Below, piece by piece: positions 1 through 45,601 of a stretch of DNA of 45,601 nt; position 1 is the stretch's first letter, and each line of letters starts with the position of its first letter. A model generated the notes under the pieces. The model was given only the letters and a program-made list of their open reading frames with translations. It made no database searches and had not been told where the DNA came from. This stretch comes from Haloplasma contractile SSD-17B (GTDB lineage: Bacteria > Bacillota_I > Bacilli_A > Haloplasmatales > Haloplasmataceae): contig NZ_AFNU02000016.1 in NCBI RefSeq assembly GCF_000215935.2, positions 1 through 45,601 on the forward strand. The letters run 5' to 3'. The position numbers and the translations under genes are program-made.

Positions 1-134
1 CAAAGAAAGAAACATTATTGTCTGGCTCGGACTATGTTAATTGGGATTTATCTCACGTAACATATACTGCTAAATGGAATTATAGAAAATCTAGAATTCT
101 ATTAACAGGCTATGTAACACAAAATGTTGCATAG
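1..134 (+). CDS. C-terminal fragment of an unidentified protein
   Basis: An open frame starting at base 3 enters from the left edge and ends at a TAG at 132-134, leaving 43 readable residues. They include SGSDYVNWDLSHVTYTAKWN and end in GYVTQNVA. The stretch is rich in aromatic and beta-prone residues, as in an extracellular or beta-sandwich domain, but I do not recognise a family. A hairpin follows at 171-212. The upstream part lies outside the window, so the function cannot be judged. Confidence 0.55.
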   Translation, partial: KKETLLSGSDYVNWDLSHVTYTAKWNYRKSRILLTGYVTQNVA

Positions 135-170
135 ATGAATTAAATGAGAAAGGTGATACTTTCTCAGCAG

Positions 171-212
171 AATCTACCTATTGAGTAGACTTTGAATAGG
201 TTTAGGTAGATT
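171..212 (+). terminator. Probable terminator of the left-edge gene
   Basis: The arm AATCTACCT (171-179) pairs with AGGTAGATT (204-212), and an inner ACCTATT/AATAGG pairing can form. Only a short T run (TTTT) follows, so termination may be partial. It separates the truncated gene from the acetyltransferase at 235. Confidence 0.45.
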
Positions 213-234
213 TTGTAGAGCGGGATGTCTATGT

Positions 235-669
235 ATGGTGAGAATTGAGAAACTTCATGAACAAAATGTAAAGGATTGTTTGCATTTAAAAGTAACGGAA
301 GACCAAGACAGTTTTGTATCCTCATTTACTGAGTCACTAGCGAAAGCATTTATTTATTATAATCAGGTTACACCTTTTGTGATTTATAATGGTACGCGGG
401 TTGTTGGATTTATCTTGATTCGATTCAACCCAGACCAAAATAATTATTTTATTTGGCAATTCCTAATCGATCAACATGATCAAGGAAAAGGTTATGGAGA
501 AAAGGCACTTTTACAAACTATTGACTGGATTAGAATGGATCCTAGGAATCAAGAGATTGTAACAACCTATAAAATAGGCAATGAAAAAGCAGTAAATTTA
601 TTTAACAAATTTGGATTTGAACAATTTGAAAAAATCGAAGATGAAGTAAATGTGAAATTATCTTTATAA
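235..669 (+). CDS. GNAT-family N-acetyltransferase
   Basis: This 144-residue protein has the length and layout of a single-domain GNAT acetyltransferase, which transfers an acetyl group from acetyl-CoA to an amine. The acetyl-CoA pyrophosphate loop (motif A, Q/RxxGxG/A) is visible as DQHDQGKGYGEKALLQ at about residues 78-93. It follows the strands that end in FIWQFLID. The C-terminal part, NEKAVNLFNKFGFEQFE, matches motif B, where an Asn and a late Tyr/Phe pack on the cofactor. The substrate cannot be predicted. ATG at 235 is followed directly by GTG at 238, either of which could be used, and no strong ribosome site is seen. The gene stands alone and converges with hydA. Confidence 0.85.
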   Translation: MVRIEKLHEQNVKDCLHLKVTEDQDSFVSSFTESLAKAFIYYNQVTPFVIYNGTRVVGFILIRFNPDQNNYFIWQFLIDQHDQGKGYGEKALLQTIDWIRMDPRNQEIVTTYKIGNEKAVNLFNKFGFEQFEKIEDEVNVKLSL

Positions 670-700
670 GCCACATAAAAACAAACAGTTAAAATGTACG

Positions 701-739
701 AAAAAACAGGAATTCATTAAATGAATTCCTGTTTTTTTT
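701..739. terminator. Bidirectional terminator between GNAT gene and hydA
   Basis: A near-perfect inverted repeat, ACAGGAATTCATT against AATGAATTCCTGT, is flanked by six A residues on the left and eight T residues on the right. It can terminate both the + strand acetyltransferase gene and the - strand hydrogenase operon. Confidence 0.9.
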
Positions 740-746
740 ATCTTAT

Positions 747-2501
747 TTATTTTTTATTAGGATATATTTCTCTTTTTACATAATGTGTATGAAGTAATTC
801 ATGTGATTTATGACTGTTAGGTTCCCCTAAGAAATCTCTGTAAAGTTCTTGGATTGCTTTATTTTGATGAGATTTACGTACGGTACACAATTGATCTTCC
901 TCATATAATGCTTTAGCACGCAAAGTTCGAACATCTATACCAGAGTTTTTGATTTTAGAGTGCACATGAGGTTGACCACCACCATTTACACATCCACCTG
1001 TGCAACCCATAATCTCGATAAAGTGATAATTCTTTTCTCCGTTCTTTACCATCTCAAGTAACTGTTTTGCAGCATTTCCACCGTGGACTACTGCAATATT
1101 ATATTCATTTCCACCAAGAGTTAATGATGCTTCCTTAATATTCTCTACACCACGAACTCCGGTATATTCAAATGTTTCTAAGTCTTTTCCTTCAAGTACA
1201 TCTGCAGCAGTTCTAAGAGCAGCCTCCATTACTCCTCCAGTTGCACCGAATATTACACCAGCTCCTGAATAAATTCCTAAGGCGGTATCATACTCTTCGT
1301 TTGGTAATTTGTTAAAGTCAATACCAGCTTCTTTAATCATCTTTGCTAGTTCTCTTGTTGTAATAACTGCATCAATGTCTCTTATACCATTAACTTCCAT
1401 TTCCTCACGGTCTTTTTCAAACTTTTTAGCAATACAAGGCATAACCGATACAACATACATGTTCTTAGGATTAACTCCTATTTTTTCAGCATAGTATGAT
1501 TTTGTAACTGCCCCTAACATTTGATGAGGAGATTTACAAGTCGATAAATTAGGAATGAATTCTGGATAATAATTCTCAAGAATTCTAACCCATCCTGGGG
1601 AACATGACGTAATTAGAGGTAATGTTCCACCATTTTTAATTCGATCTAGTAATTCATTTGCTTCTTCCATAATAGTTAAGTCAGCCGCGAAGTTCGTATC
1701 AAATACTTTATTACCACCAAGTCTTCTAAGTGCTGCTACCATTTTCCCAGTTACTCGGTTACCTATTTCCATTCCAAATTCTTCGCCTAAAGCAGCTCGA
1801 ACGGCTGGAGCAGTCTGGAATACAACATATTTTTTTTCATCATTGATTGCATCCCATACACGATCAATTTCTGGTTTTTCTTTTAATGCGGAGACAGGAC
1901 AAGCATTTATACACTGCCCGCAGTATATACACCCAGCTTCACCCATATCAAAATCAAAGGCAGGTGCTACATATGTATCGAATCCACGCTCTACAAACGA
2001 TAAAATCCCCATTCCGGCTGATTTCTTACAAACGCTAATACAACGTCCACATAAAATACACTTTGATGTGTCTCGCACGATTGAAGGTGTTGCGTCTACA
2101 AAACGACCTTCTCTAGTATCACCTTTAAATGCGATATCTTTTACGTTCATGCTATCTGCAAAGTCTTGCAATTCACATGACTTATTACGATCACACAATA
2201 GGCATTCTCTATTATGGTTCGCTAATATCAATTCAAGGTTTGTTTTTCGTGCATTTTGAACACGTTTAGAACTAGTCTTTATATTCATACCATCTCGTAC
2301 CGGTGTAACACAAGATGCAAGTAAAGTACGAGCTCCCTCTACTTCTACTACGCACATTCTACAAGCCCCTGTTTCGTTCATATCTTTAAAGAAACATAAT
2401 GTAGGTACATCTATACTTGCTTCTCTACATGCATCTAACACTGTATAATCTTGCGGTACATCAAATGACATACCGTTTATTTTTACATTTACTTTATTCA
2501 T
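747..2501 (-). CDS. hydA: [FeFe] hydrogenase catalytic subunit, NAD(H)-linked multimeric type
   Basis: This 584-residue catalytic subunit reduces protons or oxidises H2 at the H-cluster. It starts with a [2Fe-2S] domain (Cys36, 47, 50, 64). A His-Cys3 [4Fe-4S] site follows (His96, Cys100, 103, 109), then two ferredoxin clusters (Cys148/151/154/158 and Cys191/194/197/201), and the H-domain starts at about 225. H-cluster motifs are TSCSPGW (298-304), MPCIAKK (354-360) and MGCTGGCVNGGGQP (498-511). The usual TSCCP carries a second Cys where Ser301 sits here. This is the last gene of the hydC-TRX-hydB-hydA set and lies 14 bases after hydB. The order matches HndABCD/HydABC enzymes known to couple NAD(P)H, ferredoxin and H2, so electron bifurcation or confurcation is likely but inferred. 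In the HndABCD naming this is HndD. Confidence 0.96.
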   Translation of the reverse strand: MNKVNVKINGMSFDVPQDYTVLDACREASIDVPTLCFFKDMNETGACRMCVVEVEGARTLLASCVTPVRDGMNIKTSSKRVQNARKTNLELILANHNRECLLCDRNKSCELQDFADSMNVKDIAFKGDTREGRFVDATPSIVRDTSKCILCGRCISVCKKSAGMGILSFVERGFDTYVAPAFDFDMGEAGCIYCGQCINACPVSALKEKPEIDRVWDAINDEKKYVVFQTAPAVRAALGEEFGMEIGNRVTGKMVAALRRLGGNKVFDTNFAADLTIMEEANELLDRIKNGGTLPLITSCSPGWVRILENYYPEFIPNLSTCKSPHQMLGAVTKSYYAEKIGVNPKNMYVVSVMPCIAKKFEKDREEMEVNGIRDIDAVITTRELAKMIKEAGIDFNKLPNEEYDTALGIYSGAGVIFGATGGVMEAALRTAADVLEGKDLETFEYTGVRGVENIKEASLTLGGNEYNIAVVHGGNAAKQLLEMVKNGEKNYHFIEIMGCTGGCVNGGGQPHVHSKIKNSGIDVRTLRAKALYEEDQLCTVRKSHQNKAIQELYRDFLGEPNSHKSHELLHTHYVKREIYPNKK

Positions 2502-2515
2502 TAATTCAACCTCCC

Positions 2516-4309
2516 CTATTGTTTAATAATTGCATTAAACGGACATGCATCTAAACATGCGCCACATTTTATACAATCTTCTACGTTTATTACATGAAGT
2601 TGTTTAACCTCTCCTGAAATGCAATCTTGAGGACATACACGTGAACATTTTGTACAACCCTTACATAAATCAGGTATAATGTAATATTCTAATAAATCCT
2701 GACAAATACCAGCAGGACATTTTTTATTCTTTACATGTGCTTCATACTCATCTCTAAAATGCTCAAGAGTTGATAACACCGGATTCGGTGCAGTTTGGCC
2801 AAGTCCACATAATGCAGTATCTTTAATCGTATATGCTAACGTTTCTAATTGATCCAAATCCTCAAGCGTTCCTTTGCCACTCGTGATTTTATCGAGTAGT
2901 TCTAACATACGCTTCGTTCCCTCACGACAAGGAGTACATTTACCACAGGATTCATCACATGTAAAATCAAGGAAGAATCGTGCGATATCAACCATACAAT
3001 TATCTTCATCCATAACGATCATTCCACCAGAACCCATCATTGAGCCTAACGCAACTAAATCGTCATATGTGATTGGGGTGTCTAAATGTTCATCCGTTAA
3101 ACAACCACCTGATGGTCCACCTGTTTGAACTGCCTTAAATTTTTTGCCGTCTGGAATTCCACCACCTATATCATAAATAACTTCTCTTAAAGGTGTTCCC
3201 ATTGGTATTTCAACCAATCCCGTATTGTTAATTTTTCCGCCTAATGCGAATACTTTCGTTCCCTTTGATTTTTCTGAACCGATACTAGCAAACCAGCCGG
3301 CACCGTTATTTATGATTTGAGTAATATTTGCATAAGTTTCAACGTTATTCAATAAGGTTGGTTTTCCCCAAATTCCTTTTTGAGCAGGGAATGGTGGTCT
3401 AGGTCTTGGCATACCACGTTTACCTTCAATTGATTCAATCAGCGCAGTCTCTTCACCACATACAAATGCTCCGGCTCCTAAGCGAATATCTAAATCAAAT
3501 CCAAACCCTGTATCTAAAATATTCGTTCCTAAAAGACCATATTCTCTTGCTTGATCAATTGCAATTTTTAAACGCTTTACTGCAATCGGATATTCCGCTC
3601 TTACGTATACATACCCCTTGCTAGCACCAATAGCATATCCGGCTATTGCCATCGCTTCAATTACTGAATGTGGGTCTCCCTCGAGTACTGAACGATCCAT
3701 AAATGCACCAGGGTCTCCCTCATCAGCATTACAAGCAACATATTTCTGGTCACCAGTTGCTTTAGCCGTAAATTCCCACTTTAAACCTGTAGGAAACCCT
3801 GCTCCACCTCGACCTCGTAAACCTGACGCCTTAATCTCTTCTATAACAGCTTCAGGCGTCATTTCAGTTAGTACTTTAGCAATCGCTTGATAGCCATCTT
3901 TAGCTATATATTCATCAATGTTTTCAGGGTCAATGACACCACAATTCTTTAATGCTATTCGTGTCTGTCTTGAGTAGAATTCTACTTCATCTACAGACTT
4001 AACTTGATCATCGACTAGTGCTTCTTTATATAATAAATCTTTAACAATTCGTCCTTTTAACAAATGCTCTTCCGCTATTCGTTTCATATCCTCTACTTTT
4101 ACTTCTGAGTAGAAAGTACCTTCAGGATATACAATTATAATCGGTCCCGCTTCGCAAAGTCCAAAGCAACCTGTCATAACAACCTGTACTTCATTTATGA
4201 GTTCTAACTGTTCTAAATTCCTCTCTAATTCCTCTTTAATCTCAACTGACTTTGATGATGTACATCCAGTACCACCACAGATCAGTACATGTGATCGATA
4301 AAAATTCAT
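2516..4309 (-). CDS. hydB: NuoF-like NADH/FMN subunit of the [FeFe] hydrogenase
   Basis: This 597-residue flavin subunit carries electrons between NAD(H) and the hydrogenase. Residues 1-90 form a thioredoxin-like [2Fe-2S] domain with Cys11, Cys16, Cys48 and Cys52. The NuoF core follows, with the FMN/NADH loop GRGGAGFPTG at 166-175 and the GAGAFVCGEETALIESIEG segment. A [4Fe-4S] site CGKCTPCREG lies near residue 460. The C-terminus adds two ferredoxin clusters (CKGCTKCSRVCP and CIKCGACLDACP), as in HydB/HndC rather than respiratory NuoF. It lies 27 bases after the small TRX-ferredoxin gene, in the same operon. In the HndABCD naming this is HndC. Confidence 0.96.
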   Translation of the reverse strand: MNFYRSHVLICGGTGCTSSKSVEIKEELERNLEQLELINEVQVVMTGCFGLCEAGPIIIVYPEGTFYSEVKVEDMKRIAEEHLLKGRIVKDLLYKEALVDDQVKSVDEVEFYSRQTRIALKNCGVIDPENIDEYIAKDGYQAIAKVLTEMTPEAVIEEIKASGLRGRGGAGFPTGLKWEFTAKATGDQKYVACNADEGDPGAFMDRSVLEGDPHSVIEAMAIAGYAIGASKGYVYVRAEYPIAVKRLKIAIDQAREYGLLGTNILDTGFGFDLDIRLGAGAFVCGEETALIESIEGKRGMPRPRPPFPAQKGIWGKPTLLNNVETYANITQIINNGAGWFASIGSEKSKGTKVFALGGKINNTGLVEIPMGTPLREVIYDIGGGIPDGKKFKAVQTGGPSGGCLTDEHLDTPITYDDLVALGSMMGSGGMIVMDEDNCMVDIARFFLDFTCDESCGKCTPCREGTKRMLELLDKITSGKGTLEDLDQLETLAYTIKDTALCGLGQTAPNPVLSTLEHFRDEYEAHVKNKKCPAGICQDLLEYYIIPDLCKGCTKCSRVCPQDCISGEVKQLHVINVEDCIKCGACLDACPFNAIIKQ

Positions 4310-4336
4310 TGCGTCCCCTCCGTTCTATCTAATTAT

Positions 4337-4705
4337 TTATTCCGTTTTTCCAATTGTATAACCAGATACTACATGATTATTTACAACATGTTCTGCTACC
4401 ACTTCTCGTGATTTCTCTGGTGTCATATTTACATACGTTACCTTTTCACCATTTTTATATAGATCAAACATCGGTTCTAGACGGCACATTCCTACACAAC
4501 CTGTTTGAACAACTGAAACACCACTAATATTTCGTTTGTTTAATTCTTCCACAATTGCATTTAAAACCGGTCTAGCACCTGCTGAAATTCCGCAAGTCCC
4601 CATTCCAACAACTATACGTACTTGTTCAGATTCGTCTTGATTACGTAACTGTAAATTCTTAAGCGTTGCTTCTCTAATCTTTTTTAAATCCTCAAGTGAC
4701 TTCAT
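4337..4705 (-). CDS. Thioredoxin-like [2Fe-2S] ferredoxin subunit (HndB-like)
   Basis: This 122-residue thioredoxin-fold ferredoxin is of the type found as HndB between the NuoE- and NuoF-like subunits of NAD(P)-linked [FeFe] hydrogenases. It shows GMGTCGISAGA around Cys38 and QTGCVGMCRLEP with Cys70 and Cys74. Only three cysteines are present in the whole protein, so the fourth cluster ligand would have to come from elsewhere or be a non-cysteine residue. It is probably an electron-transfer module. The gene lies between hydC (19 bases upstream) and hydB. A dedicated subunit of this kind makes the cluster four-gene (Hnd-type) rather than strictly three-gene HydABC. Confidence 0.9.
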   Translation of the reverse strand: MKSLEDLKKIREATLKNLQLRNQDESEQVRIVVGMGTCGISAGARPVLNAIVEELNKRNISGVSVVQTGCVGMCRLEPMFDLYKNGEKVTYVNMTPEKSREVVAEHVVNNHVVSGYTIGKTE

Positions 4706-4724
4706 ATCTCTTCCTCCCTTACCA

Positions 4725-5204
4725 TTAGCCTTTATATTTACTTAACATATCGGTTACTTCGTCTGGCTTTAACTTACCATAAACATCATCATTAATCATA
4801 ACAACAGGTGCAAGTCCACAGGCACCTACACAACGTGTTGCGGTTAAGGTAAACTTTCCATCATCAGTAGTATTTTCTACCTTAACATCCAATTCTCTAG
4901 CGATACGATCTAGGATTTTTTGCGCTCCTTTTACATAGCACGCAGTCCCCATACATACCCCCACTAAGTAGTCTCCTACAGGTTCAGTTGAAAACCTAGT
5001 GTAGAATGTTACTACCCCATAAATTTCAGAAACAGGTACATCCATTTCTTTTGAAATAAACTTTTGTACTTTTAGTGGGATACATCCAAAAATATCCTGC
5101 GCCTTATGAAGTACAGGCATTAACCCAGATGTTGCAGATCGATTGTTTTCAATAAATGTTTTTAATTCCGTAAATCTTTCTTCTGACAATTCTATTTTTG
5201 CCAT
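4725..5204 (-). CDS. hydC: NuoE-like [2Fe-2S] subunit of the [FeFe] hydrogenase
   Basis: This 159-residue NuoE/24-kDa-family subunit has an N-terminal helical region and a thioredoxin-like C-terminal domain. The latter holds one [2Fe-2S] cluster on Cys84 and Cys89 (CMGTAC) and Cys125 and Cys129 (CVGAC). The segment YGVVTFYTRFSTEP around 62-75 is typical of the family. It passes electrons within the hydrogenase complex. A strong AAGGAGAAGGAGG ribosome site precedes the ATG. It is the first of the four structural genes and follows a 126-base gap after the HATPase gene, so an internal promoter is possible, but I saw no convincing one. In the HndABCD naming this is HndA. Confidence 0.95.
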   Translation of the reverse strand: MAKIELSEERFTELKTFIENNRSATSGLMPVLHKAQDIFGCIPLKVQKFISKEMDVPVSEIYGVVTFYTRFSTEPVGDYLVGVCMGTACYVKGAQKILDRIARELDVKVENTTDDGKFTLTATRCVGACGLAPVVMINDDVYGKLKPDEVTDMLSKYKG

Positions 5205-5330
5205 AGTTAACCTCCTTCTCCTTCTTTCAATCCATTTTTATTTCTTAAACCACTGATCCCACTTTAAGGGCGTCAGTCGTTCATTTATTAAAAAAGCACT
5301 TAATCCAAAAATTCCCCTAATTTCACATAA

Positions 5331-5855
5331 TTATTTTTTAATTGAATTAAGTTCTTTTTTTAACCAATTAATAACAAGTGGACTATTTAATGGAACCTCA
5401 CTTAAGATTTTTCTCATTTTACGAGTATCAATCTCGATCTTATGACCACTTACATTATACTTAAATAAGTAATCTATATCAGGTTCTACCATAATCAACG
5501 TAATGAATGTCTCTTGTATATCTCCAATAGGCAGACAATCAATGTGGTTATATAAAAAGCTACTCTTTATTAAGGTACCTTTATTCACATGAGATGATAT
5601 AGAAAATTCTCCTTTACATCGTTCTGATGATGCCTTTAATAGTGGAATTCCAAGTCCAACGTGACGCGTTTTTCTTGTAGTATAGAATGGATCTATTACC
5701 CTTTTAAGCGTTGATTCATCCATACCAATTCCATTATCTCGTATTGTTAAGTTCAAATATTCCTTTTGTTGTTCAATTAACACCTCTAAAAATGTAGCCT
5801 TCGCTCGAACTGAGTTCATACATATATCTAACACATGCATCGATAAATCCCTCAT
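5331..5855 (-). CDS. HATPase-domain protein of the hydrogenase locus
   Basis: This 174-residue protein has a GHKL ATPase domain without a histidine-phosphotransfer region. The N-box is DICMNSVRAKA (10-20), the G1 box DNGIGMD (40-46) and the G2 region RHVGLGIP (64-71). The remaining 90 residues are an uncharacterised tail with no recognised motif. As I recall, genes like this often sit beside NuoE-type hydrogenase subunits in Clostridia and are annotated as histidine-kinase-like ATP-binding proteins. A redox-responsive regulatory or assembly role is inference. The gene lies four bases downstream of the PHP gene and is probably co-transcribed. Confidence 0.8.
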   Translation of the reverse strand: MRDLSMHVLDICMNSVRAKATFLEVLIEQQKEYLNLTIRDNGIGMDESTLKRVIDPFYTTRKTRHVGLGIPLLKASSERCKGEFSISSHVNKGTLIKSSFLYNHIDCLPIGDIQETFITLIMVEPDIDYLFKYNVSGHKIEIDTRKMRKILSEVPLNSPLVINWLKKELNSIKK

Positions 5856-5859
5856 CGAA

Positions 5860-6573
5860 TCAACTCCTAAAATAGTCTATAAATGCTTCTGTCGTATTAC
5901 AAGGCAATTCAATACTGTGTAACCGCTCAGAAATGTCCTTTAGATAATGGGCATCTGAATTTTGAATGCAATTATAGTGTCTATACTGAGGATGACTTTC
6001 AAGAAAACTCCTAGGATTTGTACGATGACTAAGCTCAATTCCATCAAGTTTTAGATCAGTAGGAATAAAGCCTAGATTTGAAAGGATACTATTTGCTCGT
6101 TTGTCAATATGAGCGGCAAAGACAATACCCTGTTCACTGTGCACGAGATCAATAATCTCTAGAATTGTGAAAGATGTTGATGTACACAATAACTTTTGCT
6201 CACTACCGATCTTTTCATCTAATTCATTAAAGATGGTTTGAGACCCAAAGAACGTTTCATCATTATCCATATTCGGTAATCCCTCATACATCGTGTGAGA
6301 AAAGCGATTTAGCTGCTCTAGGTTAGCAAACAAACACAATAAATGTACCTCTTCAGACGATTCTACCTCAATCCCAGGAATTAATAAGATTCCCTGTTCT
6401 TGCGCTAGTTTAGAAATCACATGTACATGTTTTGCACAATTATGATCGGTTACGGCTATTATATCTAACTGTTTAATCGATGCCATATTAACAATATTAT
6501 TCGGTGTCATAGAAGCATCACCACAAGGCGATAACGTCGAATGAATATGAAGATCGTAGTAATACTTAGGCAT
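5860..6573 (-). CDS. PHP-domain metal-dependent phosphoesterase
   Basis: This 237-residue protein of the polymerase-and-histidinol-phosphatase superfamily shows the metal-binding motif YDLHIHSTLSPCGDA (His9, His11) and a second motif, AVTDHN (about 40-45). Later residues include GIEVESSEEVHLL and QNSDAHYL, which supply the remaining ligands. Such enzymes hydrolyse phosphoester bonds using two or three metal ions. The substrate is unknown. It starts 2 bases after the DRTGG gene at 6576 and belongs to the same operon. Its retention among hydrogenase accessory genes suggests nucleotide- or cofactor-related signalling, but nothing in the sequence shows which. Confidence 0.85.
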   Translation of the reverse strand: MPKYYYDLHIHSTLSPCGDASMTPNNIVNMASIKQLDIIAVTDHNCAKHVHVISKLAQEQGILLIPGIEVESSEEVHLLCLFANLEQLNRFSHTMYEGLPNMDNDETFFGSQTIFNELDEKIGSEQKLLCTSTSFTILEIIDLVHSEQGIVFAAHIDKRANSILSNLGFIPTDLKLDGIELSHRTNPRSFLESHPQYRHYNCIQNSDAHYLKDISERLHSIELPCNTTEAFIDYFRS

Positions 6574-6575
6574 TG

Positions 6576-6908
6576 CTACAATCCCATATCGTTTAAAAAG
6601 GTTATGACTTCATAAGCTGACTTTGATGTAGTGAGCACAGGTACTTGGTGTTCATTTGCTTTTTCTATGGTTTCTTCGTCTACAGATGCATTCTCAACAA
6701 CAATAATACAGCTTAGTTCAAGTAATGACGCAACGGCAACAATATTGGCATGTGCCTGTACTGTAATCCACGCATCGTCATTATTTGCATGTGACATAAC
6801 CCAACTTAGTAAGTCACAACTATAGATTCCCTTAATGTCACGATCGCACCGTTCACTTTTACTGACTAGTTTAAAGTGACCAGTTGAGATTAAGTCCTTA
6901 ACGTTCAT
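6576..6908 (-). CDS. DRTGG-domain protein
   Basis: This 110-residue protein is similar in layout to the DRTGG-domain protein at 8617. It alternates beta strands and helices, with a conserved CDLLSWVMSH segment near residue 31 and LTTSKSAYEVITFLNDMGL at the C-terminus. DRTGG domains are thought to be regulatory ligand-binding modules, also found beside phosphotransacetylase and CBS domains. No catalytic residues are evident. Its start overlaps the end of the hydrogenase-like gene by 11 bases, indicating translational coupling. Two DRTGG paralogues in one operon could form a heteromeric sensor; that is inference. Confidence 0.8.
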   Translation of the reverse strand: MNVKDLISTGHFKLVSKSERCDRDIKGIYSCDLLSWVMSHANNDDAWITVQAHANIVAVASLLELSCIIVVENASVDEETIEKANEHQVPVLTTSKSAYEVITFLNDMGL

Positions 6909-8169
6909 TTTCCTCTCTCCTTTTCGTATTTAATACAATACAATCAGTAATCTTTTTTTCTCCCCTTACAATATCTTCAGCTAAAGCTCTGCAAGAGGGA
7001 GAACCACAGGCACTGCAATCAATCTGTGGTAATTTATTGACAAGTTCATTGACCCTCTGTAATTTTTTTAAGGACGAAATAAAATCTTGATCCAGTAAAG
7101 ATATATTTTTAGAGTGAATATTTTTTTCAAATTCGATCGATTCATCTTTGAAATAAGACGCAATCTGTTTATACTGATCGGTTTCTTGATAAGATTCATC
7201 TATTTCATTAACTAAATGATTTAATTTGCTCTTTCCAATAAATACATCTTCAATACAATAACTTCCTCCAATGCATCCTCCCCGACACGAATATGCTTCA
7301 ATCAATTTAATATTACTTAGTTGATCAATTTCTGCCTTTTTCAGAATACGGTCAACATGGTCTATTCCATCAACTGATATATAATCATCAATCATGGTCA
7401 AATTTTTCAGACCACTATTTTTAGCAAGTAATATGCCTTTTTTTGAAAGATTGAACGTTTGATTCGATTTTAACGATTGATGCTTAGAACTTGTGAATTC
7501 TTTTAAAAAATTGGTTAGTAATAACACTTGATCAATTTCAGAATGTTCTTTAGTGATAGGTTGCTTAATTGAAAATAAATTTGATAAGCATTCAGTAAGA
7601 TATATGATGTTAAGCGCATCGTCTTGAATGTTCTTATTTTCAGTAATTATTTTCCGGGTAATTTTTGCTGCTATTTCAAATACGCATTCAAAGGGGATGA
7701 TATGTTTGATTAATGATGGATATCGCAATTGTATCAACCGAATGACGGTTGGACAGTTGGTATAAATATAAGGATAGTTATATTCCCTCTTTATAAACGC
7801 TTCTATTTTTTCAGCTAATAGTTCAGAATAAATAGACAAATCAACGACTTCATCAAAGCCCTTTTCAATCAATCGATCACGTAGTTGTAAATAGTCTCGT
7901 ATATTACTAAATGTACCGAAAATGCCATTAGGTAAAATTAGTACATTATATTTTTCATCATCTATATGCAAAGAGACATCATCTTGCACTTTAAAACCGT
8001 GTAAATGACACGTATCTACGCAATGTCCGCAATGTATACACCGTTCTTCAATAAAATAAACTTTTTGTTTTTTAATTCTTAGAGCTTCTGTCGGACACAC
8101 GCGCATACACCTTGTGCAGCCAATACAGCTATCATAGTTAATTTTTATATGATGATTATTCCCCTTCAT
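6898..8169 (-). CDS. Degenerate [FeFe]-hydrogenase-like iron-sulfur protein (putative sensor)
   Basis: About 423 residues. The N-terminus carries two ferredoxin [4Fe-4S] clusters (CIGCTRCMRVCP and CIHCGHCVDTCH). A reduced hydrogenase-type domain follows, in which four H-cluster-position cysteines persist: TNCP (Cys139), TEC (Cys194) and SCRGGCIGG (Cys295, Cys299). The surrounding L1, L2 and L3 motifs are lost. The C-terminus has a further four-Cys motif, DCSACGSPSC plus Cys410, as in the [4Fe-4S] domain of HydS/RnfB-like proteins. The protein is probably redox sensing rather than H2 producing. ATG at 8169 has AGGTG six bases upstream; GTG 8178 and ATG 8175 are in-frame alternatives. It follows the RsbW-like gene directly. 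Confidence 0.82.
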   Translation of the reverse strand: MKGNNHHIKINYDSCIGCTRCMRVCPTEALRIKKQKVYFIEERCIHCGHCVDTCHLHGFKVQDDVSLHIDDEKYNVLILPNGIFGTFSNIRDYLQLRDRLIEKGFDEVVDLSIYSELLAEKIEAFIKREYNYPYIYTNCPTVIRLIQLRYPSLIKHIIPFECVFEIAAKITRKIITENKNIQDDALNIIYLTECLSNLFSIKQPITKEHSEIDQVLLLTNFLKEFTSSKHQSLKSNQTFNLSKKGILLAKNSGLKNLTMIDDYISVDGIDHVDRILKKAEIDQLSNIKLIEAYSCRGGCIGGSYCIEDVFIGKSKLNHLVNEIDESYQETDQYKQIASYFKDESIEFEKNIHSKNISLLDQDFISSLKKLQRVNELVNKLPQIDCSACGSPSCRALAEDIVRGEKKITDCIVLNTKRREENER

Positions 8170-8178
8170 GACCATCAC

Positions 8179-8607
8179 CTAATCCAATATAATTTTAAAT
8201 CGAATACGAATTGTAGTCCCATTTTTTGTTGAATGGATGATAAAATCATCTGATAATCGTTTCATATTCGGTAATCCCATCCCCGCTCCAAAACCTAACT
8301 CTCGAACCTTTTCCGTTGCAGTAGAAAACCCTTCTTTCATAGCTAAATCTACATCATCAATTCCAGGACCAGAATCTTTTGATATTAATTCAATTTCATT
8401 TTGGTCAATACTTAGTTGTAACATCCCACCACAAGAATGGATAATCAAATTCATTTCAGCTTCATATGCCGTGATAGCTACGTTCCGAATGAGACGATTA
8501 TTTAAACCCAATTGTGTTAGATGCTTTTTTATTTTACTTGACACATTACCAGCATTAACGAAATCATCATGGTCGATATCAAAAGCAAACTCTACTTTTT
8601 CTGCCAT
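8179..8607 (-). CDS. RsbW/SpoIIAB-like anti-sigma factor kinase domain protein
   Basis: This 142-residue GHKL ATPase of the serine-kinase/anti-sigma type has an N-box AYEAEMNLIIHS, a G1 box DSGPGIDDVDLA and a G2 box FGAGMGLPNMKRLSD. Classical members phosphorylate an anti-anti-sigma protein or bind a sigma factor. No such partner gene is next to this one, and proteins of this kind also occur as accessory members of clostridial hydrogenase loci. It lies between the first DRTGG gene (nine bases upstream) and the degenerate hydrogenase gene (end to start without a gap). Together with the HATPase at 5331 it gives the operon two GHKL modules. Confidence 0.85.
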   Translation of the reverse strand: MAEKVEFAFDIDHDDFVNAGNVSSKIKKHLTQLGLNNRLIRNVAITAYEAEMNLIIHSCGGMLQLSIDQNEIELISKDSGPGIDDVDLAMKEGFSTATEKVRELGFGAGMGLPNMKRLSDDFIIHSTKNGTTIRIRFKIILD

Positions 8608-8616
8608 ATTTTATCT

Positions 8617-8970
8617 CTATAATTCCAAACTACCAAGTCCAGCATTGTATAAAATACCGCTTACCTGATAGGATGTCATATTCGTCCCTAATAATGTTAC
8701 ATTTTTACGTATTGCCTCTTCAATAAGTGCTGGTGTTGGTTTTTTACCTCTAACAAATAAGATTGCATCAATATCTAACATTGTCGCTGTCCTAAGCGAA
8801 TGTTCATTAACAAGTCCTGTTATTAACAATACATGATCCTCTACGTATGCCAGTACGTCGCTCATTAAGTCACATGCAAAGCCTTTATCATAGTTACTTT
8901 CTAGTCTTGTGTGATCTGTTGGTGTAAATATAGTTGCATGTGTTAACGTTACAATTTCGGATAATTTCAT
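8617..8970 (-). CDS. DRTGG-domain protein, first gene of the hydrogenase operon
   Basis: About 117 residues that make up one DRTGG domain. Recognisable segments are FACDLMSDVLAYVEDH and the C-terminal NVTLLGTNMTSYQVSGILYN. It is a likely regulatory ligand-binding module and has no catalytic signature. I chose ATG at 8970 (protein starting MKLSEIVT) because GGAGTGGGGA lies just upstream of it. The ATG at 8988 has no ribosome site and would add six residues. A sigma-A-like promoter lies about 50 bases upstream. It is a paralogue of the protein at 6576. Confidence 0.8.
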   Translation of the reverse strand: MKLSEIVTLTHATIFTPTDHTRLESNYDKGFACDLMSDVLAYVEDHVLLITGLVNEHSLRTATMLDIDAILFVRGKKPTPALIEEAIRKNVTLLGTNMTSYQVSGILYNAGLGSLEL

Positions 8971-9017
8971 ACTTATTCCCCACTCCATAAAATTCCAATT
9001 TTAGTCCTTCTTCTATC

Positions 9018-9045
9018 ATTATACAATACACATTCAAAAAGTAAA
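9018..9045 (-). promoter_or_regulatory. Sigma-A-like promoter of the hydrogenase operon
   Basis: On the minus strand TTTACT (9040-9045) and a perfect TATAAT (9018-9023) are separated by 16 bases, about 50 bases before the first DRTGG gene. It is the only good promoter seen for the ten-gene locus. Confidence 0.65.
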
Positions 9046-9259
9046 CATATTATGAGAAAAGTTTCACAAACGTTCATATGTTTTTACTAAATAATATATA
9101 AGACAAAATTCTAATTTTTTTGAGTATTATTGTTGACAAATAATTTTTTCTTTATCTATATATAGTTTATCATATCAACTTAGGAAATAATACAGATAAT
9201 GGTAAATTATTTTATTCACATAATAGTTTCCATAATATTCTTTATTCAACAAATATAAA
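9046..9259. other. AT-rich intergenic stretch, no gene
   Basis: No coding frame is supported here. The + strand contains TTGACA at 9133 followed after 18 bases by TATATA at 9157. This promoter-like pair has no gene behind it before the hairpin at 9260-9302. Otherwise it is featureless A/T-rich sequence. Confidence 0.5.
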
Positions 9260-9302
9260 AAACAGGTTACTATTATACGTTTGTAATAATAGTAACCTGT
9301 TT
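9260..9302 (-). terminator. Terminator of the ABC transporter operon
   Basis: A 17-bp perfect stem (AAACAGGTTACTATTAT / ATAATAGTAACCTGTTT) lies immediately after the stop codon of the ATPase gene. On the minus strand it runs into six T residues. Confidence 0.9.
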
Positions 9303-9965
9303 CTATAATGCCTCCATAATATGAATCCTCTTCTTCATTGCAAATTCACTTTTTAAGCTTTCTTTTTTTATGTTTTCAACTTGCAGCTTGACACTAGTTG
9401 GTTTATTTGATAATACAAAAATCAGATCGGATAAATAAAGAGACACATCGATATCATGTGTAATCAGTATAACCGTCGCTTGTTTTTCTTTTTGAAGTTC
9501 AGCCAACATGTTCACTATTTCCCATTTCAAATTATAATCTAATGATTTAAACGGTTCGTCTAAAAGGATTATTGGCTTGTTATAGATACACGCACGAATA
9601 ATCGAAATGCGCTGTCTTTCACCACCACTTAGTTGCGAGGGAAACTTTCTCTTAAGGTCATACACCTTGAATCGATTTAAATAATTGTCAATTAAGGGGT
9701 GATCATCATTAATAATCTTTAAGTTCTTATCAACTGTAAACCATGGAAATAGTCTGTCTTCCTGAAATACATAAGAGAGATTATTAGGATCTATATCAAT
9801 TTGACCTTCGTACGACTCTAAACCAGCTATACACTTTAACAGTGTTGATTTACCACAACCACTAGGACCTAGGATTGTATGTATTTTCCCCTTAGTAAGT
9901 TCAATATTAAAATCCTTAAAAACAGCCTGTTCTCCATATTGTTTTGATAATTTGACTAACACCAT
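9303..9965 (-). CDS. ABC transporter ATP-binding protein, SsuB/TauB/NrtD-like
   Basis: This 220-residue ABC ATPase energises uptake of a small solute. The Walker A is GPSGCGKSTLL (about 33-43), followed by the Q-loop YVFQEDRLFPW, the signature LSGGERQR, the Walker B IILLDEPF and the H-loop LITHD. The order and the Q-loop sequence fit the nitrate/sulfonate/taurine/thiamin-precursor importer family (SsuB, TauB, ThiZ). It is slightly shorter than the usual 240-260 residues. It lies three bases after the permease gene and is the last gene of the operon. The substrate cannot be deduced from the ATPase. Confidence 0.92.
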   Translation of the reverse strand: MVLVKLSKQYGEQAVFKDFNIELTKGKIHTILGPSGCGKSTLLKCIAGLESYEGQIDIDPNNLSYVFQEDRLFPWFTVDKNLKIINDDHPLIDNYLNRFKVYDLKRKFPSQLSGGERQRISIIRACIYNKPIILLDEPFKSLDYNLKWEIVNMLAELQKEKQATVILITHDIDVSLYLSDLIFVLSNKPTSVKLQVENIKKESLKSEFAMKKRIHIMEAL

Positions 9966-9968
9966 GAA

Positions 9969-10772
9969 TCACATCCATTTCTTTCGCGTTTTAATAAGCG
10001 AAATGATTAAATAGTCAATCAATAATACAATAAAAATTAAAATAATCGTCCATGAAAAAACTCCGGCCATTTCAAGATACAATTTTGCCTCATATATTTC
10101 AGAGCCTATCCCTGCTTGTGCCTGTCCTAGTACTTCGGCCATCACCATTACTTTAAAACAAAGTCCAAACGTCTGCTTAAGGCTTAATGTAAAGTTCATT
10201 ATAACACTCGGTATATAAAGATATTTTAATCGTTTACGAAAGTTAAATTGATAAATATGCGAGACATCTACTAGTTTAGGATCAATATTCTTAATCGAAT
10301 TGTAGAAGACTTCATAGAGTAATGGAAAAACAACTAAAATAGCAATTAAAAAGGTTGCCTTAGACCGACCTAGCCAGATCAAGGCGATTAAAATGATTGA
10401 AATGGTTGGTAGTGTTTTACTAATTATAACTATTTGGTTAACACTTTTTTCAAACACCTGGTGAATGGTTGCTAAGATACTAAGTACTAATGCAAACAGT
10501 AGTGCAACGCTATAACCAATTGTGACCCGAAATAGTGTCATTCCGACTTGTTTGCTTGCATCTACTAACGTTATTTCCTTGTTAAAATAGTCAAGTACTT
10601 GTACTGGAGAAGGGAGTATATAGTCTATATTGACAATTTTACTGATTATATGCCACCCTATTAGTACTAAAATAAAAAAAATTACTTGAAATGCATAACG
10701 TTTTACTAAACGAATCATAAATTTAATGAGGCTAACAATCAATTCGACTAAAATTCTGTACTTTATGACCAT
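9969..10772 (-). CDS. ABC transporter permease, SsuC/TauC-like
   Basis: This 267-residue integral membrane protein has about six hydrophobic segments. The first runs over IIFFILVLIGWHII-like sequence at about 27-45. The BPD_transp_1 region contains the coupling loop IDPKLVDVSHIYQFN (EAA-type loop) at about 160-175. The family normally has an EAA motif here for ATPase contact, and this copy is divergent. It forms the membrane channel of the importer with the ATPase downstream. AGGTG lies seven bases before the ATG. A 160-base gap with a hairpin separates it from the binding-protein gene upstream. Confidence 0.88.
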   Translation of the reverse strand: MVIKYRILVELIVSLIKFMIRLVKRYAFQVIFFILVLIGWHIISKIVNIDYILPSPVQVLDYFNKEITLVDASKQVGMTLFRVTIGYSVALLFALVLSILATIHQVFEKSVNQIVIISKTLPTISIILIALIWLGRSKATFLIAILVVFPLLYEVFYNSIKNIDPKLVDVSHIYQFNFRKRLKYLYIPSVIMNFTLSLKQTFGLCFKVMVMAEVLGQAQAGIGSEIYEAKLYLEMAGVFSWTIILIFIVLLIDYLIISLIKTRKKWM

Positions 10773-10813
10773 ATACTGACACCTACTCTTTATAATTTAC
10801 TTTAAATGTAAAA

Positions 10814-10842
10814 CAAACTCCCTAATAAATCAAGGGAGTTTG
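10814..10842 (-). terminator. Partial terminator/attenuator between binding protein and permease
   Basis: CAAACTCCCT (10814-10823) pairs with AGGGAGTTTG (10833-10842). On the minus strand it is followed by TTTTAC. Placed inside the operon, it probably lowers expression of the permease and ATPase relative to the binding protein. Confidence 0.7.
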
Positions 10843-10932
10843 CTTTAAAATTGAAAGAAAAGAAGTGTTGGGGGGGTATATTTATGTTAACGTATAAGAT
10901 AGTTAGTTATATTAATGTGATGAGATTGTTAA

Positions 10933-11916
10933 TTAGTCATACTGATAGTAAAAATCATCACTTGGTAATGTGTCACCGATTAATTTAGAATCAAAATCGA
11001 TGATTTCGTTTAAGTACGATTCGAGTGCTAGTTTTGAATCACTTGCACTACTAAAACGTATATTGAGTCTAGGAATGGATTGCTTAATGATTCCTGCCTT
11101 CAATCCTAAATCAGCTTGTTCATAATAAGTACCGGCAGAATCCGGATTATTAGTTGCAAATTCTATACTACTTTTAATTTCGTTTATAATCGCGTTTACT
11201 AATGTTTCTTGTTCGTTTATTAGTGTTTCATTTATAAAAATACCAGCTTGTGGGTATGAATCATTATTCGTAATTGACTTCCATTCAGTTTGTAAATCTA
11301 AAGTTATGTATTTTTCATCGTTATAGCCTAGTTTTGTTAATACCGGCTCTGCGAGTAAAGCGTAATCATAGTCTCCCTTTTTAAACATAGGAGCTATATC
11401 AGTTAAACTATTGTAGTACTCAATTGTTACGTTTTCTCCTACCGTTAAACCATGTTGTTTTAAAGCTAATTGCAATAAAATATCAGGAGTCGATTTTTCA
11501 CCGAAAGCGACAATTGTTTTATTCTCTAAGTCAGCAATATTTACATTTTCATCTCTCGATACTAAGTACAAGTTTCCCCATGCCACAGTACCTGCAAAAC
11601 GATAACTTGAATTCTTATTGTACAATTTAGCTCCTAAATTTGTCGGTGCGATTACGATATCATGTGATTGACTAGTAATAGCACTAACTAGTAAATTAGG
11701 TCCATCTACCGTTTCAATCGTAATGTTAACACCTTCAATCGTTAAATTATCTTCGTGAATCATTTCAATTAACGTTACAGTAGGTCCTCCCTTAGGAACG
11801 ATAATCTTAACTTCATCTACTGTATTTTGACCATCTGATGTCTTTTCATCTTCATTACACCCAAATAGAACAATTGATAAAGTAAAAATAATTGATAAAA
11901 TTAAGTACTTTCTCAT
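10933..11916 (-). CDS. ABC transporter substrate-binding lipoprotein, NMT1/SsuA-like
   Basis: This secreted lipoprotein of about 327 residues captures the transported solute. The N-terminus MRKYLILSI... ends in a lipobox, VLFGC, followed by an acidic spacer, so the Cys would be lipidated. The mature part has two periplasmic-binding lobes, with IVPKGGPTVTLIEMI near the start and DIVIAPTNLGAKLY in the first lobe. This is characteristic of the nitrate/sulfonate/ThiY type. The ligand is not evident. I prefer ATG 11916, which has GGAGG six bases upstream; the ATG at 11922 abuts the GGAGG. It is transcribed divergently from the Crp/Fnr-type gene and probably controlled by it. Confidence 0.9.
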   Translation of the reverse strand: MRKYLILSIIFTLSIVLFGCNEDEKTSDGQNTVDEVKIIVPKGGPTVTLIEMIHEDNLTIEGVNITIETVDGPNLLVSAITSQSHDIVIAPTNLGAKLYNKNSSYRFAGTVAWGNLYLVSRDENVNIADLENKTIVAFGEKSTPDILLQLALKQHGLTVGENVTIEYYNSLTDIAPMFKKGDYDYALLAEPVLTKLGYNDEKYITLDLQTEWKSITNNDSYPQAGIFINETLINEQETLVNAIINEIKSSIEFATNNPDSAGTYYEQADLGLKAGIIKQSIPRLNIRFSSASDSKLALESYLNEIIDFDSKLIGDTLPSDDFYYQYD

Positions 11917-11967
11917 AACCATCCTCCAATATTTATCCCTATTTGTTTATATTTTAACAAATTTAAA

Positions 11968-11995
11968 TTGACTAGTATGTAACATATGTTACAAT
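11968..11995 (+). promoter_or_regulatory. Promoter of the Crp/Fnr-family regulator gene
   Basis: TTGACT (11968-11973) and TACAAT (11990-11995) are spaced by 16 bases, 35 bases before the preferred start codon. The palindromic operator at 11978-11993 overlaps the spacer and the -10 box. Confidence 0.7.
11978..11993. promoter_or_regulatory. Perfect 16-bp palindrome, probable Crp/Fnr-type operator
   Basis: TGTAACATATGTTACA is a perfect inverted repeat with TGTAAC/GTTACA half-sites, as expected for a Crp/Fnr-superfamily dimer. It lies between the divergent regulator and ABC-importer genes and covers the regulator promoter. Autorepression and control of the importer are therefore likely. Which signal it answers is unknown. 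Confidence 0.75.
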
Positions 11996-12029
11996 TATGT
12001 TGAAATTGTTAATTTATGGGAGGGATAAC

Positions 12030-12698
12030 ATGGTGAAGAAACCTGTCAAACTATTTAATTTTAGTGATATCAATCGTTTAAAAGAAAGTCTTTCTAAAAA
12101 AATAAATTCTACATTTGTGAAACACTATAAAAAAAATGACATCATCCATTTTTCAGGAGACCCATGCTATTATTTATCCTTAATCGAAAATGGAATGGTT
12201 CATATTCAGCACAATACAAGCGATGGTCGTGAACTAATTATTAATTCATTGACTAAAAATCAGATGTTTGGAGAAATTCTACTGTTCTCTATCCAAAATA
12301 AGTACCCGTATGATATTGTGGTTAAGGAAGACAATACGATAATTCGATCCATTAGTAAAAATGACTTAGTAAATGCGTTAGCCCATGAACCTGATCTGTT
12401 AATCGCATTTTTAAATCACTTATCTGAAAGTTATATGAAACTTAATAAATACATTAAACTCATCTCTCAAAAAAAGTTAAATAAAAAGATCGCCTATTAC
12501 TTGTTAGAACATAAACATATAAATGAGCATAATAAAGTAGCCTACCTAGACTCGAAAACAAAGCTAGCAGATTTTCTTGGTGTTGAACGCCCCTCGTTAG
12601 TGCGTGAACTTACTAACCTTAAAAAACAACAAATATTAGATTATGATAAAGATAAAATCACAGTAATCAACCTTAATCGACTCAGAATGTTACTCTAA
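12030..12698 (+). CDS. Crp/Fnr-family transcriptional regulator
   Basis: About 222 residues with an N-terminal cyclic-nucleotide-binding-like beta barrel (PCYYLSLIENGMVHIQ and a GEILLF core). A dimerisation helix and a C-terminal winged helix follow, with the recognition region TKLADFLGVERPSLVRELTNL. The N-terminal part has no Fnr-type cysteine cluster; I see only one Cys (in DPCYY), so an Fe-S oxygen sensor is unlikely. The start is taken at 12030 because GGGAGGG lies at 12018-12024; an in-frame ATG at 11997 would place the ribosome site inside the gene. It is divergent from the ABC importer and likely controls it and itself. Confidence 0.9.
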   Translation: MVKKPVKLFNFSDINRLKESLSKKINSTFVKHYKKNDIIHFSGDPCYYLSLIENGMVHIQHNTSDGRELIINSLTKNQMFGEILLFSIQNKYPYDIVVKEDNTIIRSISKNDLVNALAHEPDLLIAFLNHLSESYMKLNKYIKLISQKKLNKKIAYYLLEHKHINEHNKVAYLDSKTKLADFLGVERPSLVRELTNLKKQQILDYDKDKITVINLNRLRMLL

Positions 12699-12738
12699 AT
12701 TCTATTAATTACTTAGATTACTACAATCTAATTTATCT

Positions 12739-12772
12739 AAAAAGAGCCCGCTCATAATGAGCAGGCTCTTTT
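12739..12772 (+). terminator. Terminator of the Crp/Fnr-family gene
   Basis: A 15-16 bp stem, AAAAGAGCCCGCTCAT / ATGAGCAGGCTCTTTT with one mismatch, ends in a T run. It lies 40 bases after the stop. Confidence 0.88.
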
Positions 12773-12866
12773 ATTTATGTTAACCTTAGTAACCATCAAT
12801 TAATCTTGATTCTTTGATTACTTAATACATTTTATTTAAATTGTAAACTAACCAACATTAAATTTA

Positions 12867-12947
12867 CTACATGCATGAACAACCAATGATTACTAATAAA
12901 ATAAATAATACTAATATTAATGCATAACCAGATTCATAACCACCCAT
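12867..12947 (-). CDS. YjcZ-family sporulation micro-protein (copy 1, 26 aa)
   Basis: A 26-residue peptide consisting of a short MGGYESGYA head and one hydrophobic segment, ALILVLFILLVIIGCSC, ending in Met before TAG. This is the signature of the tiny transmembrane YjcZ family, whose members are associated with spores in Bacillus-type organisms. AAAGGGGG lies nine bases before the ATG. It has the shortest C-terminal tail of the five tandem copies and reads CSC rather than CAC. The molecular role is unknown. Confidence 0.88.
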   Translation of the reverse strand: MGGYESGYALILVLFILLVIIGCSCM

Positions 12948-13079
12948 TAGTTTATTCCCCCTTTATTTTTTGTAACACACTCTTTGTAATAAAAGTGCTA
13001 TTGTTTATTATATGTAAACACTTATAATTATTTAATGAATTAATCACGATTATTATGTTTAAGAGTTAGAAGTAAAATC

Positions 13080-13163
13080 CTAGCTCAAACATGCACAACC
13101 AATTATGACTAATAATATAAATAATACTAGAATTAAAGCATAACCAGAATCATAACCAGCCAT
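13080..13163 (-). CDS. YjcZ-family sporulation micro-protein (copy 2, 27 aa)
   Basis: This 27-residue peptide begins MAGYDSGYA, continues with the invariant segment LILVLFILLVIIGCAC and ends in LS before TAG. It is a single membrane helix with a Cys-Ala-Cys at the far end. A GGGGGG run precedes the ATG by about eight bases. The head is nearly identical to copy 1, suggesting recent duplication. No terminator is visible downstream, so it may be co-transcribed with copy 1. Confidence 0.88.
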   Translation of the reverse strand: MAGYDSGYALILVLFILLVIIGCACLS

Positions 13164-13212
13164 TTTATCCCCCCTTTTATATTGTGAACACATGTTGTAA
13201 TAAGTGGAATGT

Positions 13213-13254
13213 TAAAAAAGTGCTTCGTGCTAAGCACTTAGTAAGCACTTTTTT
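13213..13254 (-). terminator. Terminator downstream of YjcZ copy 3
   Basis: AAAAAAGTGCTT and AAGCACTTTTTT bound this inverted repeat, with a second AAGCACTT inside that allows alternative pairings. U-tracts exist on both strands. It lies between copies 2 and 3. Confidence 0.8.
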
Positions 13255-13309
13255 AATTTAATTCTATTTTTATTAATTATTGTATGATGTAGTGAGTATT
13301 CATTTTAAT

Positions 13310-13396
13310 TTAATACCAGCATGCACAACCAATAATTACTAATAAAATAAATAGTACTAAAATTAATGCATAACCATCATTATAATAATTTCCCAT
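13310..13396 (-). CDS. YjcZ-family sporulation micro-protein (copy 3, 28 aa)
   Basis: This 28-residue peptide begins MGNYYNDGYA, continues LILVLFILLVIIGCAC and ends in WY before TAA. The family core is unchanged while head and tail differ from copies 1 and 2. It has its own downstream hairpin at 13213-13254, which suggests an independent transcript. The upstream ribosome site is weaker (AGGAGTG about 11 bases before the ATG). Confidence 0.87.
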   Translation of the reverse strand: MGNYYNDGYALILVLFILLVIIGCACWY

Positions 13397-13627
13397 ACTA
13401 TTTCACACTCCTATTCAATAAGTATTCAATGTATAATATGTTAAAATATTTCAATTAGTGATAAATCACTATATATTAGGTGTTAACCTAATAAGCTCTT
13501 AACCTATACATAGAGTACTACCAATTTAAGCTTGATAAATAAATTTGTGTATATAATCAACTATGACATCCAAACTAATCTTATCTGGAATAATTTTCTT
13601 CTCATTAGCACATATGATCAACCTTAA

Positions 13628-13717
13628 TTAGCAATAACACCATGCACAACCAATAATAGCTAACAAAATAAATAGTACCAAAATAAGAGCAAATCCTTCG
13701 TTATATCCGTGTCCCAT
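13628..13717 (-). CDS. YjcZ-family sporulation micro-protein (copy 4, 29 aa)
   Basis: This 29-residue peptide begins MGHGYNEGFA, continues LILVLFILLAIIGCAW and ends CYC before TAA. It is the most divergent copy, with Phe for Tyr in the head, Ala for Val in the helix and Trp for the second Cys of the CAC motif. Two further cysteines lie in the tail. AAAGGGGGC precedes the ATG. The 230 bases between its start-proximal neighbour and copy 3 hold nothing else recognisable. Confidence 0.87.
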   Translation of the reverse strand: MGHGYNEGFALILVLFILLAIIGCAWCYC

Positions 13718-13798
13718 AACAAAAGCCCCCTTTCAATTTGATGTTCACTTTATACTATGTAATATTTGATAAATGTTCCATTACATATGTCACGTAAA

Positions 13799-13832
13799 AA
13801 AGTGCTTCATTATATTTATAATGAAGCACTTT
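13799..13832 (-). terminator. Terminator downstream of YjcZ copy 5
   Basis: A perfect 16-bp stem, AAAGTGCTTCATTATA / TATAATGAAGCACTTT, has a two-base loop. It is followed on the minus strand by a T run, and copy 5 ends 18 bases upstream of it. Confidence 0.88.
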
Positions 13833-13850
13833 AGCTAAACAGTTTAATCA

Positions 13851-13943
13851 TTAGCAATAGCTAATGCAAGCACAACCAATGATTACTAATAAAATAAATA
13901 ATACTAGTATAAGTGCATATCCTTCACCATATCCGTGACTCAT
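13851..13943 (-). CDS. YjcZ-family sporulation micro-protein (copy 5, 30 aa)
   Basis: This 30-residue peptide begins MSHGYGEGYA, continues LILVLFILLVIIGCAC and ends ISYC before TAA. Its head is closest to the Bacillus YjcZ consensus, and it is the longest copy. A GGGGG ribosome site lies nine bases upstream. It has its own terminator at 13799-13832. It is divergent from the foldase gene that starts at 14113. Confidence 0.9.
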   Translation of the reverse strand: MSHGYGEGYALILVLFILLVIIGCACISYC

Positions 13944-14054
13944 ATGAATCCCCCTCTCTCCTAGTATTCACTTTATTTTACGCACAAGATTTAAAATCAC
14001 GAATTATAAGCGCCTATTTTCTGGGTTTTTTAACTTTAAACCTATTGTTTAAAA

Positions 14055-14082
14055 TTGACAAAAATGATATTATTAATAATGT
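14055..14082 (+). promoter_or_regulatory. Promoter of the PrsA-like gene
   Basis: A perfect TTGACA (14055-14060) is followed after 16 bases by TAATGT (14077-14082). AAAGGAG and the ATG at 14113 follow, a standard vegetative promoter layout. Confidence 0.65.
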
Positions 14083-14112
14083 TACTTAACAATAAAAAAG
14101 GAGTGTTATAGC

Positions 14113-16176
14113 ATGGATATAAAAGATGCGCTATTAAAAAAGGGACTTCCAATCGTAATCGTTCTTGCTATTATAATTGGAATTGCGATTTTCTTATCTA
14201 GACCAGAGACAACACCTACCGTAACGAATGCTGATCAGGTTGTAGCAAAACTTAAAGGCGAAGAAGTAACGAAGGGTGAGTTATATGAGAGAATTAAGAA
14301 TTCAGCAAGTTTATCTTACATTTTAACTCAGAGTGATACGGCAGGACAATTATACTTTTTGGATATAATTGACCGTGAACTTTTAAGTGATTACGAGCAC
14401 GAAGATATTGAAGACGATATAGATAAAAAGATTCAATTTGCAAAGCTAATGCAAGGTGGAGAGGAAGCATATGATGAGTTTCTATCTTCTTTAGGACTTA
14501 CTGAAACTGAAGCGAGAGAATACTATAAGATTTCGTTATTACGTAAAGAAGCTGCTAGACAGCGTGCAAATGACGAAATCACTGAAGATGATGTAACGGA
14601 TGCGCTTAATGCAATTCGACCAGAAGTGTGTATTATTCCATTACGTTATCTGTCTGAAGATGCTGCTAATGATGCACTAGATCTTGCAAATGGTCAGAAT
14701 GACGACTTATCTAACGAAGATATTAAATTAAACTTTGACGTAGAATATGATTCAGAAGGTAATGATGATATTCGAATGACTGGGAATGTATCTGATACCG
14801 AGTGTGACTATGTAAAGTTATCATTTGAAAAAACAGCAAACGACTTCCCTACTCAATTACTTGAGTACATTGACAATATGGAAGATAATACTTACACAGA
14901 ATCACCAGTTTCATTTGAAGACGATGATGATGACGCTACTAATGATGACCCTTATTTTTATTTAGTGTACAAGGTAAGTACTGATGCACTTCCTTCTCGT
15001 GATGAAGTTCGTGAAACCCTTATTACCGAAAAAGTGAACACTGAGGGATACATGAACGAAACAATCTTCAAACTACGTAGAGATGCAGATTTGAAAATCT
15101 TTGATAATAAGTTAGAGGAAGCGTACTTGTCAATCGATGAAGATTTTGAAGAAATTGAAGATAAATCTGATGAGACAGTGTTAAGTTTTACTTCTAATGG
15201 TAAAAAAATAAAACTATCTGCTGAAGAATTATACCAAGAAACTAAGATGGTGTTTGGTGTAACAAAAGCATTAACAACAATTAACCTTGGTGCACTTCAA
15301 TCAGTTGACGATATTAAACTTACTCGTCAGGAGGTTAGAGACCTTAAACTTGAACTGAAAGAAATGAAAGCTGCTTTTGGTAGTCAAAATTATGCACAGT
15401 ATGGCATTACATGGGAAGATTACTTGAATTACTATTATGGTGTCCGAACAGAAGAAGCAGCCTTAGAAGTTATGAAATTAAATCAGTTACAACTTGATTA
15501 TCTTGATCACATTGACCCTGTTACAGAACAAGATATACAGGACGCATTTGATGATTGGTTTAGAATAAAAGCGACTCATCTACTATTCGAGTGCGATACA
15601 ACGAAAGATGATATTGACGATAAAGCATGTGACTTAGCAAAGACAGAAGCAGAGAAGGTCATTACTGAATTAGAAACTGTTGCTGATAGTAAACTACTAG
15701 TTGAACTGAAAGCAAAAGTTGATGAGTACACAGATGAAGATGGCAACTTCACTATTGAAGGATTAAAGGTTAGAACGCAAGACTTAGGATGGTTTGGACC
15801 TTTAGAAGAACAAACTGATCAGCAAGGTCAGCCTACCGGTCAATATAAGCGTATGGTACCTGAATTCGAAGCTGCGGCACAGGCAATTGAAGTTGGGGAA
15901 ATCACCCTTACACCTGTTAAGACAGACTTCGGATATCATATCATCCTAAAAACAGAAGAAGAAGCACGTCCTGAAATAGATACTGCAGAATATACTGCTA
16001 TCATTGAGAAAATAGAGGCTAAGCTTTTACGCGAACAAAAAGCGCCTGAACGTTTGCAAAAACAGATGGCTAAACTTCGTGATGAATTAGAATTCACATT
16101 TAAGGATGATGAATTACAAGATCAGTACGAGATCATCCAAGCTATCTATTTAAAAGAAGAAACGACTGAAGAGTAA
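14113..16176 (+). CDS. Long membrane-anchored PrsA/SurA-like peptidyl-prolyl isomerase
   Basis: This 687-residue extracytoplasmic foldase has an uncleaved-looking N-terminal anchor at about 12-28 (GLPIVIVLAIIIGIAIFL) and no lipobox. SurA-N-like helical regions follow. The C-terminal parvulin/PPIC rotamase domain lies at about 480-640, with IKATHLLFECDTT at its start and DFGYHIILKTEE at its end, plus a DLGWFGP segment. The middle is unusually acidic (for example EDDDDDATNDD). It is about twice the length of PrsA (about 300 residues), and the extra length lies between the N-terminal helices and the rotamase. It likely helps fold exported proteins at the outer face of the membrane. It has its own promoter and terminator. 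Confidence 0.85.
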   Translation: MDIKDALLKKGLPIVIVLAIIIGIAIFLSRPETTPTVTNADQVVAKLKGEEVTKGELYERIKNSASLSYILTQSDTAGQLYFLDIIDRELLSDYEHEDIEDDIDKKIQFAKLMQGGEEAYDEFLSSLGLTETEAREYYKISLLRKEAARQRANDEITEDDVTDALNAIRPEVCIIPLRYLSEDAANDALDLANGQNDDLSNEDIKLNFDVEYDSEGNDDIRMTGNVSDTECDYVKLSFEKTANDFPTQLLEYIDNMEDNTYTESPVSFEDDDDDATNDDPYFYLVYKVSTDALPSRDEVRETLITEKVNTEGYMNETIFKLRRDADLKIFDNKLEEAYLSIDEDFEEIEDKSDETVLSFTSNGKKIKLSAEELYQETKMVFGVTKALTTINLGALQSVDDIKLTRQEVRDLKLELKEMKAAFGSQNYAQYGITWEDYLNYYYGVRTEEAALEVMKLNQLQLDYLDHIDPVTEQDIQDAFDDWFRIKATHLLFECDTTKDDIDDKACDLAKTEAEKVITELETVADSKLLVELKAKVDEYTDEDGNFTIEGLKVRTQDLGWFGPLEEQTDQQGQPTGQYKRMVPEFEAAAQAIEVGEITLTPVKTDFGYHIILKTEEEARPEIDTAEYTAIIEKIEAKLLREQKAPERLQKQMAKLRDELEFTFKDDELQDQYEIIQAIYLKEETTEE

Positions 16177-16182
16177 TTAAAT

Positions 16183-16220
16183 AAAAAAATGCTACGGATT
16201 GTAATCCGTAGCATTTTTTT
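16183..16220 (+). terminator. Terminator of the PrsA-like gene
   Basis: A perfect 18-bp stem (AAAAAAATGCTACGGATT / AATCCGTAGCATTTTTTT) has a two-base loop and a strong T run. Confidence 0.95.
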
Positions 16221-16392
16221 ATTCAATTTGTATTTAAGAACTTAAAGATATTATACAGCAGTAATTTAATTAAATAAATTACTAATTCATAGTGAAACCT
16301 GTTGCATAGATCATCATAGTCTTGCTTCACTAAAGGAGTCGACTCAGTAGATGTATTTTACTTATAATATTATATAACAACAAAACATATTC

Positions 16393-17391
16393 TTATTTCA
16401 AATCCGGTTTGTAAAAGGCACGTCCATTCATCGAGTAGATACGCTTTGTAAACTCACCTTCATCAACTGTATCTAGTTCCTCCTGAACCATATTAATTCG
16501 TGAATCAATCAAGTCAATAAAATGTAGTATTTCAGCCTCTTTTAGGAGTGGTTCTTTAGGTGAACCCCACTCTGCATGACCGTGGTGAGATAGTACTAAA
16601 TGTTGAAGCAACATGATTTCTTCGGAATCAATACCAAGTTCTTTTGCCATTACTTGTATTTCAGTCGCTCCGATATTTAAATGCCCAATTAATTTTCCCA
16701 TAGGCGTATATTCAGGTGCTTTATAATCAGAGAGTTCAATTACTTTACCTATATCATGAAGAATGACACCTGCATATAATAAGTCTAAATTAAGATCACT
16801 ATAAATAGATCCAATATTCTCTGCAAGCTTCAACATCGTAGTCACATGGTGAGCAAGACCAGAAATATAAGCATGATGATTTCTAGTCGCTGCTGGGAAA
16901 ACAAAATATGCTTCCTCAAACTTCCTAACCAAGTTTTCGGTAATTAATTTGATTATTCTGTTCTCTATACGATTTATGTAACCATAAATTTGTTTTTTAT
17001 AATAATCAACATTTAGAGGAGCTGACTCATAAAATTCACTTAAATCAATATCTTCTGATTCATTCACTAAGCGTATAGATTCAATTATAAATTGTAGTTT
17101 ATCATTGTATTTGCTTCCTTTACCCTCGAGATACACAACTTGACCTGATTTAAACATTTTAGTATCTAACTCAGATGCATCCCATTTCTTAGCATTAATC
17201 ATGCCTGTTCGATCCATAAGCATTATATTTAAGAACTCGGTATTGTTCTTTGTCATTTGACAGTTAAGTTGATCTATCTTAGCGTACAGCCTTACCTGTT
17301 TATTCTCTTCTATGTCCTCAATTTTACTTACTGTATTCAATTCACTTTTTTCTATCGTGTGTCCATTTTGAAAGTTAAATAAATCATTCAT
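16393..17391 (-). CDS. yhaM: YhaM-type 3'-5' exoribonuclease
   Basis: This 332-residue protein matches the YhaM family (about 314 residues), 3'-to-5' exonucleases that act on RNA and DNA ends. Residues about 30-110 form an OB-fold nucleic-acid-binding domain (KQVRLYAKIDQL through QFIIESIRL). An HD metal-dependent phosphohydrolase domain follows, with metal residues in HHAYISGLAHH (172-182) and LHDIGK (211-216). A further conserved segment is LSHHGHAEWGSPKEP. Its start abuts the stop of hemZ, so it is translated from the same message. No clear terminator was seen in the 170 bases downstream. Confidence 0.92.
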   Translation of the reverse strand: MNDLFNFQNGHTIEKSELNTVSKIEDIEENKQVRLYAKIDQLNCQMTKNNTEFLNIMLMDRTGMINAKKWDASELDTKMFKSGQVVYLEGKGSKYNDKLQFIIESIRLVNESEDIDLSEFYESAPLNVDYYKKQIYGYINRIENRIIKLITENLVRKFEEAYFVFPAATRNHHAYISGLAHHVTTMLKLAENIGSIYSDLNLDLLYAGVILHDIGKVIELSDYKAPEYTPMGKLIGHLNIGATEIQVMAKELGIDSEEIMLLQHLVLSHHGHAEWGSPKEPLLKEAEILHFIDLIDSRINMVQEELDTVDEGEFTKRIYSMNGRAFYKPDLK

Positions 17392-18852
17392 TTATTTATT
17401 CCCCCTTAAAGTATGAATGCTATCTAGCAAGGCCATTTGTTTCTTCTTAAAGTACTCGTCACTTGTTTCAACATAAGTCTTTAAATCTTTAGGACTTAAT
17501 ATCGTTTTACCGAGTAAGAACTTACTAGAAGATCCGCATCCAAGGCCAATTATATTTTGAAGTTCTTCCATTATGATAATATTGTATAAACTGAAATAAC
17601 CATCCTTGGCATACCCTATATTTTCAAGATTGCCAAGGATATTTTTTTGCCTATATAAATAATAGGGTTTATAAGCTGTATGCTTTAGTTTGCTTCTGAC
17701 TACATCGTGCATTGATTCTATTTCGGTCATATGACCGACTCCACTTAAATCATAACGTTTACTAAGTTTAGATGATCGTTTAAGAGCTAACGTGTGAACG
17801 GTAATTGATTCAGGATCTAACTTTAAAGTTTGTAACATTGTATTTGTTACTGTATTTGCATCTTCATTAGGAAGCCCTATAATAACGTCCATATTAATAT
17901 TGTTGTGACCTGTGTCTCTTGCCATTCTATATGTTGATAGAATGTTCTCTTTATTATGATGTCTTCCTATTACCTTAAGTGTTTCATCATTAAATGTTTG
18001 TGGATTAATACTAATTCTGTCTACTCTATACTTCTTAAGTAGGTCTAAATGATCTTGTGTTATGGAATCAGGTCTTCCTGCCTCTACAGTATACTCTCTA
18101 AGACTAGATAATGGAATATGCTGTTGAATTTCTTTTAGAACAACTTCTAGATTAGAGGCTGATAGACTCGTCGGGGTTCCACCACCAATGTAAATTGTCG
18201 TTACATTCAAATTTTGTTCAAGCAATAGTTTACCAAGTGCTTTTATTTCTTTCGTTAATGCCTGTATATAATCCATTACATGAACCTGTTTATTAGAAAG
18301 TTTAAAAGCAGTAAACGAACAATACGAGCAACGCGAGGGACAGAATGGTATATTAATATAAACACTAATTTCGTGACCTAGTTGATATAAATCAGGAATT
18401 GTTCTGTGTTGATTGGTCGCAACTTCACATAGTAAATCTGCTTTTTCTTTCGATACAAAATAAGTTTCTTGTAAAATTTGATTCACATGAAGTAAATCAA
18501 TACCTTGTTTTAAAAATCGATGGACCAGTTTAGTAGGCCTTATACCATTTAATACTCCGTAAGGTAGTGTTTTACCAGTCACTTTAGATAAAAGTCTATA
18601 ATAAGCCCCTAAAATAGCATATCGTTTATCCATTTTATATTTTGCAGTTCGTTTTTCTATAATTTTGTATTGGTCAGTTTCTGACAATACCATAATGGTG
18701 TTTTCTTTAAACGATATAGTAAATGTTACTTCTAAGTCTTTTTTTTTATCTACAAATTCAAACTCAGGAAAAAATGTATTTGTTACTTTTTTTAAAGAGA
18801 ATAATGTTTTTTCATCTTCTATTCCATTGATCTTAATTCTCATTGTACTCAC
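17392..18852 (-). CDS. hemZ: HemZ-like coproporphyrinogen III dehydrogenase-type radical SAM protein
   Basis: This 486-residue radical SAM enzyme of the HemN/HemZ group has an extra N-terminal domain of about 160 residues, as in Bacillus HemZ. The [4Fe-4S]-SAM cluster motif is FCPSRCSYCSF with Cys171, Cys175 and Cys178, and IYIGGGTPTSLS follows. The TVEAGRPDSIT segment is typical. Members oxidise coproporphyrinogen III to protoporphyrinogen or are heme chaperones (HemW). No other heme gene is nearby, so the substrate is not certain. The frame opens with GTG 18852, three bases after the sensor gene; ATG 18843 is an alternative. Neither has a strong ribosome site, so translation is probably coupled. 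Confidence 0.88.
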   Translation of the reverse strand: MSTMRIKINGIEDEKTLFSLKKVTNTFFPEFEFVDKKKDLEVTFTISFKENTIMVLSETDQYKIIEKRTAKYKMDKRYAILGAYYRLLSKVTGKTLPYGVLNGIRPTKLVHRFLKQGIDLLHVNQILQETYFVSKEKADLLCEVATNQHRTIPDLYQLGHEISVYINIPFCPSRCSYCSFTAFKLSNKQVHVMDYIQALTKEIKALGKLLLEQNLNVTTIYIGGGTPTSLSASNLEVVLKEIQQHIPLSSLREYTVEAGRPDSITQDHLDLLKKYRVDRISINPQTFNDETLKVIGRHHNKENILSTYRMARDTGHNNINMDVIIGLPNEDANTVTNTMLQTLKLDPESITVHTLALKRSSKLSKRYDLSGVGHMTEIESMHDVVRSKLKHTAYKPYYLYRQKNILGNLENIGYAKDGYFSLYNIIIMEELQNIIGLGCGSSSKFLLGKTILSPKDLKTYVETSDEYFKKKQMALLDSIHTLRGNK

Positions 18853-18854
18853 AC

Positions 18855-19115
18855 TTACATACTTTTTGTCATCATTTCAATAGCTTCTTTAATTGCATCA
18901 TCCGCATTTTCACCTTTATTGATCTTGTCAAATAGGCATTTCTCTAAATTCTTAGCAACGATTAATGCAAGCGTTCGCTCCATTGCAGACTTAACTGCTG
19001 TAACTTGTGTAACAACCGACCTACAATCTTTTTCTTCCTCAATCATTTTCGTTACGCCTCGAACCTGACCCTCAATTCGTTTTAAGCGATTTATAATTTT
19101 TTGTTTTTCTTCCAT
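18855..19115 (-). CDS. CsoR/RcnR-family repressor, CstR-like (persulfide-sensor type)
   Basis: This 86-residue all-helical DUF156 repressor has the family core RLKRIEGQVRGVTKMIEEEK. Two cysteines, Cys31 and Cys60, occupy the sensing positions. The copper-ligand His of CsoR (four residues before the second Cys) is Asn56 here. That combination, with cysteines at exactly 31 and 60, is the pattern I know for the per/polysulfide sensor CstR rather than copper-sensing CsoR. Sulfide-stress sensing is therefore inferred. No cst-type sulfur genes are next to it; it heads the transcript of hemZ and yhaM. AGGAGG precedes the ATG, and an inverted repeat lies upstream at 19139-19171. Confidence 0.85.
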   Translation of the reverse strand: MEEKQKIINRLKRIEGQVRGVTKMIEEEKDCRSVVTQVTAVKSAMERTLALIVAKNLEKCLFDKINKGENADDAIKEAIEMMTKSM

Positions 19116-19138
19116 TAGTAAATCCTCCTATTTTAAAA

Positions 19139-19171
19139 AGCTCTTGTAAAGTTTACGATTAGTAAAGAGCT
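19139..19171 (-). promoter_or_regulatory. Inverted repeat in the leader of the CstR-like gene
   Basis: AGCTCTT and AAGAGCT flank an inner GTAAAGTTTAC palindrome. A TTGACT (minus strand, 19185-19190) lies just upstream, so the repeat sits at or just after the expected -10/start region. It could be an autoregulatory operator or a leader hairpin. Confidence 0.4.
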
Positions 19172-19624
19172 ATTATCTTTTAACAGTCAAATATCATTAT
19201 ATTACATTTAATGATAATTTCAAAATAAAATTACCAAAATATTATATTTTTTCACACACATTAATTAGTATAGCCTATGAAGTCAATTATACCCAAAAAG
19301 ATATACCATTCCAAACGTATAGACTGTTATCATATTTAAATTAGTTGAAGGAATGAACTGTACCTATAGAAAATTAATATTCCAATATTTTTTATATTAA
19401 AATAATAACGCTGTAACTCTATATTTCCTATGCCTATTTTTCTAGTATAAAGAATTAGTCTTTGCAGTCATAATGGTTATAATGATGGCTCATTTGTTTA
19501 TCACAATTAATACAATCTATATAGATATAACCCTAAATTGAATTAACTTATAAGATAAAAATAGATAAATTCTAAATCGTTTTTTATAGCATTAATGGAA
19601 CTAATGTTTATAATTAAAAAAATA
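19172..19624. other. 450-base AT-rich intergenic stretch, no gene seen
   Basis: No frame with a ribosome site or family resemblance was found on either strand. Apart from the TTGACT-like box at its left end, I see no repeat, tRNA or structured leader. It separates the CstR-hemZ-yhaM unit from the end of glgP. Confidence 0.6.
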
Positions 19625-19653
19625 AAGAGCGACATGAAATCAATGCCGCTCTT
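19625..19653 (-). terminator. Terminator of the glgC-glgDA-glgP unit
   Basis: AAGAGCGACAT pairs with ATGCCGCTCTT (one G-U in the minus-strand RNA). The minus strand then reads TATTTTTTT. It lies 27 bases after the glgP stop. Confidence 0.88.
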
Positions 19654-19679
19654 CTAAAGAATATATAGGTTAATGTTAA

Positions 19680-22103
19680 TTAAAACTTAATTTTTTCAAG
19701 ATGCCAGATATCCTCTACATACTGTTCGATTGTACGGTCAGTTGAGAAGTATCCAGATTTTGCAATGTTAATTAACGCTTTCTCTAACCACTTATCTTGA
19801 TCTTGATACATCTTATTTGCTTTTTCTTGAGCATTGATATATGCATCAAAGTCCTTTAATACATAGTAAGAATCCCCATTATGTAGTAAGTTATCATAGA
19901 TATCTCTGAACTCATCTGGTTGCACATTACTAAAGTATCCGTTAATTAGTTGATCTAATACGCGGCGAATACGCTCATCTTTATAGTAAATGTCCCATGG
20001 GTTGTAATCACCAGTTGCATTTAATTCATTTACTTCATCAGCATTTAAACCGAAGATAATTTCATTTTCGATTCCAGCAAACTCACTAATTTCAACGTTA
20101 GCACCGTCTAATGTACCGATTGTTAGTGCACCATTCATCATGAACTTCATGTTACCTGTTCCTGATGCTTCCTTTGTAGCAGTTGAAATTTGTTCTGAAA
20201 GGTCTGCAGCTGGCATAATTAATTCAGCGTAAGAAACATTATAGTTTTCTACAAATACTAGTTTTAGTTTACTGTTTGTTTCTTCATCATTGTTAACAAT
20301 ATCTGCAACCGTATTAATTAATTTGATAACCTTCTTAGCAAAGTCATATCCTCCTGCTGCTTTTGCACCAAAGATAAATGACTGTGGATGGAAGTTTTGT
20401 CTGAATTCTGAGTCATCCTTAAGTCTATTATATAAATACATGATATGTAAGATATTCATTAACTGACGCTTATATTCATGCATACGTTTAACTTGGATGT
20501 CAAAGATTGAGTTTGGATCTAATTTGATTCCTTGCTCTCTCTCAATACGTTCTGCGAGTGCCGTTTTACGAGCTTGTTTAACATCGTAAAATTCTTTTTT
20601 AACCTTTTCGTCTGTTACATATGGCATCAATTTATCAAATTCCATTGTATCCTTAATCCATCCATCACCAATTAATTTTGTTAATAGATCGCTTAATTCA
20701 GGGTTAGAATTTAATAACCATCTTCTATGTGTAATCCCATTCGTTTTATTATTAAAGCGTCCTTTGAATAATTCATTGAAGTCCTTCATTTCAATCTCTT
20801 TTAAAATATTAGTATGAAGAGCAGCAACACCATTAACACTGAATGATCCGACAATTGCTAAGTGCGCCATTCTCACTAAGTCTTCTCCAATGATTGCTAG
20901 TTCAGTTACTTTAGGGTGTCCCTCACCATAACGATCAATTAGATCTAAGCAGAAACGTTTATTAATTTCTTCTGTAATCATGAAAACACGAGGTAGTAGT
21001 GGTTGTAATAAACGTACAGGCCACTTTTCTAATGCTTCAGCTAAAATTGTATGATTTGTATAAGCACAAGTCTTCGTTGTAATTGACCATGCTGTATCCC
21101 AATCATACCCTTCTTCATCTATTAGAACTCGCATTAGTTCAGGAACTAATAAGGCAGGGTGTGTATCATTGATATGTAAGCATACTTTTTCATGGAAGTT
21201 TTCCATTGTTCCATATTGTTCTTTATGATTATTAACAATACGCTTGAGTCCTGCTGCTACAAAGAAGTATTGTTGTTTTAGACGAAGAATTTTTCCTTCA
21301 TCAGTTGAATCATCTGGGTATAAGAATTCAGAAATTTGACGGATATTACTTTCATACTCAGCAGCGTTTATTCCCTGTGGATACGTTCTTGCTGGTTCAG
21401 CTGACCATAAAATTAAGTTATTTACCGTCTTTGTATCATACCCGATAATCGGTACATCATATGGAACTGCCTTAACATATTCAGCATTTTCATGCACATA
21501 TTTAATTTTTCCGTTATCTTCTAACATACGAACCTGACCAAAAAACGGAATATCTACTGCTTCATTTTCTTTACGAACGTCCCATACAAATCCTTTTTGT
21601 AACCACTGATCAGGAACCTCTACTTGGTATCCGTCAATAATACGTTGTTCAAAGAATCCATAACGATAGCGGATTCCGTTACCATGTCCAGGATACCCGA
21701 GTGAAGCGATTGAATCCAAGAAACAAGCTGCTAAACGTCCCAGTCCACCATTTCCTAAACCTGGATCCGCTTCTTTGTCTTCAATCTCATTTAAATCAAG
21801 ACTTAAATCATCAAATGCTTCTTCTACAAGGTTACGAATTCCTAGGTTTGTTAAATTATTTGTTAATAAACGTCCCATTAAGAATTCCATCGAGAAATAG
21901 TACGTCTGTTTTTGATTTGATTTCTTAAGTGCACCTTGAGTCTCAATCCAGTTATTACTTGCATATTCGCGAACCATCGTTGCAAGAGTAAAATATTTTT
22001 CGTTCATCGTAGTTTCATCAAATCGTTTACCGAACATCTCTTCAACTCGTTTAACGTATGCTTCTTTGAATACTTTTTTATTCTTAAATAAACTCGTTGT
22101 CAT
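19680..22103 (-). CDS. glgP: Glycogen phosphorylase
   Basis: About 807 residues, the normal size for glycogen/maltodextrin phosphorylase, which releases glucose-1-phosphate from alpha-1,4 chains. The pyridoxal-phosphate site is the ASGTGNMKFMMNGALTIGT segment, where the Lys of NMK carries the cofactor. The N-terminal glucan-binding region GNGGLGRLAACFLDS and the catalytic segment NDTHPALLVPELMR are intact. ATG 22103 (MTTSLFKN) has AGAGG eight bases upstream; the frame extends to a GTG at 22112 without a site. It lies 112 bases after the glgDA fusion and probably shares its transcript, ending at the hairpin 19625-19653. Confidence 0.97.
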   Translation of the reverse strand: MTTSLFKNKKVFKEAYVKRVEEMFGKRFDETTMNEKYFTLATMVREYASNNWIETQGALKKSNQKQTYYFSMEFLMGRLLTNNLTNLGIRNLVEEAFDDLSLDLNEIEDKEADPGLGNGGLGRLAACFLDSIASLGYPGHGNGIRYRYGFFEQRIIDGYQVEVPDQWLQKGFVWDVRKENEAVDIPFFGQVRMLEDNGKIKYVHENAEYVKAVPYDVPIIGYDTKTVNNLILWSAEPARTYPQGINAAEYESNIRQISEFLYPDDSTDEGKILRLKQQYFFVAAGLKRIVNNHKEQYGTMENFHEKVCLHINDTHPALLVPELMRVLIDEEGYDWDTAWSITTKTCAYTNHTILAEALEKWPVRLLQPLLPRVFMITEEINKRFCLDLIDRYGEGHPKVTELAIIGEDLVRMAHLAIVGSFSVNGVAALHTNILKEIEMKDFNELFKGRFNNKTNGITHRRWLLNSNPELSDLLTKLIGDGWIKDTMEFDKLMPYVTDEKVKKEFYDVKQARKTALAERIEREQGIKLDPNSIFDIQVKRMHEYKRQLMNILHIMYLYNRLKDDSEFRQNFHPQSFIFGAKAAGGYDFAKKVIKLINTVADIVNNDEETNSKLKLVFVENYNVSYAELIMPAADLSEQISTATKEASGTGNMKFMMNGALTIGTLDGANVEISEFAGIENEIIFGLNADEVNELNATGDYNPWDIYYKDERIRRVLDQLINGYFSNVQPDEFRDIYDNLLHNGDSYYVLKDFDAYINAQEKANKMYQDQDKWLEKALINIAKSGYFSTDRTIEQYVEDIWHLEKIKF

Positions 22104-22215
22104 ATTAAACACCTCTTTGAATTTTCATTTTCATTTTCATTTTTGATTATAGCATAAATTTTGGCGAAAAAGGTAATAGAATTCATTGTAATCGGTAACA
22201 GATTTATAAACTAGG

Positions 22216-24627
22216 TTATATTTTTAGTAATTCTCTATATAAGTGGTCATACTTAATAGCCGACTGCTTCCATGAAAAATTACAGGATAACGCAGTAATT
22301 ACTAAGTGGTCCCAATGATCCCCGTTCTTGTAAAACGTTAGCGCACGTTTAATCGTATATTTCATATCATGTGCGTTATAGTTAGTAAAACTAAAGCCAT
22401 TTCCTGTTCGCATGAATTCATTGTAAGATTTGACGGTATCATTAAGACCACCTGTTTCCCTTACAATAGGAATCGTTCCATAGCGAAGTGCGATAAGTTG
22501 TGAAAGACCACAAGGTTCAAATCGAGACGGCATCAAGAATAAATCACTACCTGCATAAAGTCTGTTTGCATTAAATGAATCATATCCTATATATATTCTT
22601 ACACGATTAGGGTATTTTTTTTCAAGTTTTGTCAATATTGTTTCATAATTTTTATTTCCTGATCCAAGAAGAATCAACTGAATATTTGTTTCTGCCATTA
22701 ATTCATCAAAGATTGCTAGTAATAAATCAATTCCTTTTTGCTCTACAAGTCGTGTAATCATACTAATAATAGGAATACTTTTATCAACTTTTAGATTACA
22801 GGTGTATTGTAAATGTATTTTATTCTCAATCTTATTTTGATAAGATTTAACATTATAATTTTTTATTAAATTTGAATCTGTCTCTGGGTTATAGACGTCT
22901 AGGTCTATACCATTTAATATACCAGATAGGTCCTTCGCTCTTGACTTTATCAGACAATTTAGTCCCTCACCAAAGTAAGCATGTTGAATCTCTTTACTAT
23001 ACGTCTCACTAACAGTAGTAATTCGATTTGCATTCTCTATAGCGATTTCTAAAAAGTTAATATCATTATGTTTTAAGATAGAATCATGTAAAACAGGATG
23101 TTCATTATGAAAAATCCCTTGATATGCTAGATTGTGAATGGTTAAAATACTTCTTATATGTTCTAATTGATTTTCTTTTATCAATAGAGGGAGTAGTCCT
23201 GCATGCCAATCATGAACATGAACAAGATCAGGTGTAAGTGTTCCTAGATTCAATAATTCAACAACAGCTTTATTGAATAGGTAAAAACGCTCAAAATCAT
23301 CGTCATAGTCATAAGGACGATCTCGATTAAAATAATCGCCAACTTTTAATAAATAGTATGTTAACCCTCTTTTTTTCAGGGTATATAATGTAGTTGATAC
23401 TTCTTTATTTTTAAAGTGAATGTTGAATGTTATTTCAAGTTGCAAACACTTAGAATAGGACTCTTCAATTGTTTTATACAGTGGAATACAAACCAAAGAA
23501 CAAGTTCCCAATGAGCGTTGTTCCTTCGGCAGTGAACCAATTACATCGGCTAAACCTCCTGTTTTTATAAAAGGATAACACTCGGATGCAACATGTAATA
23601 TCTTATAATGATCATTATTTAAAAGTCGGTCTTCTTTTTTGATGACTAAAGGTTTGTCTCTTGTTCCCTTTAACACAACATTCTCTCCAATCGTAACGCG
23701 TTTATCTAGGATACAGTGTTCAAGGACTGCATGTTTTTTTATTGTACTTCCTTGCATAACAATAGAATTTTTTACAGTTGAACCCTCGTTAATGATTACA
23801 TCTCGTGAGATCACACTACCCGAAACTTCTCCTAGTATAGTCGCGCCATTTGCAATTATAGAATTTAATACGTCTGCATGTTGACCATATAAGGTCGGTG
23901 CTGAATCTTTCGTCTTTGTCAAAATTGGATTATATGTAGTGAATATTGTTTTTCCTATATCAAAATTTAGCATATCCATATTTGCTTTATAATACTCGTA
24001 AATAGAATTAATTTTTTTCGTATAGCTTTTATGGTAAAAATAATTAAATGTTAGGTCGTGACTAAACGCACTAACATCATACAGATGTCTAAACCCTAAA
24101 TAATCACATCGTAGTACTAATTCAATTAATAACTCCTTCTTCAATAGAAACGTTCCTAGTCTCTTATTTTGGTGTAATACTTCTGTTATATCAGCATCTG
24201 ATCTTATATGGTCTTTTAATACAGTATTGAAGTCAATATTCCAAACAATCACACCACAAGTGACGATGACATATGTTTGTGTACTTCTTGTTAAGTATTC
24301 CAAATGTTCTTTTATACGATCAAATGTAATCATCTTTTCACTCGACTCGACCATTTCTAGTGGAGGTAAAATAAACAGTCCATCACGCTTTCGATCAAGT
24401 TCCCAGGCCTTACCTGATCCCACATGATCATATAGTGAACGATAGTTAGCATTGGGAAAGATGGCAACATTTCTTACCCCCGAGTTTATAAGATTCGATA
24501 AGGCGAAGTCAATCAATCGATATTTCGCTCCAAATGGAATTGCACTTGGTAACCTTGGAATGGTAAGAGGTTCTAATCCTTTACATAGTATGCTAGCATC
24601 AATTATCCCTAATAAATCATTTTTCAT
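22216..24627 (-). CDS. glgDA: Fused GlgD-like ADP-glucose pyrophosphorylase regulatory subunit and glycogen synthase
   Basis: This 803-residue protein joins two enzymes normally made separately. Residues 1-335 are GlgD: PSAIPFGAKYRLIDFALSN, then beta-helix repeats such as NGATILGEVSGSVISRDVII. The GxGTRL nucleotide loop of an active pyrophosphorylase is missing, as is usual for the regulatory GlgD. Residues 341-803 are a GT5 glycogen synthase, with ILHVASECYPFIKTGGLADV at its start (ADP-glucose-binding KTGGLADV) and EPCGLSQLIALRYGTIPIVR near the end. Free GlgA is about 480 residues. The reading frame is continuous across the junction, with no internal ribosome site seen. It follows glgC by two bases, so substrate supply and polymerisation are physically coupled. 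Confidence 0.93.
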   Translation of the reverse strand: MKNDLLGIIDASILCKGLEPLTIPRLPSAIPFGAKYRLIDFALSNLINSGVRNVAIFPNANYRSLYDHVGSGKAWELDRKRDGLFILPPLEMVESSEKMITFDRIKEHLEYLTRSTQTYVIVTCGVIVWNIDFNTVLKDHIRSDADITEVLHQNKRLGTFLLKKELLIELVLRCDYLGFRHLYDVSAFSHDLTFNYFYHKSYTKKINSIYEYYKANMDMLNFDIGKTIFTTYNPILTKTKDSAPTLYGQHADVLNSIIANGATILGEVSGSVISRDVIINEGSTVKNSIVMQGSTIKKHAVLEHCILDKRVTIGENVVLKGTRDKPLVIKKEDRLLNNDHYKILHVASECYPFIKTGGLADVIGSLPKEQRSLGTCSLVCIPLYKTIEESYSKCLQLEITFNIHFKNKEVSTTLYTLKKRGLTYYLLKVGDYFNRDRPYDYDDDFERFYLFNKAVVELLNLGTLTPDLVHVHDWHAGLLPLLIKENQLEHIRSILTIHNLAYQGIFHNEHPVLHDSILKHNDINFLEIAIENANRITTVSETYSKEIQHAYFGEGLNCLIKSRAKDLSGILNGIDLDVYNPETDSNLIKNYNVKSYQNKIENKIHLQYTCNLKVDKSIPIISMITRLVEQKGIDLLLAIFDELMAETNIQLILLGSGNKNYETILTKLEKKYPNRVRIYIGYDSFNANRLYAGSDLFLMPSRFEPCGLSQLIALRYGTIPIVRETGGLNDTVKSYNEFMRTGNGFSFTNYNAHDMKYTIKRALTFYKNGDHWDHLVITALSCNFSWKQSAIKYDHLYRELLKI

Positions 24628-24629
24628 AA

Positions 24630-25772
24630 TTATATCTCCTCTGAAAGTGATGTGATAATCTCTTCAGTTATAAGTAAGACCTTGTCGCCACCTATAAAAG
24701 TAGCGTTGTCAGGTATTCTTACACCATCCTGTACAATTGCCCGACTGATGATACAATTCTTTCCAATAGATACATTTGGCATAACTACAGAGTCGATGAC
24801 TTCACTACCTTTATCAATCAAACCGTGACTTGAAATTACAGAATGATTCACTTTACCTAGCACAATGGTTCCATCACTGACTAAAGAGTTTCTTATCTGT
24901 CCTGACGGAAAGATATGATGAGCTGGCATATTAGGATTCACTGAGTAGATTCGCCAATCTTTATCCTTTAAATTTAACTGTTCATTGGAGTCAATTAAAT
25001 CCATATTTGTTTTCCATAAACTATCGATTGTACCTACATCACGCCAATATCCTTTAAAACGGTATCCATAAACATTCATTTGATGATTTAAGTAATAAGG
25101 GAGCACATCCTTACCAAAATCGAGTTCATCCTGTTCACATATTAACTGTTTCAGCGTTTCCTTTAATCGTCTCCAATTAAAAATATAAATTCCCATTGAT
25201 GCATAGTTACTTTTTGGTTTTTGGGGTTTTTCTTCAAACTCTAAAACACGATTTTGATTATCAAGTTCTAATATTCCAAAGCGATTGGCTTCTTCTTTTG
25301 AAACTTCAACACTTGCGATAGTAACATCTGCATCATTAGCGACGTGTTCATCCAACATCTTTTGGTAATCCATTTTGTAGACATGGTCTCCTGATAGAAT
25401 GAGCACATGATTTGGATTATAGTAATCAATATAATTTCGATGCTGATAAACTGCAGCTGCTGTTCCATTCTGCCATAAAGCATGCTCATGTTTAGACGTA
25501 AAAGGAGGTAGTACAGTGACGCCTCCATTCCCAATATCCAAATCCCAATCTGCACCAATTCCAACATAGGAATTAAGTTCAACTGGTTCATACTGAGTGA
25601 GAACACCTATTGTATCAATCCCACTATTAACACAATTACTTAACGAAAAATCAATCATACGGTATTTTGCTCCAAAAAAAATAGCAGGTTTAGCATTGTT
25701 ATGCGTTAACTCTTTTAATCGAGTTCCTTTACCACCTGCTAATAGTATTGCTATCATTTCTTTACTGACCAT
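24630..25772 (-). CDS. glgC: Glucose-1-phosphate adenylyltransferase
   Basis: This 380-residue GlgC makes ADP-glucose, the glucosyl donor for glycogen. The N-terminal nucleotidyltransferase domain has LLAGGKGTRLKELT (about 10-23) and the substrate segment AKYRMIDFSLSN. ILSGDHVYKMDY holds the catalytic Asp. The C-terminus (about 290-370) is a left-handed beta helix of hexapeptide repeats (GTIVLGKVNHSVIS and similar). The family's length is matched. GGAGTG precedes the ATG, and its stop is two bases before the GlgD-GlgA start. Pairing with a GlgD domain suggests a GlgC/GlgD heterotetramer, as in Gram-positive bacteria. Confidence 0.97.
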   Translation of the reverse strand: MVSKEMIAILLAGGKGTRLKELTHNNAKPAIFFGAKYRMIDFSLSNCVNSGIDTIGVLTQYEPVELNSYVGIGADWDLDIGNGGVTVLPPFTSKHEHALWQNGTAAAVYQHRNYIDYYNPNHVLILSGDHVYKMDYQKMLDEHVANDADVTIASVEVSKEEANRFGILELDNQNRVLEFEEKPQKPKSNYASMGIYIFNWRRLKETLKQLICEQDELDFGKDVLPYYLNHQMNVYGYRFKGYWRDVGTIDSLWKTNMDLIDSNEQLNLKDKDWRIYSVNPNMPAHHIFPSGQIRNSLVSDGTIVLGKVNHSVISSHGLIDKGSEVIDSVVMPNVSIGKNCIISRAIVQDGVRIPDNATFIGGDKVLLITEEIITSLSEEI

Positions 25773-25823
25773 ATAGACACTCCTTATATCTAGATTCCTC
25801 TAATCAATCTCTAATATCATTTC

Positions 25824-25852
25824 ATTATATGTAAGAGACTAGGTCTTTATAA
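25824..25852 (-). promoter_or_regulatory. Candidate glgC promoter
   Basis: A perfect TATAAT on the minus strand (25824-25829) lies 50 bases before the glgC start. The -35 box (TTATAA, 25847-25852, spacer 17) is weak, so activation or another factor may be needed. Confidence 0.4.
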
Positions 25853-25885
25853 GTAGAAAACGTATCCACAAAGTATCTATTATTT

Positions 25886-25935
25886 GGGCTCTGTTAAGAT
25901 AAATCTTAATGTAAGATTATATTTTAACAGAGCCC
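25886..25935. repeat. 50-bp inverted-repeat element between glgB and glgC
   Basis: Perfect 12-bp terminal repeats, GGGCTCTGTTAA and TTAACAGAGCCC, enclose a smaller hairpin, AATCTTA/TAAGATT. No U-tract follows on either strand, so it is not a typical terminator. It could be a miniature mobile or interspersed repeat, or an upstream element of glgC. No transposase is near. Confidence 0.55.
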
Positions 25936-26101
25936 TAATTTTATTCGTCTCCCTTTTGTAATATAACAGAGACAGTTAAATATATGTTTTTAAACCTAAT
26001 CATACTAATATAAGGTTATAATCTTACCTAGTACATATTATGTGAACTTTCTTTTTAAACATAACATTCATCAATATAAATACATTAGCACTAGCTTAAA
26101 C

Positions 26102-27967
26102 TTAATTTTTAAACGTGATATATGAAATAGATAATGGAGCAATAGTTAACGATAAGCATTGATCAAAACCATGAATTCCTTCATTTATTGTTAGAAGGTC
26201 TCCACCATTATACTGGTCTGATCCCCCATAAATACTCTTATCACTATTGATAATTTCAGAATATACGCCAGAATGAGGTACCCCTATTTTATAATCTTGG
26301 TAAACGAGTGGCGTACAGTTCATTACAATAATAACTAAATCCTGATCATTCTTCCCAAATCGAATAAAAGAATAGATACTTTGTTCATTATTATTTGCAT
26401 CTATCCATCTAAAACCATTATGTGAGTGATCGAGTTCATATAAAGCTTTATGACTTCTATACACCCCTATGATATCTTTAACAAATCGGTTTGCACTATT
26501 GTGTGTTGGATAGTCGAAAAGATTCCAATCTAACTGATCATGATCCTTCCATTCATGCATTTGAGCAAACTCGCCACCCATAAATATTAATTTTTTACCT
26601 GGATGGGACATTAAGAACCCCATTAACACGCGATAATTAGCAAACTTTTGCCAATAATCCCCCGGCATTTTTCCTATTAACGAGCCCTTCCCATGTACGA
26701 CTTCATCATGGGAGAATGGTAAAATAAACTGCTCATTGTAGGCATACGACATTCCGAATGTTAAATTATGATGTTTATACTTTCTGTATAGAGGATCTTC
26801 AGTAAAATAATCTAATACATCATTCATCCAACCCATATTCCATTTATAATTGAATCCTAACCCACCTTGAGAGGTCGGTTTTGTTACATTCGGATAGGCT
26901 GTTGAATCTTCAGCAATCATAAGAATATTACTCGAATATTCTTTGACTGATTCATTTAGCATCTTTATAAATGTAATAGCACCTTCATTTGTTCCTTTAC
27001 TCTCATTACCTAACCAATAAATTAAATTCGATACTGCATCGATTCTAAAACCATCTACATGAAAATAATTGATCCAAAATACAGCATTCGAAATCAGAAA
27101 ACTCCGAACCTCATTTCTTCCTAAATCAAAATTTACAGTGCCCCATACTTTATTTTCTCTGACATCATCAAAAGGATATTCAAATGTCGGTTCACCATCA
27201 AAGAGATAAAGTCCATGTGGGTCCTTACAATAGTGCCCAGGTACCCAATCTAAAATAACACCAAGACCATTTTGGTGGCATCTGTCAATAAAATACATTA
27301 AGTCCTTAGGCGTTCCGTAACGACTTGTTGCCGCATAATAACCTGTCCCTTGATATCCCCAAGAACCATCAAACGGATGTTCAATAAGTGGTAAAATTTC
27401 AATATGTGTATATCCCTGATCTTTAACATAAGGAATTAATTCATCGGCCATCTCACCATACGAGTAATAGTTTCCATCATCCTTTTTCTTAAAAGATCCA
27501 AAATGAACTTCATAAATTAACAGTTCTCGATTAGGGTAATTAATTGTTTCTCGTTGGCGTAACCAATCCTGATCATGCCAATCATATCCATCTAAATTGT
27601 AGAGCTTACTTGCTGTATTCGGTCTAGTTTCAGCATGGAAAGCAAATGGATCCGATTTTTCTAAACGTTTGTTCTGAGCTGTAAAAATTTCATACTTATA
27701 GTTATCATATTCACTGACACCCTTTATCTCAATATACCATATTCCCTCATCACTGATTTTTTTCATTTGATGTATTTGACCATTCCATCCATTAAAGTCC
27801 CCGATTACGTTAACCTTTCTCGCATGTGGTGCCCATACAGAAAAAGAGGCACCGATATTATGTCCATCCTGATCATAATTTAAATGTGCCCCAAAATGTT
27901 GATATGCTTCCTTCATTTTCCCACTGTGAAATAAATAACGGTCAAAATCTAATGGCATGTTTACCAT
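26102..27967 (-). CDS. glgB: 1,4-alpha-glucan branching enzyme (GH13)
   Basis: This 621-residue branching enzyme forms alpha-1,6 branches in glycogen. An N-terminal CBM48 domain contains FSVWAPHARKVNVIGDFNGW. The GH13 barrel then shows the nucleophile segment DGFRIDAVSN, the acid/base Glu in LMIAEDST and the transition-state Asp in FSHDEVVHGKGSL. A C-terminal all-beta domain closes the chain. The length is normal for the Gram-positive type. It starts 2 bases after recX and is the third gene of a ugtP-recX-glgB run, not adjacent in transcription to glgC. AAAGGGG lies 11 bases before the chosen ATG. Confidence 0.96.
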   Translation of the reverse strand: MVNMPLDFDRYLFHSGKMKEAYQHFGAHLNYDQDGHNIGASFSVWAPHARKVNVIGDFNGWNGQIHQMKKISDEGIWYIEIKGVSEYDNYKYEIFTAQNKRLEKSDPFAFHAETRPNTASKLYNLDGYDWHDQDWLRQRETINYPNRELLIYEVHFGSFKKKDDGNYYSYGEMADELIPYVKDQGYTHIEILPLIEHPFDGSWGYQGTGYYAATSRYGTPKDLMYFIDRCHQNGLGVILDWVPGHYCKDPHGLYLFDGEPTFEYPFDDVRENKVWGTVNFDLGRNEVRSFLISNAVFWINYFHVDGFRIDAVSNLIYWLGNESKGTNEGAITFIKMLNESVKEYSSNILMIAEDSTAYPNVTKPTSQGGLGFNYKWNMGWMNDVLDYFTEDPLYRKYKHHNLTFGMSYAYNEQFILPFSHDEVVHGKGSLIGKMPGDYWQKFANYRVLMGFLMSHPGKKLIFMGGEFAQMHEWKDHDQLDWNLFDYPTHNSANRFVKDIIGVYRSHKALYELDHSHNGFRWIDANNNEQSIYSFIRFGKNDQDLVIIVMNCTPLVYQDYKIGVPHSGVYSEIINSDKSIYGGSDQYNGGDLLTINEGIHGFDQCLSLTIAPLSISYITFKN

Positions 27968-27969
27968 GT

Positions 27970-28785
27970 TTATTCTTCCCCTTTCGACAACAAGTAGTTG
28001 CTAACGTGTTGATTAATCAATTCATAGTCAAATCCTTTTCTCATTAAAGCTTGAGTTAACTTTACTTTTAGTTCATAACCCTCGTGCTTACGCTCATATT
28101 TTTTTGCTAACTTACTTAGTTCCTTCTCTATTAATGAGTCTTCATTAATTTCTAGGTCAAAAGCAAATGAATTCATAACTTCATTTGCTAATTGAAAATC
28201 ATAACCCTTATTAATAATTTTTTTAAGAATCGATTCCTTCACCTTTCTAAGTGGCTTTTTAGGGGTGGATTTAGTCGATTTTTTGATTAACTGAGTGATA
28301 TTACAAGCTTGCTTATCTTCTGTATAGGTTGACAAGGTGTTTGTAGTCAGTGACTTAGAAATCCCCTTTTTAAACAGTTCCTTTTTTAAGAGCATAGGAC
28401 CTTTTAGATTCATAGTTTGTTGATAACTGACATATTCAATCGCGTAACGTTTGTCATCAATATACCCTAATGATTTTAAACGTTCAATAATTTGCTCTTT
28501 ATAATCTTTCGGACATTCCTTTTTATCTAAATAGTGACTGATTTCTAGTTCAGAACGCATTTTATAGGATATATAATTTAAAGCACTGGTATAGAAGGTA
28601 GAATAGCGTTCTTTTTCTTTAAGTAACGCTAATTCATCTAAAGACACCGTTTTTTTAGTATACAGATTTAACTCAATTAATTCGTCCTCTGTTAACTTGA
28701 TTTTTAACTCGTCATGTTTCTCGTCGTTTTGAAGTGTTATTTGATAAAAGCCAGATTTTAGTTTATTAATTTTCGTTACGTTCAT
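27970..28785 (-). CDS. recX: RecX regulatory protein
   Basis: This 271-residue RecX-family protein modulates RecA filaments and recombination. It has the family's three-helix repeats: one near 80-130 with RSELEISHYLDKKECPKDYK and LGYIDDKRYAIEYVSY, and others toward the C-terminus with KVKLTQALMRKGFDYELINQ. An N-terminal strand region of about 60 residues, as in Bacillus RecX, precedes them. Its start overlaps the end of ugtP by 20 bases, and glgB follows after 2 bases. The neighbours are metabolically unrelated. AAGGTG lies upstream within the ugtP coding region. Confidence 0.9.
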   Translation of the reverse strand: MNVTKINKLKSGFYQITLQNDEKHDELKIKLTEDELIELNLYTKKTVSLDELALLKEKERYSTFYTSALNYISYKMRSELEISHYLDKKECPKDYKEQIIERLKSLGYIDDKRYAIEYVSYQQTMNLKGPMLLKKELFKKGISKSLTTNTLSTYTEDKQACNITQLIKKSTKSTPKKPLRKVKESILKKIINKGYDFQLANEVMNSFAFDLEINEDSLIEKELSKLAKKYERKHEGYELKVKLTQALMRKGFDYELINQHVSNYLLSKGEE

Positions 28786-29905
28786 TTAAATACACCTTAT
28801 AATCATCTAAGATATGATGAACAATATTAGACGTTGAGTCCTTAATTCCAATATCTTTGATATTACGTTTCATCTCTTCAAGTAAGGATTCATCATTTAG
28901 TATACTTAAAACTTTAAATACCAGTTCGTCTTCCTGTAATGCGATCGTTGCAGCATGTTTTTGACTAAAATAGATGGCATTCTCTAACTCTTGTCCATAA
29001 GTAGGCATAAATAGAACAACAGGAACTCCTAAATTTGCAGCTTCTGTCATAGTAATTCCACCTGGCTTTGTTATCATCAAATCTGAAATACGCATTAGTT
29101 CGTGGATTTCATTGACATATCCAAAGGTATGTAAGTTCTCATATCCTTTACATTGCTTCATTAAGCGTTTATATAGTTTTTTATTTTTACCACAAATCAC
29201 CACAACTTGTATATGATCTTCCTCTATGAAATGTTTAACGACCTTGTCAGTCTTCGGCATGACACCATGTGCTCCCGAAACAATTAAAAGCGTCTTTTTA
29301 TTTGGGTCTAGATTATATTTTTCGTAAAGCGGTGCAAGTTTTATTTCCTTATAAAATTCATTTCTAACAGGAATCCCGGTTACTTTGTAATGGTCTTCAC
29401 TGATATCGCGCCTTTTTAAATAATAGGAAACATTTGCTGATGACAAAAAATGCAACCGTGTTTTATCGCTAATCCAATTTCCGTTTGCATAGTAATCAGT
29501 AATCACCGTATATAATGGAAGATTGATTCCTTTTTCATCTAAAAAATAGGCACATGCTACGGGATAAGTATTAATTATAATATCTGGTTTTACTTCATTT
29601 ATTTTGCTCACCAGTTGCGTCAAACCATACTTCATATAAGGTTTTGCTATTTTTGTATTAAAGATTTTATCTGATCCGTAAAACGCGAAACGATATAACT
29701 GTTGCGTAAGTCCTGGCTTATACGTTCTTAGATAGATTTTTTGAGTCCATTTTGATGTCATTGGAAACTCTTCTGAATAGAGGTCATATTCTAAGACTTC
29801 ATAGTTACCCTGTCTTAAAAATTCTTTTCTAATTTGCTCTGCAACTTGTATATGACCATTACCGTAAGGAGCTGTTAATATTAGTACTGTTTTTCTTTTT
29901 TCCAT
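28766..29905 (-). CDS. ugtP: UgtP-like processive diacylglycerol glucosyltransferase
   Basis: This 379-residue GT28-family enzyme resembles Bacillus UgtP (382 residues), which adds glucose from UDP-glucose to diacylglycerol. The products are the glycolipids and the lipoteichoic acid anchor. The MGDG-synthase domain starts KTVLILTAPYGNGHIQVA and includes PDIIINTYPVACAYF. The C-terminal nucleotide-sugar site is seen in SDLMITKPGGITMTEA and the preceding KLYKRLMKQ region. GGGGAGG precedes the ATG. It heads the recX-glgB run, giving a shared use of activated glucose by envelope and glycogen enzymes. No promoter or regulatory motif was recognised in the 220 bases upstream. Confidence 0.92.
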   Translation of the reverse strand: MEKRKTVLILTAPYGNGHIQVAEQIRKEFLRQGNYEVLEYDLYSEEFPMTSKWTQKIYLRTYKPGLTQQLYRFAFYGSDKIFNTKIAKPYMKYGLTQLVSKINEVKPDIIINTYPVACAYFLDEKGINLPLYTVITDYYANGNWISDKTRLHFLSSANVSYYLKRRDISEDHYKVTGIPVRNEFYKEIKLAPLYEKYNLDPNKKTLLIVSGAHGVMPKTDKVVKHFIEEDHIQVVVICGKNKKLYKRLMKQCKGYENLHTFGYVNEIHELMRISDLMITKPGGITMTEAANLGVPVVLFMPTYGQELENAIYFSQKHAATIALQEDELVFKVLSILNDESLLEEMKRNIKDIGIKDSTSNIVHHILDDYKVYLNERNEN

Positions 29906-30129
29906 GTTAGCCTCCCCATTTTCTATACTGAATCATTAATTTTTTACATATTTATTATATCATTCAATACTAAATAAATATATACATGACTCTATTTTAT
30001 GTGTAGTAATTGTTTGTTATAAGCTCATTCGAATAGCTTCCTATAATTATATACTCTACTAATAGGATTATATTTCTAAATATTAAATTTTTGCATATGA
30101 AAGTGTTTTCTACCTTTTTATGAGACATC

Positions 30130-30993
30130 TTAAGCTAAATCATCTCGGTTTATACTTAAAAATCCGCCACCCCAAACAGACGATAGTGCTATGACATATA
30201 CAAAAGCATGTTCATCAATCTTTGCTATTTTATTTTTAATTTTAATACTTTCACGTGGTGAACATATTGTGACAAGTTGTTTATACCGCCCGCCTTTATA
30301 GCCACCTTTTAATTCGAAAATGCTAACCCCACGCTTTATATCATTAATAATATAGTCGATAATTTCTTGTGGAGCGCGACTAATAATTTCAACTTTAACG
30401 CGACGAGTCCCTATACCGAATACAACTAAATCAATTGTCTTTATTGATACAAATTTAGTTATAATCGCATATAACGCGATTTCAAAGTCAAACACTAAGA
30501 CCGATGCAATAACGATGAGTCCATCGATGATTAACAGAATTTGTCCAATACTCATAAAAGGAACAAATTTTCGATACATAATCTTTGCAATTGTATCAGA
30601 ACCACCGGATGTGTAGCCACTTCTTATAATTAGACCTGAGCCAGCACCAGCAATCACACCATAATAGATGGTCGCAAGAAAGATATCTCCCTTGATGAAC
30701 TCATAACCTAAATGTTCAAATAGAATTAGAACGAGTGGGAAAAATAGTGATAAAAATAAAATCTTGTACAGTTCATGCTTTCCTAGAAATAAATACGTCA
30801 AAATCAGTACAACGATAGATAAAAGATAATAAATTAAGCCAAACGGTAATGGCGTTATTTCTTCTAAAATTATTGAAATTCCCGTAATACCACCTGTTAC
30901 TAGATTGTTCACACGTAGGATCGCGGTAATCGCATAGGCTGATAACACTACTCCTGTCGTTAAGAGTATATAATTTAATACTTTTTCTTTCAT
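30130..30993 (-). CDS. YitT-family membrane protein (DUF161/DUF2179)
   Basis: About 287 residues. Five to six hydrophobic segments in the first 200 residues belong to the YitT membrane family (VNNLVTGGITGISIILEE is a repeat signature, and YTSGGSDTIAK a second copy). A C-terminal soluble DUF2179 domain contains KGGYKGGRYKQLVTICSPRE. Function is unestablished; transport or signalling is suggested for the family. I chose ATG 30993 because AAGGATG lies before it; ATG 31002 sits directly on that site. It follows the flippase-like gene by about 11 bases. Confidence 0.9.
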   Translation of the reverse strand: MKEKVLNYILLTTGVVLSAYAITAILRVNNLVTGGITGISIILEEITPLPFGLIYYLLSIVVLILTYLFLGKHELYKILFLSLFFPLVLILFEHLGYEFIKGDIFLATIYYGVIAGAGSGLIIRSGYTSGGSDTIAKIMYRKFVPFMSIGQILLIIDGLIVIASVLVFDFEIALYAIITKFVSIKTIDLVVFGIGTRRVKVEIISRAPQEIIDYIINDIKRGVSIFELKGGYKGGRYKQLVTICSPRESIKIKNKIAKIDEHAFVYVIALSSVWGGGFLSINRDDLA

Positions 30994-31004
30994 AATGTTC
31001 ATCC

Positions 31005-32096
31005 TTATATGGTTGTCTTCGATTCTTTTTTTATTCGTCTTCTAGAACGTCTTTTTGCCACGCTTCTTGACTCTAAACTTTTCTTATAATTCAAACTGAT
31101 TGTTGCTAAAAATCCCATTAGAATAAATAGATAATAGGTAATTAATCTCCATAGCAACATGGCAACAAATAAAACATCTTCCTTAAAAAAAATAGCAAAC
31201 AATGAAACAAATGCAAACTCTGCACCACCTGTTGCACCAGGAGTTGGCGTATATGACATAATCATTTGGATAAACATCATGGTAACAAGCAAATTAAAAA
31301 CATGACCTTTAACCTCTAAACCTAAACCTATAAAAATTAAAATTGGAATAAAGTAAAAAATTAAGTTTCTAATCATATGGAGTGAGATTGTTTTAAACAA
31401 TAACCCCTTATTTTTCTTCAAAATTATGAGTTCCTTATGGAATTCTTCGATAAAATTTGAAAACTTATTAGCCTTATCTTCTAATTTAAATCGCTTCAGC
31501 CAATTAAGTTTTGCGAGTCCAAGCATAATTTTATTGACAATTATATTATAAATGAATTTAGATTCAGCTAGTACGAAAGTAGATAACGTTATAAAAATAT
31601 TCATCCCAAACCCAATAAGAAGGAGATAACCATAATCCGTCTGTTGATTAAAGTAATCATAACGTGTGAAGATTGCAAATATACCAAATAACACAATTGA
31701 AATCGAATAAGTAATAAAGTTCATGATTGCAACACAAGTGGCATCTGACACCTTTGCGCCTCTTGTTCCTAGATAGTATACCTGAAAAGGTTGTCCCCCT
31801 GTTGCAAACGGCGTGATTGAATTAAAGAATTGAGTCGCTAAATTTAACCTGTAGGAGTCTTTAAATTTAATCCCCAAGATTTTAAATTTTGAGAACAGAT
31901 ACAAAACTAATCCCTCTAAAAAAATATAAATGTTAAAAATAGCAAACGCAAGAATCATATACATTAGTTTAATTTTTTTAAAATGTTCCATAATTAAATT
32001 TAAATCTTGCTTGCTCCCAAAGTAAAAATAAATCATAAGAGCAATTGCAAAGATAATTATAATATTTTTTCGATATTTATGAATAAGACCTTTCAC
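31005..32096 (-). CDS. LPG-synthase-TM/UPF0104-type membrane protein (YbhN/AglD family)
   Basis: This 363-residue integral membrane protein has about eight helices. It contains the family signatures FFNSITPFATGGQPFQVYYL and YTPTPGATGGAEFAFVSLFA. These resemble the N-terminal flippase/membrane domain of MprF-type lysylphosphatidylglycerol synthases, without the C-terminal aminoacyltransferase. The C-terminus is a basic tail rich in Arg/Lys. A role in lipid transport or flipping is the family expectation. It starts at GTG 32096, with AGGGGTG upstream, and runs into the YitT gene as an operon pair. A DUF2156 domain like the missing MprF half is encoded separately at 38423. Confidence 0.87.
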   Translation of the reverse strand: MKGLIHKYRKNIIIIFAIALMIYFYFGSKQDLNLIMEHFKKIKLMYMILAFAIFNIYIFLEGLVLYLFSKFKILGIKFKDSYRLNLATQFFNSITPFATGGQPFQVYYLGTRGAKVSDATCVAIMNFITYSISIVLFGIFAIFTRYDYFNQQTDYGYLLLIGFGMNIFITLSTFVLAESKFIYNIIVNKIMLGLAKLNWLKRFKLEDKANKFSNFIEEFHKELIILKKNKGLLFKTISLHMIRNLIFYFIPILIFIGLGLEVKGHVFNLLVTMMFIQMIMSYTPTPGATGGAEFAFVSLFAIFFKEDVLFVAMLLWRLITYYLFILMGFLATISLNYKKSLESRSVAKRRSRRRIKKESKTTI

Positions 32097-32189
32097 TCTT
32101 TCACCCCTTTAGTATTGAGTGATTATATCAGCTATCTATAATTTAAAAACTCATTAATTATATCATTTTTTTCCAGTCAATAAAAGAAA

Positions 32190-32225
32190 AATAAACCTCT
32201 ATTTTATAATTATGAGAGGTTTATT
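32190..32225 (-). terminator. Terminator of the ATP-grasp gene at 32368
   Basis: AATAAACCTCT pairs with AGAGGTTTATT, and the minus strand continues TTTTTC-rich. It lies about 145 bases after the stop, in the 270-base gap before the flippase-like gene. Confidence 0.75.
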
Positions 32226-32367
32226 GTCATTTTATTTATATTTTATTTAATTAAACCGTGTATTTATTTTAAACAACGAGTAATCGAGTGTATAGGATTA
32301 TTTCATATGTTCATAACAATTGCACGATTCTATGTATACAAACGCATACGAGTAGTTTCCCAAACGA

Positions 32368-33591
32368 TTAAACTAAACTTATCGGTTCAACTTCAATTTG
32401 AAGAGTATTTCTTATTGAAACACCGTGTTCAATCGCATCCTGTGACGTATCACCTGTAGCAATTACATAACCATATCGATGCCCCATATGTTCTGGTGCT
32501 TTTAATAGAGTACCTATTCCCGGTTTTATAACCAAGCTCATAAACCCTTTCTGTCTGTTGACTGTTTTTAACCCTTTTATTCTTAATAACAGTCCTTCTT
32601 TTCTTGCGGTTATATGTCCTGTATATATAATGCGTTTCTTGTATGTGTGTTGATTAATATAAACGGGTAGATTTAAATATAAGTTCAAAATTTCTTTTAG
32701 ATAGTTAAATCCATATGCGTGACGAATCATTTGATTCATTGCACTACCTGAAATTCTTGGATTAATCTCAATTACATACGTTCCTTCCTCATTCTGTATG
32801 ATTTCAACATGGAAATGGCCGGACTTTATTGAGAATCTTTCTATGAGTGTGTAAAGAAGCTCGAGATCATGATCATTAATTGGATCGTATGGATTTAGCA
32901 AGTAATCTGTTATGACACCCTGCTTTTTAACCGACCATTGTCTAACCTTACACAAAAATGTGACAACTCCATCTAAAACCATACATTCTAATAAGTATTG
33001 CTTCCCGGTTATACACTTTTCGGCGATCCACTCCTTTTCCTTTTCAATAAGATCAGAATACGATTCTAAATCTTTTTTTTCTTTTATAAAGTATAGATCT
33101 CGCGATGAACTTCCTCGTATTTTTTTTAATACAACCGGCATGTTATAAAGGGTTAACAAATCTTCTTTGTTATGAATCATCTTAAACGGTATATTATATG
33201 GTTTATCTTTTAGTGCATAGCGCGTGTATAACTTATTCTCCATCATAAGAACTGACTTTGAGTTCATTACGTTGTTGTTACAGAAGTAATCCGATAACCG
33301 AGAAGCTATATAAACATACCCATCGACAAAACTTATAATCAATTTTAATGTGTAAGAGTTGAATCGATTGTTAATAAACCCTTTCACTTCATTTAACTGT
33401 TTTAGTTTTTCAAGGAAAAAAATTTCATCCACGTATTTAAACTCTTCCTTACTTTGATAAATACCCTTTCTATCCGTTAGAAGAATAATATGGTATCCCA
33501 TTTCAAATGCAATCTTTAGTGCCTCTCTACTCGACCCCGTGCGGTTTGTATTTATAAATAAAATTGCTTTCTTTTCCTGAATATTCAGCAT
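32368..33591 (-). CDS. ATP-grasp ligase (copy A)
   Basis: This 407-residue ATP-grasp protein belongs to the carboxylate-amine ligase group that also contains dipeptide ligases of the BacD type. After an N-terminal Rossmann-like region (AILFINTNRTGSSREALKIA), the ATP-grasp fold has VVLKKIRGSSSRDLYFI. The metal/ATP residues are in YVIEINPRISGSAMNQM. A C-terminal domain ends GHRYGYVIATGD, where BacD-like and PurK-like proteins have a lid. The substrates are not predictable. It is a diverged paralogue of the protein at 34206 (same GSSREA start, same EINPRISG and GHRYxYVxATG motifs), on its own transcript. Confidence 0.88.
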   Translation of the reverse strand: MLNIQEKKAILFINTNRTGSSREALKIAFEMGYHIILLTDRKGIYQSKEEFKYVDEIFFLEKLKQLNEVKGFINNRFNSYTLKLIISFVDGYVYIASRLSDYFCNNNVMNSKSVLMMENKLYTRYALKDKPYNIPFKMIHNKEDLLTLYNMPVVLKKIRGSSSRDLYFIKEKKDLESYSDLIEKEKEWIAEKCITGKQYLLECMVLDGVVTFLCKVRQWSVKKQGVITDYLLNPYDPINDHDLELLYTLIERFSIKSGHFHVEIIQNEEGTYVIEINPRISGSAMNQMIRHAYGFNYLKEILNLYLNLPVYINQHTYKKRIIYTGHITARKEGLLLRIKGLKTVNRQKGFMSLVIKPGIGTLLKAPEHMGHRYGYVIATGDTSQDAIEHGVSIRNTLQIEVEPISLV

Positions 33592-33721
33592 GATAACCCC
33601 CCCTATATCATATCTACTATAGTATATTTAAAATTCATTAAATTAGTTAATAATTATTTGTGACTGTTTAACTAGGTCATTCATACTATATATTAGTGAC
33701 AAATGATTGAGGTGATTTATC

Positions 33722-34054
33722 ATGTTTATGTTTATGAATTCAAATAAACAAAATGAACCAGAGAAGCAGGAAGAAAGAAACGATGAACGCAATACGGTGA
33801 AACAAAAAGAACGCCCACTTAACCAATTGGTCTACTCTCTTGTTAAAGAACAAGAATCACTGACAAGATTACTAGAAACAGAAGTAGGCAAAAACTTTCA
33901 TTGTTTAAGATACCATGATAACTTCAATGAACTACTAGCTATAAGTGAGAAAATTGAAGAAACGATGAAATTGATTATTAAAAAAGAGGAGATTATCAAT
34001 AAAATTCTAAAAACTATTGCTATATTAAATGCACAGACCTATGATGAGAAATAA
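33722..34054 (+). CDS. Unknown 110-residue charged helical protein
   Basis: The first 35 residues are polar and very rich in Glu, Lys, Arg and Asn. The rest, LVYSLVKEQESLTRLLETEV and KIEETMKLIIKKEEIINKI, reads as long amphipathic helices, possibly a coiled coil. There is no signal peptide or membrane segment. A weak resemblance to FlgN-type chaperones is not supported by any neighbour. GAGGTGA sits six bases before ATG 33722; ATGs 33728 and 33734 lie downstream in frame. It is one of only two + strand genes in the ligase island, between the two ATP-grasp paralogues. Confidence 0.7.
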   Translation: MFMFMNSNKQNEPEKQEERNDERNTVKQKERPLNQLVYSLVKEQESLTRLLETEVGKNFHCLRYHDNFNELLAISEKIEETMKLIIKKEEIINKILKTIAILNAQTYDEK

Positions 34055-34077
34055 GTATAATGGGTTTTTCCTATGAT

Positions 34078-34109
34078 TGCTGATGATTGCTAATATCATC
34101 AGCATTTTT
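34078..34109 (+). terminator. Terminator of the 110-residue protein gene
   Basis: TGCTGATGA (34078-34086) pairs with TCATCAGCA (34096-34104), followed by TTTTT on the + strand. Confidence 0.85.
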
Positions 34110-34139
34110 GCTTGACTTCTTAACAGGCGACTACAACCA

Positions 34140-34171
34140 AAAAAACTCTAGACAATGATCTAGAATTTTTT
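34140..34171 (-). terminator. Terminator of the YheC/D-ATP-grasp operon
   Basis: AAAAACTCTAGA pairs with TCTAGAATTTTT (one G-U in minus-strand RNA), and an A run on the left gives the minus-strand U-tract. It lies 35 bases past the stop of the gene at 34206. Confidence 0.8.
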
Positions 34172-34205
34172 TATCTCTTTATTCAGGCTAAACGAGCCAT
34201 TCAGA

Positions 34206-35438
34206 TTAACTATTTTTTTCATCTTCCTTATCCACTATAAACTCAATTTCCCTAATCGCACTCTTTGCATTCTCTATTGTTTCTACTTCGTGTTCACCTG
34301 TCGCTAAAACATACGCATATCGATGTCCCATTGACCTTGGTAGCATAATGGTATTTCCCTTTCTTGGTTTTACGTATACATGTAGTACCCCTTTAGAGCG
34401 CTTAGCTCTATTCTTTCCTGTTACACGTTCTAACGTTCCTTCTTCCTGTACCGTCGTATATTGTAAGTACACGGGACGTTTAATTTTTGGTCCTAAATCA
34501 TAGTGTTCATTTAATGCAAACTTTAACGTTTCCTCTACTAAATTTAGTCCAAGTCCGGCTTCAATTAATTTATTCATTCCACCACCAGAGATTCTTGGAT
34601 TAATCTCTATTAATTTCCAAGTTCCATTTACATAACGCATTTCAATATGACATGCACCATTTTCCATACCGTGAGCCCTTGTAATCTCCGTAACGACATT
34701 CTTAATTTCTTCATAACTTATTTTTGTCATTTCTACTGCTAAATAATAACCAGTAATAATAAAACGGTCATTAATATGACTAATTTCTTGCTCTACAACT
34801 CCAATAATATTGACGTCTCCATCAACCACAACTACCTCTATAAGGGATTGAGGACCCTCTAAGTACTCTTCAATTATGACCGATTCACCTGGGTATTTTG
34901 ATTTTAAATGATCGAATTTGCTAGTAAATGTATTAAAATCCTCTATTTTATAAACATCCTTAGAGCCAGTAGAACTCGGCGATTTTATAATTCCCGGTAA
35001 AAAATCCTTTAGAGATTCTTTATTATACGTTTGATCCGTATTCAATACTTTAAACATCGGTGCATAAGGTGTGTCACTCATCGCATTTCTAGACTTAACC
35101 TTATTCTCCATTTTGAATACGGCATCAGTTGTAAACCTCCCTAATCCAAAAAAATCAGCTAAACGACACGCCATGTAACAATGTGAATCTACAAAACTTA
35201 TGACAGTTTTAATATCTAGCCCTTTAAATTCAAACTTTTTTATAATTGATTTTAATTCATCATAATCGTCTATATTGCAGAGTTTCATTAAATGGACATC
35301 TGGATATTCTTCTCGTTGACGTATTTGTTTTTCTTTATCAGTAAGTAAAATCGTATAGTACCCCAGACGATCTGCTGCCTTAATTGCCTCCCGGCTAGAA
35401 CCAGATTTCTGGGTACCAATAAAAATAATTGTTTTCAT
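34206..35438 (-). CDS. ATP-grasp ligase (copy B)
   Basis: This 410-residue paralogue of the ATP-grasp enzyme at 32368 starts KTIIFIGTQKSGSSREAIKA. The ATP-binding part contains GIIKSPSSTGSKDVYKI and VIIEEYLEGPQS. The metal-binding strand is KLIEINPRISGGGMNKL, and GHRYAYVLATGEH lies near the C-terminus. Enzymes of this fold activate a carboxylate as an acyl phosphate and join it to an amine. It is encoded 35 bases after the YheC/YheD copy 1 gene and ends at its own terminator. Close linkage to coat-type and Mur-type ligases suggests that it supplies a peptide or amino-acid building block; that is inference. Confidence 0.88.
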   Translation of the reverse strand: MKTIIFIGTQKSGSSREAIKAADRLGYYTILLTDKEKQIRQREEYPDVHLMKLCNIDDYDELKSIIKKFEFKGLDIKTVISFVDSHCYMACRLADFFGLGRFTTDAVFKMENKVKSRNAMSDTPYAPMFKVLNTDQTYNKESLKDFLPGIIKSPSSTGSKDVYKIEDFNTFTSKFDHLKSKYPGESVIIEEYLEGPQSLIEVVVVDGDVNIIGVVEQEISHINDRFIITGYYLAVEMTKISYEEIKNVVTEITRAHGMENGACHIEMRYVNGTWKLIEINPRISGGGMNKLIEAGLGLNLVEETLKFALNEHYDLGPKIKRPVYLQYTTVQEEGTLERVTGKNRAKRSKGVLHVYVKPRKGNTIMLPRSMGHRYAYVLATGEHEVETIENAKSAIREIEFIVDKEDEKNS

Positions 35439-35473
35439 TGGTATACAAACCCCCTTATTTTTAGTTTATGTTT

Positions 35474-36511
35474 CTAACGTTTCTTTGCCAAATATAAACA
35501 GTACTGTATCATATTTTTTACTACATCTAGCTCTAAATAAAATGCAGGTGGACATCCAGGACGCCAATTGACCTCATACACCCAAATTTTCTTCTTCTTA
35601 TCTAACCCTATATCAATTCCAATCTCATCTATTTGTTCATCAAAATACTTCTTTTGAATTTCCTCCATATGACTCGCAAGTTGTAATGAAAATCGCTCTA
35701 AATATTGCTTAACATCATAATACTCATCACCAAACTCCTGTTTTAAAAAAGGTACTAAGTAATTTGTAGCACCTCCAGAATTAATATTTGTTATGATACT
35801 ATCACTTAAATTAATTCTAGGATAAATTGATGTAATCACCCAGTTATTATTGCCATCTTTTTGAATATGAGATCTCACATCATATGAATGTCCAGATTTC
35901 GTTTTACTATTGATATATGGTTGAACTAAGTATAAGTCTTCTTCTATTTTTGACTGTATATAATCGATTAGTTCCTTATAATTTATCTCTCTTTTATTTG
36001 ATCCTAATGATTTTGTATAGTAATCTTCCCCCTGTTCCTCTATAAATGTAATCCCCTCACCCTTATGGCCTTTTACTGGTTTAAACACGATTTTCTGATT
36101 GTGTTCAAGATATCCTAGTACATCCCCTGCTGATTTTACATAACTTGATGGAATTAAGTAATTACTAAACTCGCCTTCTTTCTGAATTCGATTATAAACA
36201 CTCATTTTGTTTCCTATTGAATGTGTTGTGAACGGTATATGTTCTTTTAAACGCGTAATAATTTTCTTAGAACGATTTAACTTGATTGGACTCCCGGCAT
36301 TGTAAATTACATCGGGAAATCGACTTTCTATTTGTTTCCATCCGCCATCTTTGTATATAAACCCGTTTATGACCCTCTTTTTAAAATCAACCATCTTTGG
36401 ACTGAAATACAATAATTCAGACCCCTCAGCTTTTGCCACTGCGGCATAAGCATACGATTTTGTGACCTTTTGAGGACGTTTACGGTGATGTAACATTCCA
36501 ATTAAAGTCAT
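35474..36511 (-). CDS. YheC/YheD-family coat-associated ATP-grasp protein (copy 1)
   Basis: This 345-residue protein of the YheC/YheD family, named for endospore-coat-associated proteins, has the family's N-terminal GMLHHRKRPQKVTKSYAYAA. Its ATP-grasp elements are FKPVKGHKGEGITFIE, YDVRSHIQKDGNN and IGIDIGLDKKKKIWVYEVNW, where the last Glu/Asn pair would hold the metal. It is therefore a likely active ligase, not only a structural coat protein. Its stop is 35 bases before the ATP-grasp copy B start. Copy 2 at 40850 has the same motifs and is paired with a Mur-like ligase. Confidence 0.9.
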   Translation of the reverse strand: MTLIGMLHHRKRPQKVTKSYAYAAVAKAEGSELLYFSPKMVDFKKRVINGFIYKDGGWKQIESRFPDVIYNAGSPIKLNRSKKIITRLKEHIPFTTHSIGNKMSVYNRIQKEGEFSNYLIPSSYVKSAGDVLGYLEHNQKIVFKPVKGHKGEGITFIEEQGEDYYTKSLGSNKREINYKELIDYIQSKIEEDLYLVQPYINSKTKSGHSYDVRSHIQKDGNNNWVITSIYPRINLSDSIITNINSGGATNYLVPFLKQEFGDEYYDVKQYLERFSLQLASHMEEIQKKYFDEQIDEIGIDIGLDKKKKIWVYEVNWRPGCPPAFYLELDVVKNMIQYCLYLAKKR

Positions 36512-36719
36512 ACCGCTACCCCCATTTCTTTCATTCTATAAATTATTTTCTCTATTATAAAATATGTCTACACAAAGATTTAGGTAAGGCATTAAAACTA
36601 GTTTTTTCTAAATAATACACCTTTTGTTTGTTAGCACTTGTACATTGGCTCAACTAAACGACTAAAAAATGGCACACAATGTGTATGACCGTAGTTTCTA
36701 TCTTTTTTTTAAATAAAAG

Positions 36720-36740
36720 AAGTTAGACTTGATCTAACTT
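36720..36740 (-). terminator. Weak terminator after MurF-like copy 1
   Basis: AAGTTAGA (36720-36727) pairs with TCTAACTT (36733-36740). On the minus strand a T-rich stretch follows about 10 bases later. The stem is short. Confidence 0.5.
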
Positions 36741-36750
36741 CCATACTCAT

Positions 36751-38121
36751 TTATTTTTTAATAAAATGGTTCATTATTTTAATCATGGACTTATCAAACA
36801 TTGAGACTTTAAAGAGTACCATCGTATCACTGTCGAGTAAACTCTCTAACGTCTTAACCATTTCATCCTCATTGTACGTATTAAAGATATGTTTAGGATC
36901 CATTCCATTGACTCTGGCTTGTTTCCCTATTTCTCTTGAAAATGCATCCTTTGTTATTAGGTAATCAATGTTATAGTCAATAAGCATCTTTCCAATTTTC
37001 TTGCATTGTTCTTTCGCATGCTCACCAAGATATGCGATATTACCAAGTACAGCGACCTTCTTTTTAGTGTGGGTCTTAAATGCTTCAAAAGCTGCTTTTA
37101 CTGATGTAGGGTTAGAACTCCACGTATCATCGATGATTGTGCTGTCATTTAATCCCTCATGAAATTCTAAGTGTGAGCTAACAGGTTTAAAAGAACGAAG
37201 CATCGTGATCGCCTCAGTTAAATCAATTCCTAATGAATATAAGACAGCTAATGTAGCCAAAGCATTATATACATTGTGTTCGCCAATTCCTGGCACATAA
37301 GCTCTATATTCTTTTTCATTGTGTATAAGGGTAAAGTTCATACCATCTTTTAGATATACGATTTCACTAGCATAAAAATCTGCATTCTCTATAATTCCAA
37401 ATCGTATAATCGAACCTTTAAATGCATTTAAATTTAATTGATTTATATTTTCGTCATCCCCATTAATAATCAGTATACCTTTATATTCGAGTCCAGCTAA
37501 CATTTCGCCTTTTGTTTGGATATAATTCTCTAAAGTCTTACAGCCATTTAAGTGATCGATTCCTATATTTGTTATTACACCTATATTTGGTTTAAAAAAA
37601 TTACAACTATATACAATGTGCCCAGGTTCAGTTATTGCAGTTTCAAATACAGCATAATCTGTTGTCTCATCTAATTCCATTAAATAATCATGATTAAAAC
37701 GAAGAGCATTTTTACTACGGATTGTCCCCTTTACATTATAGCGTTCATTTAGACATTGTTTAATCATTTCTTTAGTGGTAGTCTTACCACAAGTACCTGT
37801 AACAGCCACAGTTTTTATATCAAGGGAGTTTCGATAATAGTCAACAAATCGTTTATAGGCCGCTTCTACATCAACAACGTAAATAAAATAATCATCAACA
37901 TCGTTCATTTCTTTTAATATAGGTTGGTCCGTTATTATGTAACACCCTCTTAAGTGGTTAAATTTATCTGTATTTAACTCCTGTTTTCTATTTAGATGAA
38001 ATATAAGCGTATAATCATTTATCTCCCTAATACTTGTTCCTACATGTTTTATGTTTACTGATTTCATTGGTGCCTCTATATCAAGTTGTAAACAAATATC
38101 TTTTAAGTCTAACGCATTCAT
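36751..38121 (-). CDS. MurF-like Mur ligase (copy 1)
   Basis: This 456-residue Mur-ligase-fold protein is closest to MurF, which adds D-Ala-D-Ala to UDP-MurNAc-tripeptide. It has a P-loop TGTCGKTTTKE (108-118), GVITNIGIDHLNG and TKGEMLAGL. The C-terminal domain has PGIGEHNVYNALATLAVL and AVLGNIAYLGEHAKEQ. MurF's DxYNANP signature is DTWSSNP (332-338) here. The N-terminal ~95 residues, which in MurF bind UDP-MurNAc, keep only a vague IREINDYTLIFHL outline. The acceptor is therefore probably not the normal nucleotide precursor. It is a paralogue of the protein at 39487 and is divergent from the DUF2156 gene. Confidence 0.85.
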   Translation of the reverse strand: MNALDLKDICLQLDIEAPMKSVNIKHVGTSIREINDYTLIFHLNRKQELNTDKFNHLRGCYIITDQPILKEMNDVDDYFIYVVDVEAAYKRFVDYYRNSLDIKTVAVTGTCGKTTTKEMIKQCLNERYNVKGTIRSKNALRFNHDYLMELDETTDYAVFETAITEPGHIVYSCNFFKPNIGVITNIGIDHLNGCKTLENYIQTKGEMLAGLEYKGILIINGDDENINQLNLNAFKGSIIRFGIIENADFYASEIVYLKDGMNFTLIHNEKEYRAYVPGIGEHNVYNALATLAVLYSLGIDLTEAITMLRSFKPVSSHLEFHEGLNDSTIIDDTWSSNPTSVKAAFEAFKTHTKKKVAVLGNIAYLGEHAKEQCKKIGKMLIDYNIDYLITKDAFSREIGKQARVNGMDPKHIFNTYNEDEMVKTLESLLDSDTMVLFKVSMFDKSMIKIMNHFIKK

Positions 38122-38422
38122 TGAATCGTCTCCTTTTTATAAATTTATCTTACTTTAAAATAAATCTTTATTATAAGTATATGATAGGGAAAAAGTTTTG
38201 TTTGGGTAAAATATAAATCCTCACAAATTAGTGATTACTATCTATGATTAATGATCTGAATAATTTATAGATATTAATTATCATAATTCATGCTAAATGT
38301 GTTAACGCCTATAATCGTATTCACTAATTCTAAGTAAACAATGATGAGTATCTATTCGTAGCCCTTAGGTGATACATAGTATAATGTAGATTTGAGAATA
38401 CAGATGAAGAGGGTGATTATAG
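38122..38422. other. 301-base intergenic region between divergent MurF-like and DUF2156 genes
   Basis: A perfect TATAAT at 38380-38385 lies 37 bases before the GTG of the DUF2156 gene, and no good -35 box precedes it. The rest is AT-rich, and no further gene or strong repeat was seen. Confidence 0.5.
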
Positions 38423-39415
38423 GTGGATTGGTTACAAAAATTAGAACAACTAGACGAATATAAGAAGTGGTATCTAGAAGAGTTACAGATTAGTGATAAG
38501 TCGATTTATAATGATTATATTCGTAATACAGAATATCCTGCTAATTGTTGGACACATAGTTTTGACTATCTGTGGGCACATACAAACTCCGATAAGGTAT
38601 ATATATTTAAAGCAAAAGTAGATCACATGTTAGTGACTTTTCTTTTAACTAAACGGGGACGTTTATACTTACCTTGTCTACCATATGGAAAAGGTTCAGC
38701 AGATGAGGTTACGAAAGTGCTTATAAAAGGCGCAGAATTCTGTCACACATTTAATAAAGACAGCAACTATACACACAAGTCTACAGTCATACCACTTAAC
38801 GAAGCACAATTATTATTTTTAAATAAATCAGAACTGTTTAGAGAACATTTTAAAAGTGAACAATTATCTGGACTCGAGCGTCACTACTCTATTCCAAAGT
38901 TAGTTAACTTACAAGGTAAAGACTTTGCTAAAGTACGAAATAAAATTAATAAATTTAATCGAGAATATAAAGATGCAATCATAAGACCTTATAGGGATAG
39001 CGATTTTGATGAGGTAATAAAACTAGGAGAAATCTGGGTAGAAAAGTCTGGTAAAAAATATCGAAAAATATTAGACGGTTTTTATTTTGAACCCATTATT
39101 AACTATCACAAAGAGCTAAACCACATTATATTAGTAATTGTAATAGATGGTAAAATTGTTGGATTAACAACAGCTGGTGTACTACCTACAGGTGAAACGT
39201 GGGGATGCTTAACAAAGTTTATTAAAAGTTACCATGGTATCTCTGAGAAATTAACTATTGAAATGGCAAAAGAACTTCATAGAATTATACCGAGTGCAGT
39301 CTACTTAAATGTCGGTGGAGATTTAGGAAGTAAAGGTTTAGCATTTGCGAAAGAACGGTATAGACCAGTATTGAGTTATAAACGGTATTGTCTGTTTTAT
39401 AAAAAAGAAAAATAG
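38423..39415 (+). CDS. DUF2156 (phosphatidylglycerol lysyltransferase C-terminal-like) protein
   Basis: This 330-residue soluble protein has the two-lobed GNAT fold of DUF2156/MprF catalytic domains. The conserved loop VRNKINKFNREY, the strand IVIDGKIVGLTTAGVL and the closing segment YLNVGGDLGSKGLAFAKERY with RPVLSYKRY are visible. Relatives use aminoacyl-tRNA to decorate lipids, though many DUF2156 proteins are unassigned. There is no membrane domain here. It starts at GTG 38423 with GAGGGTGA upstream. It lies inside the ligase island between the two MurF-like genes, on the opposite strand. A role in the same peptide-linked product is inference. Confidence 0.85.
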   Translation: MDWLQKLEQLDEYKKWYLEELQISDKSIYNDYIRNTEYPANCWTHSFDYLWAHTNSDKVYIFKAKVDHMLVTFLLTKRGRLYLPCLPYGKGSADEVTKVLIKGAEFCHTFNKDSNYTHKSTVIPLNEAQLLFLNKSELFREHFKSEQLSGLERHYSIPKLVNLQGKDFAKVRNKINKFNREYKDAIIRPYRDSDFDEVIKLGEIWVEKSGKKYRKILDGFYFEPIINYHKELNHIILVIVIDGKIVGLTTAGVLPTGETWGCLTKFIKSYHGISEKLTIEMAKELHRIIPSAVYLNVGGDLGSKGLAFAKERYRPVLSYKRYCLFYKKEK

Positions 39416-39436
39416 TTTATACAATGATCAAGTTAA

Positions 39437-39469
39437 AAAAACCATAGTCTCATTTAGACTATGGTTTTT
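39437..39469. terminator. Bidirectional terminator between DUF2156 gene and MurF-like copy 2
   Basis: A perfect 14-bp stem, AAAAACCATAGTCT / AGACTATGGTTTTT, has a five-base loop. A and T runs give U-tracts on both strands between the convergent genes. Confidence 0.92.
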
Positions 39470-39486
39470 CTATCATAAATTCATTA

Positions 39487-40869
39487 TTAATCACTAATAT
39501 ATTTATTCATTATTTTAGTAATGGATTGATCAAACATAGATTTTTTAAATAGTACTATAGAATTAGCATCTAATAACCCCTCTAGGGCAGATTTAACCTG
39601 AGTATTATTCTTACAATGTATGATTCGATCTTCATTCATACCAAGTTCCTCTACTTTTTTAGAGACATTATTAGTAATTGAGCTCTTTGTTATGAGAAAG
39701 TCAATTTTATAGTCAATAATTAATTGTGCTATCTGTTTATAATGCTCAATTGCATAGTCTCCTTGTGAAGGTAGTTTACCTAAAACTACTATTTTAACCT
39801 TTTCTTTTCCCTTATTTGATAATACCTCAAACGCTGCTTTCATTGAGGGCGGGTTAGAGCTCCATGTATCGTCAACAATAATACTATTATTAATTCCATT
39901 ATGAAATTGTAAATGTGACCTTATATGTTTAAACGATGAAAGGTACTCAATAGATTCTTCAAGATCGATTCCTAAAGTATCTAGAACTGAAAGTGCTGCT
40001 AACGCATTATACACATTATGTTCTCCAAAACCAGGTGCGTATGCCTCATATGCCTTAGAGTCATAATGTAAACAAAAAGACATTCCTTCATCTTCATACT
40101 TTATTTGATCTGCAAAAAAATTAGCTTGATCCATTATTCCAAAAGTAATAATAGTGCCTTCATATGGTGAAAAATCCAGTTGTTTTATATTAGTATCATC
40201 ATTATTGATTATTAATGTCCCCTCATAGCCAAGACCTGCTAACATTTCTCCTTTTGTTCGCATGTAATTTTCAAATGTTTTGCAACCACTTAGATGATCC
40301 ATACCAATATTTGTTATAACACCTATAGTAGGTTTGAAATACTCACATCCTAAAATTAGGTTACCTGGATAAGAGACTCCAGTTTCAAATACACCGAATT
40401 CTGTCTCTTCATCAATACTTAATAAATATTCAAGGTTGAATTCTAGAGAGTTTCGACTGCTTTTGGTTGCAGCTACCTTATACTTATTCTCTAATACATG
40501 TTTAATCATTTCTTTTGTTGTTGTTTTTCCACACGTCCCAGTAATCGCTACGACTGGTATATCAAATAGAGCTCGATAATAATTGATAAATGTTGAATAT
40601 GCTTTTTTTACATTTGTAACATAGAGAATATTCCCGGATACTATTGACTGGCTTTTTAGAATGGGTTGGTCAGTTACAATATAGCAATTACTAAGATTAT
40701 TATATTCTTCTACATTTAGTTCATCTTTTTTGTAGATATGAAACACTAACGTGTCATTATTAATTTTTTTTATATTATTTGTCACATTGGTAAACGATAC
40801 ATGCTTAACCTCTTTATATGTATCAATTTTAAATAGCTTAATGATATCTTTAAGATCGATCATTTTCAT
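39487..40869 (-). CDS. MurF-like Mur ligase (copy 2)
   Basis: This 460-residue paralogue of the Mur ligase at 36751 has the same order of motifs: P-loop VVAITGTCGKTTTKEMI, GVITNIGMDHLSG, TKGEMLAGLGYEG, GFGEHNVYNALAALSVL and DDTWSSNPPSMKAAFE. The canonical MurF YNANP is again WSSNP. The N-terminal part is diverged, with NVTNNIKKINNDTLVFHI, so no UDP-contact SR pair is visible. ATG 40869 has AAGGAGG six bases upstream; the open frame continues to 40926 without a site. Its first 20 bases overlap the end of YheC/D copy 2, so the two are translationally coupled. It likely joins an amino acid or peptide to an unknown carboxylate. Confidence 0.86.
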   Translation of the reverse strand: MKMIDLKDIIKLFKIDTYKEVKHVSFTNVTNNIKKINNDTLVFHIYKKDELNVEEYNNLSNCYIVTDQPILKSQSIVSGNILYVTNVKKAYSTFINYYRALFDIPVVAITGTCGKTTTKEMIKHVLENKYKVAATKSSRNSLEFNLEYLLSIDEETEFGVFETGVSYPGNLILGCEYFKPTIGVITNIGMDHLSGCKTFENYMRTKGEMLAGLGYEGTLIINNDDTNIKQLDFSPYEGTIITFGIMDQANFFADQIKYEDEGMSFCLHYDSKAYEAYAPGFGEHNVYNALAALSVLDTLGIDLEESIEYLSSFKHIRSHLQFHNGINNSIIVDDTWSSNPPSMKAAFEVLSNKGKEKVKIVVLGKLPSQGDYAIEHYKQIAQLIIDYKIDFLITKSSITNNVSKKVEELGMNEDRIIHCKNNTQVKSALEGLLDANSIVLFKKSMFDQSITKIMNKYISD

Positions 40870-41902
40870 GAGTATCCTCCTTTCTAGAATGGTTTTTGGC
40901 AATATAATTTGCGTACGAAACAGCAAGTTTAGATGCCTTTTCTTCTAGGTATAAGTGACCCGGTCGCCAATTTATTTCATAAATCCATATGTTGTGATCT
41001 GAGTCAATTCCTACATCAATTCCTAATTCATCGAATGAATGATCATATAATGTATCAAAATGGTCAGCAAATTGAATCGCAAATACTTCTAAATAACGTT
41101 TTATATTGAAGTATTCCTCGCCAAACTCCTTGTACAGAAACTTCTTAACACTAGTCATCTGTCCTCCTTGACCTAAATTACTTGTAATTTTATCTCGCAA
41201 ACCAATCTTCGGATACACACTAGTGTTTTGCCATTTTCCTTCTCCACCTTTTTGGATGTGTAGTCTAATATCATAAGGTTCACCAGTCTTACGCCTACAT
41301 TCAATATATTTTTGCATGAGCATCTTCTGTTCCTTTAATAATTTACTCAGATAATCATAAAGTTCTATTCGATCTATGTTTTGTGTTTGTTCATTTTCAA
41401 TCACTTTAAAAAAATGATCTAACTTTTCAATGTATAATACTTTATTACCGTGATGCCCTGAAATCGGCTTTACTATGATTTTATTGTATTTATTTAAGAA
41501 CGTTAATACATCAACCGGTTTCTTAATCTTCTCATAGGGTATTAAGTGTTTTGTAAACTCCTTCCCATTCTTTAATCGATTATATACAGAAAGTTTAGTC
41601 CCTACCGGAAAACTCGTGAATGGAATCAATTCTTTCAATTTTAGATATATTTCTGTCTGCTTCTTATTCTTAGATAATGGGCCAACAGGGTTTATAATCA
41701 CATCTGGAAATGAATATTCCTTTTCGATCCACACTCCATTTTTATATGTAAGACCATTAATAATTTGGTTATCAAAGTCAACACGTTTTGAGCAAAAGTA
41801 GAAAAATTCTATTCCTTCCATTTTTGCATGTGATGCATATGAATAAGATCGTCTCACTTTTTCTGGATCTTTTCGGTAATGAAACATACCAATAGTAGCC
41901 AT
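40850..41902 (-). CDS. YheC/YheD-family coat-associated ATP-grasp protein (copy 2)
   Basis: This 350-residue family member is paralogous to the protein at 35474. It begins ATIGMFHYRKDPEKVRRSYS. The ATP-grasp signatures are IIVKPISGHHGNKVLYIEK, YDIRLHIQKGGEGKWQ and IDVGIDSDHNIWIYEINWRP, and the metal-binding Glu/Asn are present. AAGGAGGG precedes the ATG. It overlaps the MurF-like copy 2 gene at its end, forming a two-gene unit. The unit resembles a split version of the ATP-grasp plus Mur-ligase architecture found in cyanophycin synthetase. That resemblance is in domain content only; I do not claim the same product. Confidence 0.9.
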   Translation of the reverse strand: MATIGMFHYRKDPEKVRRSYSYASHAKMEGIEFFYFCSKRVDFDNQIINGLTYKNGVWIEKEYSFPDVIINPVGPLSKNKKQTEIYLKLKELIPFTSFPVGTKLSVYNRLKNGKEFTKHLIPYEKIKKPVDVLTFLNKYNKIIVKPISGHHGNKVLYIEKLDHFFKVIENEQTQNIDRIELYDYLSKLLKEQKMLMQKYIECRRKTGEPYDIRLHIQKGGEGKWQNTSVYPKIGLRDKITSNLGQGGQMTSVKKFLYKEFGEEYFNIKRYLEVFAIQFADHFDTLYDHSFDELGIDVGIDSDHNIWIYEINWRPGHLYLEEKASKLAVSYANYIAKNHSRKEDTHENDRS

Positions 41903-42095
41903 GATATCCCTCCTTTTGCAAAATGTACTGTAATCCTTATTATTAGAATATGTATACCGGTTTTAAATGTATAGGTATTTAGTGGCTTTAATTAAAAGTG
42001 TTTTTTTGTTTAGTTACTATCTAGACATGAGACCTATTGATTTAAATTGTTATGGTAAGAAGTATATATACGTATACTCAAATTTTAAAGCAATA

Positions 42096-42135
42096 AAAAA
42101 ACGCCTATGTCTTTTATTAGACATAAGCGTTTTTT
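42096..42135. terminator. Terminator of the antiporter gene
   Basis: AAAAAACGCCTATGTCT pairs with AGACATAAGCGTTTTTT (one G-U in minus-strand RNA). It has U-tracts on both strands, about 25 bases from the antiporter stop. Confidence 0.9.
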
Positions 42136-42159
42136 ATAGACACGATTAGTACTCAACAA

Positions 42160-43359
42160 TTACTGCCTTTTTTCTAAGAGACGTGGTCCAAACAGATTGA
42201 TTCCTAAAGCACCGATTGGTGCAGTTATCACAATAGATAATACTGCAATTGCTAAAATAATATCGGCATTCACAATTCCTCTCTCAAGTGGAATCGCTCC
42301 TATAGCTGCTTGTACAGTGGCTTTGGGTGAATAGGAAACAATGCAGAACACACGTTCCTTAATATTTAAATTTGAATTAAGTGTCGACAAATATACTCCA
42401 ATACTCCTGCTTAATAAACCAATAAAAATGATAAATAATCCTATAATTCCAGCACCTATTGCAACCTCTAATTCTACAAGTGCTCCAACTAAAACAAATA
42501 AAATGATCTCTGCTAATATCCAAAGTTTATTAAACTTATTGGCTAACCTGTTTGCTAGGGTAGGTTTCATTTCCATGATTACAAACCCAATTGTCATGAT
42601 TCCAATCAGTGTAGCTACTGGTATATAGTTCTTAATTTCTTCTCCAAACCCATATAATAAAATGGCAGTCCCGAGTACAATTAAGACTTTTTTACTATCA
42701 CGTATTTTAAATTGTTTGAATAGAATTACTAGCAAAACACCAATTACAATCCCAAGAATAATTCCAAGAATAATTGATAACGGAATACCTAATATACTAT
42801 ACGTAATGTTAACGTCAGCTCTATTTAATGAAAGTCCCATAAACGTACTAAAAATAGTGATTGCTACAACATCATCTACAGAAGCTGCAGCTAAAATCAT
42901 GGTAGGAATTGCTTTTTTACTTCCATATCCTAATTCTTTTAGCTTTAGCATTGATGGAACTACAACTGCAGGGGATACAGCTGCTATAATAAATCCTAGT
43001 ATTCCTGCTTGTATATAGGTTAAATCTAATAAATACTTAGACACTAATAATACAGTAAATCCTTCAAATAGAACAGGAATAAAACTCATCTTCATAGCAA
43101 CCGTTGAGACTTTCTTAAGTTCACTTCTCTTAATACCAAGACCCGCTCTAATTAAGATAATAATTAATGCAATGGTCCGATAATCCTTACCAACTGAAGT
43201 TAATAATTCATTCCCTATTATATTAATAAACGAAGGTCCTAGTATAATACCAAGTATTAACATCCCAAGTAAACCCGGTAGTTTAATTTTTATAAATGCA
43301 AGATTGACTATGAGTCCTAATATGACTATAATTGCGAGCTGTACTGCCATTGTATCCAT
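42160..43359 (-). CDS. Cation/proton antiporter (CPA family)
   Basis: This 399-residue membrane protein has about 12 helices in the layout of monovalent-cation/proton antiporters. It contains GLLGMLILGIILGPSFINII at the start and AAVSPAVVVPSMLKLKELGYG as the discontinuous-helix region. SVDDVVAITIFSTF carries the two adjacent acidic residues that usually form the ion site. The direction and the ion (Na+ or K+) are not determinable. GGAGG six bases before the ATG fixes the start. It is monocistronic, with a strong terminator downstream, and probably serves pH or salt homeostasis. Confidence 0.92.
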   Translation of the reverse strand: MDTMAVQLAIIVILGLIVNLAFIKIKLPGLLGMLILGIILGPSFINIIGNELLTSVGKDYRTIALIIILIRAGLGIKRSELKKVSTVAMKMSFIPVLFEGFTVLLVSKYLLDLTYIQAGILGFIIAAVSPAVVVPSMLKLKELGYGSKKAIPTMILAAASVDDVVAITIFSTFMGLSLNRADVNITYSILGIPLSIILGIILGIVIGVLLVILFKQFKIRDSKKVLIVLGTAILLYGFGEEIKNYIPVATLIGIMTIGFVIMEMKPTLANRLANKFNKLWILAEIILFVLVGALVELEVAIGAGIIGLFIIFIGLLSRSIGVYLSTLNSNLNIKERVFCIVSYSPKATVQAAIGAIPLERGIVNADIILAIAVLSIVITAPIGALGINLFGPRLLEKRQ

Positions 43360-43488
43360 GTTGAACCTCCGTAATAAGCTTTTTAAATAATTTGCAACCT
43401 TACTATATCAGTGTTATTAATTGAAGTCAATATAATGGAGTGTAAATAAAGATCATCCACTATGTCTACAGACACTACACAAATAAAT

Positions 43489-43520
43489 AAGGAACTAAAA
43501 ACAATTGTTTTCAGTTCCTT
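43489..43520 (-). terminator. Terminator of the small membrane protein gene
   Basis: AAGGAACTAAAAACAA and TTGTTTTCAGTTCCTT form a near-perfect palindrome with almost no loop. A T-rich run (TTATTTATTT) follows on the minus strand. It lies eight bases past the stop. Confidence 0.8.
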
Positions 43521-43528
43521 ATCTAATA

Positions 43529-43843
43529 CTAATCATGATCACTTGTATGTTCCGAAGTCGTAAATACAATAACTGACATAATGATTAATATAATAACAGT
43601 CCCCATTGAATATAAGATGTTTGTTGACTTTATTGCATAGTATAACAAGTATAAATAGGAAGAATATAAAAACCACATAAAATAATTGAGAATATTTTCG
43701 TAATAAATGTATGTTCTGAACATTAATGACAGCATCCATATGACTACAAGTCCAATAATTATACCAAATGAAAAGAAATCCAGTCCGTAAAAATAGGAAC
43801 AAACATCGAGAATAAGCCCTATTAACACAGAACCGATAACCAT
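43529..43843 (-). CDS. Small four-helix membrane protein of unknown function
   Basis: At least 104 residues with four hydrophobic segments at about 3-20, 25-42, 55-70 and 78-95, and a polar, acidic tail TTSEHTSDHD. No family is recognised. The strong ribosome site GGGGGAGGG lies about 25 bases before ATG 43843, too far for it. In frame between them is ATC at 43861, six bases from the site, which would add the basic residues xFKPNKF-like before the first helix. A non-canonical start is therefore possible. It has its own terminator and no evident operon partner. Confidence 0.6.
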   Translation of the reverse strand: MVIGSVLIGLILDVCSYFYGLDFFSFGIIIGLVVIWMLSLMFRTYIYYENILNYFMWFLYSSYLYLLYYAIKSTNILYSMGTVIILIIMSVIVFTTSEHTSDHD

Positions 43844-44009
43844 AAACTTATTGGGTTTGATAAAAATCCCTCCCCCTCAAATTGCGTAAATTATAATTCT
43901 TATTATTATCGTATTAAAGATTTTGTCAAATAATGCTTTTTTTCTGAAACTTTATTAATTTAACTAATTTTGACCTGTGTACTGTTCCTAATATAGCACC
44001 TCTAATCGA

Positions 44010-45005
44010 TTACGTAGTTCTAGCTAATATTAATCCCTCTTTGTACTCAGTTTTATACGTTTTAAAATCAATTATTTGACTCGGAATCATTGTTAACTGA
44101 TTACTTACATAGTACCCAACGATTGCCTCTCCTGTCCCCTGTTGCCAGAGAGTTTCTGTCTTATCATCATATAAGACACTATTAGAATTTCGTATTAAGC
44201 CTGTCGATCCAAACTGTAGTACTCTTTTATTATTGAGTATTCGTTTAAATACATTTGTTTTTCCGCTTAACGGACAATGTGTAATTACAATAGGTAACCC
44301 ATCAATAGTATCATTAATGATTTCATTAAACGTTAGCATTTCAATTGGATAGGCTTTTTGTTTATTCTTCCTCTCTACAACTAGTAATCGATCTCTATCT
44401 AAGAATACGCTTTTAGCCTCATGAGTGCTGATAAAACTAAGTTCACTTATGTGTGTCTGGTTATTATTTGCTCTTTTTCGAACCGGCTTCAATTCATTAC
44501 AATTAATCTTATGTTTCTCCCAGTTGGTCTTGAAGAAGCGTGTAAATTCTTTAAGTTCCTTTGTTCGATGGTCGTTTATATTAATTTTTTGATTATTCAT
44601 TAATTGTTTAATCCTATAAACGTGTAGTTTTTGTGTTTTTAACATTTGTCGAAAGTAAGCACGATCATGATCATCATCTAATTCAATGGTTAATATCGTC
44701 TTATATAGATTTTCGTATTCATCAAGCAGTCCCATTTCTTCTTTATATAAATGTTTAACTAAGTCTAAGTCATTCTCAAACTCAATCTCTTTAATCTTAA
44801 ATTGTTCTACAGGATAATTGATACTCCTACTTACCGTATTTAGTTGTGATACTTTAAACTGTTGCGTCATAAGGATATTTTTTAGTTCCTTTTCCCGAAC
44901 CCAATTTTTATTAAACCTTATATGTCTGTATATTGCTATATTTTTATATTCTTTTTCTATAATTGTCTTTATGTATTGATTAATTGTTTTCAAGGAATAC
45001 ACCAC
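44010..45005 (-). CDS. DUF3179 protein with helical N-terminal extension
   Basis: About 331 residues. From about 200 onwards it is a DUF3179 domain: KAYPIEMLTFNEIINDTIDG, HCPLSGKTNVF (243-253), GSTGLIRNSNSVLYD and ETLWQQGTGEAIVG. The usual CPLC centre reads CPLSGK, so one cysteine is replaced by Ser. The first 165 residues are helical and Glu-rich, with DLVKHLYKEEMGLLDEYENL and KLHVYRIKQLM, and could form a ferritin-like bundle; this is uncertain. No signal peptide is seen. GTG 45005 is the annotated start; TTG 44993, eight bases after AGGTGG, is an alternative. It lies alone, 137 bases from the SASP-like gene. Confidence 0.8.
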   Translation of the reverse strand: MVYSLKTINQYIKTIIEKEYKNIAIYRHIRFNKNWVREKELKNILMTQQFKVSQLNTVSRSINYPVEQFKIKEIEFENDLDLVKHLYKEEMGLLDEYENLYKTILTIELDDDHDRAYFRQMLKTQKLHVYRIKQLMNNQKININDHRTKELKEFTRFFKTNWEKHKINCNELKPVRKRANNNQTHISELSFISTHEAKSVFLDRDRLLVVERKNKQKAYPIEMLTFNEIINDTIDGLPIVITHCPLSGKTNVFKRILNNKRVLQFGSTGLIRNSNSVLYDDKTETLWQQGTGEAIVGYYVSNQLTMIPSQIIDFKTYKTEYKEGLILARTT

Positions 45006-45088
45006 CTAACTTTATTCTCCTCTATTAAATTATATTAGGCGGGATAGGCATTTGTGCTATAATTTTTGATTTTTATTAAATAAAGCAA

Positions 45089-45125
45089 TAAAAGACCCAT
45101 TACCTTAAAAGATAATGGATCTTTT
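45089..45125 (-). terminator. Terminator of the SASP-like gene
   Basis: AAAAGACCCATTACC pairs with GATAATGGATCTTTT with two G-U pairs in the minus-strand RNA, and a minus-strand U-tract follows. It lies 18 bases after the stop. Confidence 0.75.
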
Positions 45126-45142
45126 TGTGATCACTTTAATTA

Positions 45143-45601
45143 TTACTGGTTCGTCTTGTTACTACTTCTATAACGTTGTGCAGCATTGCGACTTTCTTGT
45201 CTAGCTGCTTTTGACATACTTGATGCACCAAATCCTGTTCCGAACTCCTGACTATATTGACCTTGCATAGCACCTGCTTGTCGTGAGGTCATTGAGTTTT
45301 GGTTTGGTGTGTAGTTTCTCATTTGCTGTGCTGCTTGTTTACTATTTTGTTGTTCCATTTGAGACATAGCACCGAATCCTGTTCCGAATTCTTGGGAATA
45401 GTTAGACTGACCTGGTGTTCCTTTATATGCATTTTGAGCTGCTTTTGTTCCACTCTTTGCTTCTTGTCCCATAGCATTATATCCTCTTTTTGCATATCCT
45501 GTAGCATATTCAGTCATGTAGTTCGGAGTTTGATTTTGTCCTGATGTTGGTAAATAGTTACTAGCTCCACGTGCATAACTTCTCATTTGTTGTGCTGCAT
45601 T
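45143..45601 (-). CDS. Gamma-type small acid-soluble spore protein-like repeat protein (5' end outside window)
   Basis: 152 residues are visible. The frame is open through the right edge (NAAQQMRSYAR before the internal Met at 45586), and AAQQMR recurs inside the protein, so the real start lies outside. The chain is a series of imperfect repeats: TEYATGYAKRG, YSQEFGTGFGAMSQ and YSQEFGTGFGASSM, each followed by a Gln/Ala/Asn-rich linker ending in AAQxxR. The sequence is low in hydrophobics and rich in Gln, Asn, Ser and Gly, as in gamma-type SASPs that serve as amino-acid stores in spores. Mature gamma-SASPs are shorter (about 80-100 residues). Identification is by repeat pattern, so confidence is moderate. 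Confidence 0.7.
   Translation of the reverse strand, partial: NAAQQMRSYARGASNYLPTSGQNQTPNYMTEYATGYAKRGYNAMGQEAKSGTKAAQNAYKGTPGQSNYSQEFGTGFGAMSQMEQQNSKQAAQQMRNYTPNQNSMTSRQAGAMQGQYSQEFGTGFGASSMSKAARQESRNAAQRYRSSNKTNQ

Follow-up and report, generated by a model that had tools for sequence, protein, structure and literature searches.

Haloplasma contractile SSD-17B carries an island of amide-bond-forming enzymes (32368-41902 of the window, i.e. the whole stretch of 45,601 nt analysed here; NZ_AFNU02000016.1, GCF_000215935.2) which, in our preferred reading (probability of about 0.5), would act during the sigma-K stage of the mother cell, carrying out ribosome-independent amide ligation and attaching a short peptide or polyamide to an acceptor at the spore surface (coat). 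We are slightly more reserved about the broader proposal that this is an undescribed sporulation pathway, in which L-amino-acid-ligase (LAL)-type ATP-grasp enzymes, a repurposed MurF and YheC/D proteins would build a non-ribosomal peptide/polyamide on the coat under sigma-K control. Profile matches recovered the seven genes listed in the preliminary description (two LAL-type ATP-grasp, two YheC/D, two MurF-like and one DUF2156, here LPG_synthase_C; Table 1). A 110-aa gene on the opposite strand to most of them, which had gone uncounted, also lies within the island; its product has no homologue in the loci read (small-ORF clustering). The start of MurFb was corrected to the ATG at 40869 (Shine-Dalgarno AAGGAGG), resulting in a 20 bp overlap with the end of Yhe2.

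Table 1. Genes and candidate promoter elements of the island (positions within the window)
Feature	Positions	Strand	Basis
ATPg1: LAL-type ATP-grasp (ATP-grasp_3 + LAL_C2), divergent paralogue	32368..33591	-	profile match
Sigma-K-like promoter ACTGTTTAACTAGGTCATTCATACTATA, upstream of 110-aa gene	33663..33690	+	consensus match
110-aa hydrophilic protein, family unassigned, possible coat protein	33722..34054	+	
ATPg2: LAL-type ATP-grasp, conserved partner of YheCD/MurF	34206..35438	-	profile + conserved neighbourhood
Yhe1: YheC/D ATP-grasp, predicted RimK/LysX-like fold	35474..36511	-	205 bits + predicted structure
Sigma-K-like promoter ACCTAAATCTTTGTGTAGACATATTTTA, upstream of Yhe1-ATPg2	36558..36585	-	consensus match
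MurFa: WSSNP-type MurF-like ligase	36751..38121	-	profile, alignment, predicted structure
Sigma-K-like promoter AAACAAAACTTTTTCCCTATCATATACTT, near-consensus (one -10 mismatch), upstream of MurFa	38175..38203	-	
Sigma-K-like -10 CATAGTATA, upstream of DUF2156 gene	38375..38383	+	consensus match
DUF2156 / PF09924 LPG_synthase_C, GNAT-type aminoacyl-transferase-like protein	38423..39415	+	profile match
MurFb: WSSNP-type MurF-like ligase, ATG at 40869	39487..40869	-	
Yhe2: YheC/D ATP-grasp, co-inherited with MurFb	40850..41902	-	196 bits + trees
Sigma-K-like promoter ACATTTAAAACCGGTATACATATTCTA, upstream of Yhe2-MurFb	41944..41970	-	consensus match

A co-inherited LAL/YheCD/MurF cassette

Within a sample of 395 genomes of the class, WSSNP-type MurF genes were found in 14, distributed over five families (f1, f3, f5, f11 and f16). 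All 14 also encode YheCD (19/395 overall; hypergeometric p 6e-22) and SpoIVA (115/395 overall; p 1.7e-8), values that are uncorrected for kinship and overstate independence because the sampled genomes are related. Wherever the sequence read around a locus extended far enough, MurF adjoins both YheCD and a LAL-type ATP-grasp gene, and the trees of MurFb and Yhe2 are congruent. The conserved core is thus the triad of LAL-type ATP-grasp, YheCD and MurF, in which MurF is not obligatory, since LAL-YheCD pairs persist in its absence (L193, L195, L196, L197 and L200). The cassette occupies a different site in the H. contractile genome than in its relatives, and has therefore moved or been kept as a block. 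As the island holds every YheCD, LAL_C2 and WSSNP-type MurF gene of the 3.4 Mb genome, and as 14 genomes from five families show this same combination, the grouping is not due to chance. The random scatter of homologues that would have undone the idea of an island was not encountered, and the proposed island stands as a co-inherited, sporulation-tied amide-ligase unit, albeit with the triad in place of the YheC/D-MurF pair as its core; the expected co-occurrence holds for YheC/YheD with WSSNP-type MurF (14/14) but not for DUF2156, which in the loci read is confined to family f1, as an optional accessory.

Among 245 genomes of Clostridia, matches reached at most 300 bits, which is the level of canonical MurF (full-length WSSNP-type proteins score 550-735). 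Two candidates of the class sample (G268 and G378, ~255 bits) were set aside as canonical MurFs, since neither YheCD nor LAL is adjacent. There is no dedicated gene for a carrier, an exporter or an acceptor that all cassettes have in common, and small-ORF clustering for a common small peptide substrate returned family-specific coat-like proteins only. The long YheCD frames examined contained no YheCD-MurF fusion; a COOH-NH2 ligase-YheCD fusion was found among them.

Sigma-K-like promoters

The sigma-K-like pattern that we used (C at -17 and a CATAnnnTA -10 element) derives from the B. subtilis consensus. Its -10 element lies upstream of 29/43 cassette units as compared to 11/105 neighbouring genes (p 9e-12), with a mean of 6.1 in dinucleotide shuffles. 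A second set of loci, fetched later, gave the same picture (9/11 cassette vs 7/56 other genes, p 1e-5), and C at -17 was present in 28/44 cases against a background of 17% (p 4e-12). The correctly spaced combination of a -35 AC with the CATAnnnTA -10 makes the cassette genes candidate members of the sigma-K regulon, and an exact -10 (CATATACTA) precedes orthologous MurFa genes. Upstream of the cassette genes the sigma-A, F and G patterns were not enriched and that of sigma-E weakly so; as the -10 elements of sigma-E and sigma-K resemble each other, some units may be under sigma-E control. Sporulation sigma factors of the sigma-E/K family were present in 13/13 genomes tested. Taken together, these promoter patterns give good support to a sporulation control of the cassette and, combined with the SpoIVA co-occurrence, point in silico to mother-cell expression of YheCD. 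In B. subtilis, yheC and yheD (likewise PF14398 and sporulation-controlled) belong to the sigma-E genes, their expression being increased by SpoIIID (PMC517825), and no LAL/MurF neighbours are described there; the predicted sigma-K-like promoters upstream of cassette genes are new here.

Conserved active sites and a divergent MurF

Both LAL-type proteins possess the LAL_C2 plus ATP-grasp architecture (51.5 and 67.6 bits, cut-off 29.4) despite sharing just 32% identity; ATPg1 keeps the ATP-grasp motif EINPRISGS, and the best solved relative of ATPg2 is the L-amino acid ligase BL00235 (3vot). They thereby resemble BL00235 and BacD, from which they differ in lying alongside MurF and YheCD within a sporulation cassette. 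The YheC/D proteins belong to PF14398 (205 and 196 bits, cut-off 26.8) and retain the metal/ATP motif (EVNWRPG / EINWRPG). The predicted structure of Yhe1 (pLDDT 90) finds its best PDB fold match in RimK (5zct, TM 0.60-0.71), of the RimK/LysX/ArgX amino-acid ligases; a sequence search detected no solved relative for YheCD, and no LysW-like carrier gene was seen. In the 330-aa DUF2156 protein LPG_synthase_C (61.2 bits, cut-off 27.5) is the sole domain, the fused membrane flippase of MprF being absent; LPG_synthase_TM is encoded by a gene of its own at 31005-32096.

By sequence, the MurF-like proteins are distinct from the ordinary wall enzyme: they score 237.6 and 237.1 bits against TIGR01143 (canonical MurF, curated cut-off 288.6), form with the other WSSNP types a separate clade (support 100), and have lost most of the canonical substrate-side residues. 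The MurFa model (pLDDT 88.5) has the Mur ligase fold (best PDB match MurF 4qf5, TM 0.78), and in the alignment the P-loop, the active-site Lys/Asp/Asn/His and the ATP-binding and catalytic columns are kept, which supports well a retained ligase chemistry. Replaced are the N-domain D/R/G/H, NN..G.P, R317, YNA of YNANP, E364, H373 and R441 (invariant in 74 canonical MurFs, the control set being those among the matches listed in the contig search with the MurF alignment), and WSS stands in place of the canonical YNANP motif in 82-94% of the WSSNP set. These losses suggest that the acceptor has changed from UDP-MurNAc-tripeptide. A housekeeping role is unlikely, as a second MurF of the same genome adjoins Ddl away from the island (L049), and this canonical type is the sole one in those sampled relatives that lack the cassette.

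The Ddl-MurF module, nearest to the cassette in MurF fold and sequence, similarly has an ATP-grasp-made unit added by a Mur ligase to an acceptor carboxylate, but the cassette combines its divergent MurF clade with a LAL-type partner, an additional YheCD and sigma-K-like promoters. Cyanophycin synthetase (CphA) joins an ATP-grasp to a MurE/MurF-related Mur ligase module, yielding a non-ribosomal polyamide (PMC11915815); here the genes are separate, the ATP-grasp families are others, and the scores (78 and 71 bits) fall far below the cut-off of 850. Archaeal pseudomurein clusters also group Mur ligases with an ATP-grasp ligase, but involve other families and organisms, whereas the cassette is probably under sporulation control.

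A possible route to spore-surface material

The conserved amino-acid-joining enzymes and the late, coat-stage promoter elements suggest that a hitherto unrecognized peptide-like spore material is probably made. We infer the following order, acceptor, product and location. The LAL-type ATP-grasp (judging from its family and nearest solved relative) would form an amino-acyl phosphate and join a second amino acid to it; WSSNP-type MurF would activate the carboxylate of an acceptor other than UDP-MurNAc-tripeptide and add that unit, as MurF does with the Ddl-made dipeptide. YheC/D, given its RimK-like fold and the fact that B. subtilis YheD self-associates and forms a shell round the spore, with no activity known (PMC7911427), may then attach or extend amino acids, with either this product or a coat protein as its substrate. 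The DUF2156 protein, restricted to family f1, may use an aminoacyl-tRNA to supply one more amino acid.

The same enzymes could instead replace MurF/Ddl during sporulation, giving a modified cortex stem peptide or cross-bridge to which YheC/D adds a side amino acid. Mother-cell timing is compatible with cortex synthesis, MurF is the closest fold, and chemistry and pairing are as in Ddl-MurF, whose genes adjoin each other at L049 of this genome, but we consider this unlikely given the replaced invariant MurF residues, a nearest LAL relative that is an L-amino acid ligase and not Ddl, and the absence of the cassette from most SpoIVA-positive genomes of the class sample. A diffusible sporulation metabolite (small peptide, spore solute or antimicrobial) that is not attached to the coat seems to us just as improbable. 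L-amino acid ligases (BL00235 and BacD, for example) do release free dipeptides, and small-molecule pathways exist among late mother-cell genes (e.g. dipicolinate); no transporter or resistance gene common to the loci was found, however, Tyr/Pro-rich coat-like proteins border the family-f1 loci, and the YheD family forms, in B. subtilis, the spore shell mentioned above. That shell, devoid of known activity, would fit ligases reused chiefly as structural units of the coat, their catalytic role being minor or gone, a highly improbable alternative in view of catalytic residues kept in all three ligase families across 12-17 divergent members. Although each family is known singly, we give almost no credence to unrelated housekeeping genes that are neighbours by chance, which the recurrence in five families, the congruent trees and the common promoter type contradict.

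We thus favour coat-directed amide ligation in the mother cell. No description of this gene set was found in the literature, although an earlier mention in Iyer et al. 2009 (amidoligases) is possible. YheC/YheD have been known for two decades as sporulation/coat proteins without an assigned function (PMC7911427), and their operon-scale conserved link to a LAL-type enzyme and a repurposed MurF offers a concrete, testable chemistry. If true, this would be the first biochemical role for these long-known coat proteins; it suggests that some spore coats contain a non-ribosomal peptide/polyamide, which would bear on spore resistance, adhesion and germination.

Gene content and distribution of the cassette

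The seven ligase and transferase genes that the preliminary description had placed in the island (window 32368-41902) were all confirmed at their positions, and a search of the rest of the Haloplasma contractile genome for YheC/D, LAL_C2 and WSSNP-type MurF genes found none outside the island. The start of MurFb, at 40869, falls within the 3' end of the YheC/D gene Yhe2 and is served by a good ribosome-binding site, so these two genes are probably translationally coupled. Close to the island there is a glycogen operon (window 19680-27967), and in genome G028 a lone YheC/D gene directly adjoins such an operon (L198:7587-16000); a 147-aa protein with repeated YSQEFGTGFG (window 45143-45586) resembles gamma-type SASPs and has no Pfam match.

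Features of the island and related loci (bare positions, window; L, loci read from sampled genomes, G)
Feature	Location	Remarks
ATP-grasp + LAL_C2 (L-amino acid ligase domain)	32368-33591	
ATP-grasp + LAL_C2 (L-amino acid ligase domain)	34206-35438	
110-aa gene	33722-34054	additional; opposite strand
YheC/D (Yhe1)	35474-36511	PF14398 far over cut-off
YheC/D (Yhe2)	40850-41902	PF14398 far over cut-off
MurF-like ligase MurFa	36751-38121	nearest MurF, yet under curated MurF cut-off
MurF-like ligase MurFb	39487-40869	nearest MurF, yet under curated MurF cut-off
LPG_synthase_C (DUF2156)	38423-39415	
Ddl-adjacent MurF	L049:4473-6080 (G000, window genome, contig 25); L040:7319-8914	N-terminal substrate domain replaced, probably by membrane segments
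Tyr/Pro-rich proteins	L039:10237-10533; L041:13996-14274; L042:2033-2290; L195:10137-10457; L197:5407-5694; L203:1513-1866	
Tyr/Pro-rich protein relatives	G000 contig 10 (L209:6857-8850)	
Family f16 small protein, 45-56 aa	L151:10654-10818; L152:5669-5836; L153:8919-9053	

This gene set (the cassette) was found again, with rearranged order and orientation, in the same family (G001, G003, G004, G006) and in further relatives (G028, at two loci, G021, G100, G182, G217, G265, G062, G176). Within the class sample, WSSNP-type MurF occurs in 14 and YheC/D in 19 of 395 genomes, the 14 being a subset of the 19 (hypergeometric 6e-22, the sampled genomes being related). DUF2156 is confined to family f1. 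At each locus read with enough flank MurF adjoins a YheC/D and a LAL-type ATP-grasp gene (the exception, L043, ends at a contig end), and LAL-YheC/D pairs without MurF occur in G002, G005, G009, G021 and at the second locus of G003. The same genomes group together in the MurFb and Yhe2 trees. In relatives one flank of the cassette is formed by a hydroxyisobutyrate-dehydrogenase-like gene together with HPr, and the opposite flank by a DagK-like gene; since the corresponding site in the window genome (contig 10) holds coat-like Tyr-rich proteins and lacks the cassette, the genes have either moved or been retained as a block. We also observed a decaying copy (YheC/D and truncated MurF; G134, L202:7468-8762), a third Mur ligase, of more divergent sequence, that separates Yhe1 from the DagK-like gene in the cassette of one relative (G006, L039:7692-9110), in family f16 a conserved small protein encoded downstream of MurF that has a hydrophobic core and an acidic tail, and five tandem YheC/D genes in Paenibacillus piri (G528 contig 1, 764680-770466).

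Properties of the ligases

The best solved relative of the LAL-type profile is 3vot (L-amino acid ligase BL00235). A sequence search of solved structures with the YheC/D profile found no relative, and the YheC/D model (pLDDT 90.2) matches RimK poly-glutamate synthetase, LysX/ArgX, Ddl and graspetide ligases; the metal-binding motifs EINPR and EVNWRPG are conserved. G005 encodes a 977-aa fusion of a phiEco32-type COOH-NH2 ligase domain (PF14395) and a YheC/D ATP-grasp (L192:8113-11043). Assignment to the YheC/D and LAL families follows from profile matches. In its predicted chemistry the cassette resembles both Ddl-MurF and cyanophycin synthetase, but its MurF-like proteins score below the model cut-offs for MurF and for cyanophycin synthetase. 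Literature searches, with the 2009 amidoligase survey outside their scope, found the gene set described nowhere.

In a tree with canonical MurFs, 17 WSSNP proteins form a single clade (support 100). Compared with 74 canonical MurFs, they retain the P-loop, N138, E160, H190, H282, N286, D332, K438 and the presumably carbamylated K204, and most other invariants are replaced (N-domain D/R, G and D.H; NN..G.P; E364; H373; R441; R317 to H; YNA to WSS), a loss from which we infer a changed substrate. The MurFa model (pLDDT 88.5) best matches MurF structures (top 4qf5, TM 0.78). The other MurF of the window genome adjoins Ddl and has hydrophobic segments in place of its N-terminus, and sampled cassette-free relatives carry this type only; related 530-550 aa frames are found in many genomes of the class. 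Judging by the residues kept and replaced, the second MurF beside Ddl and the cassette-free relatives, MurFa and MurFb look like active Mur ligases and are unlikely to be vegetative wall enzymes.

Sporulation and promoters

SpoIVA is encoded in all 14 cassette genomes versus 115 of 395 overall (p 1.7e-8, kinship uncorrected), and sigma-E/K-type sigma factors in 13 of 13 genomes tested. Five general sigma consensus patterns were matched to the sequences preceding cassette genes and their neighbours; sigma-K was the sole standout (p 3e-8, consensus matching), and sigma-A scored lower upstream of cassette genes than of neighbours. The -10 element CATAnnnTA precedes 29 of 43 cassette units versus 11 of 105 others (p 9e-12; mean in dinucleotide shuffles 6.1), and the complete AC-N15-17-CATAnnnTA 12 of 43 versus a single other gene among 105, the island's 110-aa gene. 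Sites aligned with no -35 assumed carry C at -17 in 28 of 44 (background 17%, p 4e-12), and at later-fetched loci, absent from the first count, the -10 was found at 9 of 11 cassette units versus 7 of 56 others. The spacing agrees with that reported for Bacillus subtilis sigma-K promoters; B. subtilis yheC and yheD are sigma-E genes raised by SpoIIID (PMC517825), and YheD forms a SpoIVA-dependent shell (PMC7911427).

Proposed pathway and acceptor

The anatomy of the cassette points to a pathway in the mother cell that forms amide bonds one after another at the expense of ATP, in which the LAL-type ATP-grasp would produce a unit, MurF would join it to a carboxylate of an acceptor and YheC/D would then add or extend amino acids, with a tRNA-dependent transferase as an added step in family f1 only. 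In G005 the YheC/D-LAL pair is immediately preceded by a PGA_cap (CapA-like) gene that has a sigma-K-like -10 of its own (L193:9088-10101), and this one case hints at an anionic, poly-glutamate-like polyamide.

That the pathway makes a variant of the cortex seems fairly unlikely to us, and that it yields a free metabolite equally so. Our first choice of acceptor is the spore coat (probability about one half), because the coat of B. subtilis contains YheD, because the promoters point to sigma-K timing and because family-f1 loci are bordered by small Tyr/Pro-rich coat-like proteins (RFLPFLAGxAITAPxW...GVVGSPYxYYYGRP), several of which have sigma-K-like promoters. These coat-like proteins are possible substrates of the cassette.
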